This document shows positions 1 to 64,000 of a DNA stretch of 64,000 nt, piece by piece. A program made the translations under genes and the position numbers. Positions within the stretch are counted from its first letter, which is position 1; each line of letters begins with the position of its first letter. The notes beneath the pieces were generated by a model. That model saw only the letters and a list, made by a program, of their open reading frames with translations. It had not been told where the DNA came from and searched no databases. Source of the stretch: Paenibacillus terrigena DSM 21567 (GTDB lineage: Bacteria > Bacillota > Bacilli > Paenibacillales > Paenibacillaceae); NCBI RefSeq assembly GCF_000374845.1, contig NZ_KB895414.1, positions 682,001 through 746,000 of the forward strand. Direction: 5' to 3'.

Positions 1-2
1 GA

Positions 3-449
3 GGACTGGATCATGGATCTTGGACGCTGCTGCATCGCATGTATCCTGCCGCAGATATTCCGGTCGTCCAAATTTCGGTTCATCCTTATCTTGCGGCAGA
101 AGCACAGTATAAGATCGGTCAAGCGCTGCAAGGTCTAGGCGATGAAGACATCCTCATCATCGGCAGTGGCGTCACGGTACACAATCTGCGATTGCTTAAT
201 TGGGGTCAGAAGGAGCCTGAGGCCTGGGCTGTTGCTTTTGATGATTGGTTATTGAATAAGGTCGAGCACGGCGATCTGCCATCCCTGTTCGCCTATGACC
301 AACTTGCGCCATACGCACGCCAGGCCGTACCTCGTGCCGAGCATTTCGTACCGTTCTTTATCGCGATGGGCAGTGGTTCATCGAAGCCGCAAGTGATTCA
401 TCGCAGCTATGATCTCGGAACGTTGAGTTATTTGAGCATGGCATTCTAA
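3..449 (+). CDS. Extradiol ring-cleavage dioxygenase, DODA/LigB type (C-terminal part)
   Basis: The gene enters from the left edge, so only its C-terminal ~148 residues are present. The frame is open from base 3 and reads G-L-D-H-G-S-W-T-L-L-H, the DHGxW motif of 4,5-DOPA dioxygenase/LigB-like proteins. A VQISVHP segment follows, then a GSGVTVHNLR segment near a second metal/substrate site, and the usual C-terminal HRSYDLGTLSY. Family members use a divalent metal to open catechol-type rings or act as YgiD-like DOPA dioxygenases; the physiological substrate cannot be read from the sequence. Methionines inside the fragment are not starts. The gene ends before a shared terminator and faces the hydrolase at 519-1334. 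Confidence 0.85.
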   Translation, partial: GLDHGSWTLLHRMYPAADIPVVQISVHPYLAAEAQYKIGQALQGLGDEDILIIGSGVTVHNLRLLNWGQKEPEAWAVAFDDWLLNKVEHGDLPSLFAYDQLAPYARQAVPRAEHFVPFFIAMGSGSSKPQVIHRSYDLGTLSYLSMAF

Positions 450-461
450 ATCCTTATACGA

Positions 462-513
462 AGAACCCCAAGGCGATCCCGTCCTAAGTCAGTTGGCGGA
501 GCCCTGGGGTTCT
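462..513. terminator. Bidirectional intrinsic terminator
   Basis: An AGAACCCC...GGGGTTCT stem closes this stretch between the convergent dioxygenase and metallo-hydrolase genes. The arms match perfectly over eight bases, with further GG/CC pairing inside. Confidence 0.6.
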
Positions 514-518
514 GGTTA

Positions 519-1334
519 TTACAACCCTAATTCTTTACGAATTTGTTCTTGATTGCTTGCATGATAATTCTTCATGTTCCGTGGGAAAGGTACGCCTTCG
601 ATCATGGCATCGATAGCTTCCTGGTTCCCTTCGATAATGTGTTGGCGCAGCGTCTCGATATAAGCAATCGACTGATCAATCCGCGTCTTCATTTCACTCG
701 TATCCGTCGTAATATTCCCGTGACCTGGAGCAAGCACCCGAATATCATGCTTCTCCAGGACCTGATGCAGTTGACGCATCGTCGCTACGTAATCGCTACT
801 GCTAGAGTAGATATACGGAAACTCGATATCCGAACAATAATCTCCAGCCAGCAAAATACCCTCCGGGTCGATGACCGTTACGATCCCATCATCCGTATGG
901 CCCGGCGCAAGATAGAACGTCAAGAGCGTCTGCCCCAATTGAACCTGCTGTCCATTCTCGGCAATCAGGATATCGGCGACAGGATATTTCAGCTCATAAT
1001 CCCGGGTTAAGTAAAACTTATCGTCAAAGGACTTAATCTGTTCCACGATTTCATCCGGATTCGGATGATGATGTAGCTTCTCGCTCGCGATCACCTTCGC
1101 TTCAGGAAATGCGCCGTAGCCTAGAATATGATCCCAATCGCTATGTGTGAAGAGCAGATAGATGGGCCAGCCTCTGCCTACTTGATCGACGTAATCACGA
1201 ATCTCACGAACCTCTTGCGGCAACCATGTCGGGTCTACGACAATTGTACATTCATCCAAAGTAATAACTGAAGATGTCGTATGATACAACGCGCTCTGGA
1301 ATACTGTAATTCGACTGTTCTGATAGACAATCAA
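519..1334 (-). CDS. Metallo-beta-lactamase-fold hydrolase
   Basis: A 271-residue cytosolic protein with the MBL fold. The metal motif is H64-S-D66-W-D68-H69, so the second histidine of the usual HxHxDH is an aspartate. Other ligand positions are present: the PGHTDD histidine near 145, the LLAGDYCSD aspartate near 166 and the late APGHGN histidine. A TTG start is chosen because AGAGGGG lies nine bases upstream and no better ATG exists. It appears monocistronic. Family members hydrolyse thioesters, lactones, phosphodiesters and other substrates, so the substrate cannot be assigned. The Asp substitution occurs in some MBL subfamilies and need not abolish activity. Confidence 0.8.
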   Translation of the reverse strand: MIVYQNSRITVFQSALYHTTSSVITLDECTIVVDPTWLPQEVREIRDYVDQVGRGWPIYLLFTHSDWDHILGYGAFPEAKVIASEKLHHHPNPDEIVEQIKSFDDKFYLTRDYELKYPVADILIAENGQQVQLGQTLLTFYLAPGHTDDGIVTVIDPEGILLAGDYCSDIEFPYIYSSSSDYVATMRQLHQVLEKHDIRVLAPGHGNITTDTSEMKTRIDQSIAYIETLRQHIIEGNQEAIDAMIEGVPFPRNMKNYHASNQEQIRKELGL

Positions 1335-1374
1335 TTTCGTTCGCCCCTCTCGGTCTTGTTACTTCTTATTATAG

Positions 1375-1411
1375 CAAAAAAATAGGCAGCTCCCATGGAC
1401 GGGAACTGCCT
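1375..1411 (-). terminator. Intrinsic terminator of the CAP gene region
   Basis: Read on the minus strand, an AGGCAG(T)TCCC...GGGAGCTGCCT stem-loop is followed by a run of T's. It lies just downstream of the CAP-domain gene stop. Confidence 0.65.
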
Positions 1412-1432
1412 TTGTTTGTACGATTTGTGCAA

Positions 1433-2164
1433 TTATGCTTTGCTGATGAATTCTTGCACCCATTCACCTTGGTAGTACGCTACACCAATGTGTGTGAAGT
1501 TCGCATTCAAGATATTCGCACGGTGACCTGAACTGTTCATCCAGTCATTCATCACTTGCTGTGGTGTTGTCTGACCTTTCGCAATGTTCTCACCTGCATA
1601 ACCAAAAGCAATGTTATATTGCTTCATCATATCAAATGGCGAACCGTACGTTGGGGATTGATGATCGAAATAGTTGTTGCTATACATATCTTTTGCTTTA
1701 TCTAGAGCCATTGCAGCAAGTCTGCTGTCTGTCGATAGCGGCTGCAGACCAGCCTTTGCACGTTCTTGGTTCACTAAGTTCACAACTTGTGCAGCGAAGC
1801 TAGTATCCCCTTGATTCGGTTGTGTTGGCTTATTGTCATTTGTCGGCGGAGTTGGCTTCGTTGGTTGCGTTGGTACCGTTGGCTTGCTTGGCTGTACAGG
1901 TTTCGTTGGTACTGTTGGAACGGTAGGCATAACCGGCGGCTGCTGAGGATACGTTGGGAATGTCACGTTTCCTGGGAATGTCGGGCATGCGCCACCACCT
2001 ACAACCTGAACTTGCTTCGGCATATTTTTCAAGAAATTATTAATAATATCATTCCAGTTGCCTTGAACTGGTGCAGCTGAAACTGCTGTTGGCAACATCC
2101 ACGCACATGCCACCGCAGTGACCATAACCGTCTTGGAGAAACGATTCATCATCTTCTTCTTCAT
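1433..2164 (-). CDS. Secreted CAP (SCP/PR1) domain protein, YkwD-like
   Basis: 243 residues. A basic start and hydrophobic core ending in TAVSA-AP make a signal peptide (about 1-30). A Pro/Thr-rich linker follows (about 75-120, repeated VPTxPxKP units), then a CAP domain from about 124 to the end. Domain hallmarks seen are LVNQERAKAGL, the FDHQSP and YAGENIA segments and SSGHRANIL with the late HIGV histidine. The protein is expected outside the cell or attached to wall or spore layers. In B. subtilis the similar protein is YkwD, whose biochemical role is unknown. AAGGAGG lies about 11 bases before the ATG. The gene stands alone on the minus strand. Confidence 0.88.
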   Translation of the reverse strand: MKKKMMNRFSKTVMVTAVACAWMLPTAVSAAPVQGNWNDIINNFLKNMPKQVQVVGGGACPTFPGNVTFPTYPQQPPVMPTVPTVPTKPVQPSKPTVPTQPTKPTPPTNDNKPTQPNQGDTSFAAQVVNLVNQERAKAGLQPLSTDSRLAAMALDKAKDMYSNNYFDHQSPTYGSPFDMMKQYNIAFGYAGENIAKGQTTPQQVMNDWMNSSGHRANILNANFTHIGVAYYQGEWVQEFISKA

Positions 2165-2285
2165 ATGGTATAAATCCTCCTTGTATGCATTGCATTTTGT
2201 TGTGTGAATGCTAAGCCCTCATTCACTGAAGGAAGTGTAACATACGTCATAAGATGCGATCATTACCAAAAATTTGGGAATCTCA

Positions 2286-2933
2286 TTATTTTCCAGATGT
2301 TTTACGCTCTCGGTACCACTGATACCAATAGATACAAAATGCAAGCCAACTGCCTGATACCAGGTAGCCAGCGAGTACATCACTCGGATAGTGCACGCCC
2401 GCATAGACGCGGCTAATTCCGATCATCGCAATGATCAACGAACCAAGAATTAACAGCAAAACACGTCCCCATCTCGGCCGAATGTGCTTCCAGAGCAGGA
2501 AAACAATGACCCCATATAGCGAGAAAGCAGCCATGGCGTGCCCCGATGGGAAACTATAACCTGTTTCTTCTAGTATCCTGTGAATTGTCGGACGTTCACG
2601 TGTAAATAATCTTTTTAACACCACATTCAGTAATGCCGAGCCACCGACTACAATGACGAAGAGGATTAATTCTTCGCGATGCTTCAGAACAAAAAATAGG
2701 AATAACATGGTAATAATCGCGATAACGATGACAGGTAACGTCGATCCGATAAAGGCACAGAATTTTGCAAATCCCGTCCAGAAGGGCGACTCCTTCCCTT
2801 GTACAAAGTGAATAATCGCATCATCAAATGCGGAGATACGGTTGGTCGCTACGAAATACGCCACGACGATGGATGCGATAAGTCCTACGAGTGTAAGATA
2901 CAATGGCGTCTTTCGTACTTTCATTGCTTGCAT
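2286..2933 (-). CDS. PAP2-family membrane phosphatase
   Basis: 215 residues with about six membrane segments. It carries the three-part PAP2 signature: KRLFTRERP, then SFPSGH, then SRVYAGVHYPSDV. These supply the phosphate-binding Lys/Arg, the catalytic His pair and the Asp. Family enzymes dephosphorylate undecaprenyl diphosphate, phosphatidic acid or related lipid phosphates at the membrane. AAAGGA lies eight bases before the ATG. It begins 14 bases after cobQ on the same strand, so it probably ends the cobalamin operon. No CobC-type alpha-ribazole phosphatase is visible in the window, so a role on alpha-ribazole-5'-phosphate or cobalamin-5'-phosphate is possible but is inference only. Confidence 0.9.
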   Translation of the reverse strand: MQAMKVRKTPLYLTLVGLIASIVVAYFVATNRISAFDDAIIHFVQGKESPFWTGFAKFCAFIGSTLPVIVIAIITMLFLFFVLKHREELILFVIVVGGSALLNVVLKRLFTRERPTIHRILEETGYSFPSGHAMAAFSLYGVIVFLLWKHIRPRWGRVLLLILGSLIIAMIGISRVYAGVHYPSDVLAGYLVSGSWLAFCIYWYQWYRERKTSGK

Positions 2934-2947
2934 GCTCTAATTCCTTT

Positions 2948-4552
2948 CTATTCAGAGATCGAGGGTTCCTTAGCTGTTCGTGCTGGTAAGCCAGCAATCT
3001 CATAGATTAATGCGATATTCATGGATTTCCGCGTCTCATCAGCCAATCGATCGAAGGCGAGCTGCTGTCGGTCTGCAAATGGAACGATATCCTCGATCGC
3101 ACGCAATCCTTTGCGCGTACGTATCTGATTGAGCCACTGTCGACGGAAGACATCATTATGGAAGACCCCGTGCAAATACGTGCCCCATACTTGACCATTT
3201 TCCGATGCTAATCCTTCCGCCCTAAGATCGGACATCTGGAACAGCGGATAGACGGATTCCTTCTTGCCATCCAATCGAATCGTCTGACCCATATGGATCT
3301 CATACCCGGTAATCGCTGTGCCATTCCCTTGGCCCCACTGCGGCTGCGAACAATCGATAACACCTTGAACCCGTTCGGTTTTCTTCTCCGCATAGAAGGT
3401 TGTCTGCAGTGGAAGCAAACTAAGCCCCAGCGTTTCGGCTCCCGCTTCAACCTCAACCCCATGCGGATCAAGGAGCTGTTCGCCCAGCATCTGATATCCA
3501 CCGCAAATACCAACGATGTCACAGGAAGAGTGGCCCTCATCCTCATGAACATGAGCGAAGGTAAGTATGGCGTCAGCTAGACCCGATTCACGTAAGAAGC
3601 GTAAATCATCCATCGTATTCTTCGTTCCTGGTAAAATAATCCCATCCGGCGTCCCTAGCTCGGCGAGCGATTGCACATAACGAACGCGAACATCCTGTTC
3701 CGCGACCAAGGCGTCAATATCCGTAAAGTTCGAGATTCGCGGATATCGGATGACAGCAATATCGAGTTCATATGCTTCATTGTCCCCGAGTGCCTTCCCT
3801 TTATATGCATCCAATACGACGGAGTCCTCTTGCTCAATATCGATATTCGGCAAATAAGGCAGTACACCGACCACGGGAATACCCGTCCGCTCTTCGAGCC
3901 AGTCCAGACCAGGCTGAAGCAAACTGAGGTCTCCGCGGAATTTATTAATAATGAAGCCCTTGACACGATCACGTTCATGCGGTTCTAAGAGTTCCAACGT
4001 TCCGACCAGCGAAGCGAATACGCCGCCGCGATCAATGTCCGCAACGAGCAGGACAGGTGCTTCTGCCCACGCTGCTAGATTCATGTTCACGATATCATTT
4101 TGCTTCAAATTGATTTCCGCAGGACTGCCTGCGCCTTCAATGACAACGACTTCGTACGCAGCACGCAACCGTTCAAGAGCAGCCACTACCGTTGTTTTGG
4201 CAAAAGGGAGAAATTCGGACCGATAATCACGCGCGCTTAACTGCGTATAGGGTTTGCCATGGACGACGATCTGTGCGTTCATCTCTTTCATCGGTTTGAT
4301 GAGAATCGGGTTCATATCGGTTGTTGCAGCGACCTCACAGGCTTCCGCTTGAACGCCTTGCGCACGCCCGATTTCTTTGCCATCCATCGTCACATACGAA
4401 TTTAGCGCCATGTTCTGCGATTTATAAGGAGCAACCTTCCATCCGTCCTGCTTCAAAATCCGGCATAATGCCGTCGTCACAATGCTCTTGCCTACATCGG
4501 ATGCCGTTCCTTGCAGCATAATGGTTCTTGCTTTAGGCCGTTCACTGGACAT
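2948..4552 (-). CDS. cobQ: Cobyric acid synthase CobQ/CbiP
   Basis: 534 residues, normal length. It amidates the b, d, e and g side chains of adenosylcobyrinate a,c-diamide using glutamine and ATP. The N-terminal part (about 10-240) is the dethiobiotin-synthetase-like ATPase with GTASDVGKS at 15-23, and DIDRGGVFASL at 172-182. The C-terminal class I glutamine amidotransferase has its nucleophile in VGICGGYQMLG (Cys350) and its histidine in TYLHGVFHND. AAGGAGG lies eight bases before the ATG. It follows cobS by 15 bases in the riboswitch-controlled operon. The enzyme belongs to late de novo synthesis but also allows use of imported precursors; no corrin ring genes are in this window. Confidence 0.95.
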   Translation of the reverse strand: MSSERPKARTIMLQGTASDVGKSIVTTALCRILKQDGWKVAPYKSQNMALNSYVTMDGKEIGRAQGVQAEACEVAATTDMNPILIKPMKEMNAQIVVHGKPYTQLSARDYRSEFLPFAKTTVVAALERLRAAYEVVVIEGAGSPAEINLKQNDIVNMNLAAWAEAPVLLVADIDRGGVFASLVGTLELLEPHERDRVKGFIINKFRGDLSLLQPGLDWLEERTGIPVVGVLPYLPNIDIEQEDSVVLDAYKGKALGDNEAYELDIAVIRYPRISNFTDIDALVAEQDVRVRYVQSLAELGTPDGIILPGTKNTMDDLRFLRESGLADAILTFAHVHEDEGHSSCDIVGICGGYQMLGEQLLDPHGVEVEAGAETLGLSLLPLQTTFYAEKKTERVQGVIDCSQPQWGQGNGTAITGYEIHMGQTIRLDGKKESVYPLFQMSDLRAEGLASENGQVWGTYLHGVFHNDVFRRQWLNQIRTRKGLRAIEDIVPFADRQQLAFDRLADETRKSMNIALIYEIAGLPARTAKEPSISE

Positions 4553-4567
4553 GCGGTTAGCCTCCTT

Positions 4568-5362
4568 CTAGACGATTATTGTACATATAAGCAGCAGTAG
4601 AATTTCCAAACATTCGTTCAATGCGCCATAAGTGTCGCCGGTTAGACCACCGAGCTTATTCGCCATGGATCTTGCTATGATCATCCCGAGCAATAACGCG
4701 CCCATCCCAATCCATACAATAGATAACCCGTCTGATGCGATGATTGTACCTATGCCACCCCACATCGCAGTACCAATCCAGATCAGCACAGATACAACAA
4801 CCGCCATCAGCGTTGCTCCCGTTACATGCCGCGCACTCACGCCTTTAAAATAACTGCCGAGTCCAGATTCCTTCCTTGCATAAGGAAATGCTGCCATCCC
4901 AATGACCATAAACCAGCGGCTCCAAATGAAGGGCAGGACGATCTCCCAAGACCATTTCTGATCCAACAAGGTGTAGAAAATAACGGCCTTGAGCAGCATT
5001 GCAAGAACACAGACGATGACGCCCATCGCCCCGACGCGGCTGTCCTTCATAATTTCAAGCATTTGTTCCCGTGGACGATGACTTAGAACCCCATCTGCGG
5101 TATCCATTAACCCATCAATATGTAAGGCCCCTGTCAAAGAAACCGTCCAGACCAAGGTCAGGACGGCCGCTAGTACAAAAGGGAAGAGCAATGAGCTGCC
5201 GTAGCCGAAGCCCCAGACGAGCCCGCCGAGAACTGCGCCAACAAGCGGATAGAACACCACGCTGCGAGCGAATACCTCTTTGGAATAATGAATTTGAATC
5301 GGCAGCGGCAGCCTCGATAAGAATTGAAAGGCTGCTACACAGGCTTGCGCTGCTTGTTTCAT
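4568..5362 (-). CDS. cobS: Adenosylcobinamide-GDP ribazoletransferase (cobalamin synthase)
   Basis: 264 residues, a polytopic membrane protein of about six or seven helices and normal length. It joins adenosylcobinamide-GDP to alpha-ribazole or its 5'-phosphate, the last nucleotide-loop step, at the membrane. The diagnostic LHIDGLMDTADG motif (DGLxDTxDG) is at about 82-93, and GLTGDTYGAL is near the C-terminus. Its start overlaps the cobU stop by four bases (ATGA), indicating translational coupling, and cobQ follows 15 bases later. Confidence 0.95.
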   Translation of the reverse strand: MKQAAQACVAAFQFLSRLPLPIQIHYSKEVFARSVVFYPLVGAVLGGLVWGFGYGSSLLFPFVLAAVLTLVWTVSLTGALHIDGLMDTADGVLSHRPREQMLEIMKDSRVGAMGVIVCVLAMLLKAVIFYTLLDQKWSWEIVLPFIWSRWFMVIGMAAFPYARKESGLGSYFKGVSARHVTGATLMAVVVSVLIWIGTAMWGGIGTIIASDGLSIVWIGMGALLLGMIIARSMANKLGGLTGDTYGALNECLEILLLLICTIIV

Positions 5363-5907
5363 AACTGAACCGCCCTGCTCTTGAGTTCGATCGGGATGCC
5401 TGCGGTGACTAGATACACTTGTTCACAGACCCCCGCTAGCTTCCGATTCATATAACCAGCTAGATCGCGATATTGCCTGCCTAGCGGATATTCCGGCACA
5501 ATCCCGCTGCCAACCTCGTTCGTCACGAAGATTAGCGTACCAGCGTAAATTCGAACTCGTTCCACCAACTGTTCAATCTGCTGCTTCACCAGATCGGTTG
5601 CATTCGGCTCCGCTTCACAGCGAAGTAGAATATTCGAGAGCCACAGGGTCAAGCAATCGACGAGAATCATCTTCGACCCTTCGAGATCTCCGAGTAAGGC
5701 GATTAAGTCGTAGGGTTCTTCGATCGTCTTCCATTCGAAAGCAGCTTGATCCCGCTCCATTTGGTGCATGCGAACCCGTTCTCGCATCTCATCATCGTAG
5801 AGTTGTGCCGTCGCGATGTAGATTCCGCGATCGCCATAGTTTGCGCAGAGCTTCTCTGCGAAGGAGCTCTTCCCACTTCGCGCACCGCCAGTTACCAGAA
5901 TCGGCAT
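5359..5907 (-). CDS. cobU: Adenosylcobinamide kinase / adenosylcobinamide-phosphate guanylyltransferase
   Basis: 182 residues, normal length. The bifunctional enzyme phosphorylates adenosylcobinamide and then adds GMP to make adenosylcobinamide-GDP for CobS. Visible motifs are the N-terminal P-loop VTGGARSGKSSFAE (5-18), the RMHQMERD stretch in the region of the guanylylated histidine, VDCLTLWLSNIL and VTNEVGSGIVP. It is third from last in the operon before PAP2 and overlaps cobS by four bases. Confidence 0.95.
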   Translation of the reverse strand: MPILVTGGARSGKSSFAEKLCANYGDRGIYIATAQLYDDEMRERVRMHQMERDQAAFEWKTIEEPYDLIALLGDLEGSKMILVDCLTLWLSNILLRCEAEPNATDLVKQQIEQLVERVRIYAGTLIFVTNEVGSGIVPEYPLGRQYRDLAGYMNRKLAGVCEQVYLVTAGIPIELKSRAVQL

Positions 5908-5950
5908 GCCTTTTCTCTCCCCTCATATGATACATCCATTCATCATTTCT

Positions 5951-7006
5951 TTATTCGCCTGAGCTTACGCCCGCACTTGCGAAGGTTGCCATCTCGCGCA
6001 TGATTTTCGTTGCCGCATCGATCAAGGTAAAGGCAAGCACGGCACCTGTCCCTTCACCAAGCCTCATGTCCAATTGCAGCACTGGCGTTAATCCGATTTC
6101 TTCGAGCAGGCTCTCATGCCCTTGTTCTTGGGATAGATGCGATCCGATCATATAACCGCTTGTTAGCGGTTCAATACGGCTGGCTATCAACGCTGCTGCA
6201 GAAGAGATGAATCCATCAATCACAACAGGGCACTGATGTCTTGCTGCGCCAAGGATCACGCCGACCAGACCAGCGATCTCGAGTCCCCCTACCTTCGCCA
6301 GGACATCCAGCGGGTCCTTCGCATTCGGACGGTTCACTTGAATTGCTTGGCGAACAACCGCTTGCTTATGTAACATCCGTTCATCATCGATGCCAGTTCC
6401 GCGTCCTACCGTCTCCTCGGATGACATGCCCGTGAGCACACTTAGAATGGCTGCACTCGCTGTCGTGTTCCCAATGCCCATCTCGCCTGTCGCGAAGATC
6501 TTATACCCATCGGCAACATGCTGCTCCACAATCTCAGCTCCTGCGAGAATAGCTTGGATCGCTTCATCTTGTGACATGGCTGGGCCCTTCGCCATATTCG
6601 CCGTCCCTTTGCGGACATTACGGGACACCAGCTGAGGATGCTCCATATCTGCATTCACGCCGATGTCGACACATACGACATCCGCACCTGCATGACGTGC
6701 CAACACATTCACGGCTGCACCGCCGTTCAAGAAATTATAGACCATCTGCGGTGTCACTTCCGAGGGGAATGCACTGATCCCTTCTTCACACACGCCATGA
6801 TCTCCTGCCATGACGATAACGGCTTTCTTCGCGAATGCCGGGTGCAATTCACCTGTAATCCCTGCGACCTGCGCCGCAATATTCTCAAGCTTACCAAGGC
6901 TCCCTGGAGGCTTCGTCAGCTGATCCAAATGCTGCATCGCTTCCTCGACCATCTGCCCATCTAACGGTTCAATGTGTGAAATAAGTTGCTCCAATTGTTC
7001 TTTCAT
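5951..7006 (-). CDS. cobT: Nicotinate-nucleotide--dimethylbenzimidazole phosphoribosyltransferase
   Basis: 351 residues, normal length. It transfers phosphoribose from nicotinate mononucleotide to 5,6-dimethylbenzimidazole, giving alpha-ribazole-5'-phosphate. Typical segments are LTKPPGSLGKLE near residue 31, MAGDHGVCEEGISAFP, NGGAAVNVLAR, GEMGIGNTTASAA and the C-terminal MRLGEGTGA with the catalytic glutamate. It lies 43 bases upstream of cobU in the riboswitch operon. The product needs a 5'-phosphatase at some point, and none of the CobC type is seen here. Confidence 0.95.
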   Translation of the reverse strand: MKEQLEQLISHIEPLDGQMVEEAMQHLDQLTKPPGSLGKLENIAAQVAGITGELHPAFAKKAVIVMAGDHGVCEEGISAFPSEVTPQMVYNFLNGGAAVNVLARHAGADVVCVDIGVNADMEHPQLVSRNVRKGTANMAKGPAMSQDEAIQAILAGAEIVEQHVADGYKIFATGEMGIGNTTASAAILSVLTGMSSEETVGRGTGIDDERMLHKQAVVRQAIQVNRPNAKDPLDVLAKVGGLEIAGLVGVILGAARHQCPVVIDGFISSAAALIASRIEPLTSGYMIGSHLSQEQGHESLLEEIGLTPVLQLDMRLGEGTGAVLAFTLIDAATKIMREMATFASAGVSSGE

Positions 7007-7053
7007 TATCTCGCTCCAATCTGTGTATGATTCTCATTGATGTCATTAAAATT

Positions 7054-7857
7054 CTATTTTGCTTCATTTCCTAGTGTCTCATGGGAACCCGGTTGAAGCA
7101 AGATTTGTGGCGTGCCATTTACAGGATGGGGAATAATAATCGGTTCTGTGCCAAAAACTTCATGGACGCGCTCCCGGCTTAATATTTCAGCTGGCTCGCC
7201 AATGGCTACCTGTTTCCCTTCATGCAGCACAAGCAATTGATCACAATATTGCGCCGCTAAGTTCAGATCATGAAGAACAGCGATGATCGTCAAGCCGCAG
7301 TCACGCTGCCATTTCCGTACATAATCCATAAATTGCAGCTGATAACGAATATCCAGATACGTCGTTGGTTCATCCAGCAGCAGAATTTCAGGCTGCTGAA
7401 CCATCACTTTGCCAAGGGCGACACGTTGCCGTTGCCCACCGCTAAGTTCATGCAGTGGTCGATCGAGCAGTTCCACTAAATTCAATTGCTCCGCGACCCC
7501 AGCGATAAGCGAGGATGCATCCGTCTGATCCCGGCCGAGCCAATTCTGGAATGGGAACCTTCCCATCTCAAGAACCTCCTGCACCGAATATCCAACGGGT
7601 GGTAGCGTCTCCTGCTGTAAGACCGCAAGATGCTGAGATAGTGATTTTCGGGAATACTGCGATAAAAGTTGTTTGCGTATGACGATCTCGCCCGCAGAAG
7701 CCGGCTCCACGCCGGATATGCATTGCAGCAACGTTGATTTCCCGCTTCCGTTCGGACCGATGATACCTAGACAAGTCCCTGACTCCACTTCAAAATGAAT
7801 ATTTTGCAGCACCTTCGCAGCACCATAATGCTTATCTACATGTTCGACTCGGATCAT
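7054..7857 (-). CDS. btuD: Cobalamin/iron-type ABC importer ATPase (BtuD/FecE-like)
   Basis: 267 residues. A complete ABC ATPase with Walker A GPNGSGKST, signature LSGGQRQRV, Walker B ILLLDEPT and the switch histidine in AVLHDLN. It powers uptake through the adjacent FecCD-type permease. The family includes siderophore, haem and B12 importers; the riboswitch and the cob genes around it favour corrinoids. It overlaps the permease by four bases. cobT follows after 47 bases. Confidence 0.88.
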   Translation of the reverse strand: MIRVEHVDKHYGAAKVLQNIHFEVESGTCLGIIGPNGSGKSTLLQCISGVEPASAGEIVIRKQLLSQYSRKSLSQHLAVLQQETLPPVGYSVQEVLEMGRFPFQNWLGRDQTDASSLIAGVAEQLNLVELLDRPLHELSGGQRQRVALGKVMVQQPEILLLDEPTTYLDIRYQLQFMDYVRKWQRDCGLTIIAVLHDLNLAAQYCDQLLVLHEGKQVAIGEPAEILSRERVHEVFGTEPIIIPHPVNGTPQILLQPGSHETLGNEAK

Positions 7858-8900
7858 GACAATCGACCCCTTCGCGTTTTTTTGTTACGGTGCAGCAGAT
7901 AGGCGAAGAATGGTGCGCCAATAAATGCGGTTACAACGCCAAGCGGAATTTCAGTGGGTGCGAGTACCGATCGAGCAAGGGTATCTGCAATCACCATGTA
8001 GATTCCACCACCAATTGCGGATAACGGGACGATCAGTTTGTAATTCGAGCCGACCAGCAATCGAATCATATGAGGGACGATCAACCCGACGAAGCCGATA
8101 ACACCTGATACGGATACGGCAGCAGCCGTCATAAATGTCGCCGTTAATAGAATAATCATCTTCGTTCGATCCACACGAATCCCTAAATGCGCGGCTTCAC
8201 GTTCCCCTAGCGCGAGGATATTCATCGTCCTGGCGTAACCCATCACAATAATAAAGCCAACGATCAAATACGGCCCAAGCACCGCGGTATATGCCCATCC
8301 ACGCAGCGAGAGGCTGCCCATGAGCCAGAACATAACTTCATTAATCGTCTTATCCGACAACGCGACGAGTAAGGATACGAACGCCCCAAGGAAGGCCTGC
8401 ATGACAACACCAGCGAGTATTAAGCGTTCCGTCGGTATTTTGCCTTCATCTTGCGCAAGCCGCATCACAAGCCACAGGGTTAAGACCCCTGTCGTGAAAG
8501 CAACAATGGGTACGGACCACTGTCCAACAAGTGAATATTGGATGCCAAAATAGATCATAAAGGCTGCGCCAACGGAGGCGCCAGATGATACACCCAGCGT
8601 GTACGGGTCCGCCAGCGGATTGCGCAAGACCCCCTGAAATGCCGCACCGGATAAGGACAAGCAAGCGCCAACCAAGACCCCAATCGCAATGCGAGGAATC
8701 CGTACCTTTAATAAGATCTGTTCATAGGAACCTGGCCACGTCTTGGGAATCATATCTTGAAGCCAAGGAATCTGATGCAGCAGAATGGCTGGGATTTGCT
8801 GCAGCGGAATATGCACTGAGCCAATGGTAGCCGAGACGCAAATCGTAAAAAGGAGGAGGAGTATTCCTCCTCCTCCCCACAGCAATCCTGTTCGGTTCAT
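7854..8900 (-). CDS. btuC: Cobalamin ABC importer permease (BtuC/FecCD family)
   Basis: 348 residues with about ten hydrophobic segments. Hallmarks are the GAAFQGVLRNPLADPYTLG coupling stretch near residue 80, GEREAAHLG before the ATPase contact, and GVIGFVGLIVPHMIRLLVG towards the C-terminus. It forms the homodimeric membrane channel for the substrate delivered by the binding lipoprotein. It shares one base with the end of btuF and four with btuD, so the three genes are coupled. Confidence 0.9.
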   Translation of the reverse strand: MNRTGLLWGGGGILLLLFTICVSATIGSVHIPLQQIPAILLHQIPWLQDMIPKTWPGSYEQILLKVRIPRIAIGVLVGACLSLSGAAFQGVLRNPLADPYTLGVSSGASVGAAFMIYFGIQYSLVGQWSVPIVAFTTGVLTLWLVMRLAQDEGKIPTERLILAGVVMQAFLGAFVSLLVALSDKTINEVMFWLMGSLSLRGWAYTAVLGPYLIVGFIIVMGYARTMNILALGEREAAHLGIRVDRTKMIILLTATFMTAAAVSVSGVIGFVGLIVPHMIRLLVGSNYKLIVPLSAIGGGIYMVIADTLARSVLAPTEIPLGVVTAFIGAPFFAYLLHRNKKTRRGRLS

Positions 8901-9904
8901 TATTTCACCAAATCCGGATAGATCGCCTTCGCCATGGCGATCAAGCCATCGGTTAGACGTGGACCTGGTCTGCTAAGCAAGTTGCCATCCACGCCAATCA
9001 CTTGATTATTCTTGATCGCATCAATTTGATCCCAGCCGCTGCGACCTAGAATGATATCTTTAATCGGTTTGCCTGTCTCATAATCTTTGGCATCATTCGC
9101 GAATAGAATGACATTCGGATTCGAATGAATAATATTCTCTTCATTAATCTGCACCCAGCCTTGTACGTCGGATGCCACGTTCACACCGCCGGCGATCGAG
9201 ATTAGCTCATCCATGAATTCGCCTTTACCTACCGTCCAGCCTGGGGAGAATTCAATGTATACTTTCTTCTTCTGATCCGCAGCGACATTCTTCACCGCTT
9301 CGATGACCGAATCGCGGTCCGCCTTCATCTTATCGATCACTTGCTTCGCTTCCGCTTGACGATCCGTAATTTGACCGTACACTTCGATATTTTTCATAAT
9401 ATCTTCAAGCGTCTTCGGTTCAACTTTGAAAATTTTGATTCCCAGATCACGAAGCTTCTTCACGGATTCTTCTTTCATGGAAATTCCCGTAAAGACGATG
9501 TCTGCATTGGCACCGATAACCGCTTCTTCATTCGGCTTCATAATACTGCCCATTTTCGGCTTGGAGCTTGCTGCTGCTGGGTAGTCGTCATAATCCGATA
9601 CACCAACGATTTGTTGATCCAGTCCGAGTGCGAAGAGGGACTCCGTCTCTGCCGGCGATACCGATACGATACGTTCAGGTGCTTTGTCAAATGTAAATTC
9701 CTCGCCAGTCGCATCCTTAATCGTAAGAGGATACTTCGTCTTGAGGTCCGATGTTTCTGTATTGTCCTTCTGCTCCTGTTTGCTCTGCTCTGTCTGAGCC
9801 CCTTGCTTCGCTGCGTCTTCTGTCCCCTTCGTACCGCAAGCAGCGATACTGACAACGAGCGCGAGAATCAGTGCCCACGTCGATAAACCTTTCCAAATCT
9901 TCAT
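8900..9904 (-). CDS. btuF: Cobalamin-binding lipoprotein (BtuF-like)
   Basis: 334 residues from the chosen start MKIWKGLSTWALI. This leads a lipoprotein signal ending in the lipobox VSIAACG, and AAGGGGAG lies ten bases upstream. A longer frame runs back to about 10,024 but would span the riboswitch terminator, so it is rejected. The mature protein has an acidic linker and then the helical-backbone binding fold (SVSPAETESLFALG, PGWTVGKGEFMDELI, NPNVILFAND). It is anchored outside the membrane and hands corrinoid to BtuCD. It is the first gene after the cobalamin riboswitch. Confidence 0.9.
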   Translation of the reverse strand: MKIWKGLSTWALILALVVSIAACGTKGTEDAAKQGAQTEQSKQEQKDNTETSDLKTKYPLTIKDATGEEFTFDKAPERIVSVSPAETESLFALGLDQQIVGVSDYDDYPAAASSKPKMGSIMKPNEEAVIGANADIVFTGISMKEESVKKLRDLGIKIFKVEPKTLEDIMKNIEVYGQITDRQAEAKQVIDKMKADRDSVIEAVKNVAADQKKKVYIEFSPGWTVGKGEFMDELISIAGGVNVASDVQGWVQINEENIIHSNPNVILFANDAKDYETGKPIKDIILGRSGWDQIDAIKNNQVIGVDGNLLSRPGPRLTDGLIAMAKAIYPDLVK

Positions 9905-9954
9905 CCTTGTCTCTCTCCCCTTATTCTTTATTGATGCTGAACGTTTGAACAGAG

Positions 9955-9982
9955 AAAACCCCAGATCCTGAAGGACCCGGGG
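9955..9982 (-). terminator. Riboswitch-linked intrinsic terminator
   Basis: On the minus strand a ten-pair stem (CCCCGGGTCC, loop TTCA, GGATCTGGGG, with two G-U pairs) is followed directly by TTTTC. It lies between the cobalamin riboswitch and the btuF start, as expected for a transcriptional expression platform. Confidence 0.8.
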
Positions 9983-10074
9983 CACGTCAATTTCGGAATA
10001 AATCCGTATGTATGCGTACTGCATGTCACACGTCTTCCAACTGAGCGCAACCCTTTCCTCGAAGGTTTGTCATT

Positions 10075-10305
10075 CGTATCCATAGGCAGGTCTCCTGACT
10101 TATGGGTCTTGCATGCCCTCGCCTTCCCATTCCTGCTATGGAACAGTGGCTATTGAGGTCATCCCCAGATTACAGTGGCGGGACCGTCCCGGATTTGCAC
10201 CGGATTCCCTTTTAACCCGATCTATACGACATTCGCACAGATAGGGACCTACAGATTTCCTATTCAATTCAGGCTATGCCTTTCAGCCTTTCACCTAGTT
10301 ATTAT
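10075..10305 (-). promoter_or_regulatory. Cobalamin (AdoCbl) riboswitch
   Basis: On the minus strand the leader holds the conserved cobalamin aptamer. It runs GGGAATCCGGTGCAAATCC, then GGACGGTCCCGCCACTGTAA, then AATGGGAAGG, and ends in the B12 box AGTCAGGAGACCTGCC at about 10,084-10,100. A terminator follows at 9,955-9,982. Binding of adenosylcobalamin should stop transcription of btuFCD-cobTUSQ and the PAP2 gene. Confidence 0.96.
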
Positions 10306-10438
10306 AGGGGAAAAGCCCCCACCTTACAACTAAATTAGTAGCACATTTTCAGCCTCGTGATTTGTATTTCGAATAAGAAATCTTTATCATCATAACTAGC
10401 AAATAACGAACCTCTTGTTGAAGGAGAGAAATGCCCTC

Positions 10439-11143
10439 ATGGATAGAATCATGATTGTAGAAGATGATCCCAAGATATACACCTTGCTCAAAGAGCAGCT
10501 TGAAAAATACGGCTATGAGGCTGTCGTCGCAGATGATTTCGACCGCATTGCGGATCAGTTCACCCAGATCGAACCCAATCTCGTACTGCTCGATGTCAAT
10601 TTGCCGAAGTTCGATGGATTCTATTGGTGCCGCCAAATCCGCCAAATCTCCACCTGTCCCATCCTCTTCATCTCAGCAAGGGAAGGTAAAATGGAGCAAG
10701 TGATGGCCCTAGAGCACGGTGCCGATGATTATATTACCAAGCCTTTCGATTATGATATTGTCATGGCCAAAATCGCCAGCCACCTGCGCCGCGCCTATGG
10801 CAGCTATGCACCAAAAGCTACGGAACGTTCTTTAAGTCTCCACGGACTTACCCTCTTACCTGAACGTCTGGAGGTTTCCTTAGCGGATCAAAGTCTAGAG
10901 CTGCTGCGGAAAGAATCGTTGCTGCTGGAAGTGCTCATGGAGCGTTATCCTCGCGTTGTTAGCCGTGATCGAATTCTGGAGAAGCTATGGGATGAGAACC
11001 ATTTCGTGGACGAGAATACGCTCAATGTGTATGTCACGCGCCTTCGCAAGAAGCTGAAGGATCTTGGCATAGAAGAAGCGGTCGAGACGGTCCGGGGCGC
11101 GGGCTATCGCCTGAAGGTGACATGGGCGGATGTCTCCTCATGA
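10439..11143 (+). CDS. OmpR-family response regulator, BceR-like
   Basis: 234 residues from MDRIMIVEDD. An upstream methionine at 10,415 is in frame, but AAGGAG lies between the two. The receiver domain shows the acidic pair ED, phospho-acceptor Asp52 in LLDVNLPKFDG and the lysine in YITKPF. The winged-helix DNA-binding domain has the ENTLNVYVTRLRKKL recognition region. It forms a four-base ATGA overlap with the kinase gene. By family it binds a promoter of the linked ABC exporter when peptide antibiotics are sensed. It is divergent from the cobalamin operon. Confidence 0.9.
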   Translation: MDRIMIVEDDPKIYTLLKEQLEKYGYEAVVADDFDRIADQFTQIEPNLVLLDVNLPKFDGFYWCRQIRQISTCPILFISAREGKMEQVMALEHGADDYITKPFDYDIVMAKIASHLRRAYGSYAPKATERSLSLHGLTLLPERLEVSLADQSLELLRKESLLLEVLMERYPRVVSRDRILEKLWDENHFVDENTLNVYVTRLRKKLKDLGIEEAVETVRGAGYRLKVTWADVSS

Positions 11144-12156
11144 GACTTTTCCTTCGTGATCACGTTCCATTAATGATTATTCTAGGACTTCAAATTGTTA
11201 TAACATCCATTGTATATGCCTTTAATGACGGTTCAGCACTATCGACCATCAGTTACGTCTTCTTCGTAAGTCTATTTCTGTTACTGGTCTTCCTCGTCTA
11301 TCAATATGTGTCCAAACGGGGGTTCTATGCCAGATTATCGAATCCGGAGGCATCCATGGAGCCCATCTTCACATCCAAGAGCAGACAGTTCACACCGATC
11401 GAACAAGCATTGCAAGATTTGCTCACTGACCAGTTTCATTTTATGCAGCAAGAGCTTCATCAGGCAGAGAATCGTATGAACCGCCATGTTACATTTATGA
11501 ATCAATGGGTGCATGATATGAAGACACCGCTCTCCGTCATCCATATGACGATTCAAGATGAAGATGAGCCGATTTTTGATAGTATACGGGAAGAGACAGA
11601 CCGGCTAACCAAGGGGCTTGAGACCGTGCTCTATATGGCTAGGCTGGATAGCTTCGAGCATGACTTTTATATTGAAGAGGTCGACCTCGCCCAGATGATG
11701 GGGCAATTCGTGAAGCAGAATAAAAGGTTATTCATTCGCAGTCAAGTCTTCCCGAAAATCGGGATCGCTGAGAACCAGACGGTCGTGTCCGATGAGAAAT
11801 GGCTTACCTTCGTCTTTAGTCAGATCATTAACAATGCCGTAAAATATTCCGCAGGCAAAAGCCGCACCATCGAGATCAGCGCTTCCATGGAGCAGGAGCA
11901 TACCGTGGTCCAAGTACGTGATTATGGCATTGGTATTCCAGCGCACGATGTTGAACGTGTATTCGAACCGTATTTTACCGGAGATAATGGGAGACAATAT
12001 CCCGCTTCGACCGGCATGGGCTTATATCTCGTCCATGAGATCTGCAGTCGACTCGGTCATCGCATCACCGTCGATTCGGAACAAGGCGAAGGCACAAGTG
12101 TAAGAATATATTTCACCAATACAACCGAAGACGATGCTTACCGGCGAAAGGAGTGA
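11140..12156 (+). CDS. Intramembrane-sensing histidine kinase, BceS-like
   Basis: 338 residues from MRLFLRDHVP, chosen because its ATG overlaps the regulator stop as ATGA. Two closely spaced membrane helices (about 10-28 and 38-55) have almost no extracellular loop, the hallmark of intramembrane-sensing kinases. The phospho-acceptor is His125 in NQWVHDMKTPLSV. The ATPase domain shows N, G1 and G2 boxes (INNAVKYS, VRDYGIGIP, STGMGLYLV). In the Bce family the kinase is activated through the partner ABC transporter rather than by peptide directly. Its gene is followed at once by that transporter. Confidence 0.92.
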   Translation: MRLFLRDHVPLMIILGLQIVITSIVYAFNDGSALSTISYVFFVSLFLLLVFLVYQYVSKRGFYARLSNPEASMEPIFTSKSRQFTPIEQALQDLLTDQFHFMQQELHQAENRMNRHVTFMNQWVHDMKTPLSVIHMTIQDEDEPIFDSIREETDRLTKGLETVLYMARLDSFEHDFYIEEVDLAQMMGQFVKQNKRLFIRSQVFPKIGIAENQTVVSDEKWLTFVFSQIINNAVKYSAGKSRTIEISASMEQEHTVVQVRDYGIGIPAHDVERVFEPYFTGDNGRQYPASTGMGLYLVHEICSRLGHRITVDSEQGEGTSVRIYFTNTTEDDAYRRKE

Positions 12157-12161
12157 GGCGC

Positions 12162-12932
12162 GTGGATATGCTTCAAGTTCGAAATATCAATAAAGTATAC
12201 AGCGGACGCAAAGCGTTCCGAGCATTGACCGACCTCAGCTTAACGATCCGTGAAGGCGAATTCGTCGGTATTATGGGACCATCCGGCAGTGGGAAGACCA
12301 CGCTCTTAAATGTGATCTCGACGATTGATATGCCGTCATCCGGCCAGATTCTCATTAACGGCAGCAACCCGTACAAGCTTCGCAAGAACAAGCTTGCCGC
12401 TTTTCGAAGACAACAGCTCGGGTTCGTATTCCAAGAGTTCCATCTCATTGAGACGCTGACAATTGGAGAGAACATCATCCTTCCGTTAACGCTGGACGGC
12501 GTACGCGTCTCCGAAATGGAAGAGCGGCTGAGCAGCATTATTCAGAAGCTTGGGATCAAGGATATTCGTGATAACAGTATTTTCGAAGTATCACGGGGAC
12601 AGCAGCAGCGAGCAGCAATCGCACGCGCAATTATTCATCGTCCATCGCTCCTGCTCGCCGATGAGCCGACAGGGAACTTGGACTCTAAAGCATCCAGACA
12701 TGTCATGGAGACGCTTCAGCAGATTAATGAAACCGATCGCACCACGATGATGATGGTAACCCATGACCCGATCGCAGCCAGCTATTGCCACCGGGTGATC
12801 TTCATTAAGGACGGAATGCTCTACAATGAGATCGTTCAGGGACAGAATCGTTCCGCATTCTATCAGAAGATCATCAATGCGATCGCGCTTCTAGGAGGGG
12901 ACGCGAATGAATTTTCTACAATTCGCGTTTAA
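12162..12932 (+). CDS. Bce-type ABC exporter ATPase
   Basis: 256 residues from the GTG at 12,162 (first residues M-D-M-L-Q-V), chosen because AAAGGAG lies eight bases upstream; ATG 12,168 is the alternative. Walker A is GPSGSGKTT and Walker B is LLLADEPTGNLDS. The signature reads VSRGQQQR rather than LSGGQQQR. It resembles the BceA/MacB/LolD group that works with FtsX-type permeases. The last 26 bases overlap the permease gene, so translation is coupled. Confidence 0.92.
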   Translation: MDMLQVRNINKVYSGRKAFRALTDLSLTIREGEFVGIMGPSGSGKTTLLNVISTIDMPSSGQILINGSNPYKLRKNKLAAFRRQQLGFVFQEFHLIETLTIGENIILPLTLDGVRVSEMEERLSSIIQKLGIKDIRDNSIFEVSRGQQQRAAIARAIIHRPSLLLADEPTGNLDSKASRHVMETLQQINETDRTTMMMVTHDPIAASYCHRVIFIKDGMLYNEIVQGQNRSAFYQKIINAIALLGGDANEFSTIRV

Positions 12933-14799
12933 CAATGTCAAGCGGCATGCTCGGAAATATGCAGCCTATTTCTTCAGCAGCGCCTTCGCCGTGATGATCT
13001 TCTTCTTATACGTTGCCTTTAGCCTACATCCCAAAATTCTACCAAGCACGGTCAATGAAATCGTATCCGGCGGCATGACGCTTGGGGCAAGCTCTATCGT
13101 ATTTTTCTCATTCATCTTCATTCTCTATTCCACGGCCGTCTTTGTCCAAGCTCGCAGTCAGCAGTTCGGCATTCTGACGATCCTCGGAATGACGAAGAGG
13201 CAGCTGCGATTCATGCTATTCTTGGAATTTTCCATTATTGGCGTCGGTTCGATACTAACAGGGACTGTCACAGGACTTGTCTTCCTGAAATTATTCCTGA
13301 TCATCGCATCGCTTGCGGTTGGCGGCAGCTCAATGACGTTCTATTTTCCAATCGAAGCATTGAAGACAACGGCCATCACATACGGCATCTTGTTCATCTT
13401 CATCTCGCCATTGTCCTATCTGTTCATTGGCAGACAACCACTGATGGAGCTGCTCACGGTTCGCCGCAGAAAACTACGATTCCGTAATTCTTCCTACATT
13501 TTCGCGACCATCGCACTATGCTGCTTGATCTGGAGTTACGTGCAAGCTTTCAGAAAAGATATAGGGACCTTTCTCATCGCGTTTATGGTCATTCATATTG
13601 GGTTATATGGATTGTTCAGGCATGTCCTTCCTATCATTATGCGCTGGATGAAGAAGATTCGCTCGCTGTTCTGGAGGAAGACGAATCTGCTCAAATTATC
13701 GGAGACAGAGCTTCGCATTCGTGAGAATGGGCTGATGTTCTATTTGCTTACGATACTCTGGACCATTACCTGCTTATGTGTTGTCGTCCTCGTATCCATC
13801 CGATTTCTGATGGACGTAACGCCGAACAAAGAACCGTTTCAGTTATACTATGTTTCCAACTTGAACAATCCGAAGCAGGATACACATATCCAATATATTG
13901 AGCAGAGTCTGAAGCAAACAGGCGTAACGTACAGTAAACAACGTATACCATTGTTGCGCTTCACAACAACACCAGAGAACTATGTGGATTATTTCATGCG
14001 ATATCAAGATTATGTGCGTCTCGGCGAGTTCTACAAGTCTCCGATCACACCATTGCAAGAAGGTGAGGCGTTATGGCTTTCCAGGGGAAAAGAAAACATG
14101 GCGAAAAATCGTACCTCGATTCAGATACCTAACCATTCGAGCTCACTGCAACTGTTAAAGCCACTAGATACCAAAAAGAACTGGATGCCAGAGCTGCGAG
14201 GTAAGAACGGGAGCGTACTGGTGATCACTGATTCCCTGTACAAGGAACTAGCAGCCAACACAGCAGGCGAAAGCATGACTTTCTTCGGTTATCAATTCAC
14301 GAATAGCAATAATGCATTAACCTTGTTCGCACTCGTGGAGAAAGGACTAGGCCAGGAAGGAGTTCAAGATCGTTATCAATATTCCCTCGCCGCCTATTAT
14401 GAATATCTCTTCCAGCAGATGCCGTACATTGTGATCTTTATCGGCTTATTCATTACAGCTGTATTCTTCACAGCCGGCGCCAGCTTCGTCTATTTCAAAA
14501 TCTACTCTGACTTGAACAAAGATCTCGTTCAATTCCGGGCGCTCTATAATATAGGCGTCAGCATTCCTGAGCTCTATCAGATCGTCAAAACCCGCGTCGT
14601 CCTGATGATGGGCCTGCCGAGTTTGTTCGCAATATTGAACAGCGCAGGGCTCTTGCTCTTCATCAAGCAGCAGGATGACACAATGTTCAAGTGGCTTCCG
14701 TTCATTGTGTCCTTCGTCCTCTTCATCTTGATCCAGACGTGCTTCAGTTTAATTCTGCGGAAGCGGTATTGGGCACATATTGAGAATAGTCTGAAGTGA
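12907..14799 (+). CDS. Bce-type ABC exporter permease (FtsX family)
   Basis: 630 residues, typical of BceB permeases. It begins MNFLQFAFNNVKRHARKYAAYF, with four membrane helices in the first third. Two more flank residues ~185-235, another lies near 280-300, a long extracellular domain follows (about 305-500), and three helices close the protein. The large outside domain is a family feature, thought to contact lipid II-binding peptides. GGAGGGG precedes the ATG. Together with the three upstream genes it forms a peptide-antibiotic sensing and detoxification module. Confidence 0.9.
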   Translation: MNFLQFAFNNVKRHARKYAAYFFSSAFAVMIFFLYVAFSLHPKILPSTVNEIVSGGMTLGASSIVFFSFIFILYSTAVFVQARSQQFGILTILGMTKRQLRFMLFLEFSIIGVGSILTGTVTGLVFLKLFLIIASLAVGGSSMTFYFPIEALKTTAITYGILFIFISPLSYLFIGRQPLMELLTVRRRKLRFRNSSYIFATIALCCLIWSYVQAFRKDIGTFLIAFMVIHIGLYGLFRHVLPIIMRWMKKIRSLFWRKTNLLKLSETELRIRENGLMFYLLTILWTITCLCVVVLVSIRFLMDVTPNKEPFQLYYVSNLNNPKQDTHIQYIEQSLKQTGVTYSKQRIPLLRFTTTPENYVDYFMRYQDYVRLGEFYKSPITPLQEGEALWLSRGKENMAKNRTSIQIPNHSSSLQLLKPLDTKKNWMPELRGKNGSVLVITDSLYKELAANTAGESMTFFGYQFTNSNNALTLFALVEKGLGQEGVQDRYQYSLAAYYEYLFQQMPYIVIFIGLFITAVFFTAGASFVYFKIYSDLNKDLVQFRALYNIGVSIPELYQIVKTRVVLMMGLPSLFAILNSAGLLLFIKQQDDTMFKWLPFIVSFVLFILIQTCFSLILRKRYWAHIENSLK

Positions 14800-14836
14800 G
14801 GAGCGGCTTGCGATGAGGGGGGCGAGCCGTTTAGGG

Positions 14837-15224
14837 CAAATAACTGCAAAAATGCAGTTATTTGAGTCTCTGCGAGCGGGGTATCGCGATTTAACTGCGC
14901 TTTTGCAGTTACTTGCGCCTCTGCGAGCGAGGTATCGCGATTTAACTGCATTTTTGCAGTTATTTGAGCCTCTGCGAGCGGGGTATTGCGATTTAACTGC
15001 GTTTTTGCAGTTATTCGCGCCTCTGCGAGCGGGGTATCGCGATTTAACTGCGTTTTTGCAGTTATTCGGGCCTCTGCGAGCGGGGTATCGCGATTTAACT
15101 GCGTTTTTGCAGTTATTTGTGCCACTGCGAGCGGGGTATCGCGATTTAACTGCATTTTTGCAGTTATTTGCGCTACTGCGAGCGGGGTATCGCGATTTAA
15201 CTGCATTTTTGCAGTTATTCGCGC
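14837..15224. repeat. Array of eight 51-bp tandem repeats with internal dyads
   Basis: Eight dyads AACTGC-N6-GCAGTT start at 14,842, 14,893, 14,944, 14,995, 15,046, 15,097, 15,148 and 15,199, exactly 51 bases apart. Each is preceded by a GCGAGCGGGGTATCGCGAT block holding the palindrome ATCGCGAT; the first copy lacks this block. Variation is concentrated in six bases after the dyad and in its loop. Since 51 is a multiple of three, several frames on both strands stay open, but no start or ribosome site supports a protein. The array lies between convergent genes. Confidence 0.95.
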
Positions 15225-15243
15225 CGCTCAATGAGACATATAA

Positions 15244-15291
15244 GAAAAGGGGCTTGTCAACCTGCATACCTGCAGTGACAAGCCCCTTTTT
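15244..15291. terminator. Bidirectional intrinsic terminator
   Basis: AAAAGGGGCTTGTCA and TGACAAGCCCCTTTTT form a long perfect stem with A's before and T's after. It serves the cbiB gene on the minus strand and anything crossing the repeat array on the plus strand. Confidence 0.85.
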
Positions 15292-15300
15292 CGTTCGTGA

Positions 15301-16275
15301 TTACCACATCGATGACGATGCAGCGAGCCATAGGATGGCCGCACTGATCAGCGCGAACATTGCTGAGCTCAGGTACATCAATCTCACGGTCATCGGAATG
15401 TGGTCCGCGCGAAGGGGCTCCTTCGGTTCCCCCATGTATGCGCGAAACGATGCGATCCCCTTGTAAACGTTATGCCCTCCGAGCCTTACGCCAAGCGCGC
15501 CGGCAACCGCAGACTCCGGGTATCCGCTGTTCGGACTCGGGTGCTCCTTCGCATCTCGGCGAACCGTCCGCCAAGCGCTTCGTGCATCATGACGCAGCAG
15601 CCAAGCAGCTATCGTGAGTAATATCGCGGTTATCCGCGCCGGGATCCAATTTGCCACATCATCCAGCCGTGCCGATGCGAATCCAAGGTCTTTATACTTC
15701 TCATTCTTGTAGCCGACCATCGAATCGAGCGTATTTACCGCGCGGTAAGCCATGGCGAGTGGTGCGCCTCCAATAGCAGCATAGAATAAAGGCGATGTAA
15801 TCGCATCGACGATATTTTCGGCGACGGTCTCGACGGTTCCTCGCACGATTTCCGGTTCGTCCAAATGCTCCGTATCTCGACCAACGATCATCCCGAGTGA
15901 TCGTCGTGCCGCAGGCATATCCCCTGCACGGAGATGACGGTATACCTCCATCCCTGCATCCTTCAAGCCTTTCGTTGCAATCGTCGTCGCGATCAGCAAG
16001 ACCTCCAGCGCCCAAGCCAGCAACGGATGAATCAGCGCAACCAAATAGAGCACTCCCCATGTGAGCAGGAATACACCCCCGACGAGGATCAGTGGGAGCA
16101 AGAACCCTCCTGCTTTCAATTGCTTTGGTGTATGTGCGATGCGGCGAACGCCACGTTCCAATTGGGTAATCGCTCTGCCCATGAAGATAACCGGATGCGG
16201 AATCCAGCGGGGATCGCCGATAATGCAATCGACGATATAAGCGAGAATGATAAAATACGCATGCTCTAACATCAT
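15301..16275 (-). CDS. cbiB: Adenosylcobinamide-phosphate synthase CbiB/CobD
   Basis: 324 residues, a membrane protein of normal length. It attaches (R)-1-amino-2-propanol O-phosphate (or the free amine) to adenosylcobyric acid. Family segments seen are DCIIGDPRWIPHPVIFMG near the N-terminus, TVETVAENIVDAITSPLFY, AVNTLDSMVGYKNEKY and HPSPNSGYPESAVAGALGV. Its start shares a base with the cbiZ stop. It is the last gene of a second B12 cluster, separate from the riboswitch operon. Confidence 0.95.
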   Translation of the reverse strand: MMLEHAYFIILAYIVDCIIGDPRWIPHPVIFMGRAITQLERGVRRIAHTPKQLKAGGFLLPLILVGGVFLLTWGVLYLVALIHPLLAWALEVLLIATTIATKGLKDAGMEVYRHLRAGDMPAARRSLGMIVGRDTEHLDEPEIVRGTVETVAENIVDAITSPLFYAAIGGAPLAMAYRAVNTLDSMVGYKNEKYKDLGFASARLDDVANWIPARITAILLTIAAWLLRHDARSAWRTVRRDAKEHPSPNSGYPESAVAGALGVRLGGHNVYKGIASFRAYMGEPKEPLRADHIPMTVRLMYLSSAMFALISAAILWLAASSSMW

Positions 16276-17000
16276 TATGCTTCTCCTTGCGTTCGTACCG
16301 CTTCATAGACGGTGTTGTACACGAGACGTCCGAGCAGATTGCCGAGCGTCGTCGCGCTGCCCGCATACTGGTGCTCCGCACCATAGCGGGCGCTCTGGCT
16401 CACGGCGAGCACGACGGTGTCCGTCGTCGTGCCCGTCGCCACATCACCGTCCTGCGGGTCGGTGATGCCCAGATCTTGCAGCGCGGCGGCCTTCGCTTCC
16501 GTCGCGGTAATAACCGCGCCGACCAGCGCAGCCGGCGCGAGCCGCCCGTCCACGGCCACGATCGTATTGATCGTGCCCGGCGCGTAGGCGGCGAACGTCT
16601 CGCGCGCTCGCCCAGCGCGCGCGGCATTGGAGGTGCCCGCCGTCGTACACACGACGATACGGGCCTGGTCACCCTCCGCTTCCGCAATGGAGGCATGCGT
16701 CAGCTTCGCTGCGGTCAACAGGCCTACCGTCTGATCCAGCGGATAGCCCCAAGCCGTAATCTCCGATTCCAGATGCTGAATCGGATCGGGGCGATTATAA
16801 TCTTTCGTGACGTAGACGTTCACGATATGATCAGCAACCGTACTGCCGCCTGCATATGGAGCACTGCTAAGCATCTGCAGTGGCTCCGGTGCGAGCATCC
16901 GAATATGATGCTGTGCCCGATCATAACGGAATACAAGACCTGGCCAGTACGTACTCTCATACACCATCAGCGCTTCACCAACTCGAAAAGGCTGTACCAT
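16275..17000 (-). CDS. cbiZ: Adenosylcobinamide amidohydrolase CbiZ
   Basis: 241 residues from ATG 17,000 (MVQPFRVGEAL); a TTG six bases further upstream sits better spaced from GGAGGGG and is an alternative. CbiZ cleaves the aminopropanol arm of adenosylcobinamide or pseudocobalamin to give cobyric acid, so that cells can rebuild B12 with their own lower ligand. Typical segments are TAAKLTHASIAE, CTTAGTSNAARAG, GTINTIVAVDGRL and ATGTTTDTVVLA. The middle of the gene (about 16,380-16,680) is visibly more GC-rich than its neighbours. Stop and start join it to cbiB. Confidence 0.9.
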   Translation of the reverse strand: MVQPFRVGEALMVYESTYWPGLVFRYDRAQHHIRMLAPEPLQMLSSAPYAGGSTVADHIVNVYVTKDYNRPDPIQHLESEITAWGYPLDQTVGLLTAAKLTHASIAEAEGDQARIVVCTTAGTSNAARAGRARETFAAYAPGTINTIVAVDGRLAPAALVGAVITATEAKAAALQDLGITDPQDGDVATGTTTDTVVLAVSQSARYGAEHQYAGSATTLGNLLGRLVYNTVYEAVRTQGEA

Positions 17001-17007
17001 CTTCAAG

Positions 17008-18102
17008 CTACACCCCTCCCTGCCACACTTCGATAAGCTTATTGAATAGGATTTCATTCCGTTCTCGATCCTTCACCGCAAGCCGGATGTCCGTTTCGCT
17101 GAGCCCTTCATACATAGCACAGCTCCGAATTAATATTCCTTTCAGCCCCAGCTTTGTCTGAAGCTGCTCCGCAGTCCAAGGCTTCGGTAACCGCACGAGG
17201 ATGAAATTCACAAGACTTGGCCAGGTCTGGCAGCCAAATTCCTGTTCCAATCGCTCAATCATGTAATTCCGTTCAATCACCGTCTGTTCTCGCGTTACCG
17301 CCTCATATTCCTCACAATCTACCAAACAGGCTTCCCCAGCCGCTAATGCAAGCCGATTCACGCTCCATGTTACCTGCTTCGATTTTAGCCGATGAATGAG
17401 TGACGGCCCTGCGACCGCATAACCCAACCGCAATCCAGGAATCGCATAGAACTTCGTCATCGAACGAATGAGGATGACATGCGAATATTGCTCCACACAA
17501 GGCAGTAAGGTCGCCTGCCTATCCGGTGCGATGAAATCCATGAACGCTTCATCAATAATCAACATTGTGTCCGTATCAGCCGCGATCGCCGCAAGCTGCT
17601 CCAGCTCTTCGAGATCGTACTGCACACCTGTCGGATTGTTCGGCTGCCCGAGGAAGAGAAGATCCACATCCTGCATCAAGCCTGCAATTTCATTCAGTTC
17701 CGCACGAAACCCCTGTTCCGCATACCCATGGATCCCAATGACCTCCGCACCGAATTTTCGGGACAACTCCGCATATTCGGAGAAACATGGGTAGATCACG
17801 CCAACGCGGCTCGGCGCCATCGCAAGCAATGCGAGTGCCATGCATTCCGCTGCGCCGTTCCCAATGCAGATCATCGATTCATCCACATGCAGCGCTTCCG
17901 ATAACAAAGCCCGCAGCCGCCGATGATCCGGGTCCGGATAATGCACCACATCCCGCAGCTCCTGTTGAACCCTTGCCAGCACATGCTGCGGCGGACCGAG
18001 TGGGTTAATATTTGCGCTATAATCGATGAACGCCCCTCGGTCCACACCAAATACCGCTTGGGCCGTCTCTAAATCTCCCCCATGACCAAACCTTTCAATC
18101 AT
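17008..18102 (-). CDS. cobD: Threonine-phosphate decarboxylase-like PLP enzyme (Salmonella CobD type)
   Basis: 364 residues from ATG 18,102, which has AAAGGA 11 bases upstream; a GTG at 18,132 is an alternative. It is a fold-type I PLP aminotransferase related to HisC. The start FGHGGDL and SANINPLGPP segments are typical of CobD/CobC. GNGAAECM, LGQPNNPTG, IDEAFMDF and the PLP lysine in RSMTKFYAIPGLRLGY are visible. It should make (R)-1-amino-2-propanol O-2-phosphate for CbiB. cbiZ starts within ten bases of its stop. A MITE-like repeat begins 75 bases upstream of the start, so its promoter lies in the short gap, in the repeat or beyond. Confidence 0.88.
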   Translation of the reverse strand: MIERFGHGGDLETAQAVFGVDRGAFIDYSANINPLGPPQHVLARVQQELRDVVHYPDPDHRRLRALLSEALHVDESMICIGNGAAECMALALLAMAPSRVGVIYPCFSEYAELSRKFGAEVIGIHGYAEQGFRAELNEIAGLMQDVDLLFLGQPNNPTGVQYDLEELEQLAAIAADTDTMLIIDEAFMDFIAPDRQATLLPCVEQYSHVILIRSMTKFYAIPGLRLGYAVAGPSLIHRLKSKQVTWSVNRLALAAGEACLVDCEEYEAVTREQTVIERNYMIERLEQEFGCQTWPSLVNFILVRLPKPWTAEQLQTKLGLKGILIRSCAMYEGLSETDIRLAVKDRERNEILFNKLIEVWQGGV

Positions 18103-18176
18103 TTTTTCAATCGTCCTTTCCCCATCGCACACATGTTTATTTCGTTCAAATATAAGAGTCTATAAGTTATAGAGGT

Positions 18177-18460
18177 TGTTCAAAAAGTCAACTTTTGATC
18201 ACGATGTGTTTCAAGTAGCAAATTCGACATCGAATCTTGCGTTCATCCTCGAAGAGCTTACGCTTACGAAGTATGTTTCCTTTGGAAACATTTCAGGTAC
18301 TCATTTAGGTTTTGCCTAAACTCCGTTCCTCCTAAAAGTTTTTCGAAGAAAAACTTGCTACGGGAGCATCGGCTTTCGGATTCACGCAACCTAAGCATAT
18401 GCTTACGATGTCAGTTTTCCGCGAAAACGCTCAGGTGCTGAAAAGCCGACTTTTTGAACA
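18177..18460. mobile_element. MITE-like element, copy 1 (about 284 bp)
   Basis: Terminal inverted repeats TGTTCAAAAAGTC (18,177-18,189) and GACTTTTTGAACA (18,448-18,460) bound a gene-less stretch. Inside are nested short palindromes such as GTTTCC-TTT-GGAAAC, TTTAGGTTTTGCCTAAA and AGTTTTTCGAAGAAAAACT. Much of it aligns, in inverted orientation, with 48,642-48,921. No target duplication was recognised. It stands just upstream of the cobD-cbiZ-cbiB cluster and is not explained by a coding region. Confidence 0.8.
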
Positions 18461-18586
18461 CGCACTTATACGTTCTTATATTTCTCGCTTAAACGCTTCC
18501 CATCCATGTAAGGATCCCGTAGTCGTTTATGCTTGATTATGGGCATGAATGCACCTTGGCGTCAACACTGATTCTGCCTTGATCCT

Positions 18587-18615
18587 TTGTAGATTTTGAC
18601 GAAATAGATTACAAT
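18587..18615 (+). promoter_or_regulatory. Probable sigma-A promoter of lplA
   Basis: TTGTAG (18,587-18,592), a 17-base spacer and TACAAT (18,610-18,615) lie 70 bases before the lipoate ligase start. The rest of 18,461-18,684 shows no gene. Confidence 0.5.
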
Positions 18616-18684
18616 GAATAGTTGAATGAACATTCGTGAAATTTGCAATATTTTCAGAAAAATCGATCTGCTGGAGGGGTACAC

Positions 18685-19686
18685 ATGTTATTTATTGACA
18701 ACCAAGGGATTACCGACCCGACACTCAATCTAGCCATTGAAGAATATGCGCTTCGGCATCTCCCAATGGATGACAGCTACTTGCTGTTCTATATTAATGA
18801 ACCGTCCATTATCATCGGTAAGCATCAGAATACGATTGAAGAGATTAATGCGGAATATGTCAAAGAACATGGCATTCACATCGTACGCCGTTTATCCGGT
18901 GGCGGAGCCGTGTATCACGATCTTGGCAACCTGAACTTCAGCTTCTTGACCAAGGACGATGGACAATCCTTCAACAATTTCAAGAAATTCACCGAGCCTG
19001 TCGTCGATGCCCTTCGCAAGCTTGGCGTCGAGTCCGAACTAACAGGCCGCAATGATATCCAGATCGGCGAGCGTAAAATCTCGGGGAATGCGCAATTTAG
19101 CTCCCGCGGACGTATGTTCAGCCACGGTACATTACTCTTCAACTCCGAAATGGAGAATGTCGCTTCCGCACTGAAAGTGAACGCTGAGAAGATCGCTTCC
19201 AAAGGAACCAAATCGGTTCGCAGCCGCGTCGCGAATATCTCGGAGTTCCTCACCGAGCCGATGACGATCGAACAATTCCGTGCTGAGGTTTTACGCAGCA
19301 TTTTCGGCATGGAGCCAGATCAAGTTCCACAATATCGACTGACCGAGGAAGATTGGGTCAAAATCCGCCAAATCGCGGATGAACGCTACCGTAATTGGGA
19401 TTGGAACTACGGCGAATCGCCAAAATTCAATATCCGCAACTCGAAACGCTTCCCGATTGGCATCGTCGATCTACGTCTTGATGTGGAAGATGGCAACATC
19501 CATGAAATCAAAATTTATGGCGATTTCTTCGCTAAACGTGATATTTCAGAACTCGAAGATCTTCTACGCGGTACTCGATATGAAGAATCCTCTGTTCGCG
19601 CCAAGCTAGAAGGTACAGACATTACGCAATTTTTCGGCAATCTCGAATTCGATGCATTTGTGGGCTTGCTCTTCTTGGAGGCTTAA
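18685..19686 (+). CDS. lplA: Lipoate--protein ligase (LplA/LplJ family)
   Basis: 333 residues from MLFIDNQGIT, chosen because GGAGGGG lies just upstream; an in-frame upstream codon at 18,643 lacks a site. It activates lipoate with ATP and attaches it to E2 and GcvH lipoyl domains. The catalytic region shows RRLSGGGAVYHDLGNLNF, GRNDIQIGERKISGNAQ and SHGTLLF, and a C-terminal accessory domain completes the usual length. A transporter gene follows after eight bases and may be co-transcribed. Confidence 0.93.
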   Translation: MLFIDNQGITDPTLNLAIEEYALRHLPMDDSYLLFYINEPSIIIGKHQNTIEEINAEYVKEHGIHIVRRLSGGGAVYHDLGNLNFSFLTKDDGQSFNNFKKFTEPVVDALRKLGVESELTGRNDIQIGERKISGNAQFSSRGRMFSHGTLLFNSEMENVASALKVNAEKIASKGTKSVRSRVANISEFLTEPMTIEQFRAEVLRSIFGMEPDQVPQYRLTEEDWVKIRQIADERYRNWDWNYGESPKFNIRNSKRFPIGIVDLRLDVEDGNIHEIKIYGDFFAKRDISELEDLLRGTRYEESSVRAKLEGTDITQFFGNLEFDAFVGLLFLEA

Positions 19687-19694
19687 TCCGCACC

Positions 19695-20630
19695 ATGAAA
19701 CGCTCGCTCTTCGCAGATCTGATTCTTCTATCGGTTGCCCTCATCTGGGGGACGACCTTTCTTATTGTGCAGCATGCCGTTCAGGCCTTGCCGCCGCTTG
19801 CTTTTAACGGTATCCGGTTTACAGGGGCCGCACTCTTATTCTTCATCATTCTAATCTTCGTGCATCGAGATTGGTTGATGCGCGTGAACACAAGGTTGCT
19901 CTGGCACGGCTTCGTGCTCGGCGTACTGCTGTTCGGCGGATATGGGTTCCAAACCTACGGCCTCCTATATACGACATCCTCCAATGCAGGATTTATTACG
20001 GGACTCTCCGTCGTTTTGGTTCCCTTCTTCTCGATGTGGTTCCTACGCCAGCGGCTGAACTGGATCGCTTGGCTCAGCGCAGCCGTTGCACTTATCGGCT
20101 TATTCCTGCTCTCCACCGGCGGAGCATCATTATCCATTAATTTCGGAGATCTACTCGTGCTCCTCTGCGCGATTTGCTTCGCATTGCAAATTGTCGCAAC
20201 CGGCCGATATGCCCCGGAACATCCGACACTGCTGCTCGTGACAATTCAACTCGGTACGGTAGGGATTCTCGGCATCATCGGTTCTATTCTACTCGAGGAC
20301 ACGGGGACGATGCAGGATTGGATCCACCTTGCCTCGCAGCCGGAGGTTTTGATGGCACTTGGCATTACCTTGCTGTTCGGTACCGCCTTCGCGTTCTGGG
20401 CACAGACTTACTGTCAGAAATACACGTCTCCAGCGCGCGTCGCGATTATTTTCGCCATGGAGCCCGTGTTCGCAGGCATTACAGGATACATCTGGGGCAA
20501 CGAGAAGCTCGGCGTCACGTCCATTATCGGTTGTATCCTCATGTTCATCAGTATGTTAATCGCAGAGCTGCGTCCCTCAGGGCAGCACGCTTCTGAACCC
20601 TCTGCTGAACGATTGGAACGAGCGAACTAG
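19695..20630 (+). CDS. DMT/EamA-family transporter
   Basis: 311 residues with ten hydrophobic segments in two EamA repeats (about 8-145 and 155-290). The opening ALIWGTTFLIVQ and the second-half GTAFAFWAQTYCQKYTSPAR with MEPVFAGITGY are typical of RhaT/YdcZ-like exporters. Substrates of this group vary (amino acids, metabolites) and cannot be read here. It lies eight bases after lplA. Confidence 0.88.
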   Translation: MKRSLFADLILLSVALIWGTTFLIVQHAVQALPPLAFNGIRFTGAALLFFIILIFVHRDWLMRVNTRLLWHGFVLGVLLFGGYGFQTYGLLYTTSSNAGFITGLSVVLVPFFSMWFLRQRLNWIAWLSAAVALIGLFLLSTGGASLSINFGDLLVLLCAICFALQIVATGRYAPEHPTLLLVTIQLGTVGILGIIGSILLEDTGTMQDWIHLASQPEVLMALGITLLFGTAFAFWAQTYCQKYTSPARVAIIFAMEPVFAGITGYIWGNEKLGVTSIIGCILMFISMLIAELRPSGQHASEPSAERLERAN

Positions 20631-20762
20631 TCATGATTTCACGAAAAGCACCGGACACTGGATCCGCTAAACGCCCCGATTCTAGCCATTTGTGATGACT
20701 TACGGACCGACGTGCTCTTATTGACCCATTCATGAACACTTTATGTGTAAAAAGGAGCGAAT

Positions 20763-20831
20763 AACGGATTCATTGTCCGTTACACCGCAATATAAAGATC
20801 CCATATCCAAAATAACGGACGTACCGTCCGT
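20763..20831. promoter_or_regulatory. Two matched inverted repeats, operator-like
   Basis: AACGGA-N7-TCCGTT at 20,763-20,781 and ACGGACG-TAC-CGTCCGT at 20,815-20,831 share the ACGGA/TCCGT half-site. Their centres are 51 bases apart, near five helical turns. They stand just upstream of the HAD phosphatase gene. No regulator is known from the sequence. Confidence 0.4.
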
Positions 20832-20866
20832 CGGGAGTTGGGATGCTTACTTTAGGAGGTTCCACC

Positions 20867-21661
20867 ATGTACAAACTTATCGCGATCGATGTAGATGACA
20901 CACTCATCAATGATGATAAAATCGTGACCGAGGCGACCCAACTCGCCCTCGAGCAAGCGATTGCGCAAGGCGTGACGGTCACACTCGCAACAGGACGCAT
21001 GTATGCGTCCGCGCAGGCCATCGCCCGCCAAATCGGGATGAACGTACCATTGATTACCTATCAAGGTTCCTTGGTCAAAAACTTACTGGACGGTCACGTA
21101 TTATATGAGCGCAGCGTGCCGCAAGATGCCGCGCGCCGCATTCTCCAATATTCCGAAGCGCATGGGCTGCATTTGCAGCTCTATATTGATGACCAACTCT
21201 ATGTGCAAGTAGATAACGAGAAGACGCAATCGTATGCGGGACTCTCCAAAATCCCTTACATCGTCGAGCCCGACTTCAGCAAATTGATCGATCAACCTTC
21301 TACCAAAATGCTCATCATCGATGAGCCAGATTACCTGGATGAAGTCGCTGTGAAGCTTCGCGACATGTTAGGCGATCAAGTGCACATCACGAAGTCCAAG
21401 CCGCATTTCCTCGAGATCATGCACAAAGAAGGTACCAAAGGCCACGCGCTCACGTATCTCGCTGAGCATTTTGACTGCGACCTCTCCGAAGTCATGGCGA
21501 TCGGCGATGCTTGGAACGACCGTGAAATGCTTGAGGTAGCTGGACTTGGGGTAGCCATGGGCAATGCAGTCCCATCCCTCAAAGAAATCGCCGATGAAAT
21601 CACCCTCTCGAACAATGAAGACGGCGTGGCGCACATCATTCGCAAGTATATCTTGAACTAG
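20867..21661 (+). CDS. Cof-type HAD-superfamily phosphatase
   Basis: 264 residues from MYKLIAIDVDD, preceded by AGGAGG; an earlier in-frame methionine at 20,843 lacks a ribosome site. The HAD motifs are IDVDDTLIND (I), the lysine of KGHALTYLAEHF (III) and GDAWNDREMLEVAGLGVAMGNA-type motif IV with the Cof/YwpJ order. A C2B cap sits between. The family dephosphorylates sugar phosphates, FMN or PLP in the cytosol. It ends at a shared terminator facing nrdG. Confidence 0.9.
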   Translation: MYKLIAIDVDDTLINDDKIVTEATQLALEQAIAQGVTVTLATGRMYASAQAIARQIGMNVPLITYQGSLVKNLLDGHVLYERSVPQDAARRILQYSEAHGLHLQLYIDDQLYVQVDNEKTQSYAGLSKIPYIVEPDFSKLIDQPSTKMLIIDEPDYLDEVAVKLRDMLGDQVHITKSKPHFLEIMHKEGTKGHALTYLAEHFDCDLSEVMAIGDAWNDREMLEVAGLGVAMGNAVPSLKEIADEITLSNNEDGVAHIIRKYILN

Positions 21662-21675
21662 CTAGTACACGTGAT

Positions 21676-21726
21676 AAAGCCCTCCCGTTGTCGCAACACT
21701 GAAATGTTGATGACACGAGAGGGCTT
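21676..21726. terminator. Bidirectional intrinsic terminator
   Basis: AAGCCCTC and GAGGGCTT arms, with further pairing inside (GTTGTC/GATGACAC), lie between the convergent HAD and nrdG genes. Confidence 0.7.
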
Positions 21727-21736
21727 CTTATTTTAT

Positions 21737-22210
21737 TTACCTTCGAATCGCATCCATCAACACTGCTTTTGAGAGCAGTCTCTGATTCCGACTCCCCCGA
21801 AAAGCAAGCGTGATATCCCGCTCCGCGAGCATAAAAGGACCATCTACCAGCATATCGCATTCCTCTAAGAGCAATCGCTGTTCGGCCGTTCCATGCTCAA
21901 GCAGCTGTTCTAACGTGTAGCCCGTGTAGACCCATAAGTTCTTGCCCATTCGTTTCACTTCGCGTGCTAGCAGATAAGCTTCCTCGGCTTGCGCGAACGG
22001 ATCGCCCCCTGAGAAGGTCACATCCGATATCGGATTGCTCACAATCTCATCGGCAGCTTCCGCAATCGTCATTTCGGTTCCATTCGCCATTCGCCAGCTC
22101 TGGGGGTTATGACATCCAGGACAATGATGCGGACAGCCTGCGAAGAACAGCACCGTCCGCAATCCTTCACCATCCACGACGGAATCATGAATGATATTCA
22201 TCATTTTCAT
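21737..22210 (-). CDS. nrdG: Anaerobic ribonucleotide reductase activating protein
   Basis: 157 residues, a radical-SAM enzyme. The [4Fe-4S] cysteines are in GCPHHCPGCHNP (CxxxCxxC), followed by FSGGDPF for SAM binding. It generates the glycyl radical on NrdD under anoxic conditions. ATG overlaps the nrdD stop (ATGA), so the two are translated together. Confidence 0.95.
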   Translation of the reverse strand: MKMMNIIHDSVVDGEGLRTVLFFAGCPHHCPGCHNPQSWRMANGTEMTIAEAADEIVSNPISDVTFSGGDPFAQAEEAYLLAREVKRMGKNLWVYTGYTLEQLLEHGTAEQRLLLEECDMLVDGPFMLAERDITLAFRGSRNQRLLSKAVLMDAIRR

Positions 22211-24054
22211 GTATGCTTCACCCGGTCCGACTCTTCCGCCTTCTTGGCTGAATTCCAGCGGGACAATGCGCCGACCAGGTACCCCGTAATGCGGCGAATC
22301 CTTTCAATGTCCGCTTCATCTGTCGCTCCGCAAGATGGGCATGCTTCATGAATGATTCCCGAATATCCACATGGTTTGCAGCGATCGACCGGATGATTAA
22401 TCGATCCATAGCCAATCCCTTCGCGGTGCATCGTACGAACGAGTGCATCGATTGCAGCGGTATTGTGTCGCAGCGACCCGTCGCATTCCACATACGTAAT
22501 ATGCCCGGCATTGCATGCGGCATGGAACGGCGCCTCTTTACGAATTTTATCGACTGCCTTCAATTTGTAATAGACCGGCACATGGAAGCTGTTCGTATAG
22601 TACGACCGATCTGTAATTCCAGGCAGCTTGCCGAACCGCGCACGATCTTCACCTACGAACTTACCCGATAACCCTTCTGCTGGCGTTGCGAGGAGCGAAT
22701 AATTCAATTGATATTGCTCCAACGCTTGATCCATCTTCTCACGCATATAGCGTACAATCGAGAGACCCAGCTCCCATGACTCATCACTCTCGCCATGATG
22801 CTGTCCACGAAGCGCTACGAGTGCCTCTGCGAGTCCAATAAACCCTAGACTAAGCGTCCCCTGCTTCAGCACCTGCTCCAGCGTATCGTCCATCTGAAGC
22901 TTCTCCCCGCCGCGCCAGACGCCTTGGGCATATAAGAAGCGGAAGTTCGCCGCTTTTTTCTTGCATTGATAGAGATAGCGGTCATAGAGCTGCTCAATCC
23001 CCACTTGCATCACGTGATCCAATCGACGCCAGAAATCTTCCAGATCCGTACTCAGTAGTGCCAGCCGAACCAAATTCACCGTCGAGAAGGAGAGATTCCC
23101 GCGCCCAATACTCGTCTCTTCGCCATGGATGTTCCCCATCACCCGAGTACGGCATCCCATGTAAGCCACTTCGCTCTCCGGTGTTCCGTTCAGATATTGC
23201 GTATTAAATGGTGCATCCAAGAAGCTGAAATTCGGGAACAGCCGCTCACTCGTCGTCTCTAGCGCCAATTGATAGAGATCATGATTCGGATCACCTGGAT
23301 TGAAATTGACGCCTTCTTTGACCTTGAACACCTGAATCGGGAAAATCGGCGTCTCGCCGTGTCCTAGTCCTGCCTTGGTTGCGCGCAGCAAGCTTCGCGT
23401 CAGCATACGCCCTTCTCGCGATATATCGGTGCCATAATTGACCGAAATGAACGGCACTTGTCCACCCCCACGCGAATGCATGCTATTCGCATTATGTACG
23501 AAAGCTTCACATGCTTGATACGTATCTCGTTCCGTCTCCAGCCACGCCTGCTCCTCGCACTGCTCTATTGTAAAAGTCGTCGGATAGCTCTGAATTCGTG
23601 CGAGATTCCGTTCATAGGTTCGTGTTATATATGGCGCCAGATCATAATCGAACATCGGATAGGCTTGTCCCCCATGCTGCATATTTTGATTCGATTGGAG
23701 AATGATCGAAGATAGTGCCATCGCACTCTTAATGTCCCGCGGTGAACGCATATGCCCATGTCCTGTATTGAATCCCGAAGCCAATAACTGCCCGAGTGGG
23801 ATTTGACAACATGTCGTCGTTCCGGTCGCCATGAAGTCCGCATCATGGACATAGAGTAGATTCTCATCCACCATCGCATGTGCTTCTGCAGATAATAGAT
23901 GCTGTTTCATATACCATTTACTGCTCTCGGAAGCGAGCTTCGCCATCTGCCCCATCGGAGAGCGTCCATCCATATTCGCATTCTCCTGCAAAATATCGCT
24001 ATTCTCCTCCCCGAAAATAGCTTCAAAATGGTTATCTAAATGATGTGATTTCAT
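22207..24054 (-). CDS. nrdD: Anaerobic (class III) ribonucleoside-triphosphate reductase
   Basis: 615 residues. It reduces NTPs to dNTPs without oxygen using a glycyl radical. The protein opens with LQENANMDG and YMKQHLLSAEAH, which correspond to about residue 115 of the E. coli enzyme. The N-terminal ATP-cone is therefore absent and activity control by dATP may differ. Conserved parts are GCRTRVMG, LSLGFIGLAEAL and TDRSYYTNSFHVPV. The zinc site CKPCGYSG...CPSCGA and the radical glycine in RRITGYLVG close the chain. GGAG precedes the ATG, and paired NrdR-like boxes lie just upstream. Confidence 0.95.
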   Translation of the reverse strand: MKSHHLDNHFEAIFGEENSDILQENANMDGRSPMGQMAKLASESSKWYMKQHLLSAEAHAMVDENLLYVHDADFMATGTTTCCQIPLGQLLASGFNTGHGHMRSPRDIKSAMALSSIILQSNQNMQHGGQAYPMFDYDLAPYITRTYERNLARIQSYPTTFTIEQCEEQAWLETERDTYQACEAFVHNANSMHSRGGGQVPFISVNYGTDISREGRMLTRSLLRATKAGLGHGETPIFPIQVFKVKEGVNFNPGDPNHDLYQLALETTSERLFPNFSFLDAPFNTQYLNGTPESEVAYMGCRTRVMGNIHGEETSIGRGNLSFSTVNLVRLALLSTDLEDFWRRLDHVMQVGIEQLYDRYLYQCKKKAANFRFLYAQGVWRGGEKLQMDDTLEQVLKQGTLSLGFIGLAEALVALRGQHHGESDESWELGLSIVRYMREKMDQALEQYQLNYSLLATPAEGLSGKFVGEDRARFGKLPGITDRSYYTNSFHVPVYYKLKAVDKIRKEAPFHAACNAGHITYVECDGSLRHNTAAIDALVRTMHREGIGYGSINHPVDRCKPCGYSGIIHEACPSCGATDEADIERIRRITGYLVGALSRWNSAKKAEESDRVKHT

Positions 24055-24071
24055 AGTCTCCGTCCTTATCC

Positions 24072-24120
24072 CTACAAGATATAGTTGATATTTACGGATT
24101 TTACTACGAGATATAGATTT
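24072..24120 (-). promoter_or_regulatory. Paired NrdR-like boxes upstream of nrdDG
   Basis: On the minus strand the two sites read ACTATATCTTGTAG (about 24,072-24,086) and TCTATATCTCGTAG (about 24,104-24,118). They are 32 bases apart, three helical turns, as is usual for tandem NrdR boxes. NrdR represses ribonucleotide reductase operons in many bacteria. Confidence 0.65.
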
Positions 24121-24165
24121 TCACTGTGACTATTCGCACTACTCCAAATCGTTCCCAAGACGCAG

Positions 24166-24209
24166 CGAAGCGCCTCTCGCCCGTTACTGACAGGGCTGGA
24201 AGCGCTTCG
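24166..24209. terminator. Stem-loop after the GH35 gene
   Basis: CGAAGCGC and GCGCTTCG arms with inner GCCC/GGGC pairing lie just downstream of the beta-galactosidase stop. No strong T-tract follows on the minus strand, so termination is likely but not certain. Confidence 0.45.
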
Positions 24210-24215
24210 TAAAAA

Positions 24216-25973
24216 TTAATTTTTCGTCGATGCTAAAATAGGCTGATCTGTGAACTCAAGTTCGGATTGTCCGGAAGGGTGAAGCTCAAGCACCACGATT
24301 TCATTCTCGCCTTGACGCAATAGCGGAGCCGGGATATAGAGCGTCTGCTGCGGTCCGCGATTCCAGTAGCGTCCGATGTTGAAGCCATTCACATACACGA
24401 CGCCTTTCTTCCAGTCTTCCATCTGCAAGAACGTATCGGCTGGCGCGCCTTCAATGTTCAGGACTGCACGATGGAAGGTTGGTTCATTCGATAACGACTC
24501 GGTTCCATAGGCAATTCCTTCCGCATTATCGAGCGGTAAGCAATAAGTCGTCCATCCGAACAAGAATTGGTAACCGTGGCGTACGCCTTCCGTGATCCCC
24601 TTACGGTCCATCATGTACGGGCCATAATTGATTCGGCCCATATTCTCAAGGATGATTCGCAGCTTCGCACCGCCTTCAGGCACCGAGAAGGCAACTTTCT
24701 TCGAGGCATCCCAACGCTCGATCACGCCCATATATTGATCATCCAGGAAGACAATCGCACGGTCATGACAATCCTGAATCGTGAGCTCGCTCTCGCCGCG
24801 TGGCCCGGAAATGAAAGTCTCGTAGACGATAAAGCCATCATTTTGGCCTAACGCTTCCATCGTCTCCGGCGCTGCGGTCTGAATCGGCGTCGAAATTCGG
24901 TTCAACTGCGCGAAGAAGCCAGCCGTCTCTTGAATCGCAACTTTGCCATAAGCCGCCTTCGCAATTGGCGCAGGCAGTTCAAGCTCAGGAAGATCGACAT
25001 ATTTTCCGACAACTTCTCTGACTTTGAAATATTTCTCCGTCGGTTCGCCGGACTCATTCAGCGACACATCGTAATCGTAGCTCGTAATTGTAGGATCGTA
25101 CTTGTCGCCGCAGTTTGCCCCGCTCGTAAATCCGAAGTTCGTGCCGCCGTGGAACATGTAGAAGTTCACCGATGCGCCTTGGCTGAGCATCTCTTCTAAA
25201 TTCGCCGCGGCATCATCCGCATCGCGCGTATGGTGTTCTTCGCCCCAATGGTCGAACCAACCGTTCCAATATTCCATACACATGAGCGGTCCTTCTGGCT
25301 GATACTTACGCAGCTCCTCGAATGCCTCCTTCGAACGAGAGCCGAAGTTGACCGTCTCCAGCACCCCAGGAACCATACCACCTTGCAGCATGAAGTCGCC
25401 AGGACCGTCCGACGTGAACAGAAGCACGTCGATGCCGCGCTGAATCATCGATTGCTGCAGATGTACAAGATAAGACGTGTCATTGCCGTAGCTGCCATAT
25501 TCATTTTCGATTTGCATCGCAATGATCGGTCCGCCGTTCGTAATGAGAAGCGGCTTCAGGATCGGAAGCAAGACATCATAGTACGCATCCACGTGATCTA
25601 GGAAAGGCTTGTGATTGCAGCGGATTTTCATCCCTGGTTCTGCAAGCAGCCATGCCGGCAATCCGCCGAACTCCCACTCAGCGCAAATATATGGACTCGG
25701 ACGCACGATCACATGCAGCCCAATTTCGCCTGCCGTGCGGATGAATCCTGCCACATCCGCCATGCCATCGAAGCGGAATTCCCCTTTTTTCGGCTCATGG
25801 AAGTTCCATGGAATGTAAGTCTCCACCGTGTTGAAGCCGCAGGCTTTCAATTTAAGTAACCGATCCCGCCAATATTCCGGCACCACGCGGAAGTAATGGA
25901 TTGCTCCTGATAGAAGGCGAATCGGTTCGCCGTTTAGCACAAAATCATTCTTTTTGACGATAAACTCTCCCAT
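24216..25973 (-). CDS. Beta-galactosidase, glycoside hydrolase family 35
   Basis: 585 residues without a signal peptide, so intracellular. The TIM barrel spans about 8-325. The acid/base is in MQIENEYG (Glu158) and the nucleophile in MCMEYWNGWF (Glu234). Other GH35 marks are LSGAIHYFRV, YIPWNFHEP, RPSPYICAEWEFGGLP and MFHGGTNFGFTSGA. Beta-sandwich domains follow, with YVNGFNIGRYWNRGPQQTLY near the end. It should remove terminal beta-galactose from short oligosaccharides. GAGGTGG precedes the ATG. An AraC regulator diverges from it and may control it. Confidence 0.95.
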   Translation of the reverse strand: MGEFIVKKNDFVLNGEPIRLLSGAIHYFRVVPEYWRDRLLKLKACGFNTVETYIPWNFHEPKKGEFRFDGMADVAGFIRTAGEIGLHVIVRPSPYICAEWEFGGLPAWLLAEPGMKIRCNHKPFLDHVDAYYDVLLPILKPLLITNGGPIIAMQIENEYGSYGNDTSYLVHLQQSMIQRGIDVLLFTSDGPGDFMLQGGMVPGVLETVNFGSRSKEAFEELRKYQPEGPLMCMEYWNGWFDHWGEEHHTRDADDAAANLEEMLSQGASVNFYMFHGGTNFGFTSGANCGDKYDPTITSYDYDVSLNESGEPTEKYFKVREVVGKYVDLPELELPAPIAKAAYGKVAIQETAGFFAQLNRISTPIQTAAPETMEALGQNDGFIVYETFISGPRGESELTIQDCHDRAIVFLDDQYMGVIERWDASKKVAFSVPEGGAKLRIILENMGRINYGPYMMDRKGITEGVRHGYQFLFGWTTYCLPLDNAEGIAYGTESLSNEPTFHRAVLNIEGAPADTFLQMEDWKKGVVYVNGFNIGRYWNRGPQQTLYIPAPLLRQGENEIVVLELHPSGQSELEFTDQPILASTKN

Positions 25974-26062
25974 TATGCCACCTCAATATTCATGATTGTA
26001 AACGCATACCCTCATACTAAATGAAATCGTGCGAACTCCACATAGCCAAACCCGCCCATTAT

Positions 26063-26091
26063 TTGACCTTTTTTTCTAGCATACTTATACT
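26063..26091 (+). promoter_or_regulatory. Sigma-A-type promoter of the AraC gene
   Basis: TTGACC (26,063-26,068), a 17-base spacer and TATACT (26,086-26,091) lie 47 bases before the AraC start in the divergent region with the beta-galactosidase. Confidence 0.7.
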
Positions 26092-26138
26092 TGAATAGAA
26101 ATCATCATAAATCGTCTTGTCGGAGGGGATGACGGGAT

Positions 26139-27038
26139 ATGGAACTCTATTTGCCGGACCTGACCAGCACGATGCAAATTATTGGCTGCCATTTCGGAAC
26201 GAAACCGCCAGGGTGGCGTTATGCGCGGCATCACCATTTTTTGTTCGAAATTCTACATTGTATGGAAGGTTCAGCTTACCAAATGATCGGGGACGATGAG
26301 ACGACCCTTCATGCCGGTGAATGGATGCTCTTCAAGTCAGGCGTTGCGCATGAGATGATGAATCTTGCCGATCAACCTTATCGTTATTTCAACGTCCATT
26401 TTGACCTAGACGATCCGATCCTGCGCGCTGCCCTGTGTCAATTCGACTATACGATCCTAACGCCTGAGGAGATTGGTGCGAGTATGGATCAGCAATTAGC
26501 CATCGTGGAAGGGACAATACTGTCGCTGACGCAGAATACCGGCAATAAGCTTAGCGGCTCGATACAACAGCTGCATATTCAAGCTTTTATTCTGGAGCTG
26601 ATCGAACGGTTCTCACAGAAAATCCAAGCCCAGCTATCGGCATCTGTTGGCGAAAGCGCTGCCAGACCTACATCCTATACCCCAACGAGCAGTGAGACGG
26701 CTATCGCACGTGAGATGGAGTACATCCTGAGAATGGAGCAGCCCTATAAAGGGACGATCGGAGACATTGCATCCGAACTTGGCCTCAGTCGAAGCCAATG
26801 CAGCAAAATTTTCACCAAAGTGTATGGACAATCTCCGCGTCAATATATTAGCCGACTCATCTTGAACAAAGCGAAGCACTTATTGGTTAACTCCAACTTA
26901 TCGATTGAACAAATCGCCGAAGAACTCGGCTTCGAATCCACGAGTCAATTTTCCAGACAATTCCGGAGATGGACGGGAACGGCACCATCGCATTTCAGAC
27001 CGCGTCTGCACAATTCCGTGACTGTCGCTTCTCAATAA
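26139..27038 (+). CDS. AraC-family regulator with N-terminal cupin
   Basis: 299 residues. The N-terminal sensory part (about 20-110) has the HHHFLFEILHCMEG and AGEWMLFKSGVAHEM stretches of an AraC cupin. Two helix-turn-helix units follow (about 195-290), with IASELGLSRSQCSKIFTKVYG and the end signature IEQIAEELGFESTSQFSRQF. GGAGGGG lies ten bases before the ATG. It is divergent from the GH35 gene and so probably senses a galactoside or related sugar and controls it. Confidence 0.88.
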   Translation: MELYLPDLTSTMQIIGCHFGTKPPGWRYARHHHFLFEILHCMEGSAYQMIGDDETTLHAGEWMLFKSGVAHEMMNLADQPYRYFNVHFDLDDPILRAALCQFDYTILTPEEIGASMDQQLAIVEGTILSLTQNTGNKLSGSIQQLHIQAFILELIERFSQKIQAQLSASVGESAARPTSYTPTSSETAIAREMEYILRMEQPYKGTIGDIASELGLSRSQCSKIFTKVYGQSPRQYISRLILNKAKHLLVNSNLSIEQIAEELGFESTSQFSRQFRRWTGTAPSHFRPRLHNSVTVASQ

Positions 27039-27053
27039 ATGCAAAACACAAAT

Positions 27054-27090
27054 AAGACGCCTACAGCAATAATGCGGGCGTCTTTTTCTT
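27054..27090 (+). terminator. Intrinsic terminator of the AraC gene
   Basis: An AAGACGCC...GGGCGTCTT stem is followed by TTTCTT between the two convergent AraC genes. Confidence 0.7.
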
Positions 27091-27102
27091 ATGCGATTGA
27101 GT

Positions 27103-27978
27103 TTAGTGCAATCCCATACGACGCACATGCGAAGGGGAGACACCTTTATAGGTTTTAAACAACCGGCTGAAATAATAAATATCGTTAAACCCTGTAGCCA
27201 GTGCGATCTCCGAAATACTCTTCGACGTATTGTGCAGCATATATTCCGAATTGTTGATGCGCACATGATTGATATAATCTGAAATCGTCTTCCCGGTTAG
27301 CTCCTTGAACAGGCGGCTAAAATGGAATCGGCTCATATTGACCTGCTTGGCTAGATCGTCCACGGTCATTTTCGACGCATAGTTCTCCTCAATATATTGT
27401 AGGATTGGATCGAACCGTTCTAGATTTTTGATCCTTGTCTTATATTCGTTCACAGGCAGAACCCGCGCCACATATCTTCGCAGCAAGATTGTAAGCAGAC
27501 GGTACAATTCTGACTTTACCGCGAGCTCATAGCCGAACTCCCTACCATCGTACTCTTCGATCAGCTTCTTCAGGCAGGCATTTACCTCGGCATCCTGCGA
27601 TATTTTATGCTGGAACGAGATCTGATTCTGGGTAATCGGCGTAATGTACTTCGTCTCCACTGCATCCACGGATTGACTGTGCAGTAAGGACGGGTCCGCA
27701 ATCACCGTAAAATAGAACAAATTATCCGATAGATTCACGCCGTGGTGCAAATCCGTACTATTCACAACCACTAAATCCCCGCCCGATACATAGCTCGGCT
27801 CCGAGTTGCATTCGATCATCGCCTCACCCTCAACAATGACAAGGAATTCAATATGTTCATGCCAATGATGCGGAAAACACGTCATACCATATTCGGTAAA
27901 ACGCGTTCGATGAATTTTGAGCGGAAAATGCGGATCGGGCATATCCATATGCTCACGATGGGATTGTAGTTTTTCCAA
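27103..27978 (-). CDS. AraC-family regulator of the adjacent sugar gene set
   Basis: 291 residues from the TTG at 27,978, selected for the GAGGTGAGG site just before it. ATG 27,948 and a longer frame to 28,020 are alternatives. The cupin part shows PHHWHEHIEFLVIVEGEA and GGDLVVVNSTDLHHGV. The C-terminal double HTH has VDDLAKQVNMSRFHFSRLFK and ISEIALATGFNDIYYFSRLFK. It diverges from the Gfo/Idh dehydrogenase gene and probably activates it and the following isomerases; the inducer is unknown. Confidence 0.85.
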   Translation of the reverse strand: MEKLQSHREHMDMPDPHFPLKIHRTRFTEYGMTCFPHHWHEHIEFLVIVEGEAMIECNSEPSYVSGGDLVVVNSTDLHHGVNLSDNLFYFTVIADPSLLHSQSVDAVETKYITPITQNQISFQHKISQDAEVNACLKKLIEEYDGREFGYELAVKSELYRLLTILLRRYVARVLPVNEYKTRIKNLERFDPILQYIEENYASKMTVDDLAKQVNMSRFHFSRLFKELTGKTISDYINHVRINNSEYMLHNTSKSISEIALATGFNDIYYFSRLFKTYKGVSPSHVRRMGLH

Positions 27979-28107
27979 TTTCCTCACCTCAAATAGCACA
28001 ATAATACAAAACATCAGCAATGCTTTTCATGGAGTTCCCTCCTCTAAATAATATAATACAGACATAAAGATTAATAGATGAAATCATTGAGAGGAGCAAA
28101 AAATATT

Positions 28108-29166
28108 ATGTCTACAATTAAAATTGGTGTCATTGGTGCAGGTTCCATCTCGGAGGCGCATTTTAATGCGTACAAAGGCAATAAAGAAGTTGAGATTTAT
28201 GCGGTTTGTGATTTGAATGAACAAAGAGCGCAAGACAAAGCAAATAAATACGGTGCTTCGAAAATATATACAGACTATAACGAGCTGCTAGCTAACCCGG
28301 AAATTGAAGCTGTCAGCATCTGTACTTGGAATAACACACATGCAGAGATTAGTGCTGCAGCGATTCGCGCAGGCAAACATGTTCTTGTCGAGAAGCCACT
28401 TTGCCGCACTGTTGAGGAAGCGCTTCAATTACAAGAAGTGGTTCGCTCTTCGAACAAAATTCTTCAAGTCGGTGTCGTTCGTCGTTACGATCCTAACGCG
28501 CAAATGCTTCGTAAATTCATCGACAATGGCGATATTGGCGAAATCTATTATGCCAAAGCATCCAGCATTCGCCGTCTTGGCAACCCAGGCGGCTGGTTCT
28601 CGGATATCGAGCGTTCCGGCGGCGGACCACTTATCGATATCGGCGTACACGTCATCGACTTGTGCTGGTACATGATGGGCAGACCAAAAGTAAAATCCGT
28701 AAGTGGTAATACGTACCGCAAGCTGGGCAACCGTTCGAACATCCAGAACCTTTCCTTCTATCAAGCAGCAGACTATGATGCTGAGAAGAATACGGTTGAA
28801 GATATGACGAACGCATTGATTCGCTTCGAAAATGGCGCTTCCCTACTCGTTGATGTGAGCTTTACGCTGCATGCAAGAAAAGATGAAGCGACTGTGAAAT
28901 TGTTCGGAACGAAGGGCGGCCTTGAAATCGATCCTGAAATTTATATTGCAACAGAGAAATATGACACGATTCTTAATATCAAGCCGCAAACAGACGCAGC
29001 AAGCTTCGACTTCGGACGCGCGTTCCAATCGGAAATTGATAACTTTATCCGCTGCGTAAAAACAGGCGAAGAGCCAATCAGTCCGGTTGAAGACGGCGTT
29101 GAGATCATGAAAATTCTACGCGGTATCTACGAATCCGCTGAGAAGGGCCAAGAAATTCACTTCTAG
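28108..29166 (+). CDS. Gfo/Idh/MocA-family oxidoreductase
   Basis: 352 residues from MSTIKIGVIGAGSISEAHF, which follows GAGGAG; the in-frame ATG at 28,078 precedes that site. The Rossmann domain carries GAGSIS, and VLVEKPLCRT holds the catalytic lysine. The GGGPLIDIGVHVIDLCWY segment gives the conserved Asp and His of sugar dehydrogenases. Family members oxidise inositols, sugars or sugar acids with NAD(P). With the two TIM-barrel isomerases downstream it resembles polyol/inositol-type catabolic sets, but the substrate is not readable. Confidence 0.9.
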   Translation: MSTIKIGVIGAGSISEAHFNAYKGNKEVEIYAVCDLNEQRAQDKANKYGASKIYTDYNELLANPEIEAVSICTWNNTHAEISAAAIRAGKHVLVEKPLCRTVEEALQLQEVVRSSNKILQVGVVRRYDPNAQMLRKFIDNGDIGEIYYAKASSIRRLGNPGGWFSDIERSGGGPLIDIGVHVIDLCWYMMGRPKVKSVSGNTYRKLGNRSNIQNLSFYQAADYDAEKNTVEDMTNALIRFENGASLLVDVSFTLHARKDEATVKLFGTKGGLEIDPEIYIATEKYDTILNIKPQTDAASFDFGRAFQSEIDNFIRCVKTGEEPISPVEDGVEIMKILRGIYESAEKGQEIHF

Positions 29167-29184
29167 AGGTTGTTCAAAAAGTCA
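29164..29184. repeat. Solo end of the MITE-like repeat
   Basis: The 21 bases starting TAGAGGTTGTTCAAAAAGTC match 18,170-18,190 exactly, including the left terminal repeat and its flank. The rest of the element is absent. It sits between the dehydrogenase stop and the next gene. Confidence 0.6.
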
Positions 29185-29228
29185 TCTTTGACGAATAGCA
29201 TCATAACTAATAAAAGGATGTGTACGAG

Positions 29229-30086
29229 ATGAAACTCGGATTAAGTTCATATAGTCTATATCAAGCTATGCAGTCTGGCCAATTGACATTTTCAGAGGCC
29301 ATTGAATGGGCCGCAGATCATGGCGCTGAACATATCGAGATCGTTCCGCTCGGATTCGATCTGAACAAGAACCCAGAGCTAATCGATGTGATCCGTCAGA
29401 CGGCGGAAGCGAAAGGCATCGAAATCTCGAACTACGCGATTGGCGCGAACTTCATTACGGAAGACGAAGCATCCTATGAGGCAGAAATCGCCCGCGTCAT
29501 GAAAGAAGTCGATAACGCAGCCGCGCTCGGCGTGAAGCTGATGCGCCACGACGTTGCGAGCCGCAGCGACATTTCCATCAATAACTTTAATAGCGATCTG
29601 CCGAAGCTTGCTGACGCATGCCGCCGCATCGCGGATCATGCCGCGCAATACGGCATCACGACAAGCGTAGAGAACCACGGCTACTACATTCAGAACGCAG
29701 ATCGCGTGCAAGCGCTCGTGCATGCAGTTGATCGTCCGAACTACCGCACGACGCTAGATATCGGGAACTTCATGTGCTCCGACGAAGAATCTGTTGTTGC
29801 GACGAAGAAGAATATCGGCATCGCATCGATGGTTCACATTAAAGACTTCTACCTGCGTCCAGCAGGACAGAATCCTGGCAGAGGCTGGTTCCCGACGTCT
29901 TCCGGCAACTACTTACGCGGAGCGATCGCAGGACATGGCGACGTCAATATGCGTGAAGTACTGCGCGTTGTGAAGCAATCCGGCTACGATGGTTACCTCT
30001 CGCTCGAATTCGAAGGCATGGAAGAATGCCGCCTAGCTTCGGAGATTGGCCTTGAGAACATCCGTCGTATCTGGGATGAAGTATAA
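29229..30086 (+). CDS. Sugar phosphate isomerase/epimerase-like TIM-barrel protein (1)
   Basis: 285 residues from MKLGLSSYSL; a GTG nine bases earlier is less well placed relative to AAAAGGA. It belongs to the AP-endonuclease-2/xylose-isomerase-like barrel family. Metal-site positions lie in EHIEIVPLG, TSVENHGYY, LDIGNF, VHIKDFY and the C-terminal YLSLEFEGME. These proteins isomerise or epimerise ketoses or inosose-type compounds. It belongs with the dehydrogenase before it and a second barrel 41 bases after. Confidence 0.88.
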   Translation: MKLGLSSYSLYQAMQSGQLTFSEAIEWAADHGAEHIEIVPLGFDLNKNPELIDVIRQTAEAKGIEISNYAIGANFITEDEASYEAEIARVMKEVDNAAALGVKLMRHDVASRSDISINNFNSDLPKLADACRRIADHAAQYGITTSVENHGYYIQNADRVQALVHAVDRPNYRTTLDIGNFMCSDEESVVATKKNIGIASMVHIKDFYLRPAGQNPGRGWFPTSSGNYLRGAIAGHGDVNMREVLRVVKQSGYDGYLSLEFEGMEECRLASEIGLENIRRIWDEV

Positions 30087-30127
30087 GCGCAGGAATCTAT
30101 GAATAACGAATGAAGGAGAGAATCGAG

Positions 30128-31003
30128 ATGGGAATTCCAAATAAAATCGGCGTTATCGTCGATAGCTTCCAGGTGGGCGTACGTGAAGGCCTCATTAAAG
30201 CTAAAAATGTAGGTGCAGACGGCGTACAAATCTATGCGGTCAAAGGTGAGATGGATCCCGACAATCTATCCACTGCACAGCGCAAAGAGCTGAAAGAATA
30301 TATCGCATCACTTGGTCTTGAAATCTCCGCCCTTGTCGGCGACCTTGGCGGTCATGGATTCCAAGATAAGAATGAAAATGCATGGAAAATCGAGAAATCC
30401 AAACGAATTCTTGACCTGGCTGTAGAGCTCGGAACGAATGTCGTAACGACACATATCGGAATTGTGCCTGACGATACGAACAGCGAAGTCTACCATGCCA
30501 TGCAGCAAGCTTGTGATGAGCTTAGCCGTTATGCAACGAGCGTCAATGCCTATTTCGCGATTGAGACAGGTCCTGAGCGTTCCGCTCATTTGCGTGACTT
30601 CCTTAATACGCTTAGCACGAACGGATTATCCGTTAACTTCGATCCTGCGAATATGGTCATGGTCACAGGCGATGACCCCGTTGAGGGCGTACACAACCTG
30701 AAGGATTACATCGTGCATACGCATGCGAAGGACGGTATTCGCTTGCAAGAAGTTGATCCTCGTGTCATCTATGGGGCACTTGGTTTCGAACCGCTTGATC
30801 ATGAGAAGATGGCTAAGATGGTTACAGACGGCCAATTCTTCCGTGAAGTGCCGCTTGGCGAGGGGAAAGTCGCATGGCCTGCTTATATTCAAGCGCTGCA
30901 AGATATCGGCTATACGGGCTACTTGACGATTGAACGCGAGGTAGGCACGAACCCAGAGGCTGACATTGCGAAGGCGGTTCAGTTCTTGAAGCAATTCAAA
31001 TAA
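30128..31003 (+). CDS. Sugar phosphate isomerase/epimerase-like TIM-barrel protein (2)
   Basis: 291 residues from MGIPNKIGVI, with AAGGAG about ten bases upstream. It has the same AP-endonuclease-2 fold but is clearly divergent from the gene before it. Metal-site stretches are VTTHIGIVPD, FAIETGPE, NFDPANMVM, VHTHAKDG and YLTIEREVG. It probably performs another isomerisation in the same pathway. A terminator follows at once, so it ends the operon. Confidence 0.87.
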   Translation: MGIPNKIGVIVDSFQVGVREGLIKAKNVGADGVQIYAVKGEMDPDNLSTAQRKELKEYIASLGLEISALVGDLGGHGFQDKNENAWKIEKSKRILDLAVELGTNVVTTHIGIVPDDTNSEVYHAMQQACDELSRYATSVNAYFAIETGPERSAHLRDFLNTLSTNGLSVNFDPANMVMVTGDDPVEGVHNLKDYIVHTHAKDGIRLQEVDPRVIYGALGFEPLDHEKMAKMVTDGQFFREVPLGEGKVAWPAYIQALQDIGYTGYLTIEREVGTNPEADIAKAVQFLKQFK

Positions 31004-31020
31004 CATCCAAAGATATGCAA

Positions 31021-31056
31021 AGACCCTTCCGGTTCATCCGAACCTTGGAAGGGTCT
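31021..31056. terminator. Bidirectional intrinsic terminator
   Basis: AGACCCTTCC and GGAAGGGTCT arms with inner GGTT/AACC pairing lie between the isomerase and the convergent thiamine-binding gene. Confidence 0.75.
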
Positions 31057-31081
31057 CTTCGTATTCTACATCTTCACGAAC

Positions 31082-31390
31082 CTAGGTATTCAGCTTCGCT
31101 CTCACCGATTCAAGCTTCTGCGCCACCGAGCTGTCTTGATCTCTACGGTCATCGATCTTCACCACCGTCGATACACGTCCTGCTCCCGCTTGGAATGGAC
31201 ACTCATGCAGCCTTTGGATTGCGTCGAACAGTCGATCAATCGAACCTTCGATGATCGTCCCCATCGCCGTCATCTCATAGTTGATGCCTTCAACTGAGGA
31301 TAAGGTCCGCTGCATATCTGCCACGTACCCGCTAAGACTTGTCGTTGCCGTCCCAATGGGAATCACCGTAATTTCAGCAATTGCCATCAT
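31082..31390 (-). CDS. Thiamine-binding protein, MTH1187/YqgV family
   Basis: 102 residues with a ferredoxin-like fold. It starts MMAIAEITVIPIG and shows YEMTAMGTIIEG and VVKIDDRRD, the pattern of the YkoF/MTH1187 family that binds thiamine-like ligands as oligomers. GGAGGG precedes the start. It lies alone, downstream of the sulfate transporter region, and no thiamine riboswitch was seen. Confidence 0.85.
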   Translation of the reverse strand: MMAIAEITVIPIGTATTSLSGYVADMQRTLSSVEGINYEMTAMGTIIEGSIDRLFDAIQRLHECPFQAGAGRVSTVVKIDDRRDQDSSVAQKLESVRAKLNT

Positions 31391-31457
31391 TCACCCTCCT
31401 CTCTTTGTGCTTCATTCTTCTATTTTACCTGATTTTAGACCGTAACCCTAGTCATGC

Positions 31458-31505
31458 GAAAAGACTCCTACCAGGAACAGCTTTATGCCCGCTGATAAGA
31501 GTCCT
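31458..31505 (-). terminator. Probable terminator after the sulfate-binding gene
   Basis: On the minus strand a GGACTC...GAGTC stem with inner CAGC/GCTG pairing is followed by TTTTC, just after the sbp stop. Confidence 0.4.
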
Positions 31506-31522
31506 TCAATTCGTAAAGGAAT

Positions 31523-32611
31523 TTAAATCCCTGCCAACACCTGATACCATACGCCTCGCTTAGAATACAGCTTCTCGCGCACTTCTTTCCACCCACCTAG
31601 ATACTGGATGTCGAAAAGTCCTTGCGGTGTTGCATAGCGATCTTTTACCGTCGCATAGACTTTCGGATTTACAGGTCTAAATCCTGCATCCGCAAATGCC
31701 TTCTGCGCTTCATCTTGAACGAGATAGTCAATGAACGCTTCGGCGACTTCCCTCGTACCGTGCTTATCTACGTTCTTATCGACAACCGCTGCCGGGTTCT
31801 CGATCCGAATCGTATTCGTCGGAACAACGATATCGTATTTCTTCCCTTGCTGAATGCGTGCGAGCAGCTCATTCTCGTATGTCACGATGACATCCCCGAC
31901 ACCGTATTCGAACGCAGCCATCGATGCCCGCCCGCTCTTATCGAGCGACTCAATATTCTGATGCACTCGTTCTAAATACTGCTTGGCAAAGGCAGGGTCC
32001 TTCACACCCTTCGCTTCTGAAACTTTGAGACCTGCGCCATAAATCGCATTAATGTCCCATTGCGCACCGCCGGATGTCTTCGGATTCGGGTAGAGCACCT
32101 TCACGCCCGGCTTCATCAGATCTTCCCAATCCTTGATTCCGAGCGGGTTGCCTGAACGTGTGCCGAGGACAACAATCGAATCTGTGATCATCCCTTGATT
32201 CGCTTTCTTCTTCCACTCATGCGTGATCAGGCTAGCCTTCGTTAGTTTATCGATATCGCCTTCCATCGCAAGTAAAGTAACATCCGCCTCGAAGCCACCG
32301 ACAATTGCCCTAGCCTGTGTACCCGAAGCTTCATAAGACTCTTGGAATTCCACGCGTTGCCCCGTCTTCGCCAGCCAAAAAGATTGAAATCTCGGTAAAA
32401 TGTCCTGAAGTGCATCCTTCACGACACTATAAGCACCGATCACCAGTGTCACCTTTTGACCCGTTGACGACGTCTTCGGTTGTGAATCCGATGCGCCAGC
32501 TGTTGAAGCTGAAGGTTGTGATGCGCCCCCGCAAGCCGTCATACTTACGCTGAGTAGACTGATCATTAACAATAGGGCCAGCGCAGAGCGCAAACGCTTC
32601 GATCGCATCAC
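31523..32611 (-). CDS. sbp: Sulfate-binding lipoprotein of ABC importer
   Basis: 362 residues. A signal peptide ends in the lipobox SVSMTACGG, followed by a Ser/Ala-rich linker. The mature part matches sulfate/thiosulfate binders: IGAYSVVKDALQDILPRF, FQESYEASGTQARAIVGG, ADVTLLAMEGDIDKL, NPKTSGGAQWDINA and FRPVNPKV. It delivers sulfate to CysTWA. Unusually for Gram-negative order, it is the last gene of the operon, 35 bases after cysA. Confidence 0.93.
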   Translation of the reverse strand: MMRSKRLRSALALLLMISLLSVSMTACGGASQPSASTAGASDSQPKTSSTGQKVTLVIGAYSVVKDALQDILPRFQSFWLAKTGQRVEFQESYEASGTQARAIVGGFEADVTLLAMEGDIDKLTKASLITHEWKKKANQGMITDSIVVLGTRSGNPLGIKDWEDLMKPGVKVLYPNPKTSGGAQWDINAIYGAGLKVSEAKGVKDPAFAKQYLERVHQNIESLDKSGRASMAAFEYGVGDVIVTYENELLARIQQGKKYDIVVPTNTIRIENPAAVVDKNVDKHGTREVAEAFIDYLVQDEAQKAFADAGFRPVNPKVYATVKDRYATPQGLFDIQYLGGWKEVREKLYSKRGVWYQVLAGI

Positions 32612-32646
32612 ATTTCCTCTTTTCTTGATTGTATTTGAAGTCTCAT

Positions 32647-33711
32647 CTAGATATGGACCGGCATTGGATCGACCTTGAGCCGATTCTCCATCATCCAGCT
32701 GTCATGATCATTGAACAGATATGCCCTATGAATCAGCACGTAAATCTCATCCCCCGGATGGAGTACTTCTTTCTCCAAGGAACGATACGTAATTAACGTA
32801 TGCTTACCGACGACCACTTCAACCATCCATTCACTGCCTCGGAAATGAATATGCTTAATGCGGCCCTGCTCCGTCGCCGAAGCGATCGGGAACTCATGCC
32901 GACTACCAATCTCGATATATTCCGGACGAATCAACGCCCTTGTACTCGGCCAATGCGCAGCATCCTCAAAGCCTTTCAATTCTGATATATTGTCTACAAT
33001 CGAAGACTCGCCGATAAAGCTCGCAACGAACGGTGTCTGCGGCGCCTTATAAATATCCCAAGGTGTTCCCTTCTGCTCGACCCGCCCCTGGCTAATAATC
33101 ATAATCTCATCGGCAACCTCAATCGCCTCATCTTGGTCATGCGTGACGAAAATGGAAGTAATACCTACACGCTCAATCAGATCTCTTAGCCAAGTGCGAA
33201 GCTCTTGACGTATTTTCGCATCAATCGCTGCGAATGGCTCATCTAACAGCAGTAACTGAGGTTCAGGTGCGAGTGCCCGCGCGAACGCAACACGCTGCCG
33301 CTGCCCACCTGATAGCTGGTGCGGATAACGGTGCTCGAATCCCGATAACCCCGTCAATTCGACGAGCTCCATCACGCGTGCCTTAATCTGCTGCTTCGAT
33401 TGCTTCTTAATTTTCAGCCCGAACGCAATATTGTCATAGACCGTCATGTGCTTGAACAATGCATAGTTCTGAAAAACAAACCCAATGCCACGCTCCTGCG
33501 GAGGCAGATCATTGACACGGCGTCCATGGAAAAGAATATCTCCCGAATCTGGACTCTCAAGTCCTGCCAGCATCCGTAGAATCGACGTTTTACCGCCGCC
33601 GCTCGGACCGAGCAGCCCGATCAGATGCCCTTTCTCAATCGAGAAGCTCACATCTTTCACCGCATGAAATTGACCAAAATGTTTATTTAACCCCGACACT
33701 TCAATATGCAT
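32647..33711 (-). CDS. cysA: Sulfate/thiosulfate ABC importer ATPase
   Basis: 354 residues from MHIEVSGLNKHFG. ATG 33,711 lies two bases after the cysW stop, with AAGGGGAG inside the cysW end; an upstream in-frame codon at 33,744 is rejected because it would overlap cysW. Walker A is GPSGGGKTS, signature LSGGQRQRVA, Walker B LLLLDEPFAAID. The C-terminal regulatory TOBE-like domain is present, so length is normal. It energises sulfate uptake through CysT and CysW. Confidence 0.94.
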   Translation of the reverse strand: MHIEVSGLNKHFGQFHAVKDVSFSIEKGHLIGLLGPSGGGKTSILRMLAGLESPDSGDILFHGRRVNDLPPQERGIGFVFQNYALFKHMTVYDNIAFGLKIKKQSKQQIKARVMELVELTGLSGFEHRYPHQLSGGQRQRVAFARALAPEPQLLLLDEPFAAIDAKIRQELRTWLRDLIERVGITSIFVTHDQDEAIEVADEIMIISQGRVEQKGTPWDIYKAPQTPFVASFIGESSIVDNISELKGFEDAAHWPSTRALIRPEYIEIGSRHEFPIASATEQGRIKHIHFRGSEWMVEVVVGKHTLITYRSLEKEVLHPGDEIYVLIHRAYLFNDHDSWMMENRLKVDPMPVHI

Positions 33712-33713
33712 CG

Positions 33714-34511
33714 TTAATGCACTCCCCTTCTTCTTTTGGCCCATTCCATAAATAACAGCAAAAGTACCGAGAATACAGCTAGCACCAGTGCCACGCCATT
33801 CGCGGACACCACATTGAAATTCTCCACATCCTGATAGACGAGCGTCGTCGCTGTCTGCGTCTTATTCATCACATTCCCGGATACGACGAGTACCGCACCG
33901 AATTCGCCAAGCGATCTTGCAATCGTCAGCACGACGCCATATATCACACCGAACCGAATGAGCGGCCACGTCACTTTCCAGAACGTCGTCCAACCATAAG
34001 CGCCAAGCGTCGAAGCGGCCTCTTCCTGCTGTGTGCCGACTTCTTGCAGAACAGGCATCACTTCGCGCACCATCAGCGGAAAGGTAACGAATAGCGTCGC
34101 GAGCACCATGCCCGGAAACGCATAGACAATTTTGAAACCGATCGATTCGAAGAACGCCCCTATGGTTGTGCTCGGACCGAGGATCAACACAATCATTAAT
34201 CCTCCAATGACCGGCGATACAGCAAAAGGCAAATCAACAATGCTATTTAAGAACTGCTTCAGCCGAGAACCCATCCAAGTCCCTCGAACCAAATACATCG
34301 CGAGCATGACGCCAAAGATTGTGTTTAACATCGTCACGACCACGACAATCCAAGCGGTCATCATAAGCGCATGAACGGCTTCAGGACGCGTAATCGCATG
34401 AATAAGCCCATCAAGCCCTTCCTGCCAAGCACCGGTACCTATTTTGAAGAGGGGGATAATCAATAAGACGATGAATACGAGATACGTTAATGCAATTAGA
34501 ATTCGTCTCAC
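33714..34511 (-). CDS. cysW: Sulfate ABC importer permease CysW
   Basis: 265 residues from the GTG at 34,511, which overlaps the cysT stop (GTGA) and has GAGGAGG eight bases before. About six membrane helices. The EAA loop that meets the ATPase reads EEAASTLGAYGWTTFWKVT. FAVSPVIGGL and SLGEFGAVLVVSG are typical of CysW. It pairs with CysT as the channel. Confidence 0.93.
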   Translation of the reverse strand: MRRILIALTYLVFIVLLIIPLFKIGTGAWQEGLDGLIHAITRPEAVHALMMTAWIVVVVTMLNTIFGVMLAMYLVRGTWMGSRLKQFLNSIVDLPFAVSPVIGGLMIVLILGPSTTIGAFFESIGFKIVYAFPGMVLATLFVTFPLMVREVMPVLQEVGTQQEEAASTLGAYGWTTFWKVTWPLIRFGVIYGVVLTIARSLGEFGAVLVVSGNVMNKTQTATTLVYQDVENFNVVSANGVALVLAVFSVLLLLFMEWAKRRRGVH

Positions 34512-35323
34512 TTCGCATGCCTCCTCATCTGCACCCAGTTCACAAGCCATAAGATGAGGAACGATAACGACAATAGCAGAATCGATACGGCTGCCGCACC
34601 TTGCGGATTATCGCTCTCCACTTCACCAAAAATATATACAGACGCGATGAGTGTTTTGCCGGGAATGTTCCCTGCAACAAGCACTACCGCACCGAATTCT
34701 GCGAGCGCACGCGAAAATGCAAGCATTGCTCCACTTAACACACCGGGAAGAATCGATGGTAAAATGACACGACGAAACACATGGAACTTCGAAGCCCCCA
34801 ATAAATAAGCAGCTTCTTCTTCTGATTTATCCAATTCTTCGAGCAGCGGTTGAATCGCACGAATGACGAATGGAAACGTAACGAAGACCATCGCAATCAC
34901 AATGGCTGGTTCATGGAAGACGATCTGCAGTCCTAATTGTGCGGCGAGATTACCCACCCAACTGTTCGGACCAAGCAACAGCAATATCATTAATCCACCT
35001 ACAGCGGTGGGTAAGGCGAAGGGCAGATCCACGAGGCTGTTCAAGAAGGTACGACCAATAAATTTATAGCGATTTAGTACCCACGCGATCATCGTGCCAA
35101 TGAGTATATTGATCGCCGTTGCAATCAGTGACAGCTTCAAGGTTAACAGAATCGACTTCCATGCAAGCGGATCACTTACGCTATCCGCGAACGCGCTCCA
35201 TCCGAGCGAGAATGACTTGGTGTATACACCGATAATTGGCAGGGCAATTAATACGATAAAATACAGCATGACTGTACTTCGAAATCCCCAGCTCCATCCT
35301 TTGTGACGCAAAATGCCATTCAT
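34508..35323 (-). CDS. cysT: Sulfate ABC importer permease CysT
   Basis: 271 residues with six membrane helices, normal length. Its EAA loop is EEEAAYLLGASKFHVFRRV, with DLPFALPTAVGG and ALAEFGAVVLVAGNIPG as family marks. GAGGAGG precedes the ATG. It is the first gene of cysT-cysW-cysA-sbp, so expression of all four should start upstream of it. Confidence 0.94.
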   Translation of the reverse strand: MNGILRHKGWSWGFRSTVMLYFIVLIALPIIGVYTKSFSLGWSAFADSVSDPLAWKSILLTLKLSLIATAINILIGTMIAWVLNRYKFIGRTFLNSLVDLPFALPTAVGGLMILLLLGPNSWVGNLAAQLGLQIVFHEPAIVIAMVFVTFPFVIRAIQPLLEELDKSEEEAAYLLGASKFHVFRRVILPSILPGVLSGAMLAFSRALAEFGAVVLVAGNIPGKTLIASVYIFGEVESDNPQGAAAVSILLLSLSFLILWLVNWVQMRRHAK

Positions 35324-35356
35324 GCGAAGATCCTCCTCAAGCAGCGAAGTTCATAT

Positions 35357-35382
35357 AATTCCTATTTACTTACTTGGTATTA
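35357..35382 (-). promoter_or_regulatory. Possible CymR-like operator of the sulfate operon
   Basis: On the minus strand AATACC, 12 bases, then AGGAATT lie about 35 bases before cysT. The arrangement recalls Rrf2/CymR sites that repress sulfur-uptake operons in Bacillota. The remaining 35,383-35,516 shows no gene. Confidence 0.3.
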
Positions 35383-35516
35383 TGAACACTCTACCATTTG
35401 TTACCGAATAACGTCAATGACTAAATAACTATCCGTTTATCAGGTTTTCTAATGCATTCTATTCGTTTTCCTTATGATGTGTGAATGCCTAATGCGCCCA
35501 TCTGAAGGATTGCATG

Positions 35517-35550
35517 AAAAAAGCCGACCACCCTTATCGGGTAATCGGCT
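35517..35550 (-). terminator. Intrinsic terminator of the TetR gene
   Basis: AGCCGA and TCGGCT arms with inner CACCC/GGGT pairing are followed on the minus strand by six T's. It abuts the TetR stop. Confidence 0.85.
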
Positions 35551-35551
35551 G

Positions 35552-36151
35552 CTATTGCTGAATCACAGGGGGTTCAATGATTTTCAATAATGATTGAATG
35601 TGGGATAAGGCCGCGGGTTTTACTTCGTCAAATGAGACGCGATCTTGAATATAATACGAGATGAATCCATGAACGGATAAAAATAATGTTAATGGGAGCG
35701 TAAGCTTCAGCGTCTCAGGATGTTTGAGTCCCATGCTTTGACGAACGATGACAGAGAACAATTCCAGACTGCGAGCTTGTTCCGTTCTGCAATAAGCCAG
35801 CATTTCTTCTTCACGCATTAGGAACATAATCTCATAATGATGCGGTTTCTCAAGACCGAACCGGATTAACTCGAGCATGACATGCTCTAGCTTGGCAATA
35901 CCTTCTCCTGGCGCATGGGTGTAGACACGCTCCATGACTCGAATCAGCGCATTGAAATCCTCCACGACGAGCGCATAGAACAATTCGGCTTTTTCTTTAA
36001 AATGATAATATAATGACCCATGGCTGTAACCAAGTTGCTGCCCGATACTACGCATTGAGATCGCACGGTACCCTTTGGTTACGAATAAATGCCGAGCGAC
36101 TTCCAATATGCGTTCCCGGGTGAGCTCCTGCTCAACTGCTCTTCTCGCCAT
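35552..36151 (-). CDS. TetR/AcrR-family regulator
   Basis: 199 residues from MARRAVEQEL, preceded by AGGAG eight bases away; the frame is open further upstream but runs into yigZ. The N-terminal HTH is complete: RERILEVARHLFVTKGY, MRSIGQQLGYSHGSLYYHFK. The C-terminal ligand-binding part is not recognisable. It follows the yigZ gene by 11 bases and is probably co-transcribed with it. Its targets are unknown. Confidence 0.9.
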   Translation of the reverse strand: MARRAVEQELTRERILEVARHLFVTKGYRAISMRSIGQQLGYSHGSLYYHFKEKAELFYALVVEDFNALIRVMERVYTHAPGEGIAKLEHVMLELIRFGLEKPHHYEIMFLMREEEMLAYCRTEQARSLELFSVIVRQSMGLKHPETLKLTLPLTLFLSVHGFISYYIQDRVSFDEVKPAALSHIQSLLKIIEPPVIQQ

Positions 36152-36162
36152 ACCCTTTTCTC

Positions 36163-36795
36163 CTATTCTCCCTCGATGAAATACACCTGTTCTCCATTCG
36201 TTATCAATCCTTGACCTTGCGTTAAATCCGTCATCCAAGCAACGAAGGCATCCGTGTCCTTCGCTTCCGGCAGGCACAGTAAGACAACCTTATCAGTGAA
36301 CTGTGTCTCGCCCATCCGCATTCCGCGGTTCCGAAGTTCATTCTCGAGCTTCCCGAGCCATGTATACTCCACTTCCACGAATACTTCCTGATGCAGCACC
36401 TTCGTAATCGACTCCGCTGCTTCAATCGCAGCGACAGCGCCGTCGGTGTATGCCCGGACGAGTCCGCCGGCACCTAGCATAATCCCGCCGAAGTAACGCG
36501 TCACGACGATTGCAACATTTTTCAAACCTTGATTCTTGATTACTTCTAGAATCGGCTTCCCGGCTGTACCGCTCGGTTCGCCATCATCGGATTGTTTCTG
36601 AATTTCGTCACGTTCACCGATCATATAGGCGGAACAGTTATGCGTGGCATTCCAGTGCAACTTCTTGATCTCATCAATAAAACGAATCGCTTCATCTTCT
36701 GTTGCTACAGGTCTGCCGTAACCGATGAACCGTGACTTCTTAATGACGATCTCCTTACTGCCAAACGCCCTAACCGTCTTATAACGATCTAACAT
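36163..36795 (-). CDS. YigZ/IMPACT-family protein (YvyE-like)
   Basis: 210 residues, normal length. The N-terminal UPF0029 part has KKSRFIGYGRP, ATHNCSAYMIGE, SDDGEPSGTAGKPILEV and VTRYFGGIMLGAGGLVRAY. The C-terminal part is the DUF1949-like domain. The family is related to eukaryotic IMPACT, a translation regulator; the bacterial role is not settled. Cotranscription with the TetR gene is likely. Confidence 0.93.
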   Translation of the reverse strand: MLDRYKTVRAFGSKEIVIKKSRFIGYGRPVATEDEAIRFIDEIKKLHWNATHNCSAYMIGERDEIQKQSDDGEPSGTAGKPILEVIKNQGLKNVAIVVTRYFGGIMLGAGGLVRAYTDGAVAAIEAAESITKVLHQEVFVEVEYTWLGKLENELRNRGMRMGETQFTDKVVLLCLPEAKDTDAFVAWMTDLTQGQGLITNGEQVYFIEGE

Positions 36796-36820
36796 GACTG
36801 ATCATCCTCTGCTTCTTGCT

Positions 36821-36868
36821 AAGAAAGCAGTCCACCTTATCGCTAACGCCCGCGGTGAACTGCTTCTT
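36821..36868 (-). terminator. Probable terminator after pgi
   Basis: AAGAAAGCAGTCCACC and GGTGAACTGCTTCTT form a long, slightly imperfect stem 37 bases after the pgi stop. The T-tract is short. Confidence 0.5.
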
Positions 36869-36904
36869 GACATGTTGTATATCTGGTTGCTGCCTGGCTA
36901 CAGA

Positions 36905-38260
36905 TTATTCGGATAGTCTCGATTCGAGCTCCGCTTTTTCCTTTTCATATCCTGGCTTACCAAGAAGTGCGAACATGTTCTTCTTATAGGCTTCTACACC
37001 CGGTTGGTCAAATGGATTGACACCAGACAAGTAGCCGCTGATTCCACAAGCAATTTCAAAGAAATACACGAGCGATCCGAAGGCAGCTGGTGTCATATCC
37101 GGAATCGTCACGATCAAGTTCGGTACTTGACCGTCCGTGTGCGCGAGCATCGTGCCTTGGAATGCTTTCTTGTTCACGAAATCCATCGTCTTGCCTGTTA
37201 GGAAGTTCAAGCCGTCCAAATCGGTTGGATCGCTCTCAATTGTAATGTGCGAAGGCACTTCTTCCACTTGGATGATCGTCTCGAATAAGTTACGGGAGCC
37301 TTCTTGAATGAATTGTCCCATCGAGTGAAGGTCTGTCGAGAAATCAACAGATGCCGGATAAATACCTTTGTAATCTTTCCCTTCGCTCTCGCCATACAAT
37401 TGCTTCCACCATTCAGATACGAAGTGGAGTGCAGGCTCGTAGTTCACGAGGATTTCGATCGCTTTACCTTTGCGGTACAATGCATTACGAACAGCAGCAT
37501 ATTGGTACGCTTGGTTCTCTGCCACGTTCGGGTTGTTGTATTCTTTGGCTGCATCAGCTGCGCCTTGCATCATTTCGTCGATGTTGATGCCTGCCACGGC
37601 AATTGGAAGCAAGCCAACAGGTGTTAATACCGAATAACGTCCGCCTACATCATCTGGAATGACGAATGTCTCATAGCCTTCTTCGTTCGATAGCTTTTTC
37701 AGTGCGCCTTGCTCACGATCCGTAGTTGCGTAGATGCGCTTGCGTGCACCTTCCTTGCCGTATTTCTTCTCGAGCAATGCACGGAATACACGGAATGCAA
37801 TTGCAGGCTCTGTTGTTGTGCCGGATTTCGAGATCACGTTCACGGAGAAGTCACGGTCCCCGATCAATTGAATCAAATGATTCACATAGTTCGAGCTGAT
37901 GTTGTTCCCTGCAAAGTAAATCTCAGGTGTTTTGCGCTCTTCTTTTGGAAGCATATTGTAGAACGAGTGCGACAACATTTCGATCGCCGCGCGTGCTCCG
38001 AGGTAAGATCCACCGATACCGATCACAACCAGCACTTCGGAACTCGATTGAATTTGCTCTGCGGATTTCTTAATGCGCGCGAATTCTTCTTTATCATAGT
38101 TAAATGGCAAGTCGATCCAACCTAGGAAGTCGGAACCTACGCCGGACTTATTATGTAGCTGTTCATGAGCAAGACGAATTGGTTCTGCGAAATAATCGAC
38201 TTCATGCTGCCCTACGAATGCTGCTGCTTTGCTGTAATCAAACTGGATTTTTCTACTCAT
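36905..38260 (-). CDS. pgi: Glucose-6-phosphate isomerase
   Basis: 451 residues, the short Bacillus-type enzyme that interconverts glucose 6-phosphate and fructose 6-phosphate. Visible motifs are [30 protein letters not shown], the conserved [10 protein letters not shown] histidine region and the C-terminal lysine in [14 protein letters not shown]. It is monocistronic, divergent from the 3-hydroxyisobutyrate dehydrogenase-like gene. The 240-base gap between them shows no further gene. Confidence 0.97.
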
Positions 38261-38500
38261 GGTATTTCCTCCTAGCCATTCTTTTTTTATCTCTATAACT
38301 TTCGTCCTTTAAACCGTCACATTATCGGTTAGCATTAGGATACTGGATTTACGACAATTATTCAAGTTCAGACGGTACACTTCTTGCAAACTTTTATCCA
38401 ATGTAGACAAAACTCGTATTCGTCGAAATTTTATAATGCTATTGTGGTAAAATGATCTAAGCTATTGACTACAATGTGTAAGGACGAGGTGAGCCTGATG

Positions 38501-39385
38501 AAAAACATCGGTTTTATTGGACTCGGGACAATGGGTGCCCCGATGGTCGCTAATCTACTCAGTAAAGGTTTTGCTGTAACGGTATATAATCGTACAGCAT
38601 CCAAAACAGAAGAATCACGTGCGCTCGGCGCAACTGTCGCAAATACGCCAGCAGAAGCTGCGCAAGCATCAGATGTACTCATTTCCATCATCAGCAACGA
38701 TCAAGCAACGGAAGCGGTCTATTACGGCGAAAATGGGATCTTCGCAGGCCTCCATGCCAATCTGACAATTATCGATTGCAGCACGTTATCCCCTGCACTC
38801 GTGAAGCGCCTATCGAAGGATCTCGCTGCGCAAAGCGTAAGCTTCCTGGATGCACCGGTAACCGGTAGCAAGCCTGGCGCGGTAAACGGAACCCTCCTCT
38901 TCATGATCGGCGGAGAAGAATCCGTCATGCAGCAGCATATGGATGTATTCGAAGCGCTAGGCACGAAATTCCTATACATGGGTGAGAACGGTAGCGGTTC
39001 GATTGCCAAGCTCGCACATAATACCATTGTCGGCATTAACAACGTTGCCCTCGTTGAAGGCTTCTCCATCGCAGCCAAAGCGAATCTGCCTATGTATAAC
39101 TTCATGGAGCTCATTCAATCCGGTTCAGCTGGCAGTAAAGCGGCAGAGCTCAAGGGACGCAAGATCATTGAACATGACTTCAGCAACCAATTCTCGCTCA
39201 ATCTCATGCTCAAAGATATGAAGCTATCTTCGCAGCTGACGGATGAGATGCAGCTTCCGACACCGATGCTTGAAGCCGCGAAAAGCATGCTCCAAATGGG
39301 ACAATCCCAAGGCTTTGGTGAGGAAGACTTAAGCGCCGTAGCCAAAGCGTATGAACAATGGATCGGCAAACGAATTGGTGACTAA
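38501..39385 (+). CDS. 3-hydroxyisobutyrate dehydrogenase-like NAD(P)-dependent oxidoreductase
   Basis: 294 residues from MKNIGFIGLGTMG, with GAGGTG six bases before; the frame extends to 38,465 without a site. The family signature FIGLGTMGAPMVANL binds the nucleotide. DAPVTGSKPGAVNGTL binds substrate and the catalytic lysine is in GSIAKLAHNTIVG. Substrates in the beta-hydroxyacid dehydrogenase family include 3-hydroxyisobutyrate, tartronate semialdehyde and glyoxylate, so the exact reaction is open. Confidence 0.9.
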   Translation, partial: KNIGFIGLGTMGAPMVANLLSKGFAVTVYNRTASKTEESRALGATVANTPAEAAQASDVLISIISNDQATEAVYYGENGIFAGLHANLTIIDCSTLSPALVKRLSKDLAAQSVSFLDAPVTGSKPGAVNGTLLFMIGGEESVMQQHMDVFEALGTKFLYMGENGSGSIAKLAHNTIVGINNVALVEGFSIAAKANLPMYNFMELIQSGSAGSKAAELKGRKIIEHDFSNQFSLNLMLKDMKLSSQLTDEMQLPTPMLEAAKSMLQMGQSQGFGEEDLSAVAKAYEQWIGKRIGD

Positions 39386-39404
39386 CAAATATTTCATATT
39401 GGGA

Positions 39405-39455
39405 AAAGGGTGGCTCGTCAAAGGTCCTGCTATGGACTGACGAGCCACCCTTTCC
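39405..39455. terminator. Bidirectional intrinsic terminator
   Basis: AAAGGGTGGCTCGTCA and TGACGAGCCACCCTTT form a 16-pair stem between the convergent oxidoreductase and ppnP genes. Confidence 0.88.
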
Positions 39456-39478
39456 ATATTCATGAAACATGTCGGTGG

Positions 39479-39805
39479 TTATTCTGTGATGTAAGAGCAG
39501 CAATAGTCCGTAACGGAAGCAATTTGCAGCTTGAATTTCGCGTTCGCCGGAACAGTAAACTCGCCTTCGCCTTGAATGTGAATCCACTCTTCACTGCCGG
39601 GTAGTTGAACTTTCAGATCCCCTGCAAGGATTTCCATAATTTCAACACAATCCGTACCGAACTCGTAATCCCCTGGCAGCATAATGCCAAGCGTCTTCTT
39701 CGTTCCGTCTGCGAACAATACGGTACGGCTTGTCACCTTACCATCGAAATAAATATTTGCTTTTTTGACTGCAGTTACATTTTCGAATTGTTGAATCTCC
39801 GCCAT
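39479..39805 (-). CDS. ppnP: Pyrimidine/purine nucleoside phosphorylase PpnP
   Basis: 108 residues, a single small cupin of the DUF1255 family. [30 protein letters not shown] and [15 protein letters not shown] match PpnP/YaiE. The E. coli homologue phosphorolyses several nucleosides to free base and ribose 1-phosphate. It lies 29 bases after transketolase on the same strand and may be read with it, which would link ribose phosphate to the pentose pathway. Confidence 0.9.
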
Positions 39806-39834
39806 GTCTCTCTTCCCTTCCCCAGGACCACAAA

Positions 39835-41850
39835 TTATAACAATGCTTTTACTTTGCTAACAACATTCTCAACCGTAAAGCCGTATTCTTTGATCACGCG
39901 ATCGCCAGGAGCGGAAGCGCCGAATGTGGAGATGCCTAGGATATCGCCTTGATCGCCGACATATTTCTCCCAACCCATTGGATGTGCCATCTCGATCGCA
40001 AGACGTGCTTTAACGCCTGGCAAGATAACGGAATCCTTGTACTCTTTGGATTGTTTGTCGAATAGATCCCAGCTTGGCATACTGATGACACGTACTTGAA
40101 TGCCTTCTTCAGCGAGTGCTTTTTGAGCTGCAACTGCCAATTGAACCTCAGAACCTGTTGCGATAATTTGTGCTTGCGGCGCACCATTTGCATCAGATAC
40201 CACATAAGCACCTTTCTTGATGCCTTCGCGGGATAATTCAGCTGTTGTCTCCAAGATTGGCAAGTTCTGACGCGTTAACACCATCGCTACCGGGTTCTTA
40301 CGGTTCTCAACCGCGTAAGCCCATGCTGCCGATGTTTCGTTACCGTCTGCCGGACGAAGAACCGTCAAGTTCGGGATAATACGAAGCGAAGCCAATTGCT
40401 CGATCGGCTCATGCGTAGGACCATCTTCACCTACAGCAATAGAGTCATGTGTTAAGACATATACCACTGGAAGTCCCATCAATGCAGATAGACGAACCGC
40501 TGGACGCAGGTAATCGGTGAATACGAAGAATGTACCGCCGTATACGCGAACGCCGCCGTGCAGCATCATACCGTTGATCGCTGTCGCCATACCGAACTCA
40601 CGAACACCAAAGTAGATGTTACGTCCTGCATAGTTCTCAGCATTATAGACGTCGATGCCTTTGAGGTGCGTCATCGTGGAGCTCTCTAGGTCAGCAGAAC
40701 CACCCATCAAGTTCGGTACGTTCGGTGCAAGACCGTTCAAGGCATTACCGGAAGCAACACGTGTCGACAATGCTTTGTCTGCTGTTGTATATTTCGGAAG
40801 GTCACGATCCCAGCCTTCAGGAAGCTCACCATTTACCGCTTGCTCAAATTGCTTCGCAAGTTCTGGGTAAGCTGCTTTGTATGCTTCGAATTGCTCGTTC
40901 CATGCTTTGTTCGCTGCAATGCCGCGGTCTTTCACTTCTTGGAAGTGCGCGCGTACTTCTTGTGGTACGAAGAATGGCTCTTCGGAAGACCAGCCATAGT
41001 ATTCTTTCGTTAATTTGGTCTCATCAGCACCAAGTGGAGATCCGTGCGTACCGCCGTGACCGCCTTTACCTTGTTTGTTCGGGCTACCGTAACCAATGAC
41101 GGTTTTCACTTCGATCAATGTTGGTTTGTTCAGCTCTTGGTTCGCAGCTTGGATTGCCGCTTCAAGCGCTGCAAGATCGTTACCGTCTTCAACGCGAAGC
41201 ACTTGCCATCCATACGCTTCGAAACGCATTTGAGCTTGTTCGGAATTCGATAAACCTAGTTTACCATCTAGGGAGATATCGTTGGAATCGTACAGAACGA
41301 CTAATTTGCCAAGCTTCAAATGGCCTGCAAGGGAAGCTGCTTCATGGGATACGCCTTCCATCAAGTCGCCATCGCCGCAAATCGCGTAAGTGAAGTGGTC
41401 AACAACTTTAAAGTTATCTTTGTTATACGTTGCGCCGAGCTGTGTCTCAGCAAGCGCCATACCTACAGCCATTGCAATCCCTTGACCAAGCGGCCCAGTC
41501 GTCGCATCCACACCTGCTGTGTGACCATACTCTGGGTGACCTGGCGTCAAACTTCCCCATTGACGGAAATTTTTGATTTCTTCGAGAGGAAGATCATAGC
41601 CGCTCAAGTGAAGCAAGCTGTACAATAACATGGAACCGTGTCCCGCAGATAGAACGAAACGGTCGCGGTTAATCCAAGTTGGGTTCTCTGGGTTATGGTT
41701 CATCACTTTCGCGAATAATTCATACCCCATTGGTGCTGCACCCATTGGCATCCCTGGGTGACCTGAATTGGCTTTCTCGATCGCATCGATCGCTAATGTA
41801 CGAATTGTATCGATGGATAACTGTTCTACAGACTTGTTGCTCGCTGTCAT
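39835..41850 (-). CDS. tkt: Transketolase
   Basis: 671 residues, full length. It moves two-carbon units between pentose-phosphate sugars using thiamine diphosphate. The N-terminal TPP domain shows [29 protein letters not shown] and [20 protein letters not shown]. The central Pyr domain has [15 protein letters not shown] with the catalytic glutamate, and [16 protein letters not shown]. The C-terminal domain is complete. It starts about 150 bases after the purU terminator on the same strand. Confidence 0.97.
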
Positions 41851-42002
41851 GTTGTGATTCCTCCATTCATTACTTTTAATAATATCAAATTGAGTATATT
41901 ACATTGCTACTATTGTAACACGTAACCCCACTACATTCCAATCCTCAATTTCTACACAAGGAAAATCTCCCCATTGGCCCTTTTTATCATATCCACTTTT
42001 TG

Positions 42003-42031
42003 AAAAAAATCCCCTCAAAATTGAGGGGATT
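42003..42031 (-). terminator. Intrinsic terminator of purU
   Basis: On the minus strand AATCCCCTCAA-TT-TTGAGGGGATT is followed by seven T's. It lies 14 bases after the purU stop. Confidence 0.92.
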
Positions 42032-42044
42032 CCATGTCAACTCT

Positions 42045-42905
42045 CTAGTTGAAAACAACCGTTTTATTCTGATGTACCAAGACGCGGTCTTCAATGTGCC
42101 AATGAACGGCACGTGCAAGAACAACACGTTCAATCGTGCGCCCGATGCGCTTCAGATCGTCCACATCATCACTATGGCTTACACGCTGCACGTCCTGCTC
42201 AATGATCGGGCCGCCGTCAAGCTCTTCCGTCACGTAGTGAGCCGTTGCTCCGATAATTTTAACGCCCCGTGTATAGGCTTGCGCATAAGGCTTACCGCCA
42301 ACAAACGCAGGCAAGAACGAGTGATGGATGTTAATAATTCGGTTCCGGTAATGCTCTATAAACTTCGGCGAGATGATCTGCATATATCTTGCAAGAATAA
42401 TGACGTCGACTTTACCGTCCACGACAGCAAGCTGTTGACGTTCTGCCTCCGCTTTATTGTCCTTCGTCACTGGAATGTGGTGGTACGGAATACCGAACTG
42501 CTCCACATATTCGCGCATATCATCATGATTGCTGATGACCATGGCGATATCCGCATCCAAATCCCCTGCTTGCCATTGCCAGAGTAATTCTACAAGACAG
42601 TGATCTTCCTTGGATACGAAAATAGCAAGGCTCTTACGCTTGCTTACTTCATGAATTCCCCACTTCATCTGGAACTTGCTCGCAACCTCTGCGAAATCTT
42701 GTTTGAGCTTCGGCAATAAATCGCTAAGCTGTTGTAGATCAAATTCGATGCGCATGAAGAACATACCGCCTTCAGGGTCCATCGTGTATTGATCCGATTG
42801 TACGATATTCGCGCCATGATCAAAAAGAAAATGTGATACCGTTGCTACAATTCCAGCCTGATCCGGGCATGAAATAAGCATTCTTGCTCGATTCTGTTTG
42901 TCCAT
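42045..42905 (-). CDS. purU: Formyltetrahydrofolate deformylase
   Basis: 286 residues, normal length. It hydrolyses 10-formyl-THF to formate and THF. An N-terminal ACT domain (about 7-85) starts ARMLISCPDQAGIVATVSHFL. The C-terminal formyltransferase-fold domain carries NIHHSFLPAFVGGKPY and TAHYVTEELDGGPII with the catalytic His and Asp. It follows nfo by 17 bases and probably shares its transcript. Confidence 0.95.
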   Translation of the reverse strand: MDKQNRARMLISCPDQAGIVATVSHFLFDHGANIVQSDQYTMDPEGGMFFMRIEFDLQQLSDLLPKLKQDFAEVASKFQMKWGIHEVSKRKSLAIFVSKEDHCLVELLWQWQAGDLDADIAMVISNHDDMREYVEQFGIPYHHIPVTKDNKAEAERQQLAVVDGKVDVIILARYMQIISPKFIEHYRNRIINIHHSFLPAFVGGKPYAQAYTRGVKIIGATAHYVTEELDGGPIIEQDVQRVSHSDDVDDLKRIGRTIERVVLARAVHWHIEDRVLVHQNKTVVFN

Positions 42906-42922
42906 CTCTCTACCCTCTGTTT

Positions 42923-44044
42923 CTATTTAATAAGTTGTTTACCCGCAAACCATCCCATAATCCGCTGGTTGATTGCTTCTTCACTCAGCTCAGGGAATAC
43001 ATTCGCCTCCGCGACCATGTCATAGAGACGATCCATCGGCTCGCGAGGATCTGCCTTCTTCGCTTTGGCATCATTCTTCAACGTCGTCCAAACCGACAAT
43101 ATAAACTGACGCGAATCTACTTCTTGTTGATCGAAGAAAGCGTGTAGTCGCTCTACATCCGCTAGATAAGCTTGTCCAAAGCGCTCTCCAGCGTCACCGC
43201 GAAGAAGTGCAATTTCCGCTTCATACATCGGACGTTGCTTCTTGTCGTCTTTACCGATCCAAGGCGTCTCCAAGATAAATGGTCTTCCAGCAAGTCCTTC
43301 ATGCGTAATGACACGCTTCATCGCTTCGTGACCAATCCATCCAGCACCGACAGGAGCATGTCTATCTTTCCCTGCGCCTGTCGGATTCTTACTATCATTC
43401 ATATGCACAACGGCAATGCGATCAAGACCAACAACTTGGTCAAATTTCGTAAGAACGCCGTCTAGATCATTGACGATATCGTAACCCGCATCGTGAATAT
43501 GGCATGTATCCATACAAACCGTCAAGCGATGATTGTCTTCAACCTTCTCGATGATCGATGCAATTTCCTCGAAGCTGCGTCCGATTTCGGTACCTTTACC
43601 AGCCATCGTCTCAAGGGCAATGTTCACATCCAGCTCTTTCGTTCCGCGAAGCACTTCATTTAGTCCTTCCGCAATACGGTTAATCCCGTACTCTGGATCT
43701 TTCTCGGTATAGGCCCCTGGATGGAGAACGATATTGCGCACGCCAATCGCTTGCGTACGACGAATTTCTTCCTGCAAGAAGTTCACGGCAAGCTCGAACG
43801 TGTCAGGCTTGTAGGAACCCAGGTTAATAATATATGGCGCATGCACGACAATCTCATCAATACCATGCTGCCCCATGAGATCTCTGCCTTCAGCAATATA
43901 TAGCGAATCGATCGCTTTGCGGCGTGTATTCTGCGGTGCGCCTGTATATATCATGAATGTATTTGAGCCGTATGAAATCGCTTCTTTAGTTGCCGTTAGC
44001 AAGCCTTTGTCCGAAAATGAAACGTGTGATCCGATTTTCAACAT
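42923..44044 (-). CDS. nfo: Deoxyribonuclease IV (AP endonuclease) with C-terminal extension
   Basis: 373 residues. Residues 1 to about 285 form the usual zinc-dependent barrel: [91 protein letters not shown] and LETPW. It nicks DNA at abasic sites. About 85 further residues follow, beyond the length of the E. coli enzyme, rich in charged residues and ending [17 protein letters not shown]. Their role is unknown. AAAAGGAG precedes the ATG. Confidence 0.95.
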
Positions 44045-44186
44045 AATTCATGCTCCTTTTCCAAATAATCAACCCTTATTTTACCTTGAATATCGTCATA
44101 AAGCTAGAAATACGTTATAATTCTTAATATCCAATATTGCTCTATTTCGGGGCAATGCAGTGCATTTACATAACTATGGGGTGACA

Positions 44187-44660
44187 ATGGTGGTTCAATC
44201 TACAATATTTTTCGCTGCAGCAGACAATATGCCAGGTACGGGCTATATGCGATTTATCGCACTCTGGACATTTGTGCTTATTTTCTTTATGTCGATCGGC
44301 GGATTTTTCATGTTCCGCAAATTCTTTAAGGTCCTCCCAAAGCAAGATGGGAAATCAAAATTAGATTGGCAAAATCACTGGGTCGATGCGAGCCGCCATC
44401 TCTGGACGGAAGAGTCCAAGACATTCCTCGAACTGCTGGTATCGCCTGTACCGAAGGCATTTCGCGATATTGCGAAGCATACCATTGCAGCGAAGATTGG
44501 TCAGATTGCTGTCGAGAGCGGCGCTTCCGAAGTGACACGCGATCATTGCATCCAAGGATATATTGAAGCAACACCGAAGCGCGACTATCGCAGCTTAATT
44601 TCTTTCCTAGAGAAACATCAAATCGACTATCAACCATATAAGCATCTATTGAACAAATGA
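44187..44660 (+). CDS. DUF2621 membrane-anchored protein (YneK-like)
   Basis: 157 residues from MVVQSTIFFAAADN; GGGGTGA lies just before, and an earlier in-frame ATG at 44,160 does not have a site. One N-terminal membrane helix (about 22-42) is followed by a soluble part with LDWQNHWVDASRHLW and a C-terminal helical domain. This is the DUF2621 family of Bacillota, similar to YneK of B. subtilis. Its function is unknown. An epimerase gene follows after 24 bases. Confidence 0.82.
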   Translation: MVVQSTIFFAAADNMPGTGYMRFIALWTFVLIFFMSIGGFFMFRKFFKVLPKQDGKSKLDWQNHWVDASRHLWTEESKTFLELLVSPVPKAFRDIAKHTIAAKIGQIAVESGASEVTRDHCIQGYIEATPKRDYRSLISFLEKHQIDYQPYKHLLNK

Positions 44661-44684
44661 GAATGGATGGGGTGTGGTAAGACG

Positions 44685-45593
44685 ATGAAAATTGCCATTT
44701 GCGGGGGAACGGGATTCATTGGAACGGCATTGACGTCCTTCTGGCTGAACCAAAAGGATGAAGTCATTATTGTTACGAGACGGATACCTGATGGAGACAA
44801 AGCCAACCCAGGCGTTCGTTATGTCACATGGGAACAGCTCGAAACAGATCCTCAGCTTATCTCCGGGACAGGAGCGATCGTGAATCTCACGGGTGAATCG
44901 ATCAACCAACGCTGGACTGCAAGCGCGAAGGATCGGATCTTACAGTCTCGCTTGCAGGCTGCCGCACGAGTCGCTAAGCTAGTCCGATCACTCGATCCTA
45001 AGCCATTGGTCGTCGTGAATGCTTCTGGGATTTCGATTCATGGCACATCCGAAGTGGAGTGCTTCGACGAGACGAGTCCTCACCATACAACCGATTTCCT
45101 GGCCGAAGTGGTAGAACAATGGGAACAGGCCGCAGATGCCATTCCTGTTGATCGTCTCGTGAAGCTGCGTGTCGGATTAGTACTGGGGAATCATGGCGGG
45201 GCTTACCCGCTTATGAAGCTGCCTTATTTGCTCGGCGCAGGCGGCCGTGTAGGCGGCGGTCGACAATGGTTCTCGTGGATTCACCTCGAAGATATGGTGC
45301 GATTAATCGACTTCTGCATCCGTCATGAGACGGTGAAAGGGCCTGTCAATGCAACGGCTCCGACGCCTGTTCGCAATGATGAATTCGGACGCATTCTCGG
45401 TAAGGTCTATCATCGGCCGCATTGGTTTCCTGTTCCTTCGATCCTCTTCAAGACCTTATTCGGAGAGCTCTCCATTCTCTTGCTTGAAGGTCAGCAAGTG
45501 CTGCCGAATGCAGCCATTCAGCAGGGATTCGAATTTCGGTATCCGACTTTGGATACAGCACTCACTGCATTGAAGAATGATAAATCCTATTAA
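44685..45593 (+). CDS. TIGR01777-family NAD-dependent epimerase/dehydratase-like protein
   Basis: 302 residues from MKIAICGGTGFIGTAL. The Rossmann GGTGFIG is followed by IVNLTGESINQRW, VVNASGISIHG and LRVGLVLGNHGGAYP. The C-terminal DUF1731 part has NATAPTPVRNDEFG and GQQVLPNAAIQQGFEFRYPT. It is the YfcH/SulA-like group whose substrate is not known. It overlaps the end of the convergent FHA gene by four bases. Confidence 0.9.
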   Translation: MKIAICGGTGFIGTALTSFWLNQKDEVIIVTRRIPDGDKANPGVRYVTWEQLETDPQLISGTGAIVNLTGESINQRWTASAKDRILQSRLQAAARVAKLVRSLDPKPLVVVNASGISIHGTSEVECFDETSPHHTTDFLAEVVEQWEQAADAIPVDRLVKLRVGLVLGNHGGAYPLMKLPYLLGAGGRVGGGRQWFSWIHLEDMVRLIDFCIRHETVKGPVNATAPTPVRNDEFGRILGKVYHRPHWFPVPSILFKTLFGELSILLLEGQQVLPNAAIQQGFEFRYPTLDTALTALKNDKSY

Positions 45594-47197
45594 GTTAAAC
45601 GAAACACATATTCAGACTGTGCAATCATGAATCGATCCCCATCCTTCAGCGGATAAGGCGTATACGGCACCATAGCTTCCTCGAGGAGCCGGGTGCCGTT
45701 TTTGGATCCGAGATCTTTTAACTGATACCCTTCCTCTGTACGAATAATCTCGGCATGGGAGCGTGATACCCCTGCCGATGTATCGAGATAATGGGCAACA
45801 TCCCCGCTCCGTCCAATAATAAAGTGAGTCTGGTTCACAGCAATACGTTCCTTCTCACCGCCACCTGGAATACTCCGCTCTAAGACGGGATGTTGCGGTG
45901 CGACAGATGCGACCAACACTTCAGTCTGTCCGCCATTCAGCATCACGGTTGCTTCTTGATGGATACCCCGGTTCACTGGTGGAGTGACAGTACTAATTGA
46001 ATGGAATCGATGATCCTCTGGCTGCCAACCCATGAGCGACCTCGCTTCCTGTTCTGCAGTTCGCAGTCCGCTAGTCAATCGATCCGCCGTAAATGCAGGT
46101 GCTTGAAATAATAGCCCTGACGCATCATGATCTGGCTCTGGCTCATTCCACCTCGGCGACTTCGCATGTAATTCACTGCTGCTTCTCATCCCTGCCTCTA
46201 CTCCGAGAGGAGTCCGACCCTTGAACAGCCACGAAGGCCGATACCCTCTCCAAGCAAGAAAGGCGACGTCCCCAATAAGAACCGTGATCCCAACGGTGAT
46301 ATAGAACATTCCCTGTACAGTTGCATAGGTCGAATAAAGAAACTTCCATAGCATTACGATAATCAAAAGTGCTCCGCCAATGATATAAATTGTATGTTTC
46401 GACGAAGATGGTTGTGTGGCTGTAACTGTCGCTTGCTCTCGTGCTTGATCATCAGAAATGATCGCTTGATTGAAAGTGTCCACACTCGATGTCTGCACAG
46501 TGTTTCCTTTGGGTTGAACCGGTTCTCTAACAGGAACGAACTCATCCCGTGGAAGAGCGGGGGTCCGTTGAGCATGCAATTTATGCTCTTGTCTAGACCT
46601 CGGTAAATCTGTTCCTCCATCCTCATTAGCCAGCAGCTTCAACAGAAGCGTCTTTAATCCTTGGAGACTAAAGTGATCTTCATGACAATAATGAATCAGC
46701 TGTTGAATCCCCTTTCCGGTTAATTCAGTCACTGAGGCCATGAACAAAGTCAACATACTGCCTAATCGATGCTGTAACGAATCTGTCTGGACCGCACCCT
46801 GCGTTGGAACATAACACAACCATAACGAGCCCATATCCAACGATCCTTCGACGAACATATAATCGGCATGAAGGATGTATTGTTCCGGACGCAGCATATA
46901 TCTCCGACTATCGTCTAGTATCGTTACGAGCTGCATGAGAATCGTATAGTACGTCGTAAGTGACAGCTTCTCGCTGCGAAGACATTGCGACAGCATTCTT
47001 TTGCCTGAGATGTTGTATCGCAATTGGATCTGAAGATCCAGCTCATGCATGTTCAGCGGAACGAATTGCGGAATCGTCGATGACTGGATCATTTTCACTT
47101 CGAGTCTCGCCATATCATTGGCCTTTAGCCCCACCGTTTTGTCTAGGATCATCCAGGTCGAGCCATCTTGAATAAATCGAACTCCAAAGTCTAACAT
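45590..47197 (-). CDS. DUF6382 and FHA domain membrane protein of the tad locus
   Basis: 535 residues. The N-terminal ~190 residues match DUF6382, found in Paenibacillaceae. Two membrane helices (about 272-320) follow a charged linker. The C-terminal FHA domain (about 455-535) has FIIGRSG, GVSRSHAEI and DLGSKNGTRL, which bind phosphothreonine peptides. Such proteins often end Bacillota tad operons, and a regulatory role through Ser/Thr phosphorylation is an inference. It follows the prepilin peptidase by 18 bases. Confidence 0.85.
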   Translation of the reverse strand: MLDFGVRFIQDGSTWMILDKTVGLKANDMARLEVKMIQSSTIPQFVPLNMHELDLQIQLRYNISGKRMLSQCLRSEKLSLTTYYTILMQLVTILDDSRRYMLRPEQYILHADYMFVEGSLDMGSLWLCYVPTQGAVQTDSLQHRLGSMLTLFMASVTELTGKGIQQLIHYCHEDHFSLQGLKTLLLKLLANEDGGTDLPRSRQEHKLHAQRTPALPRDEFVPVREPVQPKGNTVQTSSVDTFNQAIISDDQAREQATVTATQPSSSKHTIYIIGGALLIIVMLWKFLYSTYATVQGMFYITVGITVLIGDVAFLAWRGYRPSWLFKGRTPLGVEAGMRSSSELHAKSPRWNEPEPDHDASGLLFQAPAFTADRLTSGLRTAEQEARSLMGWQPEDHRFHSISTVTPPVNRGIHQEATVMLNGGQTEVLVASVAPQHPVLERSIPGGGEKERIAVNQTHFIIGRSGDVAHYLDTSAGVSRSHAEIIRTEEGYQLKDLGSKNGTRLLEEAMVPYTPYPLKDGDRFMIAQSEYVFRLT

Positions 47198-47215
47198 CCT
47201 ATTCCTCCTCTCACG

Positions 47216-47665
47216 TTAAGGCATGTATAGAAATGCGGTAACTGCACCCGGCAGCACAGCATACATAAATGGAAATTTCAACATCTTCCCCTCTCCAAAA
47301 GATATCCACGTTCTCCGCCGAATCAGCATGATGACCACAGCAATAGCTCCTGCATATAAGACGGAATACATCAAGGATTGCATCGTATATTGCAGGCCTG
47401 TTACCGCTCCGAGTGCTGCGAATAACTTCACATCCCCGGCTCCAACCGCTTTGAACAGATATAGTACGAATAGGATTGCAAATCCCGCTCCAGCACCATA
47501 GATTGCATATAAGAATCCAGCCCATCCTTCCGTCACGGCATGAAGCCCCAGTCCAAGAATGGCAATCGGCACTGTCAATCGATTCGGGATTTTCGAACGC
47601 GTCACATCCGTATAAAAAGCAATACCTAAATAAATGGCGCATAATACCGCTACAATAATCGTCAA
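47216..47665 (-). CDS. Type IV prepilin peptidase, TadV/CpaA type
   Basis: 149 residues, the short aspartic peptidase without the N-methylase domain. The two catalytic aspartates are in FYTDVTRSKIPNRL and GAGDVKLFAALGA. About five membrane helices. It should process the Flp-like pilin and the TadE-like pseudopilins encoded in the same operon. Its ATG overlaps the previous stop (ATGA). Confidence 0.92.
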   Translation of the reverse strand: MTIIVAVLCAIYLGIAFYTDVTRSKIPNRLTVPIAILGLGLHAVTEGWAGFLYAIYGAGAGFAILFVLYLFKAVGAGDVKLFAALGAVTGLQYTMQSLMYSVLYAGAIAVVIMLIRRRTWISFGEGKMLKFPFMYAVLPGAVTAFLYMP

Positions 47666-48606
47666 CCCTTACCCTCCTTCATCGATTCTTGAACTTGAAC
47701 CTGCATTTCCGTCTTCTGACCATCGACTGTCTCAACGACAATCTGGACCGTACTTCCCTTGGTCGTATTACCTGATACACGCCATGTCCACTCTACGTTG
47801 CCTTCTGCATCTGCCGTCTTCTCACCCAAATATTTCGCCGTACTCTTACCGCTCTTATAGTAAACGACCACTTGAACCGTCTGATTCGGCTGTACCTTCA
47901 CTTTGACTGTAGCATTGGATCCAGGCTTCATCGGATTCGGTTCCATCCCGACGATTTGCGGTTGACCCGTTGTCCCTTCCGAACCCGTTCCCGTGCCTGC
48001 ACCCGAGGTATCACCAATCCATGCCCGTTCTGCCGCTCTCGCCTGTATGACCAGCTCCTTGTCCAGGAACGGGACTCGCATCGGCATCGTATACGAAAGC
48101 TCTAGAGCAACGAAAGTTGGGGTTTTCTTCTTCAAATTCGGGAACGAAAATCGTGTCACATGAATTCGTTCCTCACGCAGCATGGCATCCTGAAGATAAG
48201 GTTTAAGCAGCGGCTTCACGAGTGTATCCCCAGCGGCTTGATAGAGCGCATCTTCGGTGCGACGATATAGCTCTGTATTCTTCACCCAATCCCCAATTGG
48301 AGGTGGCAGAATCCGGTTATACGTCTGTGCTACCTCTTCCATCGTCAGCATTCCCCCGCCACCTGTCTCGGCCCCCTGTGCCGCTGTAGCTCGGTCCATG
48401 ACAATAGAAACAGGATACAGATGAGTCGCCAGCTGTTTGACCGTATTCGAGACGGTTAATTGCAGCACAATTGACGTATATACCATCTGGATCATATAGA
48501 TTAGAAAAATAACAAAAAACAAAAAGATAGGCAGAACCATGGCAGCCTCAACCGTCATGCTCCCATGCTCTTGGCGCCGCATCTTCTTATGGAGTTGCTG
48601 TAACAT
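47662..48606 (-). CDS. TadE-like pseudopilin with C-terminal beta domain
   Basis: 314 residues from MLQQLHKKMRR, with AAGGAGG six bases before. The class III-type segment GSMTVEAAMVLPIFLFFVI gives an N-terminal helix. The end (about 220-305) is a beta-rich, Ig-like stretch starting GMEPNPMKPGSNATVKVKV. It probably forms a minor part of the pilus or its envelope assembly. A MITE-like element separates it from the upstream DUF5702 gene, which could disturb co-transcription. Confidence 0.85.
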   Translation of the reverse strand: MLQQLHKKMRRQEHGSMTVEAAMVLPIFLFFVIFLIYMIQMVYTSIVLQLTVSNTVKQLATHLYPVSIVMDRATAAQGAETGGGGMLTMEEVAQTYNRILPPPIGDWVKNTELYRRTEDALYQAAGDTLVKPLLKPYLQDAMLREERIHVTRFSFPNLKKKTPTFVALELSYTMPMRVPFLDKELVIQARAAERAWIGDTSGAGTGTGSEGTTGQPQIVGMEPNPMKPGSNATVKVKVQPNQTVQVVVYYKSGKSTAKYLGEKTADAEGNVEWTWRVSGNTTKGSTVQIVVETVDGQKTEMQVQVQESMKEGKG

Positions 48607-48641
48607 GATTCGCCTCCTTGGGAGCAAATGTTGAGTTAAAA

Positions 48642-48921
48642 AGTTCAAAATTTGACTTATTAGCACCTGAAAGTTTTCTTAGAAAGCTCACTTCGTAAGT
48701 GAGTTCTAAGTTTGCTTGAAACCTATGCTGTGCTTCCGATGCGAGTTTTTCTACGAAAAACTTTTAGGAGGAGCGGAGTTTAGGAGAAACCTAAATGAGC
48801 ACCTGAAATGTTTCCGGAGGAAACATACTTCGTAAGCATATGCTGTTCGAGGTTGAATGCAAGATTCGATACCGAATTCACTTCTTGAAAATCTTCGTGA
48901 TCATGAGTCGAATTTTGAACT
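48642..48921. mobile_element. MITE-like element, copy 2 (280 bp)
   Basis: Ends AGTTCAAAATTTGACT (48,642-48,657) and AGTCGAATTTTGAACT (48,906-48,921) are inverted repeats with one mismatch. Between them lie nested palindromes, including TTTAGGAGAAACCTAAA and GTTTCCGGAGGAAAC. Read on the minus strand it aligns closely with 18,177-18,460, for example over CATTTCAGGT, CTCATTTAGGTTT and TCCTCCTAAAAGTTTTTCG. It occupies the only large gap inside the tad operon. Confidence 0.8.
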
Positions 48922-48926
48922 ACCTA

Positions 48927-51215
48927 TTAGTAGGTAAAGGCTGCTTTTTTGGTTACAAAGTAGCGACTCCCCTCCACTTCCCCTTGGGAGATAAACTGTG
49001 TTAATCGCAACGTTTTCATGACTCCGGGTAGGAACCACAGCCGTATGGACGCCCTTACATCCCCTTCGATTGTCGTCACTCTCTCGTTCGGATTGATTTT
49101 CGTATTGAATTGAATGACGGCCAGCATACGGGACATCATTGCTTCGTTCCGGCTGTGCAGCATGAGGAACATCCGGAGATAGTCTTTATATGTCAGACGG
49201 ACAGGTACATATTTGGACATTTCGATATCCCCGTGATTCACCAATTCGAGCATATCCTGAATCGCATGTTCGACCCCATAGAGAATTGCTGCTGCTAGAA
49301 TCAGAAGCGGATTACCCATCCGGCTGCATTCCACAAGTCCTTCCATTGTTCGAATCGCAAGTCGCACACTGAAAATTTCACCATAGGAAGCCGCTAGATT
49401 ACTACCTGGGTGATGAAATCCATAGAGGATATATTCCAGCTCTTGGCTCGGCACTTGCAGCGCATCCACCAATTGATCACTCATATTTTTCGAGGTGAAG
49501 AGGTCTTTCAGCTTCTCAGGCTCAAATCTTGTAAACCGATTCACCGCATACTCATTCCGATAGAATTCATCACGCATACCAATCAACATGCCCGCCATTC
49601 CGCCATATAAGTCATCCATCATCGACATGGAATCCTTGCTCGCATCTTCGGGTTGATCATTTAGATTGGATTGACTTGCTTCCTGTTCCGCACGAGCATT
49701 GAAATTCAGGTTATCATCGTAAAATTGCCGTAACTGATTGAATTGCTCTTGCCCCTTCTGTGCTCCTGCTCCTACTTCTTTCAGCTTCTTCAGAAGACCA
49801 ACTACTTCACCCAGCTTCGCCTTGGACTTCGCTTCCGCCTTCTTCCGCTCGGCATCCGAACTGCGGTAGGCCTGAATAGCTGCCTCCCTTGCTTGCAGGA
49901 CATTAACACCACCATGCCTCACATAGGCATTCAAATAGTCATTAATCGCTTGGCTCAGTCGTATTACTGCTTGCTTCAGTGGATAGGCGCTTCCTGTAGT
50001 ACTTGGCACAGCCGACGATACGATAGAATCAAAATCCTGACTTACTCGTTCAAAACGTTCAAAAGCTTGGATCTGACCTTGAACTTCACGTTCAAATTGC
50101 TGAATGAATTCATCCGGTAGAATCAATTGATCCACCTGATTACGTATGTCTTCGATCGCCGTTGCAGTGTCACCCGGAAGTTCTGAAAGCCCGCCACTCG
50201 GTGTGCGACCATTCTCTACCTGATCGTAAGCCTCTTTGTTCTGCGCTCTTGCTTCGGCAATGGTTCGCTTCATTTGTTCATTAAGTGCCCTGATTTCTGC
50301 AAATTTCGGAAGCACAGCTTGCAGCTTTTCTCGATGCTGCCGCTGTACACGATCCACAAGCTCTTTAAAATCACGCTGGAACGAGCGAACATCTTCCTCA
50401 TACCCTGAAGTCTCATCCGAATACGCCGGCGATTCATCTTCATCTCTCATCGAATCCGCATATTTCATCCGAACATAGTCTTCATATTGCGCGGCAATAT
50501 CGACAGCTCGACTGATTGTTCCTACCATTGTATTTGCAATGCTGTACTGACCATTGCCTCCAACATAGCGGTCATCAAAATTGGTACGGGATATTTGCTC
50601 GCTAGCCCGCTGCTGCGCTTGAAGTACCTCATCCATCAGCTTCTCTCGCTTCTCATATTGCCTCTGGAGCGATACGAGTAAATCTGTCGTGCGTGACGCT
50701 TCCTTCATCTGCTGCGACATCGGCTTCAATCGATTAATGATTTCAAGGGTAAAGTCAATCGGCGCCTTGTATTTCATATCCTCCTGGATCTGATGCTCAA
50801 ATACGGGATAGCGCCCTAACTGATTACTGCCCTCGATACTCTGTGTATCTGGAACAATATCTAATAGTCGAACAGCTGACCCTTTGAGGGATTGTATCCC
50901 GGTTGCCTGTTTCAACGAATCGGCGAGCAATGCATTAGAATCTGTTCCACCTTGCGCGAATAAACCGTATTTTTCTTGTAAAATCGGATCATAACTTGAC
51001 ATCACTGAACGCATACCCGACTTCGCCAGCTGTTCTGTCTGGAATTGAAAAGCTGCGATTCGGGCGTAATCTATAAAAACCGCAATAAACATAAAAATAA
51101 TGGCCACAATCATAATGAGAAATACCGTTACAGCTCCATGCTGCTGATCCTGCAGCTCCCGAAAGGGGAGCAAAATGCTCAAGCGGTTGTTGTTCTTACG
51201 TCGCTGCTTGCGCAT
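48927..51215 (-). CDS. DUF5702 pilus-associated protein (TadG-like)
   Basis: 762 residues from MRKQRRKNNNR, with GGGGGAG just before; upstream in-frame codons lack a site. One N-terminal helix in GAVTVFLIMIVAIIFMFIAVFIDYARI precedes a long extracytoplasmic part. Much of it (about 150-520) is helical and charged, with Gln/Glu/Arg-rich coiled-coil stretches. The end matches DUF5702 with ALQVPSQELEYILYG. In tad operons such proteins occupy the TadG place, thought to anchor or organise the pilus at the surface; this is inference. Confidence 0.82.
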   Translation of the reverse strand: MRKQRRKNNNRLSILLPFRELQDQQHGAVTVFLIMIVAIIFMFIAVFIDYARIAAFQFQTEQLAKSGMRSVMSSYDPILQEKYGLFAQGGTDSNALLADSLKQATGIQSLKGSAVRLLDIVPDTQSIEGSNQLGRYPVFEHQIQEDMKYKAPIDFTLEIINRLKPMSQQMKEASRTTDLLVSLQRQYEKREKLMDEVLQAQQRASEQISRTNFDDRYVGGNGQYSIANTMVGTISRAVDIAAQYEDYVRMKYADSMRDEDESPAYSDETSGYEEDVRSFQRDFKELVDRVQRQHREKLQAVLPKFAEIRALNEQMKRTIAEARAQNKEAYDQVENGRTPSGGLSELPGDTATAIEDIRNQVDQLILPDEFIQQFEREVQGQIQAFERFERVSQDFDSIVSSAVPSTTGSAYPLKQAVIRLSQAINDYLNAYVRHGGVNVLQAREAAIQAYRSSDAERKKAEAKSKAKLGEVVGLLKKLKEVGAGAQKGQEQFNQLRQFYDDNLNFNARAEQEASQSNLNDQPEDASKDSMSMMDDLYGGMAGMLIGMRDEFYRNEYAVNRFTRFEPEKLKDLFTSKNMSDQLVDALQVPSQELEYILYGFHHPGSNLAASYGEIFSVRLAIRTMEGLVECSRMGNPLLILAAAILYGVEHAIQDMLELVNHGDIEMSKYVPVRLTYKDYLRMFLMLHSRNEAMMSRMLAVIQFNTKINPNERVTTIEGDVRASIRLWFLPGVMKTLRLTQFISQGEVEGSRYFVTKKAAFTY

Positions 51216-51250
51216 GTCTCTCCCCCTCATTTCCACAAATGACAAGCAAT

Positions 51251-51958
51251 TTATTTCTTACCTTTACTTCGCTGCTGCTCAAGCACTTCCCGTGCTTGCT
51301 CTTGGGTTACGGGCGATCCGCCTCCACTTCCCGCATTCTTGAACTTCGCACCGTAATAGCGAACCAGCTCAACAGTTCGAATAAATTCAACGGGGTCGAC
51401 AACGGAACTGCTAACCTGCGTCTGCAAAGAGACTTGTCTGCCCATCATCCATTCTAGCGGCTTAAATCGGAGCGGATTCAGAACATCTACCGTCACCGAA
51501 CGTCTCCAGCCTTGGTTCTGATACTGCATCGTCCCTCGGATCGTTGCTGGAACCGCGACAGATGCGCCCGCCATCTTACGCGTAGGCAAACTGCTCACCT
51601 CACTCCCTGAACGATGAAGTTCATAGGAAGTTCCTTGTGCCTGCCCCGTTAACCCAAATAGAACATCCAGGGTCTGATCATCCGTAAGCCGCCAATACAA
51701 GCCATCAAATTGACCATATTGGAAGGCGCCTGTCGCTGCTTCTTTCGAAGAATTGTCCCAGTTATACGCCGTTCGTTCCACGGACACCGATCCAATATAG
51801 ACGAGGACGACTTTCTGATAGGTATAGAGACAGAAGAATAGCAGTCCAATAATGATCATGAATATAAACGGGAACAACATCGACGCCTCGACGGTGAAGC
51901 TGCCATCTTCCTGTCTTAACTTGTTAATTTGCCGTCTAAAGTTACGCATCATATCCAT
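51251..51958 (-). CDS. TadE-like pseudopilin
   Basis: 235 residues. After a short basic start, GSFTVEASMLFPFIFMIII marks the TadE N-terminal helix with the conserved glutamate. A soluble part follows with YNWDNSSKEAATGAF and a Gly-rich tail. It starts on the base next to the pilin stop, so the two are coupled. It should be a minor pilus component processed by the TadV peptidase. Confidence 0.87.
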   Translation of the reverse strand: MDMMRNFRRQINKLRQEDGSFTVEASMLFPFIFMIIIGLLFFCLYTYQKVVLVYIGSVSVERTAYNWDNSSKEAATGAFQYGQFDGLYWRLTDDQTLDVLFGLTGQAQGTSYELHRSGSEVSSLPTRKMAGASVAVPATIRGTMQYQNQGWRRSVTVDVLNPLRFKPLEWMMGRQVSLQTQVSSSVVDPVEFIRTVELVRYYGAKFKNAGSGGGSPVTQEQAREVLEQQRSKGKK

Positions 51959-52147
51959 TTATTTCTGATACAGCTTATCCGTTTCGTCCATCGTTTTCCC
52001 CATCAACGTATCAATCAGTTCCGATATCTTATCTTTAAAAATAAGAACAATGACTACGAGCACAGCAATAATAAAGATGATCTCTACCGTCCCAAGACCT
52101 TCTTCCTCTTTCCAGACCGCCTTTAGCGATTTTCCTACATTCAACAT
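51959..52147 (-). CDS. Flp-like type IVb pilin
   Basis: 62 residues. A charged leader precedes EEEGLGTVEIIFIIAVLVVIV, a class III signal with a glutamate soon after the glycine and one hydrophobic helix. The C-terminal tail is short and charged, as in Flp1-family pilins. It is the likely major subunit of the Tad pilus. It lies between tadC and a tadE-like gene. Confidence 0.85.
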   Translation of the reverse strand: MLNVGKSLKAVWKEEEGLGTVEIIFIIAVLVVIVLIFKDKISELIDTLMGKTMDETDKLYQK

Positions 52148-52183
52148 CCCTCAACACTCCTTATCGTTATTAATCCCTTACAC

Positions 52184-53068
52184 TCATGCACTCATCATCA
52201 TGAAGATCGGGGTACATACCAATACCAGCAACAGAAAAAATACAACAACCATCGGGAACACTAGCTTAGATGAGGCCTCCTCCCCGCGCACGCGGCTTAC
52301 TGCTTTGCGTTTCTCCCATAGGATTCGGGACAAATCGCGCAAGGCAACGACAAATTCACCCCCTCCTCTTCGATAGTTGAGCATAATGGTGGTCGTGAAG
52401 ATCGAGACTTCCTGCAAGGCGCATCGCTTGCTGAACTGTTCAAAGGATTGCTGGAAGGAATACCCCCCGCTCCATTCATGGATCATCTGAATCAATTCTT
52501 TGTATAGCGGATGCGATGTTTGCGACCTCTTGCGATCCACACATAATGTGAGCGCTCGTTGAACCGTCTCCCCCGCATCTACCAGCAAGATCATCTGATT
52601 CAAGAACTCCGGCAATTCCAGCAAAATCTCATGTTCCCTGTTCTTCACACGCTTGTCCAATTCTTTCAATTGAGCCAAGGGCAGCAGAACCGCGAGCATC
52701 AGTCCTACGCCAAACCCAGCTAAGCCACCATCCGTCAGCATGGGGAGCAGACAGGCGAATATAAGCATGAAGAAGGCATAGTTCAGAATCTCCGCCATGA
52801 ACAACGTACTATACAAGGCCGATACCTGACTTCCATACAACACCTGCATAGCGCGTTGAATACGGTAAAATATCGCTGGAATGCGCTCGATCCATCGGAT
52901 CTCTTCCAGTAAATAAAGCATTGGAGATGCAACTTGCAGTAGCTTCATATTCGGAACAGACGCAGGAATTCTTTCTTTGAACCGCCCCCCTGCGCGTAGC
53001 GCGCACACGCCCCAGCTAAGAAACAGCAGCAACGCAATCATTCCCCATCCTAGGGTCGGCATTTCCAT
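52184..53068 (-). CDS. tadC: Tad inner-membrane platform protein TadC
   Basis: 294 residues with helices at the N-terminus, near 95-140 and at the C-terminus. The T2SSF domain shows LLELPEFLNQMILLVDAGETVQRAL and RRGGGEFVVALRDLSRILWEKRK. With TadB it forms the membrane platform on which the ATPase acts. It follows tadB by 30 bases. Confidence 0.9.
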   Translation of the reverse strand: MEMPTLGWGMIALLLFLSWGVCALRAGGRFKERIPASVPNMKLLQVASPMLYLLEEIRWIERIPAIFYRIQRAMQVLYGSQVSALYSTLFMAEILNYAFFMLIFACLLPMLTDGGLAGFGVGLMLAVLLPLAQLKELDKRVKNREHEILLELPEFLNQMILLVDAGETVQRALTLCVDRKRSQTSHPLYKELIQMIHEWSGGYSFQQSFEQFSKRCALQEVSIFTTTIMLNYRRGGGEFVVALRDLSRILWEKRKAVSRVRGEEASSKLVFPMVVVFFLLLVLVCTPIFMMMSA

Positions 53069-53098
53069 TCAACCTCCTTTACCAGGGGAAATATCATG

Positions 53099-53989
53099 TC
53101 ATACACGTATATCCATAATCTTCAGAATCCAAGCACTACAAGCCACTAATCCCACCAGAACAAAAGTTGATACAACGAATCCAAACCCTTGATACATCGG
53201 TTGCATGAACTCGGGAGCGCTCATATTCAAGAAAGCGAGGAACCCCACCGGAGCCAGCATAATAATCTTGGATTCGAATTTCTTCTGGGCTACCATCACC
53301 GCAATCTCTTGTTTCACGTCCATCTTCTCCCCAATCAAATTCGACGTTCGGCGCACAACCTCAACGAGATCGCCACCTGTACGTTTGCAAGCAGAGAACA
53401 CTTCGGCAAAATTCGTAATATCTTCAATGCCCGCCCGCTGGCTTAAATCAAGTAAAGCCTGCTCAATCGGCTCCCCATTCTCCAAGCGTGAACGGATAAT
53501 GCGGAATTCCCGGATCAAATCGGTATTCGCATCGGGATACAAAAGCTGTAAGTCTTGAATCACCTCATGAAAGCTATTCTCGACGGATCTTCCTGCAGCA
53601 AGAGATGATGAAATCGAGTACAAAGCCTGCTTAAATTGCAGACTAAGCTCGGTTCTACGCCTTAGTAACAAGGCTTCACGCCGGAATTTGGGATATAGCG
53701 CACCTGCGCCAAAGCACAGGATTGCAGCTACGAGATTGTGATAGAACAAGTAACCTACGATACCGAAGATCAATCCTGCCGCAACAAACGCCGTCAGCCA
53801 TTGTATCCGAGACAGCTTGTACGCCGTGTAGATCGTTAATCCTTCAGGCATTTGCCTATCAATCTGCACGGAGGGCACTTCCGGATCAACACCGGCAACC
53901 TTCAACCGTCGTCTTCGCATCCGCTCCTGTACAACGAAAAACCCGCCTGTCGCTATCGCAGCTACCAACGCCAAAACAAGTACGTTCAT
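53099..53989 (-). CDS. tadB: Tad inner-membrane platform protein TadB
   Basis: 296 residues. A start helix, two helices near 65-105 and two at the end flank a T2SSF domain with FKQALYSISSSLAAGRSVENSF and FAEVFSACKRTGGDLVEVVRRT. It partners TadC. Its ATG overlaps the tadA stop (ATGA), confirming that tadA was its natural upstream neighbour. Confidence 0.92.
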   Translation of the reverse strand: MNVLVLALVAAIATGGFFVVQERMRRRRLKVAGVDPEVPSVQIDRQMPEGLTIYTAYKLSRIQWLTAFVAAGLIFGIVGYLFYHNLVAAILCFGAGALYPKFRREALLLRRRTELSLQFKQALYSISSSLAAGRSVENSFHEVIQDLQLLYPDANTDLIREFRIIRSRLENGEPIEQALLDLSQRAGIEDITNFAEVFSACKRTGGDLVEVVRRTSNLIGEKMDVKQEIAVMVAQKKFESKIIMLAPVGFLAFLNMSAPEFMQPMYQGFGFVVSTFVLVGLVACSAWILKIMDIRV

Positions 53990-54396
53990 CCATCTCCCCC
54001 TCTACCTTTTAGTTGATCGTCTTCGTTCAGCAGGCCTGCCATCTGAAGCTTGCTCATATCCTGTAATCCATGTCCTGTCGCACGCAGTTCACCTTTTACT
54101 TGACCGGCCTCTTCCCCCTCTTCTTGGAATCGGAATAATGGTCGTAGTACCACCTCCCCCTCCTCAAGTCCTATCACTTCGCTAATTTCAATCACATGTC
54201 TGGATCGATCACGAAGACGAGAAAGGTGGACAATAATATCGATCGCAGAACAAATCTGCTGACGGACTACCTCTATTGGTAGCGGCGCACCACTAAGCAC
54301 CATCGTCTCCAAGCGGCTAATCATATCCTGTGGGCCATTGCTGTGCCCGGTGGATAGGGAGCCATCGTGGCCAGTATTCATCGCCTGTAGCATATC
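53986..54396 (-). pseudogene. tadA: C-terminal fragment of pilus assembly ATPase TadA/CpaF
   Basis: Only about 137 codons remain of a protein usually over 400 residues long. The fragment begins within D-M-L-Q-A-M-N-T-G-H-D-G, followed by STGHSNGPQDMISRLETMV and the C-terminal RDRSRHVIEISEV region. The nucleotide-binding N-terminal part, including Walker A, is absent. Homology holds back to the GAT codon at 54,394-54,396; a few codons further upstream the frame hits a stop in AT-rich DNA. The ATG inside the fragment is not a start. A functional Tad system would need an intact copy elsewhere or excision of the DNA at the junction. Confidence 0.88.
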
Positions 54397-54500
54397 TATA
54401 AATAGGTATTAAAAATATCGTTGTTTTAGAATCAATTCATCGCCGCCATACATCAGTAGGTTTGTAGATTACATATAAAAAACACATGGAGGTGCAATTC

Positions 54501-54554
54501 ATGACCTTATCTACAGAAATAATTTACTTTTTAAAAACAGCAAGAAAACAATAG
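54501..54554 (+). CDS. Possible 17-residue peptide
   Basis: ATG at 54,501 follows GGAGG by eight bases and reads MTLSTEIIYFLKTARKQ before a stop. It is short and amphipathic with a basic end. It could be a small peptide, a leader, or a degraded gene start. No homologue is recognised. Confidence 0.25.
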   Translation: MTLSTEIIYFLKTARKQ

Positions 54555-54562
54555 TAAAGTAT

Positions 54563-54748
54563 TTGAATCTTAAACCTGAGATATCTTATGGTTTCGGGGC
54601 CTTACGAAGTAGAAGGATTGACTTAAAGGGTTATATTAATCAGCACTTTACTTGTGCGTATAATCATACTAGGGATATTTCATACAGGGATAACGAGAGT
54701 TATGATTGGGCTTATCCGCCTTATCCACTCGGCACTGGGTGGGGGTAA
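54563..54748 (+). CDS. Short unrecognised frame with aromatic C-terminus
   Basis: An open frame, entered without a clear start (TTG at 54,563 is the nearest codon; the frame is open further left), ends YDWAYPPYPLGTGWG. The tail is rich in Tyr, Trp, Pro and Gly. It might be the remnant of a larger gene lost at the junction or a small secreted peptide. A terminator follows directly, which suggests it is or was transcribed. No family is recognised. Confidence 0.25.
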   Translation: MNLKPEISYGFGALRSRRIDLKGYINQHFTCAYNHTRDISYRDNESYDWAYPPYPLGTGWG

Positions 54749-54753
54749 AAGAA

Positions 54754-54799
54754 AAGAACCAAGAAGACAAAATCTTCTAGGTTCTTAATTGTTTTTTTT
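54754..54799. terminator. Intrinsic terminator between convergent frames
   Basis: AAGAACC-A-AGAAGA and TCTTCT-A-GGTTCTT form a stem followed by AATTG and eight or more T's on the plus strand. It also closes the minus-strand immunity gene. Confidence 0.8.
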
Positions 54800-55235
54800 A
54801 CAAATCCTTCTTGTTTATAAATTCAGCTTCTATTACTTCATAATTTTTATTAACAGGATTACCACCGTACCTCTGAAGGATTTTGGTTATGACATTATAA
54901 AAAGCAAATTCAGGGGTCGCTCCTTTAGAAGAGTACTCATACTCTTGGTTATCGGTAACAATTACCTTATATCCCATTCCCGAATAAGATAAGTTGAATT
55001 TGGTATCATTTTCTTCTAACCAAGAGATTAAATCAAGTAAACTCGGAATCCATGTACCTTCCTTGTATATCTCTTCCTCACAGAGAAAATTTCCCGAAGG
55101 CAAGATTCTTCCACCTACCACCCATGTTGAGTTTTGATAATCATAAATGTCTTGTGGATACACTGAATCTGCATAATCGGGTCTTTTGAATCCTAAATTA
55201 AACAACTTTACTGCTTCTGTTTTCGATAAGGACAT
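54798..55235 (-). CDS. Putative immunity protein of the RHS toxin
   Basis: 145 residues, acidic overall, with no signal peptide, so cytosolic. The middle has GTWIPSLLDLISWLEEN and the end GATPEFAFYNVITKILQRYGG. No named family is assigned. It begins 16 bases after the stop of the 2089-residue RHS gene on the same strand, the classic place of an immunity gene for a polymorphic toxin. It would neutralise the C-terminal toxin domain in the producing cell; this is inferred from position and size. Confidence 0.6.
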   Translation of the reverse strand: MSLSKTEAVKLFNLGFKRPDYADSVYPQDIYDYQNSTWVVGGRILPSGNFLCEEEIYKEGTWIPSLLDLISWLEENDTKFNLSYSGMGYKVIVTDNQEYEYSSKGATPEFAFYNVITKILQRYGGNPVNKNYEVIEAEFINKKDL

Positions 55236-55251
55236 ATCATCACACCCAGAC

Positions 55252-58200
55252 CTACTTTATTTTGATAACTGTACCAGTTGAACTCTTATGTTTTCCAACA
55301 ATAAAGTTACCGTATTCGTCGGCGTCAGAAACCCAATTGAGTTCTTTTCCACCTTTTGCTTCTTTAAATACTTTAAAAGCAGAATCAGCATGACCAGTCG
55401 TGTCTTTAGCCCACCACATTCCTGTTTTCGGGTCACGATATGCTGAAACAGTACTTCCATTAAATTTATAATCTATTTTCTTATCAGCACCAGTCTTTAT
55501 ATCCCATTTTGTAGTTGTATTAGGTGTACTACAAGCGTTATGCGTCCAAATACCAAGGTTGGATACAAAGTACGTATGGAAGTCCTTTACCTTAAAGTTG
55601 TAGACTGTCCTATGTTCCTTCTTAACTTCAATCTTCTCGATGGCTAATTCTTTGCCATCTGAAGTTGTCAGAACATCGCCCACCACAAGGTCTTTGGACT
55701 TCACCCAATCCTTGCCAACAATCCAGAACGGATGCTCATCAGTTGTCGTTATGACTTCGCCGCCAACAGTAATATTATACGTTTCTTCAACATCGCGATG
55801 GAAGAGCCATTCAACTTCCTTGTAAGCTATCTCTCCTGTATCATCGTCTTTAGCTAGGACTTTATCCCCTACCTCGATTTCCTCGATAGGTTTCTCCCCT
55901 TCGTCTGTCATTACTTTAGTACCAGCTATGAAACACTGGCATTCATTTTGTCTTTTGAGAGAATTTGAACCAGATTTAATACTAGTTACTCCTTCAACTA
56001 ATGCAATCCCTAAAATAATCGTATCTATATTCTCTACATCGTATTTTAATACAACATCACCCATCGCTTGCTTATACTTAATATTACCTTTATTGTTTGC
56101 TGTCATAAAACTTTTGTGATCAAATTGATACTGGTACATGTAAAAGCTATAATCAATTTCGGAATTAGATTTCATTCTTCTGATATTATTCTTATCTAAA
56201 TAATATCCCGAATCCCCACCAACTCCACTACTTAATATTAGAAAATGTCCACTAGGATCAAAATATATGAGCGGGTTGTTACTCACATACGTATATAAAT
56301 TCAAACTTAATGGATTATTTTGTTCCCCTTCATACGTATCCTCATTAATAAACCTTCCAATACTCGGATCGTACCATCTTGCTCGTAAATATTGTAATTG
56401 GGTCGTATCATCCCATAACTCACCAGAATATCTAAATGGATTGTGAACCTGTTCTGTCTGGTTGATTGGTTTTCCCCAAATATCATAACTATACTGATTT
56501 AAGATATTACCTGCTTCATCACGCAATTCAACAATATCGCCATGCCCATTTGTTAGAACAAAAGCTCTACTACCATTTGCATATTCTATAGACTCTAGTT
56601 TATTTCCTCTAACATAGTGTGCTTTAAGTTGTGGCCTACCGTTTACAACAGTTGCTTCAGCGATGATTTGTTGACCATCATAATAATAACGTGTCGTTAT
56701 TCCATTCTCTATACGCTCAACAAGTAGATCATCTCCATCGTAACGATATTGTACCAGTTTGCCGTCAATTTTCACGCTTGTTAGCCGGTCTGTGGAATCG
56801 AAAGCATTCTCCACCGATGCTAGACTCAATACTTCATTCGATGATTTTAACTCTGATCTGTTACCGCGCAGATCATACGTATATTTCATGTCATACGATA
56901 ATGATTCAATGCGATTTAATACATCATAAGTAAAGCTCTTTGCTTGTCCAGTCTGGCTTTGATACACTATATTCTTATTCGAATCGTATTTATACTCGTA
57001 ATTATTAATTGAGTTATTATTCAAACTTTCTGATAACCTAACAAGCGATTTCCCATCATATTGATTCTTCGAAATTAGACCAGTAGATGTGTTTGTTTCT
57101 TTTAACAATCCATTTAGGTAATATGAATACTGAACATCTGTCTTAGTTTCCATATTTCCTACACTCTTCAAACGATTCATATTATCATATGCATAGTAGA
57201 TATTCTTACCGAATGGATCCGTCATCTGAATCCGATTACCATTGGTATCGTACGTCATTGATAACTGTAGCCCATCAGGATACGTCTTAGTTAGGAGTTG
57301 TTCTGTTTCTGGATCATACTTATAACTTGTAACCCCTGTTCCATCCGTCATACTAATACGTTTACCACCTGCATCATAAGAATAACTCGTTTCATCATCA
57401 GAACTTATTCTTGATACCAGACGATTGCGTTTATCATAATCAAACGTAACCTGCTTCCCATTGCGGTCTATTCTCTTGACGAGATTATCGTTCGCATCAT
57501 AATATTTACGCTCAGCTTGATTTGTTTCATCAATAATGCGGATTACACGACCAAGCTCATCATATTCTTTGGTCTTCAATTTCCCATCTGGGAATTGAGT
57601 CTTTTGTAAATTTCCCATCATATCGTAACTATAACGAGTTACTTCATTCTTTGCATTTGTTACAGCCGTTAATTGACCCAAAATATCATATCCATACTTT
57701 GTGCTTTGTTGCTTGGCATCTAGTTCTTCAATGAGCTTTCCTGTTATTGGATTATAAACATACTTCGCTTCTTGCGTTGAGGTAGTACTTCCTGATGTTT
57801 TTTCATCAATCCTATCAAGACGGCCAAACTTATCATAAGTTTCGATCACCATGTTACCTTCAGCATCCGTACTTGACTTTTGTCGAGTTGAATCGAGATA
57901 CTGAAATCTTGATTCTGAGCCCTCTGCATTCACTGTTGATTGAATTCGTCCCCACGCATCATAACGATTCTGAGTTAAATTGGACAGCGCATCTTCAGTA
58001 GAAATTACGCGTCCAAATGCATCGTAATTATACTTCGCCTTCTTCTCATAACTAGATCCCTTAAAAATACCTTCTTCGGTCTTCCAGCCTAGGGCATTCC
58101 AGCGAGTTTGACTCTTGCTTCCAACCTCATTAGTCACAGTTGTCGTATTTAATTTATCATCATACTCAGCTTTTATTGACTCACCTGCTGGATAAGTGAC

Positions 58201-61200
58201 TTGACGTATTCTGCCTAAGTTGTCATATTGGTAGCTTGTTCGAGAACCTTTCCCATCAATCATCCCTGTAACGAGCCCCGTTAATGACTCATACTCATTT
58301 TCGAGCGAGACTAGACTCTTTGTTCCCTCAGCATTACTAACCATTACTGATTGTTTCGTTGGGAATGCTGAAGCACTTGCACTATTATACTCGGTGTTAA
58401 CTGTTATCGTCTGTGAACCATTAACAATAGACCTTGATGTTACATTGCCATACGTATCAATCGAATTATTGTTTACTTGTTGTAACAATTCTCCCGAAGC
58501 ATTATTCTTCTTAACTGTAGTCCGCGTGACATCACCAGCAATATTCCTAATCATTTCAGTATAAATGAATTGATTCGTGTCAACTTGTTCCAGTGAGTTT
58601 GCAAGGAGATGATTTCCAGAATCATAGTTAAAAGTACTTACTGCTCCATTGCTATCTACTCGTCTCGTCACATTACCATGATCATCATATTCAGTCGTTA
58701 CTGTTAATTTATCAGATGTTAGGTTGTCACTCGTAGTTACGCTAGTTGGAGATGTTGAATTATATGAGCGACTACCCACTTTCTTATTATAGGAATACTC
58801 AGTAGTTTTGATCGTACTACCAGCTTTCACCTCTGTATTATCTAGATAAAACTGTGAAGCCGTATTATTGTCAATATAATCCTTGCGGTATTTAAATGTA
58901 TTTTGAATCAAACCGTCATCTATCGTTGTAGAGAAGCTCATATCTTGATCATACGAGCTTCCAAAGAAGCTATTATTGTAATTCATTGACTGACGGTTAT
59001 ACGGTAAGACGCTTCCGTTCGTATAGCTAACCTCATCCCAACGAGAGGAAATGCGATAGACTTCATTATAAGACTCTGAACCCATATAGTTTTTTTGAGG
59101 TGATTTTTCATAATCATATAATGTAGTTGCTCCTGTTGGATGTTGAATCTTAGTAATTAAAGCATATGGATTATTAGCTGCACGTTCAGGGTAAGCTCCT
59201 AATAAGTTAAAACGTGCATTTGCTTTCAAATAATAATAAGTCGTCTTACGTCCTTCGGCATCTGTAACTGAATCTAAAAATTCTACACCGTCCACAATTC
59301 GTTTCGTATATGTAATCGTCTGTTTTCCATTTGTAACTATAACTTGGGAAGGAGTGTACGCGATTCTAATTGTATTGCCAATACTATCTTTAATTTGTGT
59401 AAGTAATTTACTATTATAAGTTGAACTTTGCTCATACAAGAAATGAATTTTATTGTTATATGGATCCGAAATTTGAATTAATCGTCCATCACTTGTAAAC
59501 CATTGTTTCAACCTACTGTCAATTGAAGTCAATACATAATTTGATTGTTCACCATTTACATTCAGAGTTGAATCTATTGTTAATGTTGGACTTTCCCACT
59601 CATATCCTTTTAATTTCGTTCCCTCGATTTGATAACGCCCACCATCCATCATATTTATATACTGTTTGCCCTTTTCTGACTCCATATATGGCAGCTTCCA
59701 GCGCCAACCTTTTCCGATTGGGGCTATTTTTTCGAACTGAGGGGTTTTGGTAGTGTTACTGTAGGTATATCCATAACCAGTATACGCAACATAGCCTTTA
59801 ATTACTGGGTTTGGATTCGATGAAATATAATATACCTTGCTATCTTGCACACCTAAGCGTGCTCCCTGATTATTCATAATAAAATTTTTTAGATTCGATA
59901 TTTCATTATAATCATATGAAGCCTCAGAATTTAGCTGAACATTTACGCCAGGTCCAGTTTGCTCTATTTTCGACTCAACTATAAATGGTTTCTGGTTCGT
60001 ATAAGCAAATCTCCAACTACCTTTATTCGAACCATACGAAATCCAATTATCATATCTTGTGTCTGTTGAATATCCAGGTTTTGTAATAGTCCCTATGTAA
60101 CCTTGACGCCATGTTCTTGTATCTGGAGATGCGGGCTTAGTTACAGTGCCTGAATAATTAGCTTTATACTCTTTGGTACATACATATCCAGCTGATTTCA
60201 GATCCGGAGAAGAACAAGCTTTCACTATATCCGTTGTCGTTCTATTTAAAGTCCCTGAGTATCCTCCATTAGTATATTGTAAAGAATCTGGGCAGGTATT
60301 CCCGCTTCCCGTTCTACTCCATACTCCTTTGGAATCATATTTTCCGGGTATTCTATTGGTACAGCTACCAGGCTCAGTCTTAGAATGAGCAGGAGTATAG
60401 GACCCTGAAATAATTTTCGATCCTCCATCTTTGTATAACCTACCAACAAATTGATTCTTATCATAATTTATATAATCCGGAAAACTATCTGTACTTTTTT
60501 CTAATTTTTCCTTGTGGTCATATTCAGATACCGCTGGATAATGGTATAATACAGGTTCATTTGCAGCTTTAATTGCCTGGTCTTTTATGTTATAGACTCC
60601 GACTGTTCGTTCATAAGTCTCATAAACTGGAGACGACGAAGAGTCAACTATACCATCATTATTCATATCATCCTGAATATACTTCACTTCGTTATACTTA
60701 ACTGTGTATTGTGGAATTAGTGTTTTGGCTACGGCACTGTACTCAACGTAATATTTATAAATATCATATGGGAAAGATTCTTCTCTATAATCCATATCAT
60801 AGAATTGAGCATCTCTAGTGCTATATTGTCGTGTCAATGAAAATCCTAGCCCATTCCTGCCAGGAAGTTTGATCTCGGTATTCTGAAGTGATAGCTCTCC
60901 AGTCATACTAGAAATTGACTCATTATTATTTCCAATAGCATATGGAGCTTGGCTGAATGAATCTTTCTGGTATACGGGCGCTTTTTCCAATACTGGAGGT
61001 GGTGTTACCCCCAGAAAATTCATTCGTGTCATCTGCCCCACATAAACTTCGTCGGTTACAGAAGATTCATTATTACTACTATGATTTTTTTCATCATAAA
61101 CTTGGCCTGTCACCGTTGCACTGCTACTCTCAATAAAACTCATTTTTTGTAAAATAGAGTTATTTATATCACCATACACCTGACCAGGTACACCTTGTGA

Positions 61201-61521
61201 AGTGTCCATTTCGTACACTTCACCTGTAACACTTTGAGATCTGTTCATTTCTGTTGCAAATAGTTTTTTCAATGCCTCTTCGTAACTGATATTCATACGC
61301 TCTGCATGATAAAGAATTTTATATATATCACTTAAATTGTGACCTGCATCAAGTTGTTCCTGAATAAATTCTTCTGTTACTGAAAACCGATCCAATATAG
61401 ACTCAATTGTAATTTGTGAGATCTCTTCATTAGCAGATACTTGTCCTAGATTATAGCCAATCAGTTCAATATTAAGCGTAAGTATTAATAGTAAGACAAC
61501 TATCTTTCTGATTAGTTTCAT
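55252..61521 (-). CDS. Secreted RHS/YD-repeat polymorphic toxin with Hint domain
   Basis: 2089 residues. A signal peptide (about 1-30) is followed by four V-T/P-G/D-x-V-Y motifs (98-160), a Cys-containing repeat region (about 370-490), and a long series of YD repeats that should form a hollow shell. The RHS core (about 1694-1757) has LRARWYDPSIGRFINEDTY and NPLIYFDPSGH. A Hint/intein-like domain (about 1863-1995) runs from CFIAGTKVMT to the end GIWTHN and probably cleaves the chain. The last ~94 residues are a toxin-like domain with TGHADSAFKVFKE and ADEYGNFIVGKHK, probably an enzyme such as an RNase, not certain. AAGGGAG precedes the ATG. Confidence 0.93.
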   Translation of the reverse strand: MKLIRKIVVLLLILTLNIELIGYNLGQVSANEEISQITIESILDRFSVTEEFIQEQLDAGHNLSDIYKILYHAERMNISYEEALKKLFATEMNRSQSVTGEVYEMDTSQGVPGQVYGDINNSILQKMSFIESSSATVTGQVYDEKNHSSNNESSVTDEVYVGQMTRMNFLGVTPPPVLEKAPVYQKDSFSQAPYAIGNNNESISSMTGELSLQNTEIKLPGRNGLGFSLTRQYSTRDAQFYDMDYREESFPYDIYKYYVEYSAVAKTLIPQYTVKYNEVKYIQDDMNNDGIVDSSSSPVYETYERTVGVYNIKDQAIKAANEPVLYHYPAVSEYDHKEKLEKSTDSFPDYINYDKNQFVGRLYKDGGSKIISGSYTPAHSKTEPGSCTNRIPGKYDSKGVWSRTGSGNTCPDSLQYTNGGYSGTLNRTTTDIVKACSSPDLKSAGYVCTKEYKANYSGTVTKPASPDTRTWRQGYIGTITKPGYSTDTRYDNWISYGSNKGSWRFAYTNQKPFIVESKIEQTGPGVNVQLNSEASYDYNEISNLKNFIMNNQGARLGVQDSKVYYISSNPNPVIKGYVAYTGYGYTYSNTTKTPQFEKIAPIGKGWRWKLPYMESEKGKQYINMMDGGRYQIEGTKLKGYEWESPTLTIDSTLNVNGEQSNYVLTSIDSRLKQWFTSDGRLIQISDPYNNKIHFLYEQSSTYNSKLLTQIKDSIGNTIRIAYTPSQVIVTNGKQTITYTKRIVDGVEFLDSVTDAEGRKTTYYYLKANARFNLLGAYPERAANNPYALITKIQHPTGATTLYDYEKSPQKNYMGSESYNEVYRISSRWDEVSYTNGSVLPYNRQSMNYNNSFFGSSYDQDMSFSTTIDDGLIQNTFKYRKDYIDNNTASQFYLDNTEVKAGSTIKTTEYSYNKKVGSRSYNSTSPTSVTTSDNLTSDKLTVTTEYDDHGNVTRRVDSNGAVSTFNYDSGNHLLANSLEQVDTNQFIYTEMIRNIAGDVTRTTVKKNNASGELLQQVNNNSIDTYGNVTSRSIVNGSQTITVNTEYNSASASAFPTKQSVMVSNAEGTKSLVSLENEYESLTGLVTGMIDGKGSRTSYQYDNLGRIRQVTYPAGESIKAEYDDKLNTTTVTNEVGSKSQTRWNALGWKTEEGIFKGSSYEKKAKYNYDAFGRVISTEDALSNLTQNRYDAWGRIQSTVNAEGSESRFQYLDSTRQKSSTDAEGNMVIETYDKFGRLDRIDEKTSGSTTSTQEAKYVYNPITGKLIEELDAKQQSTKYGYDILGQLTAVTNAKNEVTRYSYDMMGNLQKTQFPDGKLKTKEYDELGRVIRIIDETNQAERKYYDANDNLVKRIDRNGKQVTFDYDKRNRLVSRISSDDETSYSYDAGGKRISMTDGTGVTSYKYDPETEQLLTKTYPDGLQLSMTYDTNGNRIQMTDPFGKNIYYAYDNMNRLKSVGNMETKTDVQYSYYLNGLLKETNTSTGLISKNQYDGKSLVRLSESLNNNSINNYEYKYDSNKNIVYQSQTGQAKSFTYDVLNRIESLSYDMKYTYDLRGNRSELKSSNEVLSLASVENAFDSTDRLTSVKIDGKLVQYRYDGDDLLVERIENGITTRYYYDGQQIIAEATVVNGRPQLKAHYVRGNKLESIEYANGSRAFVLTNGHGDIVELRDEAGNILNQYSYDIWGKPINQTEQVHNPFRYSGELWDDTTQLQYLRARWYDPSIGRFINEDTYEGEQNNPLSLNLYTYVSNNPLIYFDPSGHFLILSSGVGGDSGYYLDKNNIRRMKSNSEIDYSFYMYQYQFDHKSFMTANNKGNIKYKQAMGDVVLKYDVENIDTIILGIALVEGVTSIKSGSNSLKRQNECQCFIAGTKVMTDEGEKPIEEIEVGDKVLAKDDDTGEIAYKEVEWLFHRDVEETYNITVGGEVITTTDEHPFWIVGKDWVKSKDLVVGDVLTTSDGKELAIEKIEVKKEHRTVYNFKVKDFHTYFVSNLGIWTHNACSTPNTTTKWDIKTGADKKIDYKFNGSTVSAYRDPKTGMWWAKDTTGHADSAFKVFKEAKGGKELNWVSDADEYGNFIVGKHKSSTGTVIKIK

Positions 61522-61609
61522 AAATAATAACTCCCTTAAAAGGATGATTTACAAGCAACAACAAGGAAATAAATGTGTTTCTTATAATTTTTATTTAAGT
61601 CATTAGTTC

Positions 61610-63295
61610 CTATGGTGTAATAATTTTCAAAAGATTCCCGTTTTTATCGTATTGATAAATTTTCAAAACTTGTCCAGAAGGAGTCGTGACATTACTCAAT
61701 CGTCCTGATTGATCATAATTGTACTTAAGCTCCCCCTTGTAAAAGGTTATTACATTTGATGGGTTAGACTCATTACCATCAGCATCATAAGCCTTTACTG
61801 ATAACTTATATAAATTATTATTTGGTAATAGGTTTACTGGATAGGAATTCGTATTTCCAGGAACACTAGCTATAACAAATTGGGTTCCATTATAAATATG
61901 ATACCATTCGACACCAAAGTTATCTGTTGATCCCGACCAGCTTAGTGTTGTTAGAGTACTCGATATTGCAAAATTGGTAGGTGCTGTAGGAGCTTGGTTA
62001 TCAATTGGACTATCTACATAATCAATTGTATAATCAATTGTTGCATACTCAGTTGCTGCTGCTAAATTCGGAGAATATGCTGCGGCGCCATAAATTACAC
62101 CTGACCATAAGCTCCTAAGATCCTGTCCGCGAACATTAAGTATCCCCTTCTGTGTTGATCCAACATATATAACGTTTCTCCCGTCTTTACCCGGTTTCGG
62201 AGAAGTGTAACCGAAATTCGCCTCATTTCCGTACTCCTCTTTAGTTAAATAAATCTCAACAGGCTGGAATAGCATTTCTGGATCATTATCGCCAAGATAG
62301 CTTTCTACGTACATTTGTTGGATTTGATTAACATTAAGGTCGGGGAAATCTACGTATACTTTATTTGATGTCCCAGGTTTATATATTCCTCCGTCAATAG
62401 TTACAGATGGGTCAACAGTTATTGGGTATGTTAATCCTGTTGTATCAAACTCAAGATCAATATATAATAAGCCCTCATTTTCATTCCTTAATAATTGTTT
62501 TACATCCCGCTTAATACCATTAGCATCAATCAAAAAAGCAGGAGCAATTTTCATCTTTCCTGATACTAGTCTGTCTGATAACTGACCTTTAACTTGAAAA
62601 GAAAATTTTCTCGGAGCATTTATCGACTTTAAAATGATATCTTCTTTTATTCCATTTGGTAAAACTTTAAGTTGAATGTCAGAGTCTTTCCAGACATCTT
62701 GATAACTAATTTTATCCCGATCTACCGAACCAATGACATCAGTAGCTCCAATAGGAATGAAAGTCAACTGGATGTTATCTTTCCCAATTAAATATCCTTT
62801 CTTAACACTCTTAGAAACCTCCAAATAAAATGGTACTTGAGCTGCAGTATAGGTATTGACCGCTGAATCTTTCTTTGTATTTTTCATCTGATTACTCTTT
62901 ATTTTTTTTATATTTACTGCCGTTTCACTTGACATGACTATATCAGATGTCAACAAATCATTTGTATCTAATAGAGATGTGTTTATATCCAAAAAATTAC
63001 CATTATTATCAAGATAGTGCATTGGCATTGAAGAATAAGTTTTCCGAGAATGACCGTTACTTAATCGGTATTGTTTTGAATTGCTAGTACGTTTACTAAC
63101 TATTTCAGTTGCTTCTTCACCACTTTTACCTTTCCCAATATTGATACATTTACTGAGATCTACAGTACATGTTTCTGTTTTTCCATTAATCTGCTGCGAA
63201 TACTCCACTTTACTCGCCTTCAACTCGTTAGGTATGAGAGATAGTGAAAACAAGATTACTAGCAACATCAAACTAACTTTTTTGGGATTCTTCAT
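61610..63295 (-). CDS. Secreted RHS-partner protein with Fn3-like domain and one YD repeat
   Basis: 561 residues with a signal peptide (about 1-28). The N-terminal half resembles the start of cell-wall RHS/WapA-type proteins (YQDVWKDSDIQLKVLPNGIKEDI, LEFDTTGLTYPITVDPSV). A DNRLRE-like beta region follows, then an Fn3-like domain from about 440 (APTAPTNFAISS, YKLSVKAYDADGNES). The last 45 residues are a single YD-type repeat, YNYDQSGRLSNV and YQYDKNGNLLKI. It lies 88 bases upstream of the large RHS gene and is probably co-transcribed. It looks like the first part of an RHS protein made as a separate chain; partner or docking function is inference. Confidence 0.8.
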   Translation of the reverse strand: MKNPKKVSLMLLVILFSLSLIPNELKASKVEYSQQINGKTETCTVDLSKCINIGKGKSGEEATEIVSKRTSNSKQYRLSNGHSRKTYSSMPMHYLDNNGNFLDINTSLLDTNDLLTSDIVMSSETAVNIKKIKSNQMKNTKKDSAVNTYTAAQVPFYLEVSKSVKKGYLIGKDNIQLTFIPIGATDVIGSVDRDKISYQDVWKDSDIQLKVLPNGIKEDIILKSINAPRKFSFQVKGQLSDRLVSGKMKIAPAFLIDANGIKRDVKQLLRNENEGLLYIDLEFDTTGLTYPITVDPSVTIDGGIYKPGTSNKVYVDFPDLNVNQIQQMYVESYLGDNDPEMLFQPVEIYLTKEEYGNEANFGYTSPKPGKDGRNVIYVGSTQKGILNVRGQDLRSLWSGVIYGAAAYSPNLAAATEYATIDYTIDYVDSPIDNQAPTAPTNFAISSTLTTLSWSGSTDNFGVEWYHIYNGTQFVIASVPGNTNSYPVNLLPNNNLYKLSVKAYDADGNESNPSNVITFYKGELKYNYDQSGRLSNVTTPSGQVLKIYQYDKNGNLLKIITP

Positions 63296-63578
63296 TGTTT
63301 AAATACCCACTTTCTCTTTTTGAAATAATCGACAAATATTTACACTTAGATCATTATAAAGATCCCAATCTATAACTACTATCGCTAAAAATGTCGTTTT
63401 TTATCGTTTTATCTATAGTATTTGTAAATGGCTCTGTAAGAATTATACAGAGCTTAACAACATGCTTTCTTTATAGTGGCATGACGTGATACGCACAAAC
63501 CACCACAGCTTTGTTATACTTCAATAAAAAATCTAATTAACTATCATACCAATCCATGAAATCAGCCTAAAATAATAC
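63296..63578 (-). promoter_or_regulatory. Leader and promoter region of the RHS genes
   Basis: No gene is seen. On the minus strand a TATAAT hexamer lies about 60 bases before the 561-residue gene, without a good -35. A dyad GCTCTGTA-N7-TACAGAGC lies at 63,431-63,453 and could be a regulator site or a weak terminator. Confidence 0.4.
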
Positions 63579-63603
63579 AAAAAAATAGACCTTCTCAGGT
63601 CTA
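63579..63603 (-). terminator. Intrinsic terminator overlapping the recombinase stop
   Basis: On the minus strand TAGACCT-GAGA-AGGTCTA is followed by seven T's. The stop codon TAG at 63,601-63,603 is the first part of the stem. Confidence 0.8.
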
Positions 63604-64000
63604 CTTAATTGGAAGAAGAGTCCATGGATCTATATACTCATCATCACCAACTTTAAAATATTTACTTGTATATTCATAAGACAAATCCCCCACGGATTGA
63701 CCCATATACTTCCAATGTATCTCTTTGGGTTCTGGTAAATGAACATACCCCATCATAGCGCCATAATTTAGATCGAGATCATTTGTTGTAAAAACAATCT
63801 TATCAATTATTTTCCTAAGGGTAGCATTACTTAAATTTTTAGTATCTATTTTTTTTAGGCCTTCAACAAAATCATTAAACTGTGCAACAAGTCTACACTT
63901 TTCCAAATCAATGTTTTTCAATTGCTCTAGTTCATTCTTTAAGATACTCATTTGATTGTTTAGTTTCCTTGAACGTTCAGCAAATTCTGTTTCTTCGATA
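63601..64000 (-). CDS. C-terminal part of a probable large serine recombinase
   Basis: The frame is open to the right edge, so the methionine at 63,951 is internal. The visible 132 residues start with a charged coiled-coil (ETEFAERSRKLNNQMSILK... about 60 residues). LSNATLRKIIDKIVFTTND follows, the pattern seen near the C-terminus of large serine recombinases, and then an unassigned tail with EPKEIHWKYMGQSVG. The catalytic N-terminal domain is outside the window, so the call rests on pattern only. If right, it is the integrase of the element that splits tadA. Confidence 0.45.
   Translation of the reverse strand, partial: IEETEFAERSRKLNNQMSILKNELEQLKNIDLEKCRLVAQFNDFVEGLKKIDTKNLSNATLRKIIDKIVFTTNDLDLNYGAMMGYVHLPEPKEIHWKYMGQSVGDLSYEYTSKYFKVGDDEYIDPWTLLPIK

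What the first reader, a model, noticed from the sequence alone, without database searches (positions are those of the whole stretch)
53986..64000. Possible integrative element lodged inside tadA, carrying an RHS toxin module and a serine recombinase
Seen: the tadA ATPase keeps only its C-terminal ~137 codons, still overlapping tadB; homology stops at 54,396; composition turns AT-rich at the same point and stays so to the window end; the last frame looks like a serine recombinase C-terminus. Established: large serine recombinases integrate elements inside genes such as sigK (skin) and comK, and some excise to restore the gene. Inference: the pilus operon is interrupted, perhaps reversibly, by an element that also carries a toxin-immunity pair.
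Basis: partly seen in the sequence, partly recalled or inferred. Interest (0 to 1): 0.78.

Follow-up and report, generated by a model that had tools for sequence, protein, structure and literature searches.

The report
Mobile element lodged in pilus gene
A mobile DNA element has inserted itself at one exact spot inside the motor gene of a bacterial pilus, and related elements in other Paenibacillus-family genomes use the same spot, so this gene is a recurrent and in principle reversible docking site.

Summary
The missing 5' part of tadA lies on another contig of the same genome, and a complete 627-aa large serine recombinase (LSR) begins in the window and ends 1.5 kb beyond it. A 24-bp direct repeat with one mismatch flanks a ~24.8-kb AT-rich element (length assumes two contigs join through a shared insertion sequence). 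The crossover is the dinucleotide CA at window 54,386-54,387. Joined in silico, the outer halves restore tadA (420 codons with stop), and the element ends form a palindromic attP (13 of 15 arm positions complementary).
Relatives decide the mechanism: nine genomes, this one included, carry a related LSR and tadA split at the same codon. In these, and in a tenth split tadA with only an LSR remnant, the core is CA and the attP arms are palindromic. A further LSR sits in the flp pilin gene of the same operon. An unsplit attP exists in a genome with intact tadA.
tadA halves look undecayed where the LSR survives; the LSR-less copy has an 18-aa deletion. Excision, pilus loss and toxin activity are not shown. 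LSR elements interrupting genes are known; I found no report of this target.

The parts
53986..54387 (-). 3' part of tadA (native host sequence from the CA core onward)
   Evidence: T2SSE profile 230-286; core position
54386..54387 (-). crossover dinucleotide CA, in the Gln codon of DMLQAMNTGH
   Evidence: the only bases shared at the centre of all ten junction pairs examined
54375..54398 (-). 24-bp direct repeat, one mismatch, other copy at C19:7197-7220
   Evidence: core of the repeat occurs twice in the genome at up to 2 mismatches
54388..54411 (-). element-derived half of attP, with palindromic arm AATACCTATTTATA at 54,397-54,410
   Evidence: arm complementary to the other element end at 13 of 15 positions
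54388..64000 (.). the part of the integrative element that lies in the window (9.6 kb of ~24.8 kb)
54798..55235 (-). 145-aa ORF next to the RHS gene, candidate immunity protein
   Evidence: position only; no Pfam or NCBIfam match
55252..61521 (-). 2,089-aa RHS protein with pretoxin-HINT domain and unassigned C-terminal tip
61610..63295 (-). 561-aa ORF with fibronectin type III domain and one RHS repeat
63601..64000 (-). C-terminal part of the large serine recombinase; gene continues to C3:747,484 (1,484 bases past the window)
45590..53989 (-). rest of the Tad pilus operon downstream of tadA (tadB, tadC, flp pilin, TadE-like and others)
   Evidence: ORFs; names by order and appearance (recalled), homologues in the same order in relatives

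Best explanation
A ~24.8-kb integrative element was inserted by its own large serine recombinase into an attB site in the conserved tadA codons for DMLQAMNTGH, with crossover at the dinucleotide CA. The LSR belongs to a Paenibacillaceae clade that joins a palindromic attP (arms like ACCTATTATATA, then 9 bases, CA, 9 bases, TATATAATAGGT) to this tadA site. Integration costs the host no base but splits the Tad pilus ATPase within codon 287, so the pilus should be off while the element is in; excision would restore tadA exactly. Shown from sequence: both halves, core, attP symmetry, same site in nine LSR-bearing genomes, exact restoration in silico. Inferred: loss of the pilus, excision in living cells (LSRs need a directionality factor; none was identified), any benefit to element or host.
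For: tadA 5' part on C19 ending ..DMLQAMN-INR-stop. 24-bp repeat, one mismatch. Complete LSR. LSR relatives at E<=1e-60 in 4 of 295 family genomes including this one; in the other three tadA is split on one contig at profile position ~228-230 and the LSR abuts a tadA half. Of the 80 loci kept from a genome scan, the 8 Paenibacillus ones (34-46% identity) lie in the tad operon: 7 abut a tadA half, 1 lies in flp. CA core in 10 of 10 junction pairs, nine with LSR plus G047. attP arms complementary at 11-15 of 15 positions in these ten, against at most 9 in 500 shifted centres. Unsplit attP, exact to the pattern, in G201 whose tadA is intact. The nine tadA LSRs form a clade, support 100/98.
Against: C3 and C19 are joined only by inference through a shared 1,666-bp insertion sequence that also ends contig C27; the matching ATT flanks have a 1-in-64 chance. 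In this element the LSR lies 9.2 kb from the junction, whereas in relatives it abuts it. The assembly holds no empty site or circular form. A tyrosine recombinase is also present. The tree warns of long branches, this LSR's included.
Confidence: 0.9

Rival explanations
1. The tyrosine recombinase carried by the element (C3:749,371-750,231) did the integrating and the LSR is a passenger.
For: It is an intact 286-aa phage-integrase family protein, and the 24-bp repeat is long for an LSR and would suit a tyrosine recombinase.
Against: Its 8 relatives at E<=1e-40 in 295 family genomes have no tad gene in the 15-20 kb fetched around them, while the LSR relatives do. Cluster analysis finds relatives in 3 of 10 elements only. 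The shared core falls to CA in other elements and the attP is palindromic around it.
Confidence: 0.03
2. Simple deletion, rearrangement or assembly error truncated tadA.
For: The genome is in 40 contigs and the two halves are on different ones.
Against: The two halves meet at CA without lost or added bases and read as one frame; in eight other genomes both halves lie on a single contig with an LSR.
Confidence: 0.01
3. The element is real but the interruption is in practice permanent: a locked insertion that costs the host its pilus, not a switch.
For: G047 has the same split with only an LSR remnant and a tadA 5' part missing 18 aa. No restored tadA or joined attP is seen in this assembly.
Against: In the nine LSR-bearing genomes both tadA parts lack stops and break 0-3 of 114 and 0-2 of 44 invariant sites, within or near the 0-4 and 0-2 of 23 intact genes. 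Recent insertion would give the same picture, so this does not decide.
Confidence: 0.5
4. The element is larger than 24.8 kb because C3 and C19 are linked to other contigs at the insertion sequence.
For: Three contig ends carry the same 1,666 bases.
Against: ATT flanks match between C3 and C19 and not C27 (CAG); C27 carries genes of mixed GC without element-like content that I recognised.
Confidence: 0.1

Closest known systems
gin element in gerE of Bacillus cereus ATCC10987 (PMC5595907, passages read)
   Same: AT-rich 28.6-kb element without phage genes, serine recombinase, splits a coding gene, short shared sequence at the junctions, exact gene restoration on excision.
   Different: gin carries three serine recombinases and its excision in sporulation was shown by experiment; here the target is a pilus ATPase and excision is untested.
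sigK skin elements of Bacillus and Clostridioides (passages of PMC5595907; PMC5025042 seen in listing only)
   Same: LSR element in a coding gene that is restored by excision.
   Different: Developmentally regulated excision is established there; no such evidence here.
Prophage in comK of Listeria (described in passages of PMC7029219; LSR type recalled)
   Same: Element in a gene of a DNA-uptake system, gene restored on excision.
   Different: Target is a regulator; excision demonstrated.
Prophage SpST71A in comGA of Staphylococcus pseudintermedius (PMC7029219, passages read)
   Same: Element splits the assembly ATPase gene of a pilus-like system.
   Different: Different ATPase (ComGA) in a competence operon; no serine recombinase is mentioned in the paper's main text (0 occurrences of serine or recombinase).
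comYC prophages of streptococci and relatives (PMC4774983 and PMC12637031, passages read)
   Same: Related integrases target one site in a pilus gene across several species.
   Different: Competence pilus of Streptococcus and kin; here the Tad pilus of Paenibacillaceae and an LSR clade.

Membership tests
Large serine recombinase integrative element | Recombinase with Resolvase, Recombinase and Zn-ribbon domains | tested here: met
   catalytic-region residues conserved in A1
Large serine recombinase integrative element | attP and attB share only a short core; exact junctions | tested here: met
   CA core in 10 of 10 pairs, frame restored in silico
Large serine recombinase integrative element | attP with inverted-repeat arms around the core | tested here: met
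   13 of 15 in this element, 11-15 in ten
Large serine recombinase integrative element | Recombinase alone joins attP and attB; excision needs a directionality factor | not testable with these tools
   needs an assay; no directionality factor identified
Gene-intervening element that excises to restore a gene (skin, gin) | Regulated excision restores the host gene | not testable with these tools
   in silico restoration exact; no reads available
Gene-intervening element that excises to restore a gene (skin, gin) | Host gene halves kept undecayed | tested here: inconclusive
   undecayed in 9 of 9 LSR-bearing genomes, deletion in G047; recent insertion not excluded
Prophage | Phage structural genes | tested here: inconclusive
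   none among 10 proteins of this element against PHROGs nor its Pfam scans, not all its ORFs tested; the G157 element has portal, capsid and tail genes
Polymorphic RHS toxin with immunity | RHS core and pretoxin-HINT followed by a toxin tip | tested here: inconclusive
   RHS core and PT-HINT present; no family listed for the tip
Polymorphic RHS toxin with immunity | Adjacent immunity gene | tested here: inconclusive
   145-aa ORF in place, no family match; function not tested

The most novel reading that the evidence does not exclude
A whole clade of large serine recombinases has specialised on the Tad pilus operon (tadA in nine genomes, the flp pilin gene in a sister lineage), carrying phages and non-phage cargo alike, and acts as a reversible switch: element in, pilus off, closing a phage receptor or DNA-entry route; element out, pilus back.
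Probability: 0.25. Interest if true: 0.8.

Novelty: new member of a known kind. Interest (0 to 1): 0.6.

Why it matters
It provides LSRs with mapped attP, attB and core supported by nine natural insertions at one codon, useful as integration tools. It extends the theme of mobile elements silencing pilus machinery from competence pili to the Tad pilus, and makes the question of whether such insertions are reversible switches directly testable by junction PCR in named, culturable strains.

Tried and rejected
Tyrosine recombinase as integrase: rejected, its relatives are not near tad genes. Contig C27 as part of the element: unmatched insertion-sequence flank and unlike gene content. attP pattern in viral contigs: 0 exact matches. 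LSR in viral contigs: 123 relatives, 80 kept, best-scoring one 32% identical. LSR in phage records: 336 records, all under 60% identity, the 15 listed at 27-30%. LSR in plasmid records: 222 records; of 10 listed only P. cellulosilyticus (42%) exceeds 28%. G292's short tadA frame is a frameshift, not an insertion. The attP pattern at 2 mismatches also hit G009; I did not examine it.
Paper searches (openly licensed PMC papers only; long lists seen in part): one search found 0 papers with tadA, serine recombinase, prophage and integration site; others (12 of 20 listed; 15 of 31; 1 of 1; 10 of 20; 2 of 2; 10 of 218) showed no title or abstract start describing a Tad insertion. Not an exhaustive search.
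Full report
Where it lies. The window is bases 682,001-746,000 of contig C3 (755,604 bases) of a 6.36-Mb, 40-contig genome. A search of that genome with the secretion-ATPase family gave two matches at E<=0.001: profile positions 228-285 in the window and 8-234 on contig C19. So no second copy of the family was seen that could stand in for tadA.

The two halves. On C19 the gene reads ..VVGEVRGAEALDMLQAMN and then INR-stop. In the window the frame reads DMLQAMNTGHDGSL... The junctions share a 24-bp direct repeat with one mismatch; its core occurs twice in the genome at up to 2 mismatches, so the assembly holds no empty site. Upstream on C19 is an AAA_31 protein that I take as CpaE-like. Joined in silico at the core, the halves give 420 codons including the stop, with no internal stop. 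The two genus relatives searched have tadA in frames of 424 aa each.

The join of C3 and C19. The last 1,666 bases of C3 equal the first 1,666 of C19: an insertion sequence with two ORFs (IS3 family, IS150 group, as I recall; no call names it). The same 1,666 bases end contig C27. The flanks are ATT on C3, ATT on C19 and CAG on C27. I take C3-IS-C19 as contiguous, which gives an element of 24,760 bases. Orientation and gene order agree, but a 3-base match is weak alone and no read is available.

The recombinase. At E<=1e-60, 4 of 295 family genomes have it, this one included. In the other three, G114, G066 and G157, the LSR abuts a tadA half, and tadA is split on a single contig; element lengths are about 36.4, 21.6 and 41.6 kb. 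A scan of the species-level collection found 262 relatives and kept the best 80. Eight are Paenibacillus at 34-46% identity; 7 of these abut a tadA half. Two of the seven are G066 (P. cellulosilyticus) and G157 (P. glycanilyticus) again, judged by equal contig lengths. For the other five the second tadA half was found on the same contig: a Paenibacillus MAG, P. allorhizosphaerae, P. dokdonensis, Paenibacillus sp. PCH8 and P. paridis. Total: nine genomes with LSR and split tadA, this one included. They are not all independent lines: LSR pairs reach 88% (G114, G298) and 85% (G295, G296) identity. The other 72 loci, held with 3.1-21.5 kb of DNA, show no tad-operon gene at E<=1e-4; many of those hosts are distant and may lack a recognisable tad operon, so this is a weak negative.

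The flp case. The eighth Paenibacillus LSR (P. radicibacter, 34%) lies in the same operon but splits the flp pilin gene. The two flp parts share 13 bp, and the element ends carry arms of the same kind (AAACCTATTTAGT / ACTAAATAGGTTT), while tadA is intact. If the 992,081-base contig in the two sources is the same and equally oriented, about 161 kb lie between (inference). In a tree of 40 LSRs the nine tadA LSRs form a clade (100/98), and the flp LSR joins them next (96/94). The program warned of long branches, among them this genome's LSR, L068 and L069.

Core and attP. In ten junction pairs (nine with LSR plus G047) the bases CA at the Leu-Gln codon border are shared; in the G114 pair the neighbouring bases on both sides differ. 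Joining the element ends gives a palindrome centred on CA: 11-15 of 15 positions at distance 10-24 are complementary, against at most 9 in 500 shifted centres and 2-5 in the attB sites; shuffles reach the observed value 0 to 26 times in 20,000. This element scores 13. Its repeat is long because the inner bases of its attP match tadA (8 of 9 left, 9 of 9 right).

Independent check. The attP pattern, derived from the relatives, was sought in 394 family genomes at up to 2 mismatches; this genome's own attP does not fit it (arm one base shorter, and split). Two genomes matched: G009 with 2 mismatches, not examined, and G201 exactly. In G201 the site lies about 2 kb from an LSR remnant (347-aa ORF, 60% identical to the G299 LSR), and tadA is whole elsewhere. 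So a site of the predicted form exists unsplit. How that element came to lie there is unexplained.

Frequency and decay. A tadA match is present in 292 of 295 family genomes. The match list was cut; in the rows listed, frames under 220 aa are G000, G114, G157, G047 and G292. G292 is a frameshift without an element. G047 has a 15.4-kb element at the same codon with only short LSR and tyrosine-recombinase remnants. Against 23 intact genes chosen by me from relatives (one of them P. radicibacter, whose flp is split), the nine LSR-bearing copies break 0-3 of 114 invariant sites in the 5' part and 0-2 of 44 in the 3' part, with no stops. Intact genes, each left out in turn, break 0-4 and 0-2. G047 breaks 14 of 114, and 7 of the 8 sites printed fall in an 18-aa deletion; its 3' part was held only in part and breaks 0 of 26. 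This fits recent insertion or restoration by excision; one decayed case is not a trend.

Cargo. The serine-recombinase cluster is the only one present in nine of ten elements; the next is in six. G157 is a phage-like element (portal, capsid, tail). Selected proteins of others match a DndB-like and an MrpR protein (G114), Eco57I (G295), Mrr (G066), a primase (G296), a reverse transcriptase (G297) and UvrD (G299). This element carries the RHS gene and neighbour, a HEPN protein, a DUF5677 protein, a helicase and a tyrosine recombinase. No cluster printed holds an RHS-sized protein. Here the RHS block puts 9.2 kb between LSR and junction; in the relatives the LSR abuts it.

How it works, by step. 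Shown from sequence: site, core, exact junctions, attP symmetry, the same choice by related LSRs. From knowledge of the family: integration by the LSR alone, excision with a directionality factor. Inferred: pilus off while inserted, since the 5' product lacks the part of the ATPase after residue 287. Unknown: whether loss of the pilus helps the element (closed phage receptor or DNA route) or is a tolerated cost.

Novelty. Elements in competence-pilus genes and LSR elements in coding genes are in print (passages read). I found no report of tadA as a serine-recombinase target in the searches, which cover only openly licensed papers and were seen in part. Hence new member of a known kind.

Noticed in passing
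L069:10001-15100 and L172:3440-3760 (P. radicibacter): A sister LSR has split the flp pilin gene of the Tad operon, possibly with a ~161-kb insertion.
   Followed up: partly
L283:6698-9840 (G201): Unsplit attP palindrome 2 kb from an LSR remnant, at a chromosomal place other than tadA.
   Followed up: partly
L169 (G047:C1:3403800-3423700): Element at the same tadA codon with LSR and tyrosine recombinase reduced to remnants and an 18-aa deletion in tadA.
   Followed up: yes
C3:753939-755604, C19:1-1666, C27:14845-16510: Identical 1,666-bp insertion sequence at three contig ends; C27's copy has a different flank.
   Followed up: partly
window 55252-63295: RHS module in two ORFs (561 and 2,089 aa), both with what look like signal peptides; only element of the ten with an RHS-sized protein.
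   Followed up: no
L037 (G225): A relative of the element's tyrosine recombinase lies near homologues of two other element ORFs (149 and 156 aa), suggesting a second, shared module.
   Followed up: no
G000:C3:454191, C5:41048, C7:21653: Three further recombinase-domain matches in this genome, one with an in-frame TAG.
   Followed up: no
NZ_CP054613.1:757442-759130: The P. cellulosilyticus LSR lies on a 2.7-Mb record labelled as a plasmid, with no annotated features there.
   Followed up: no
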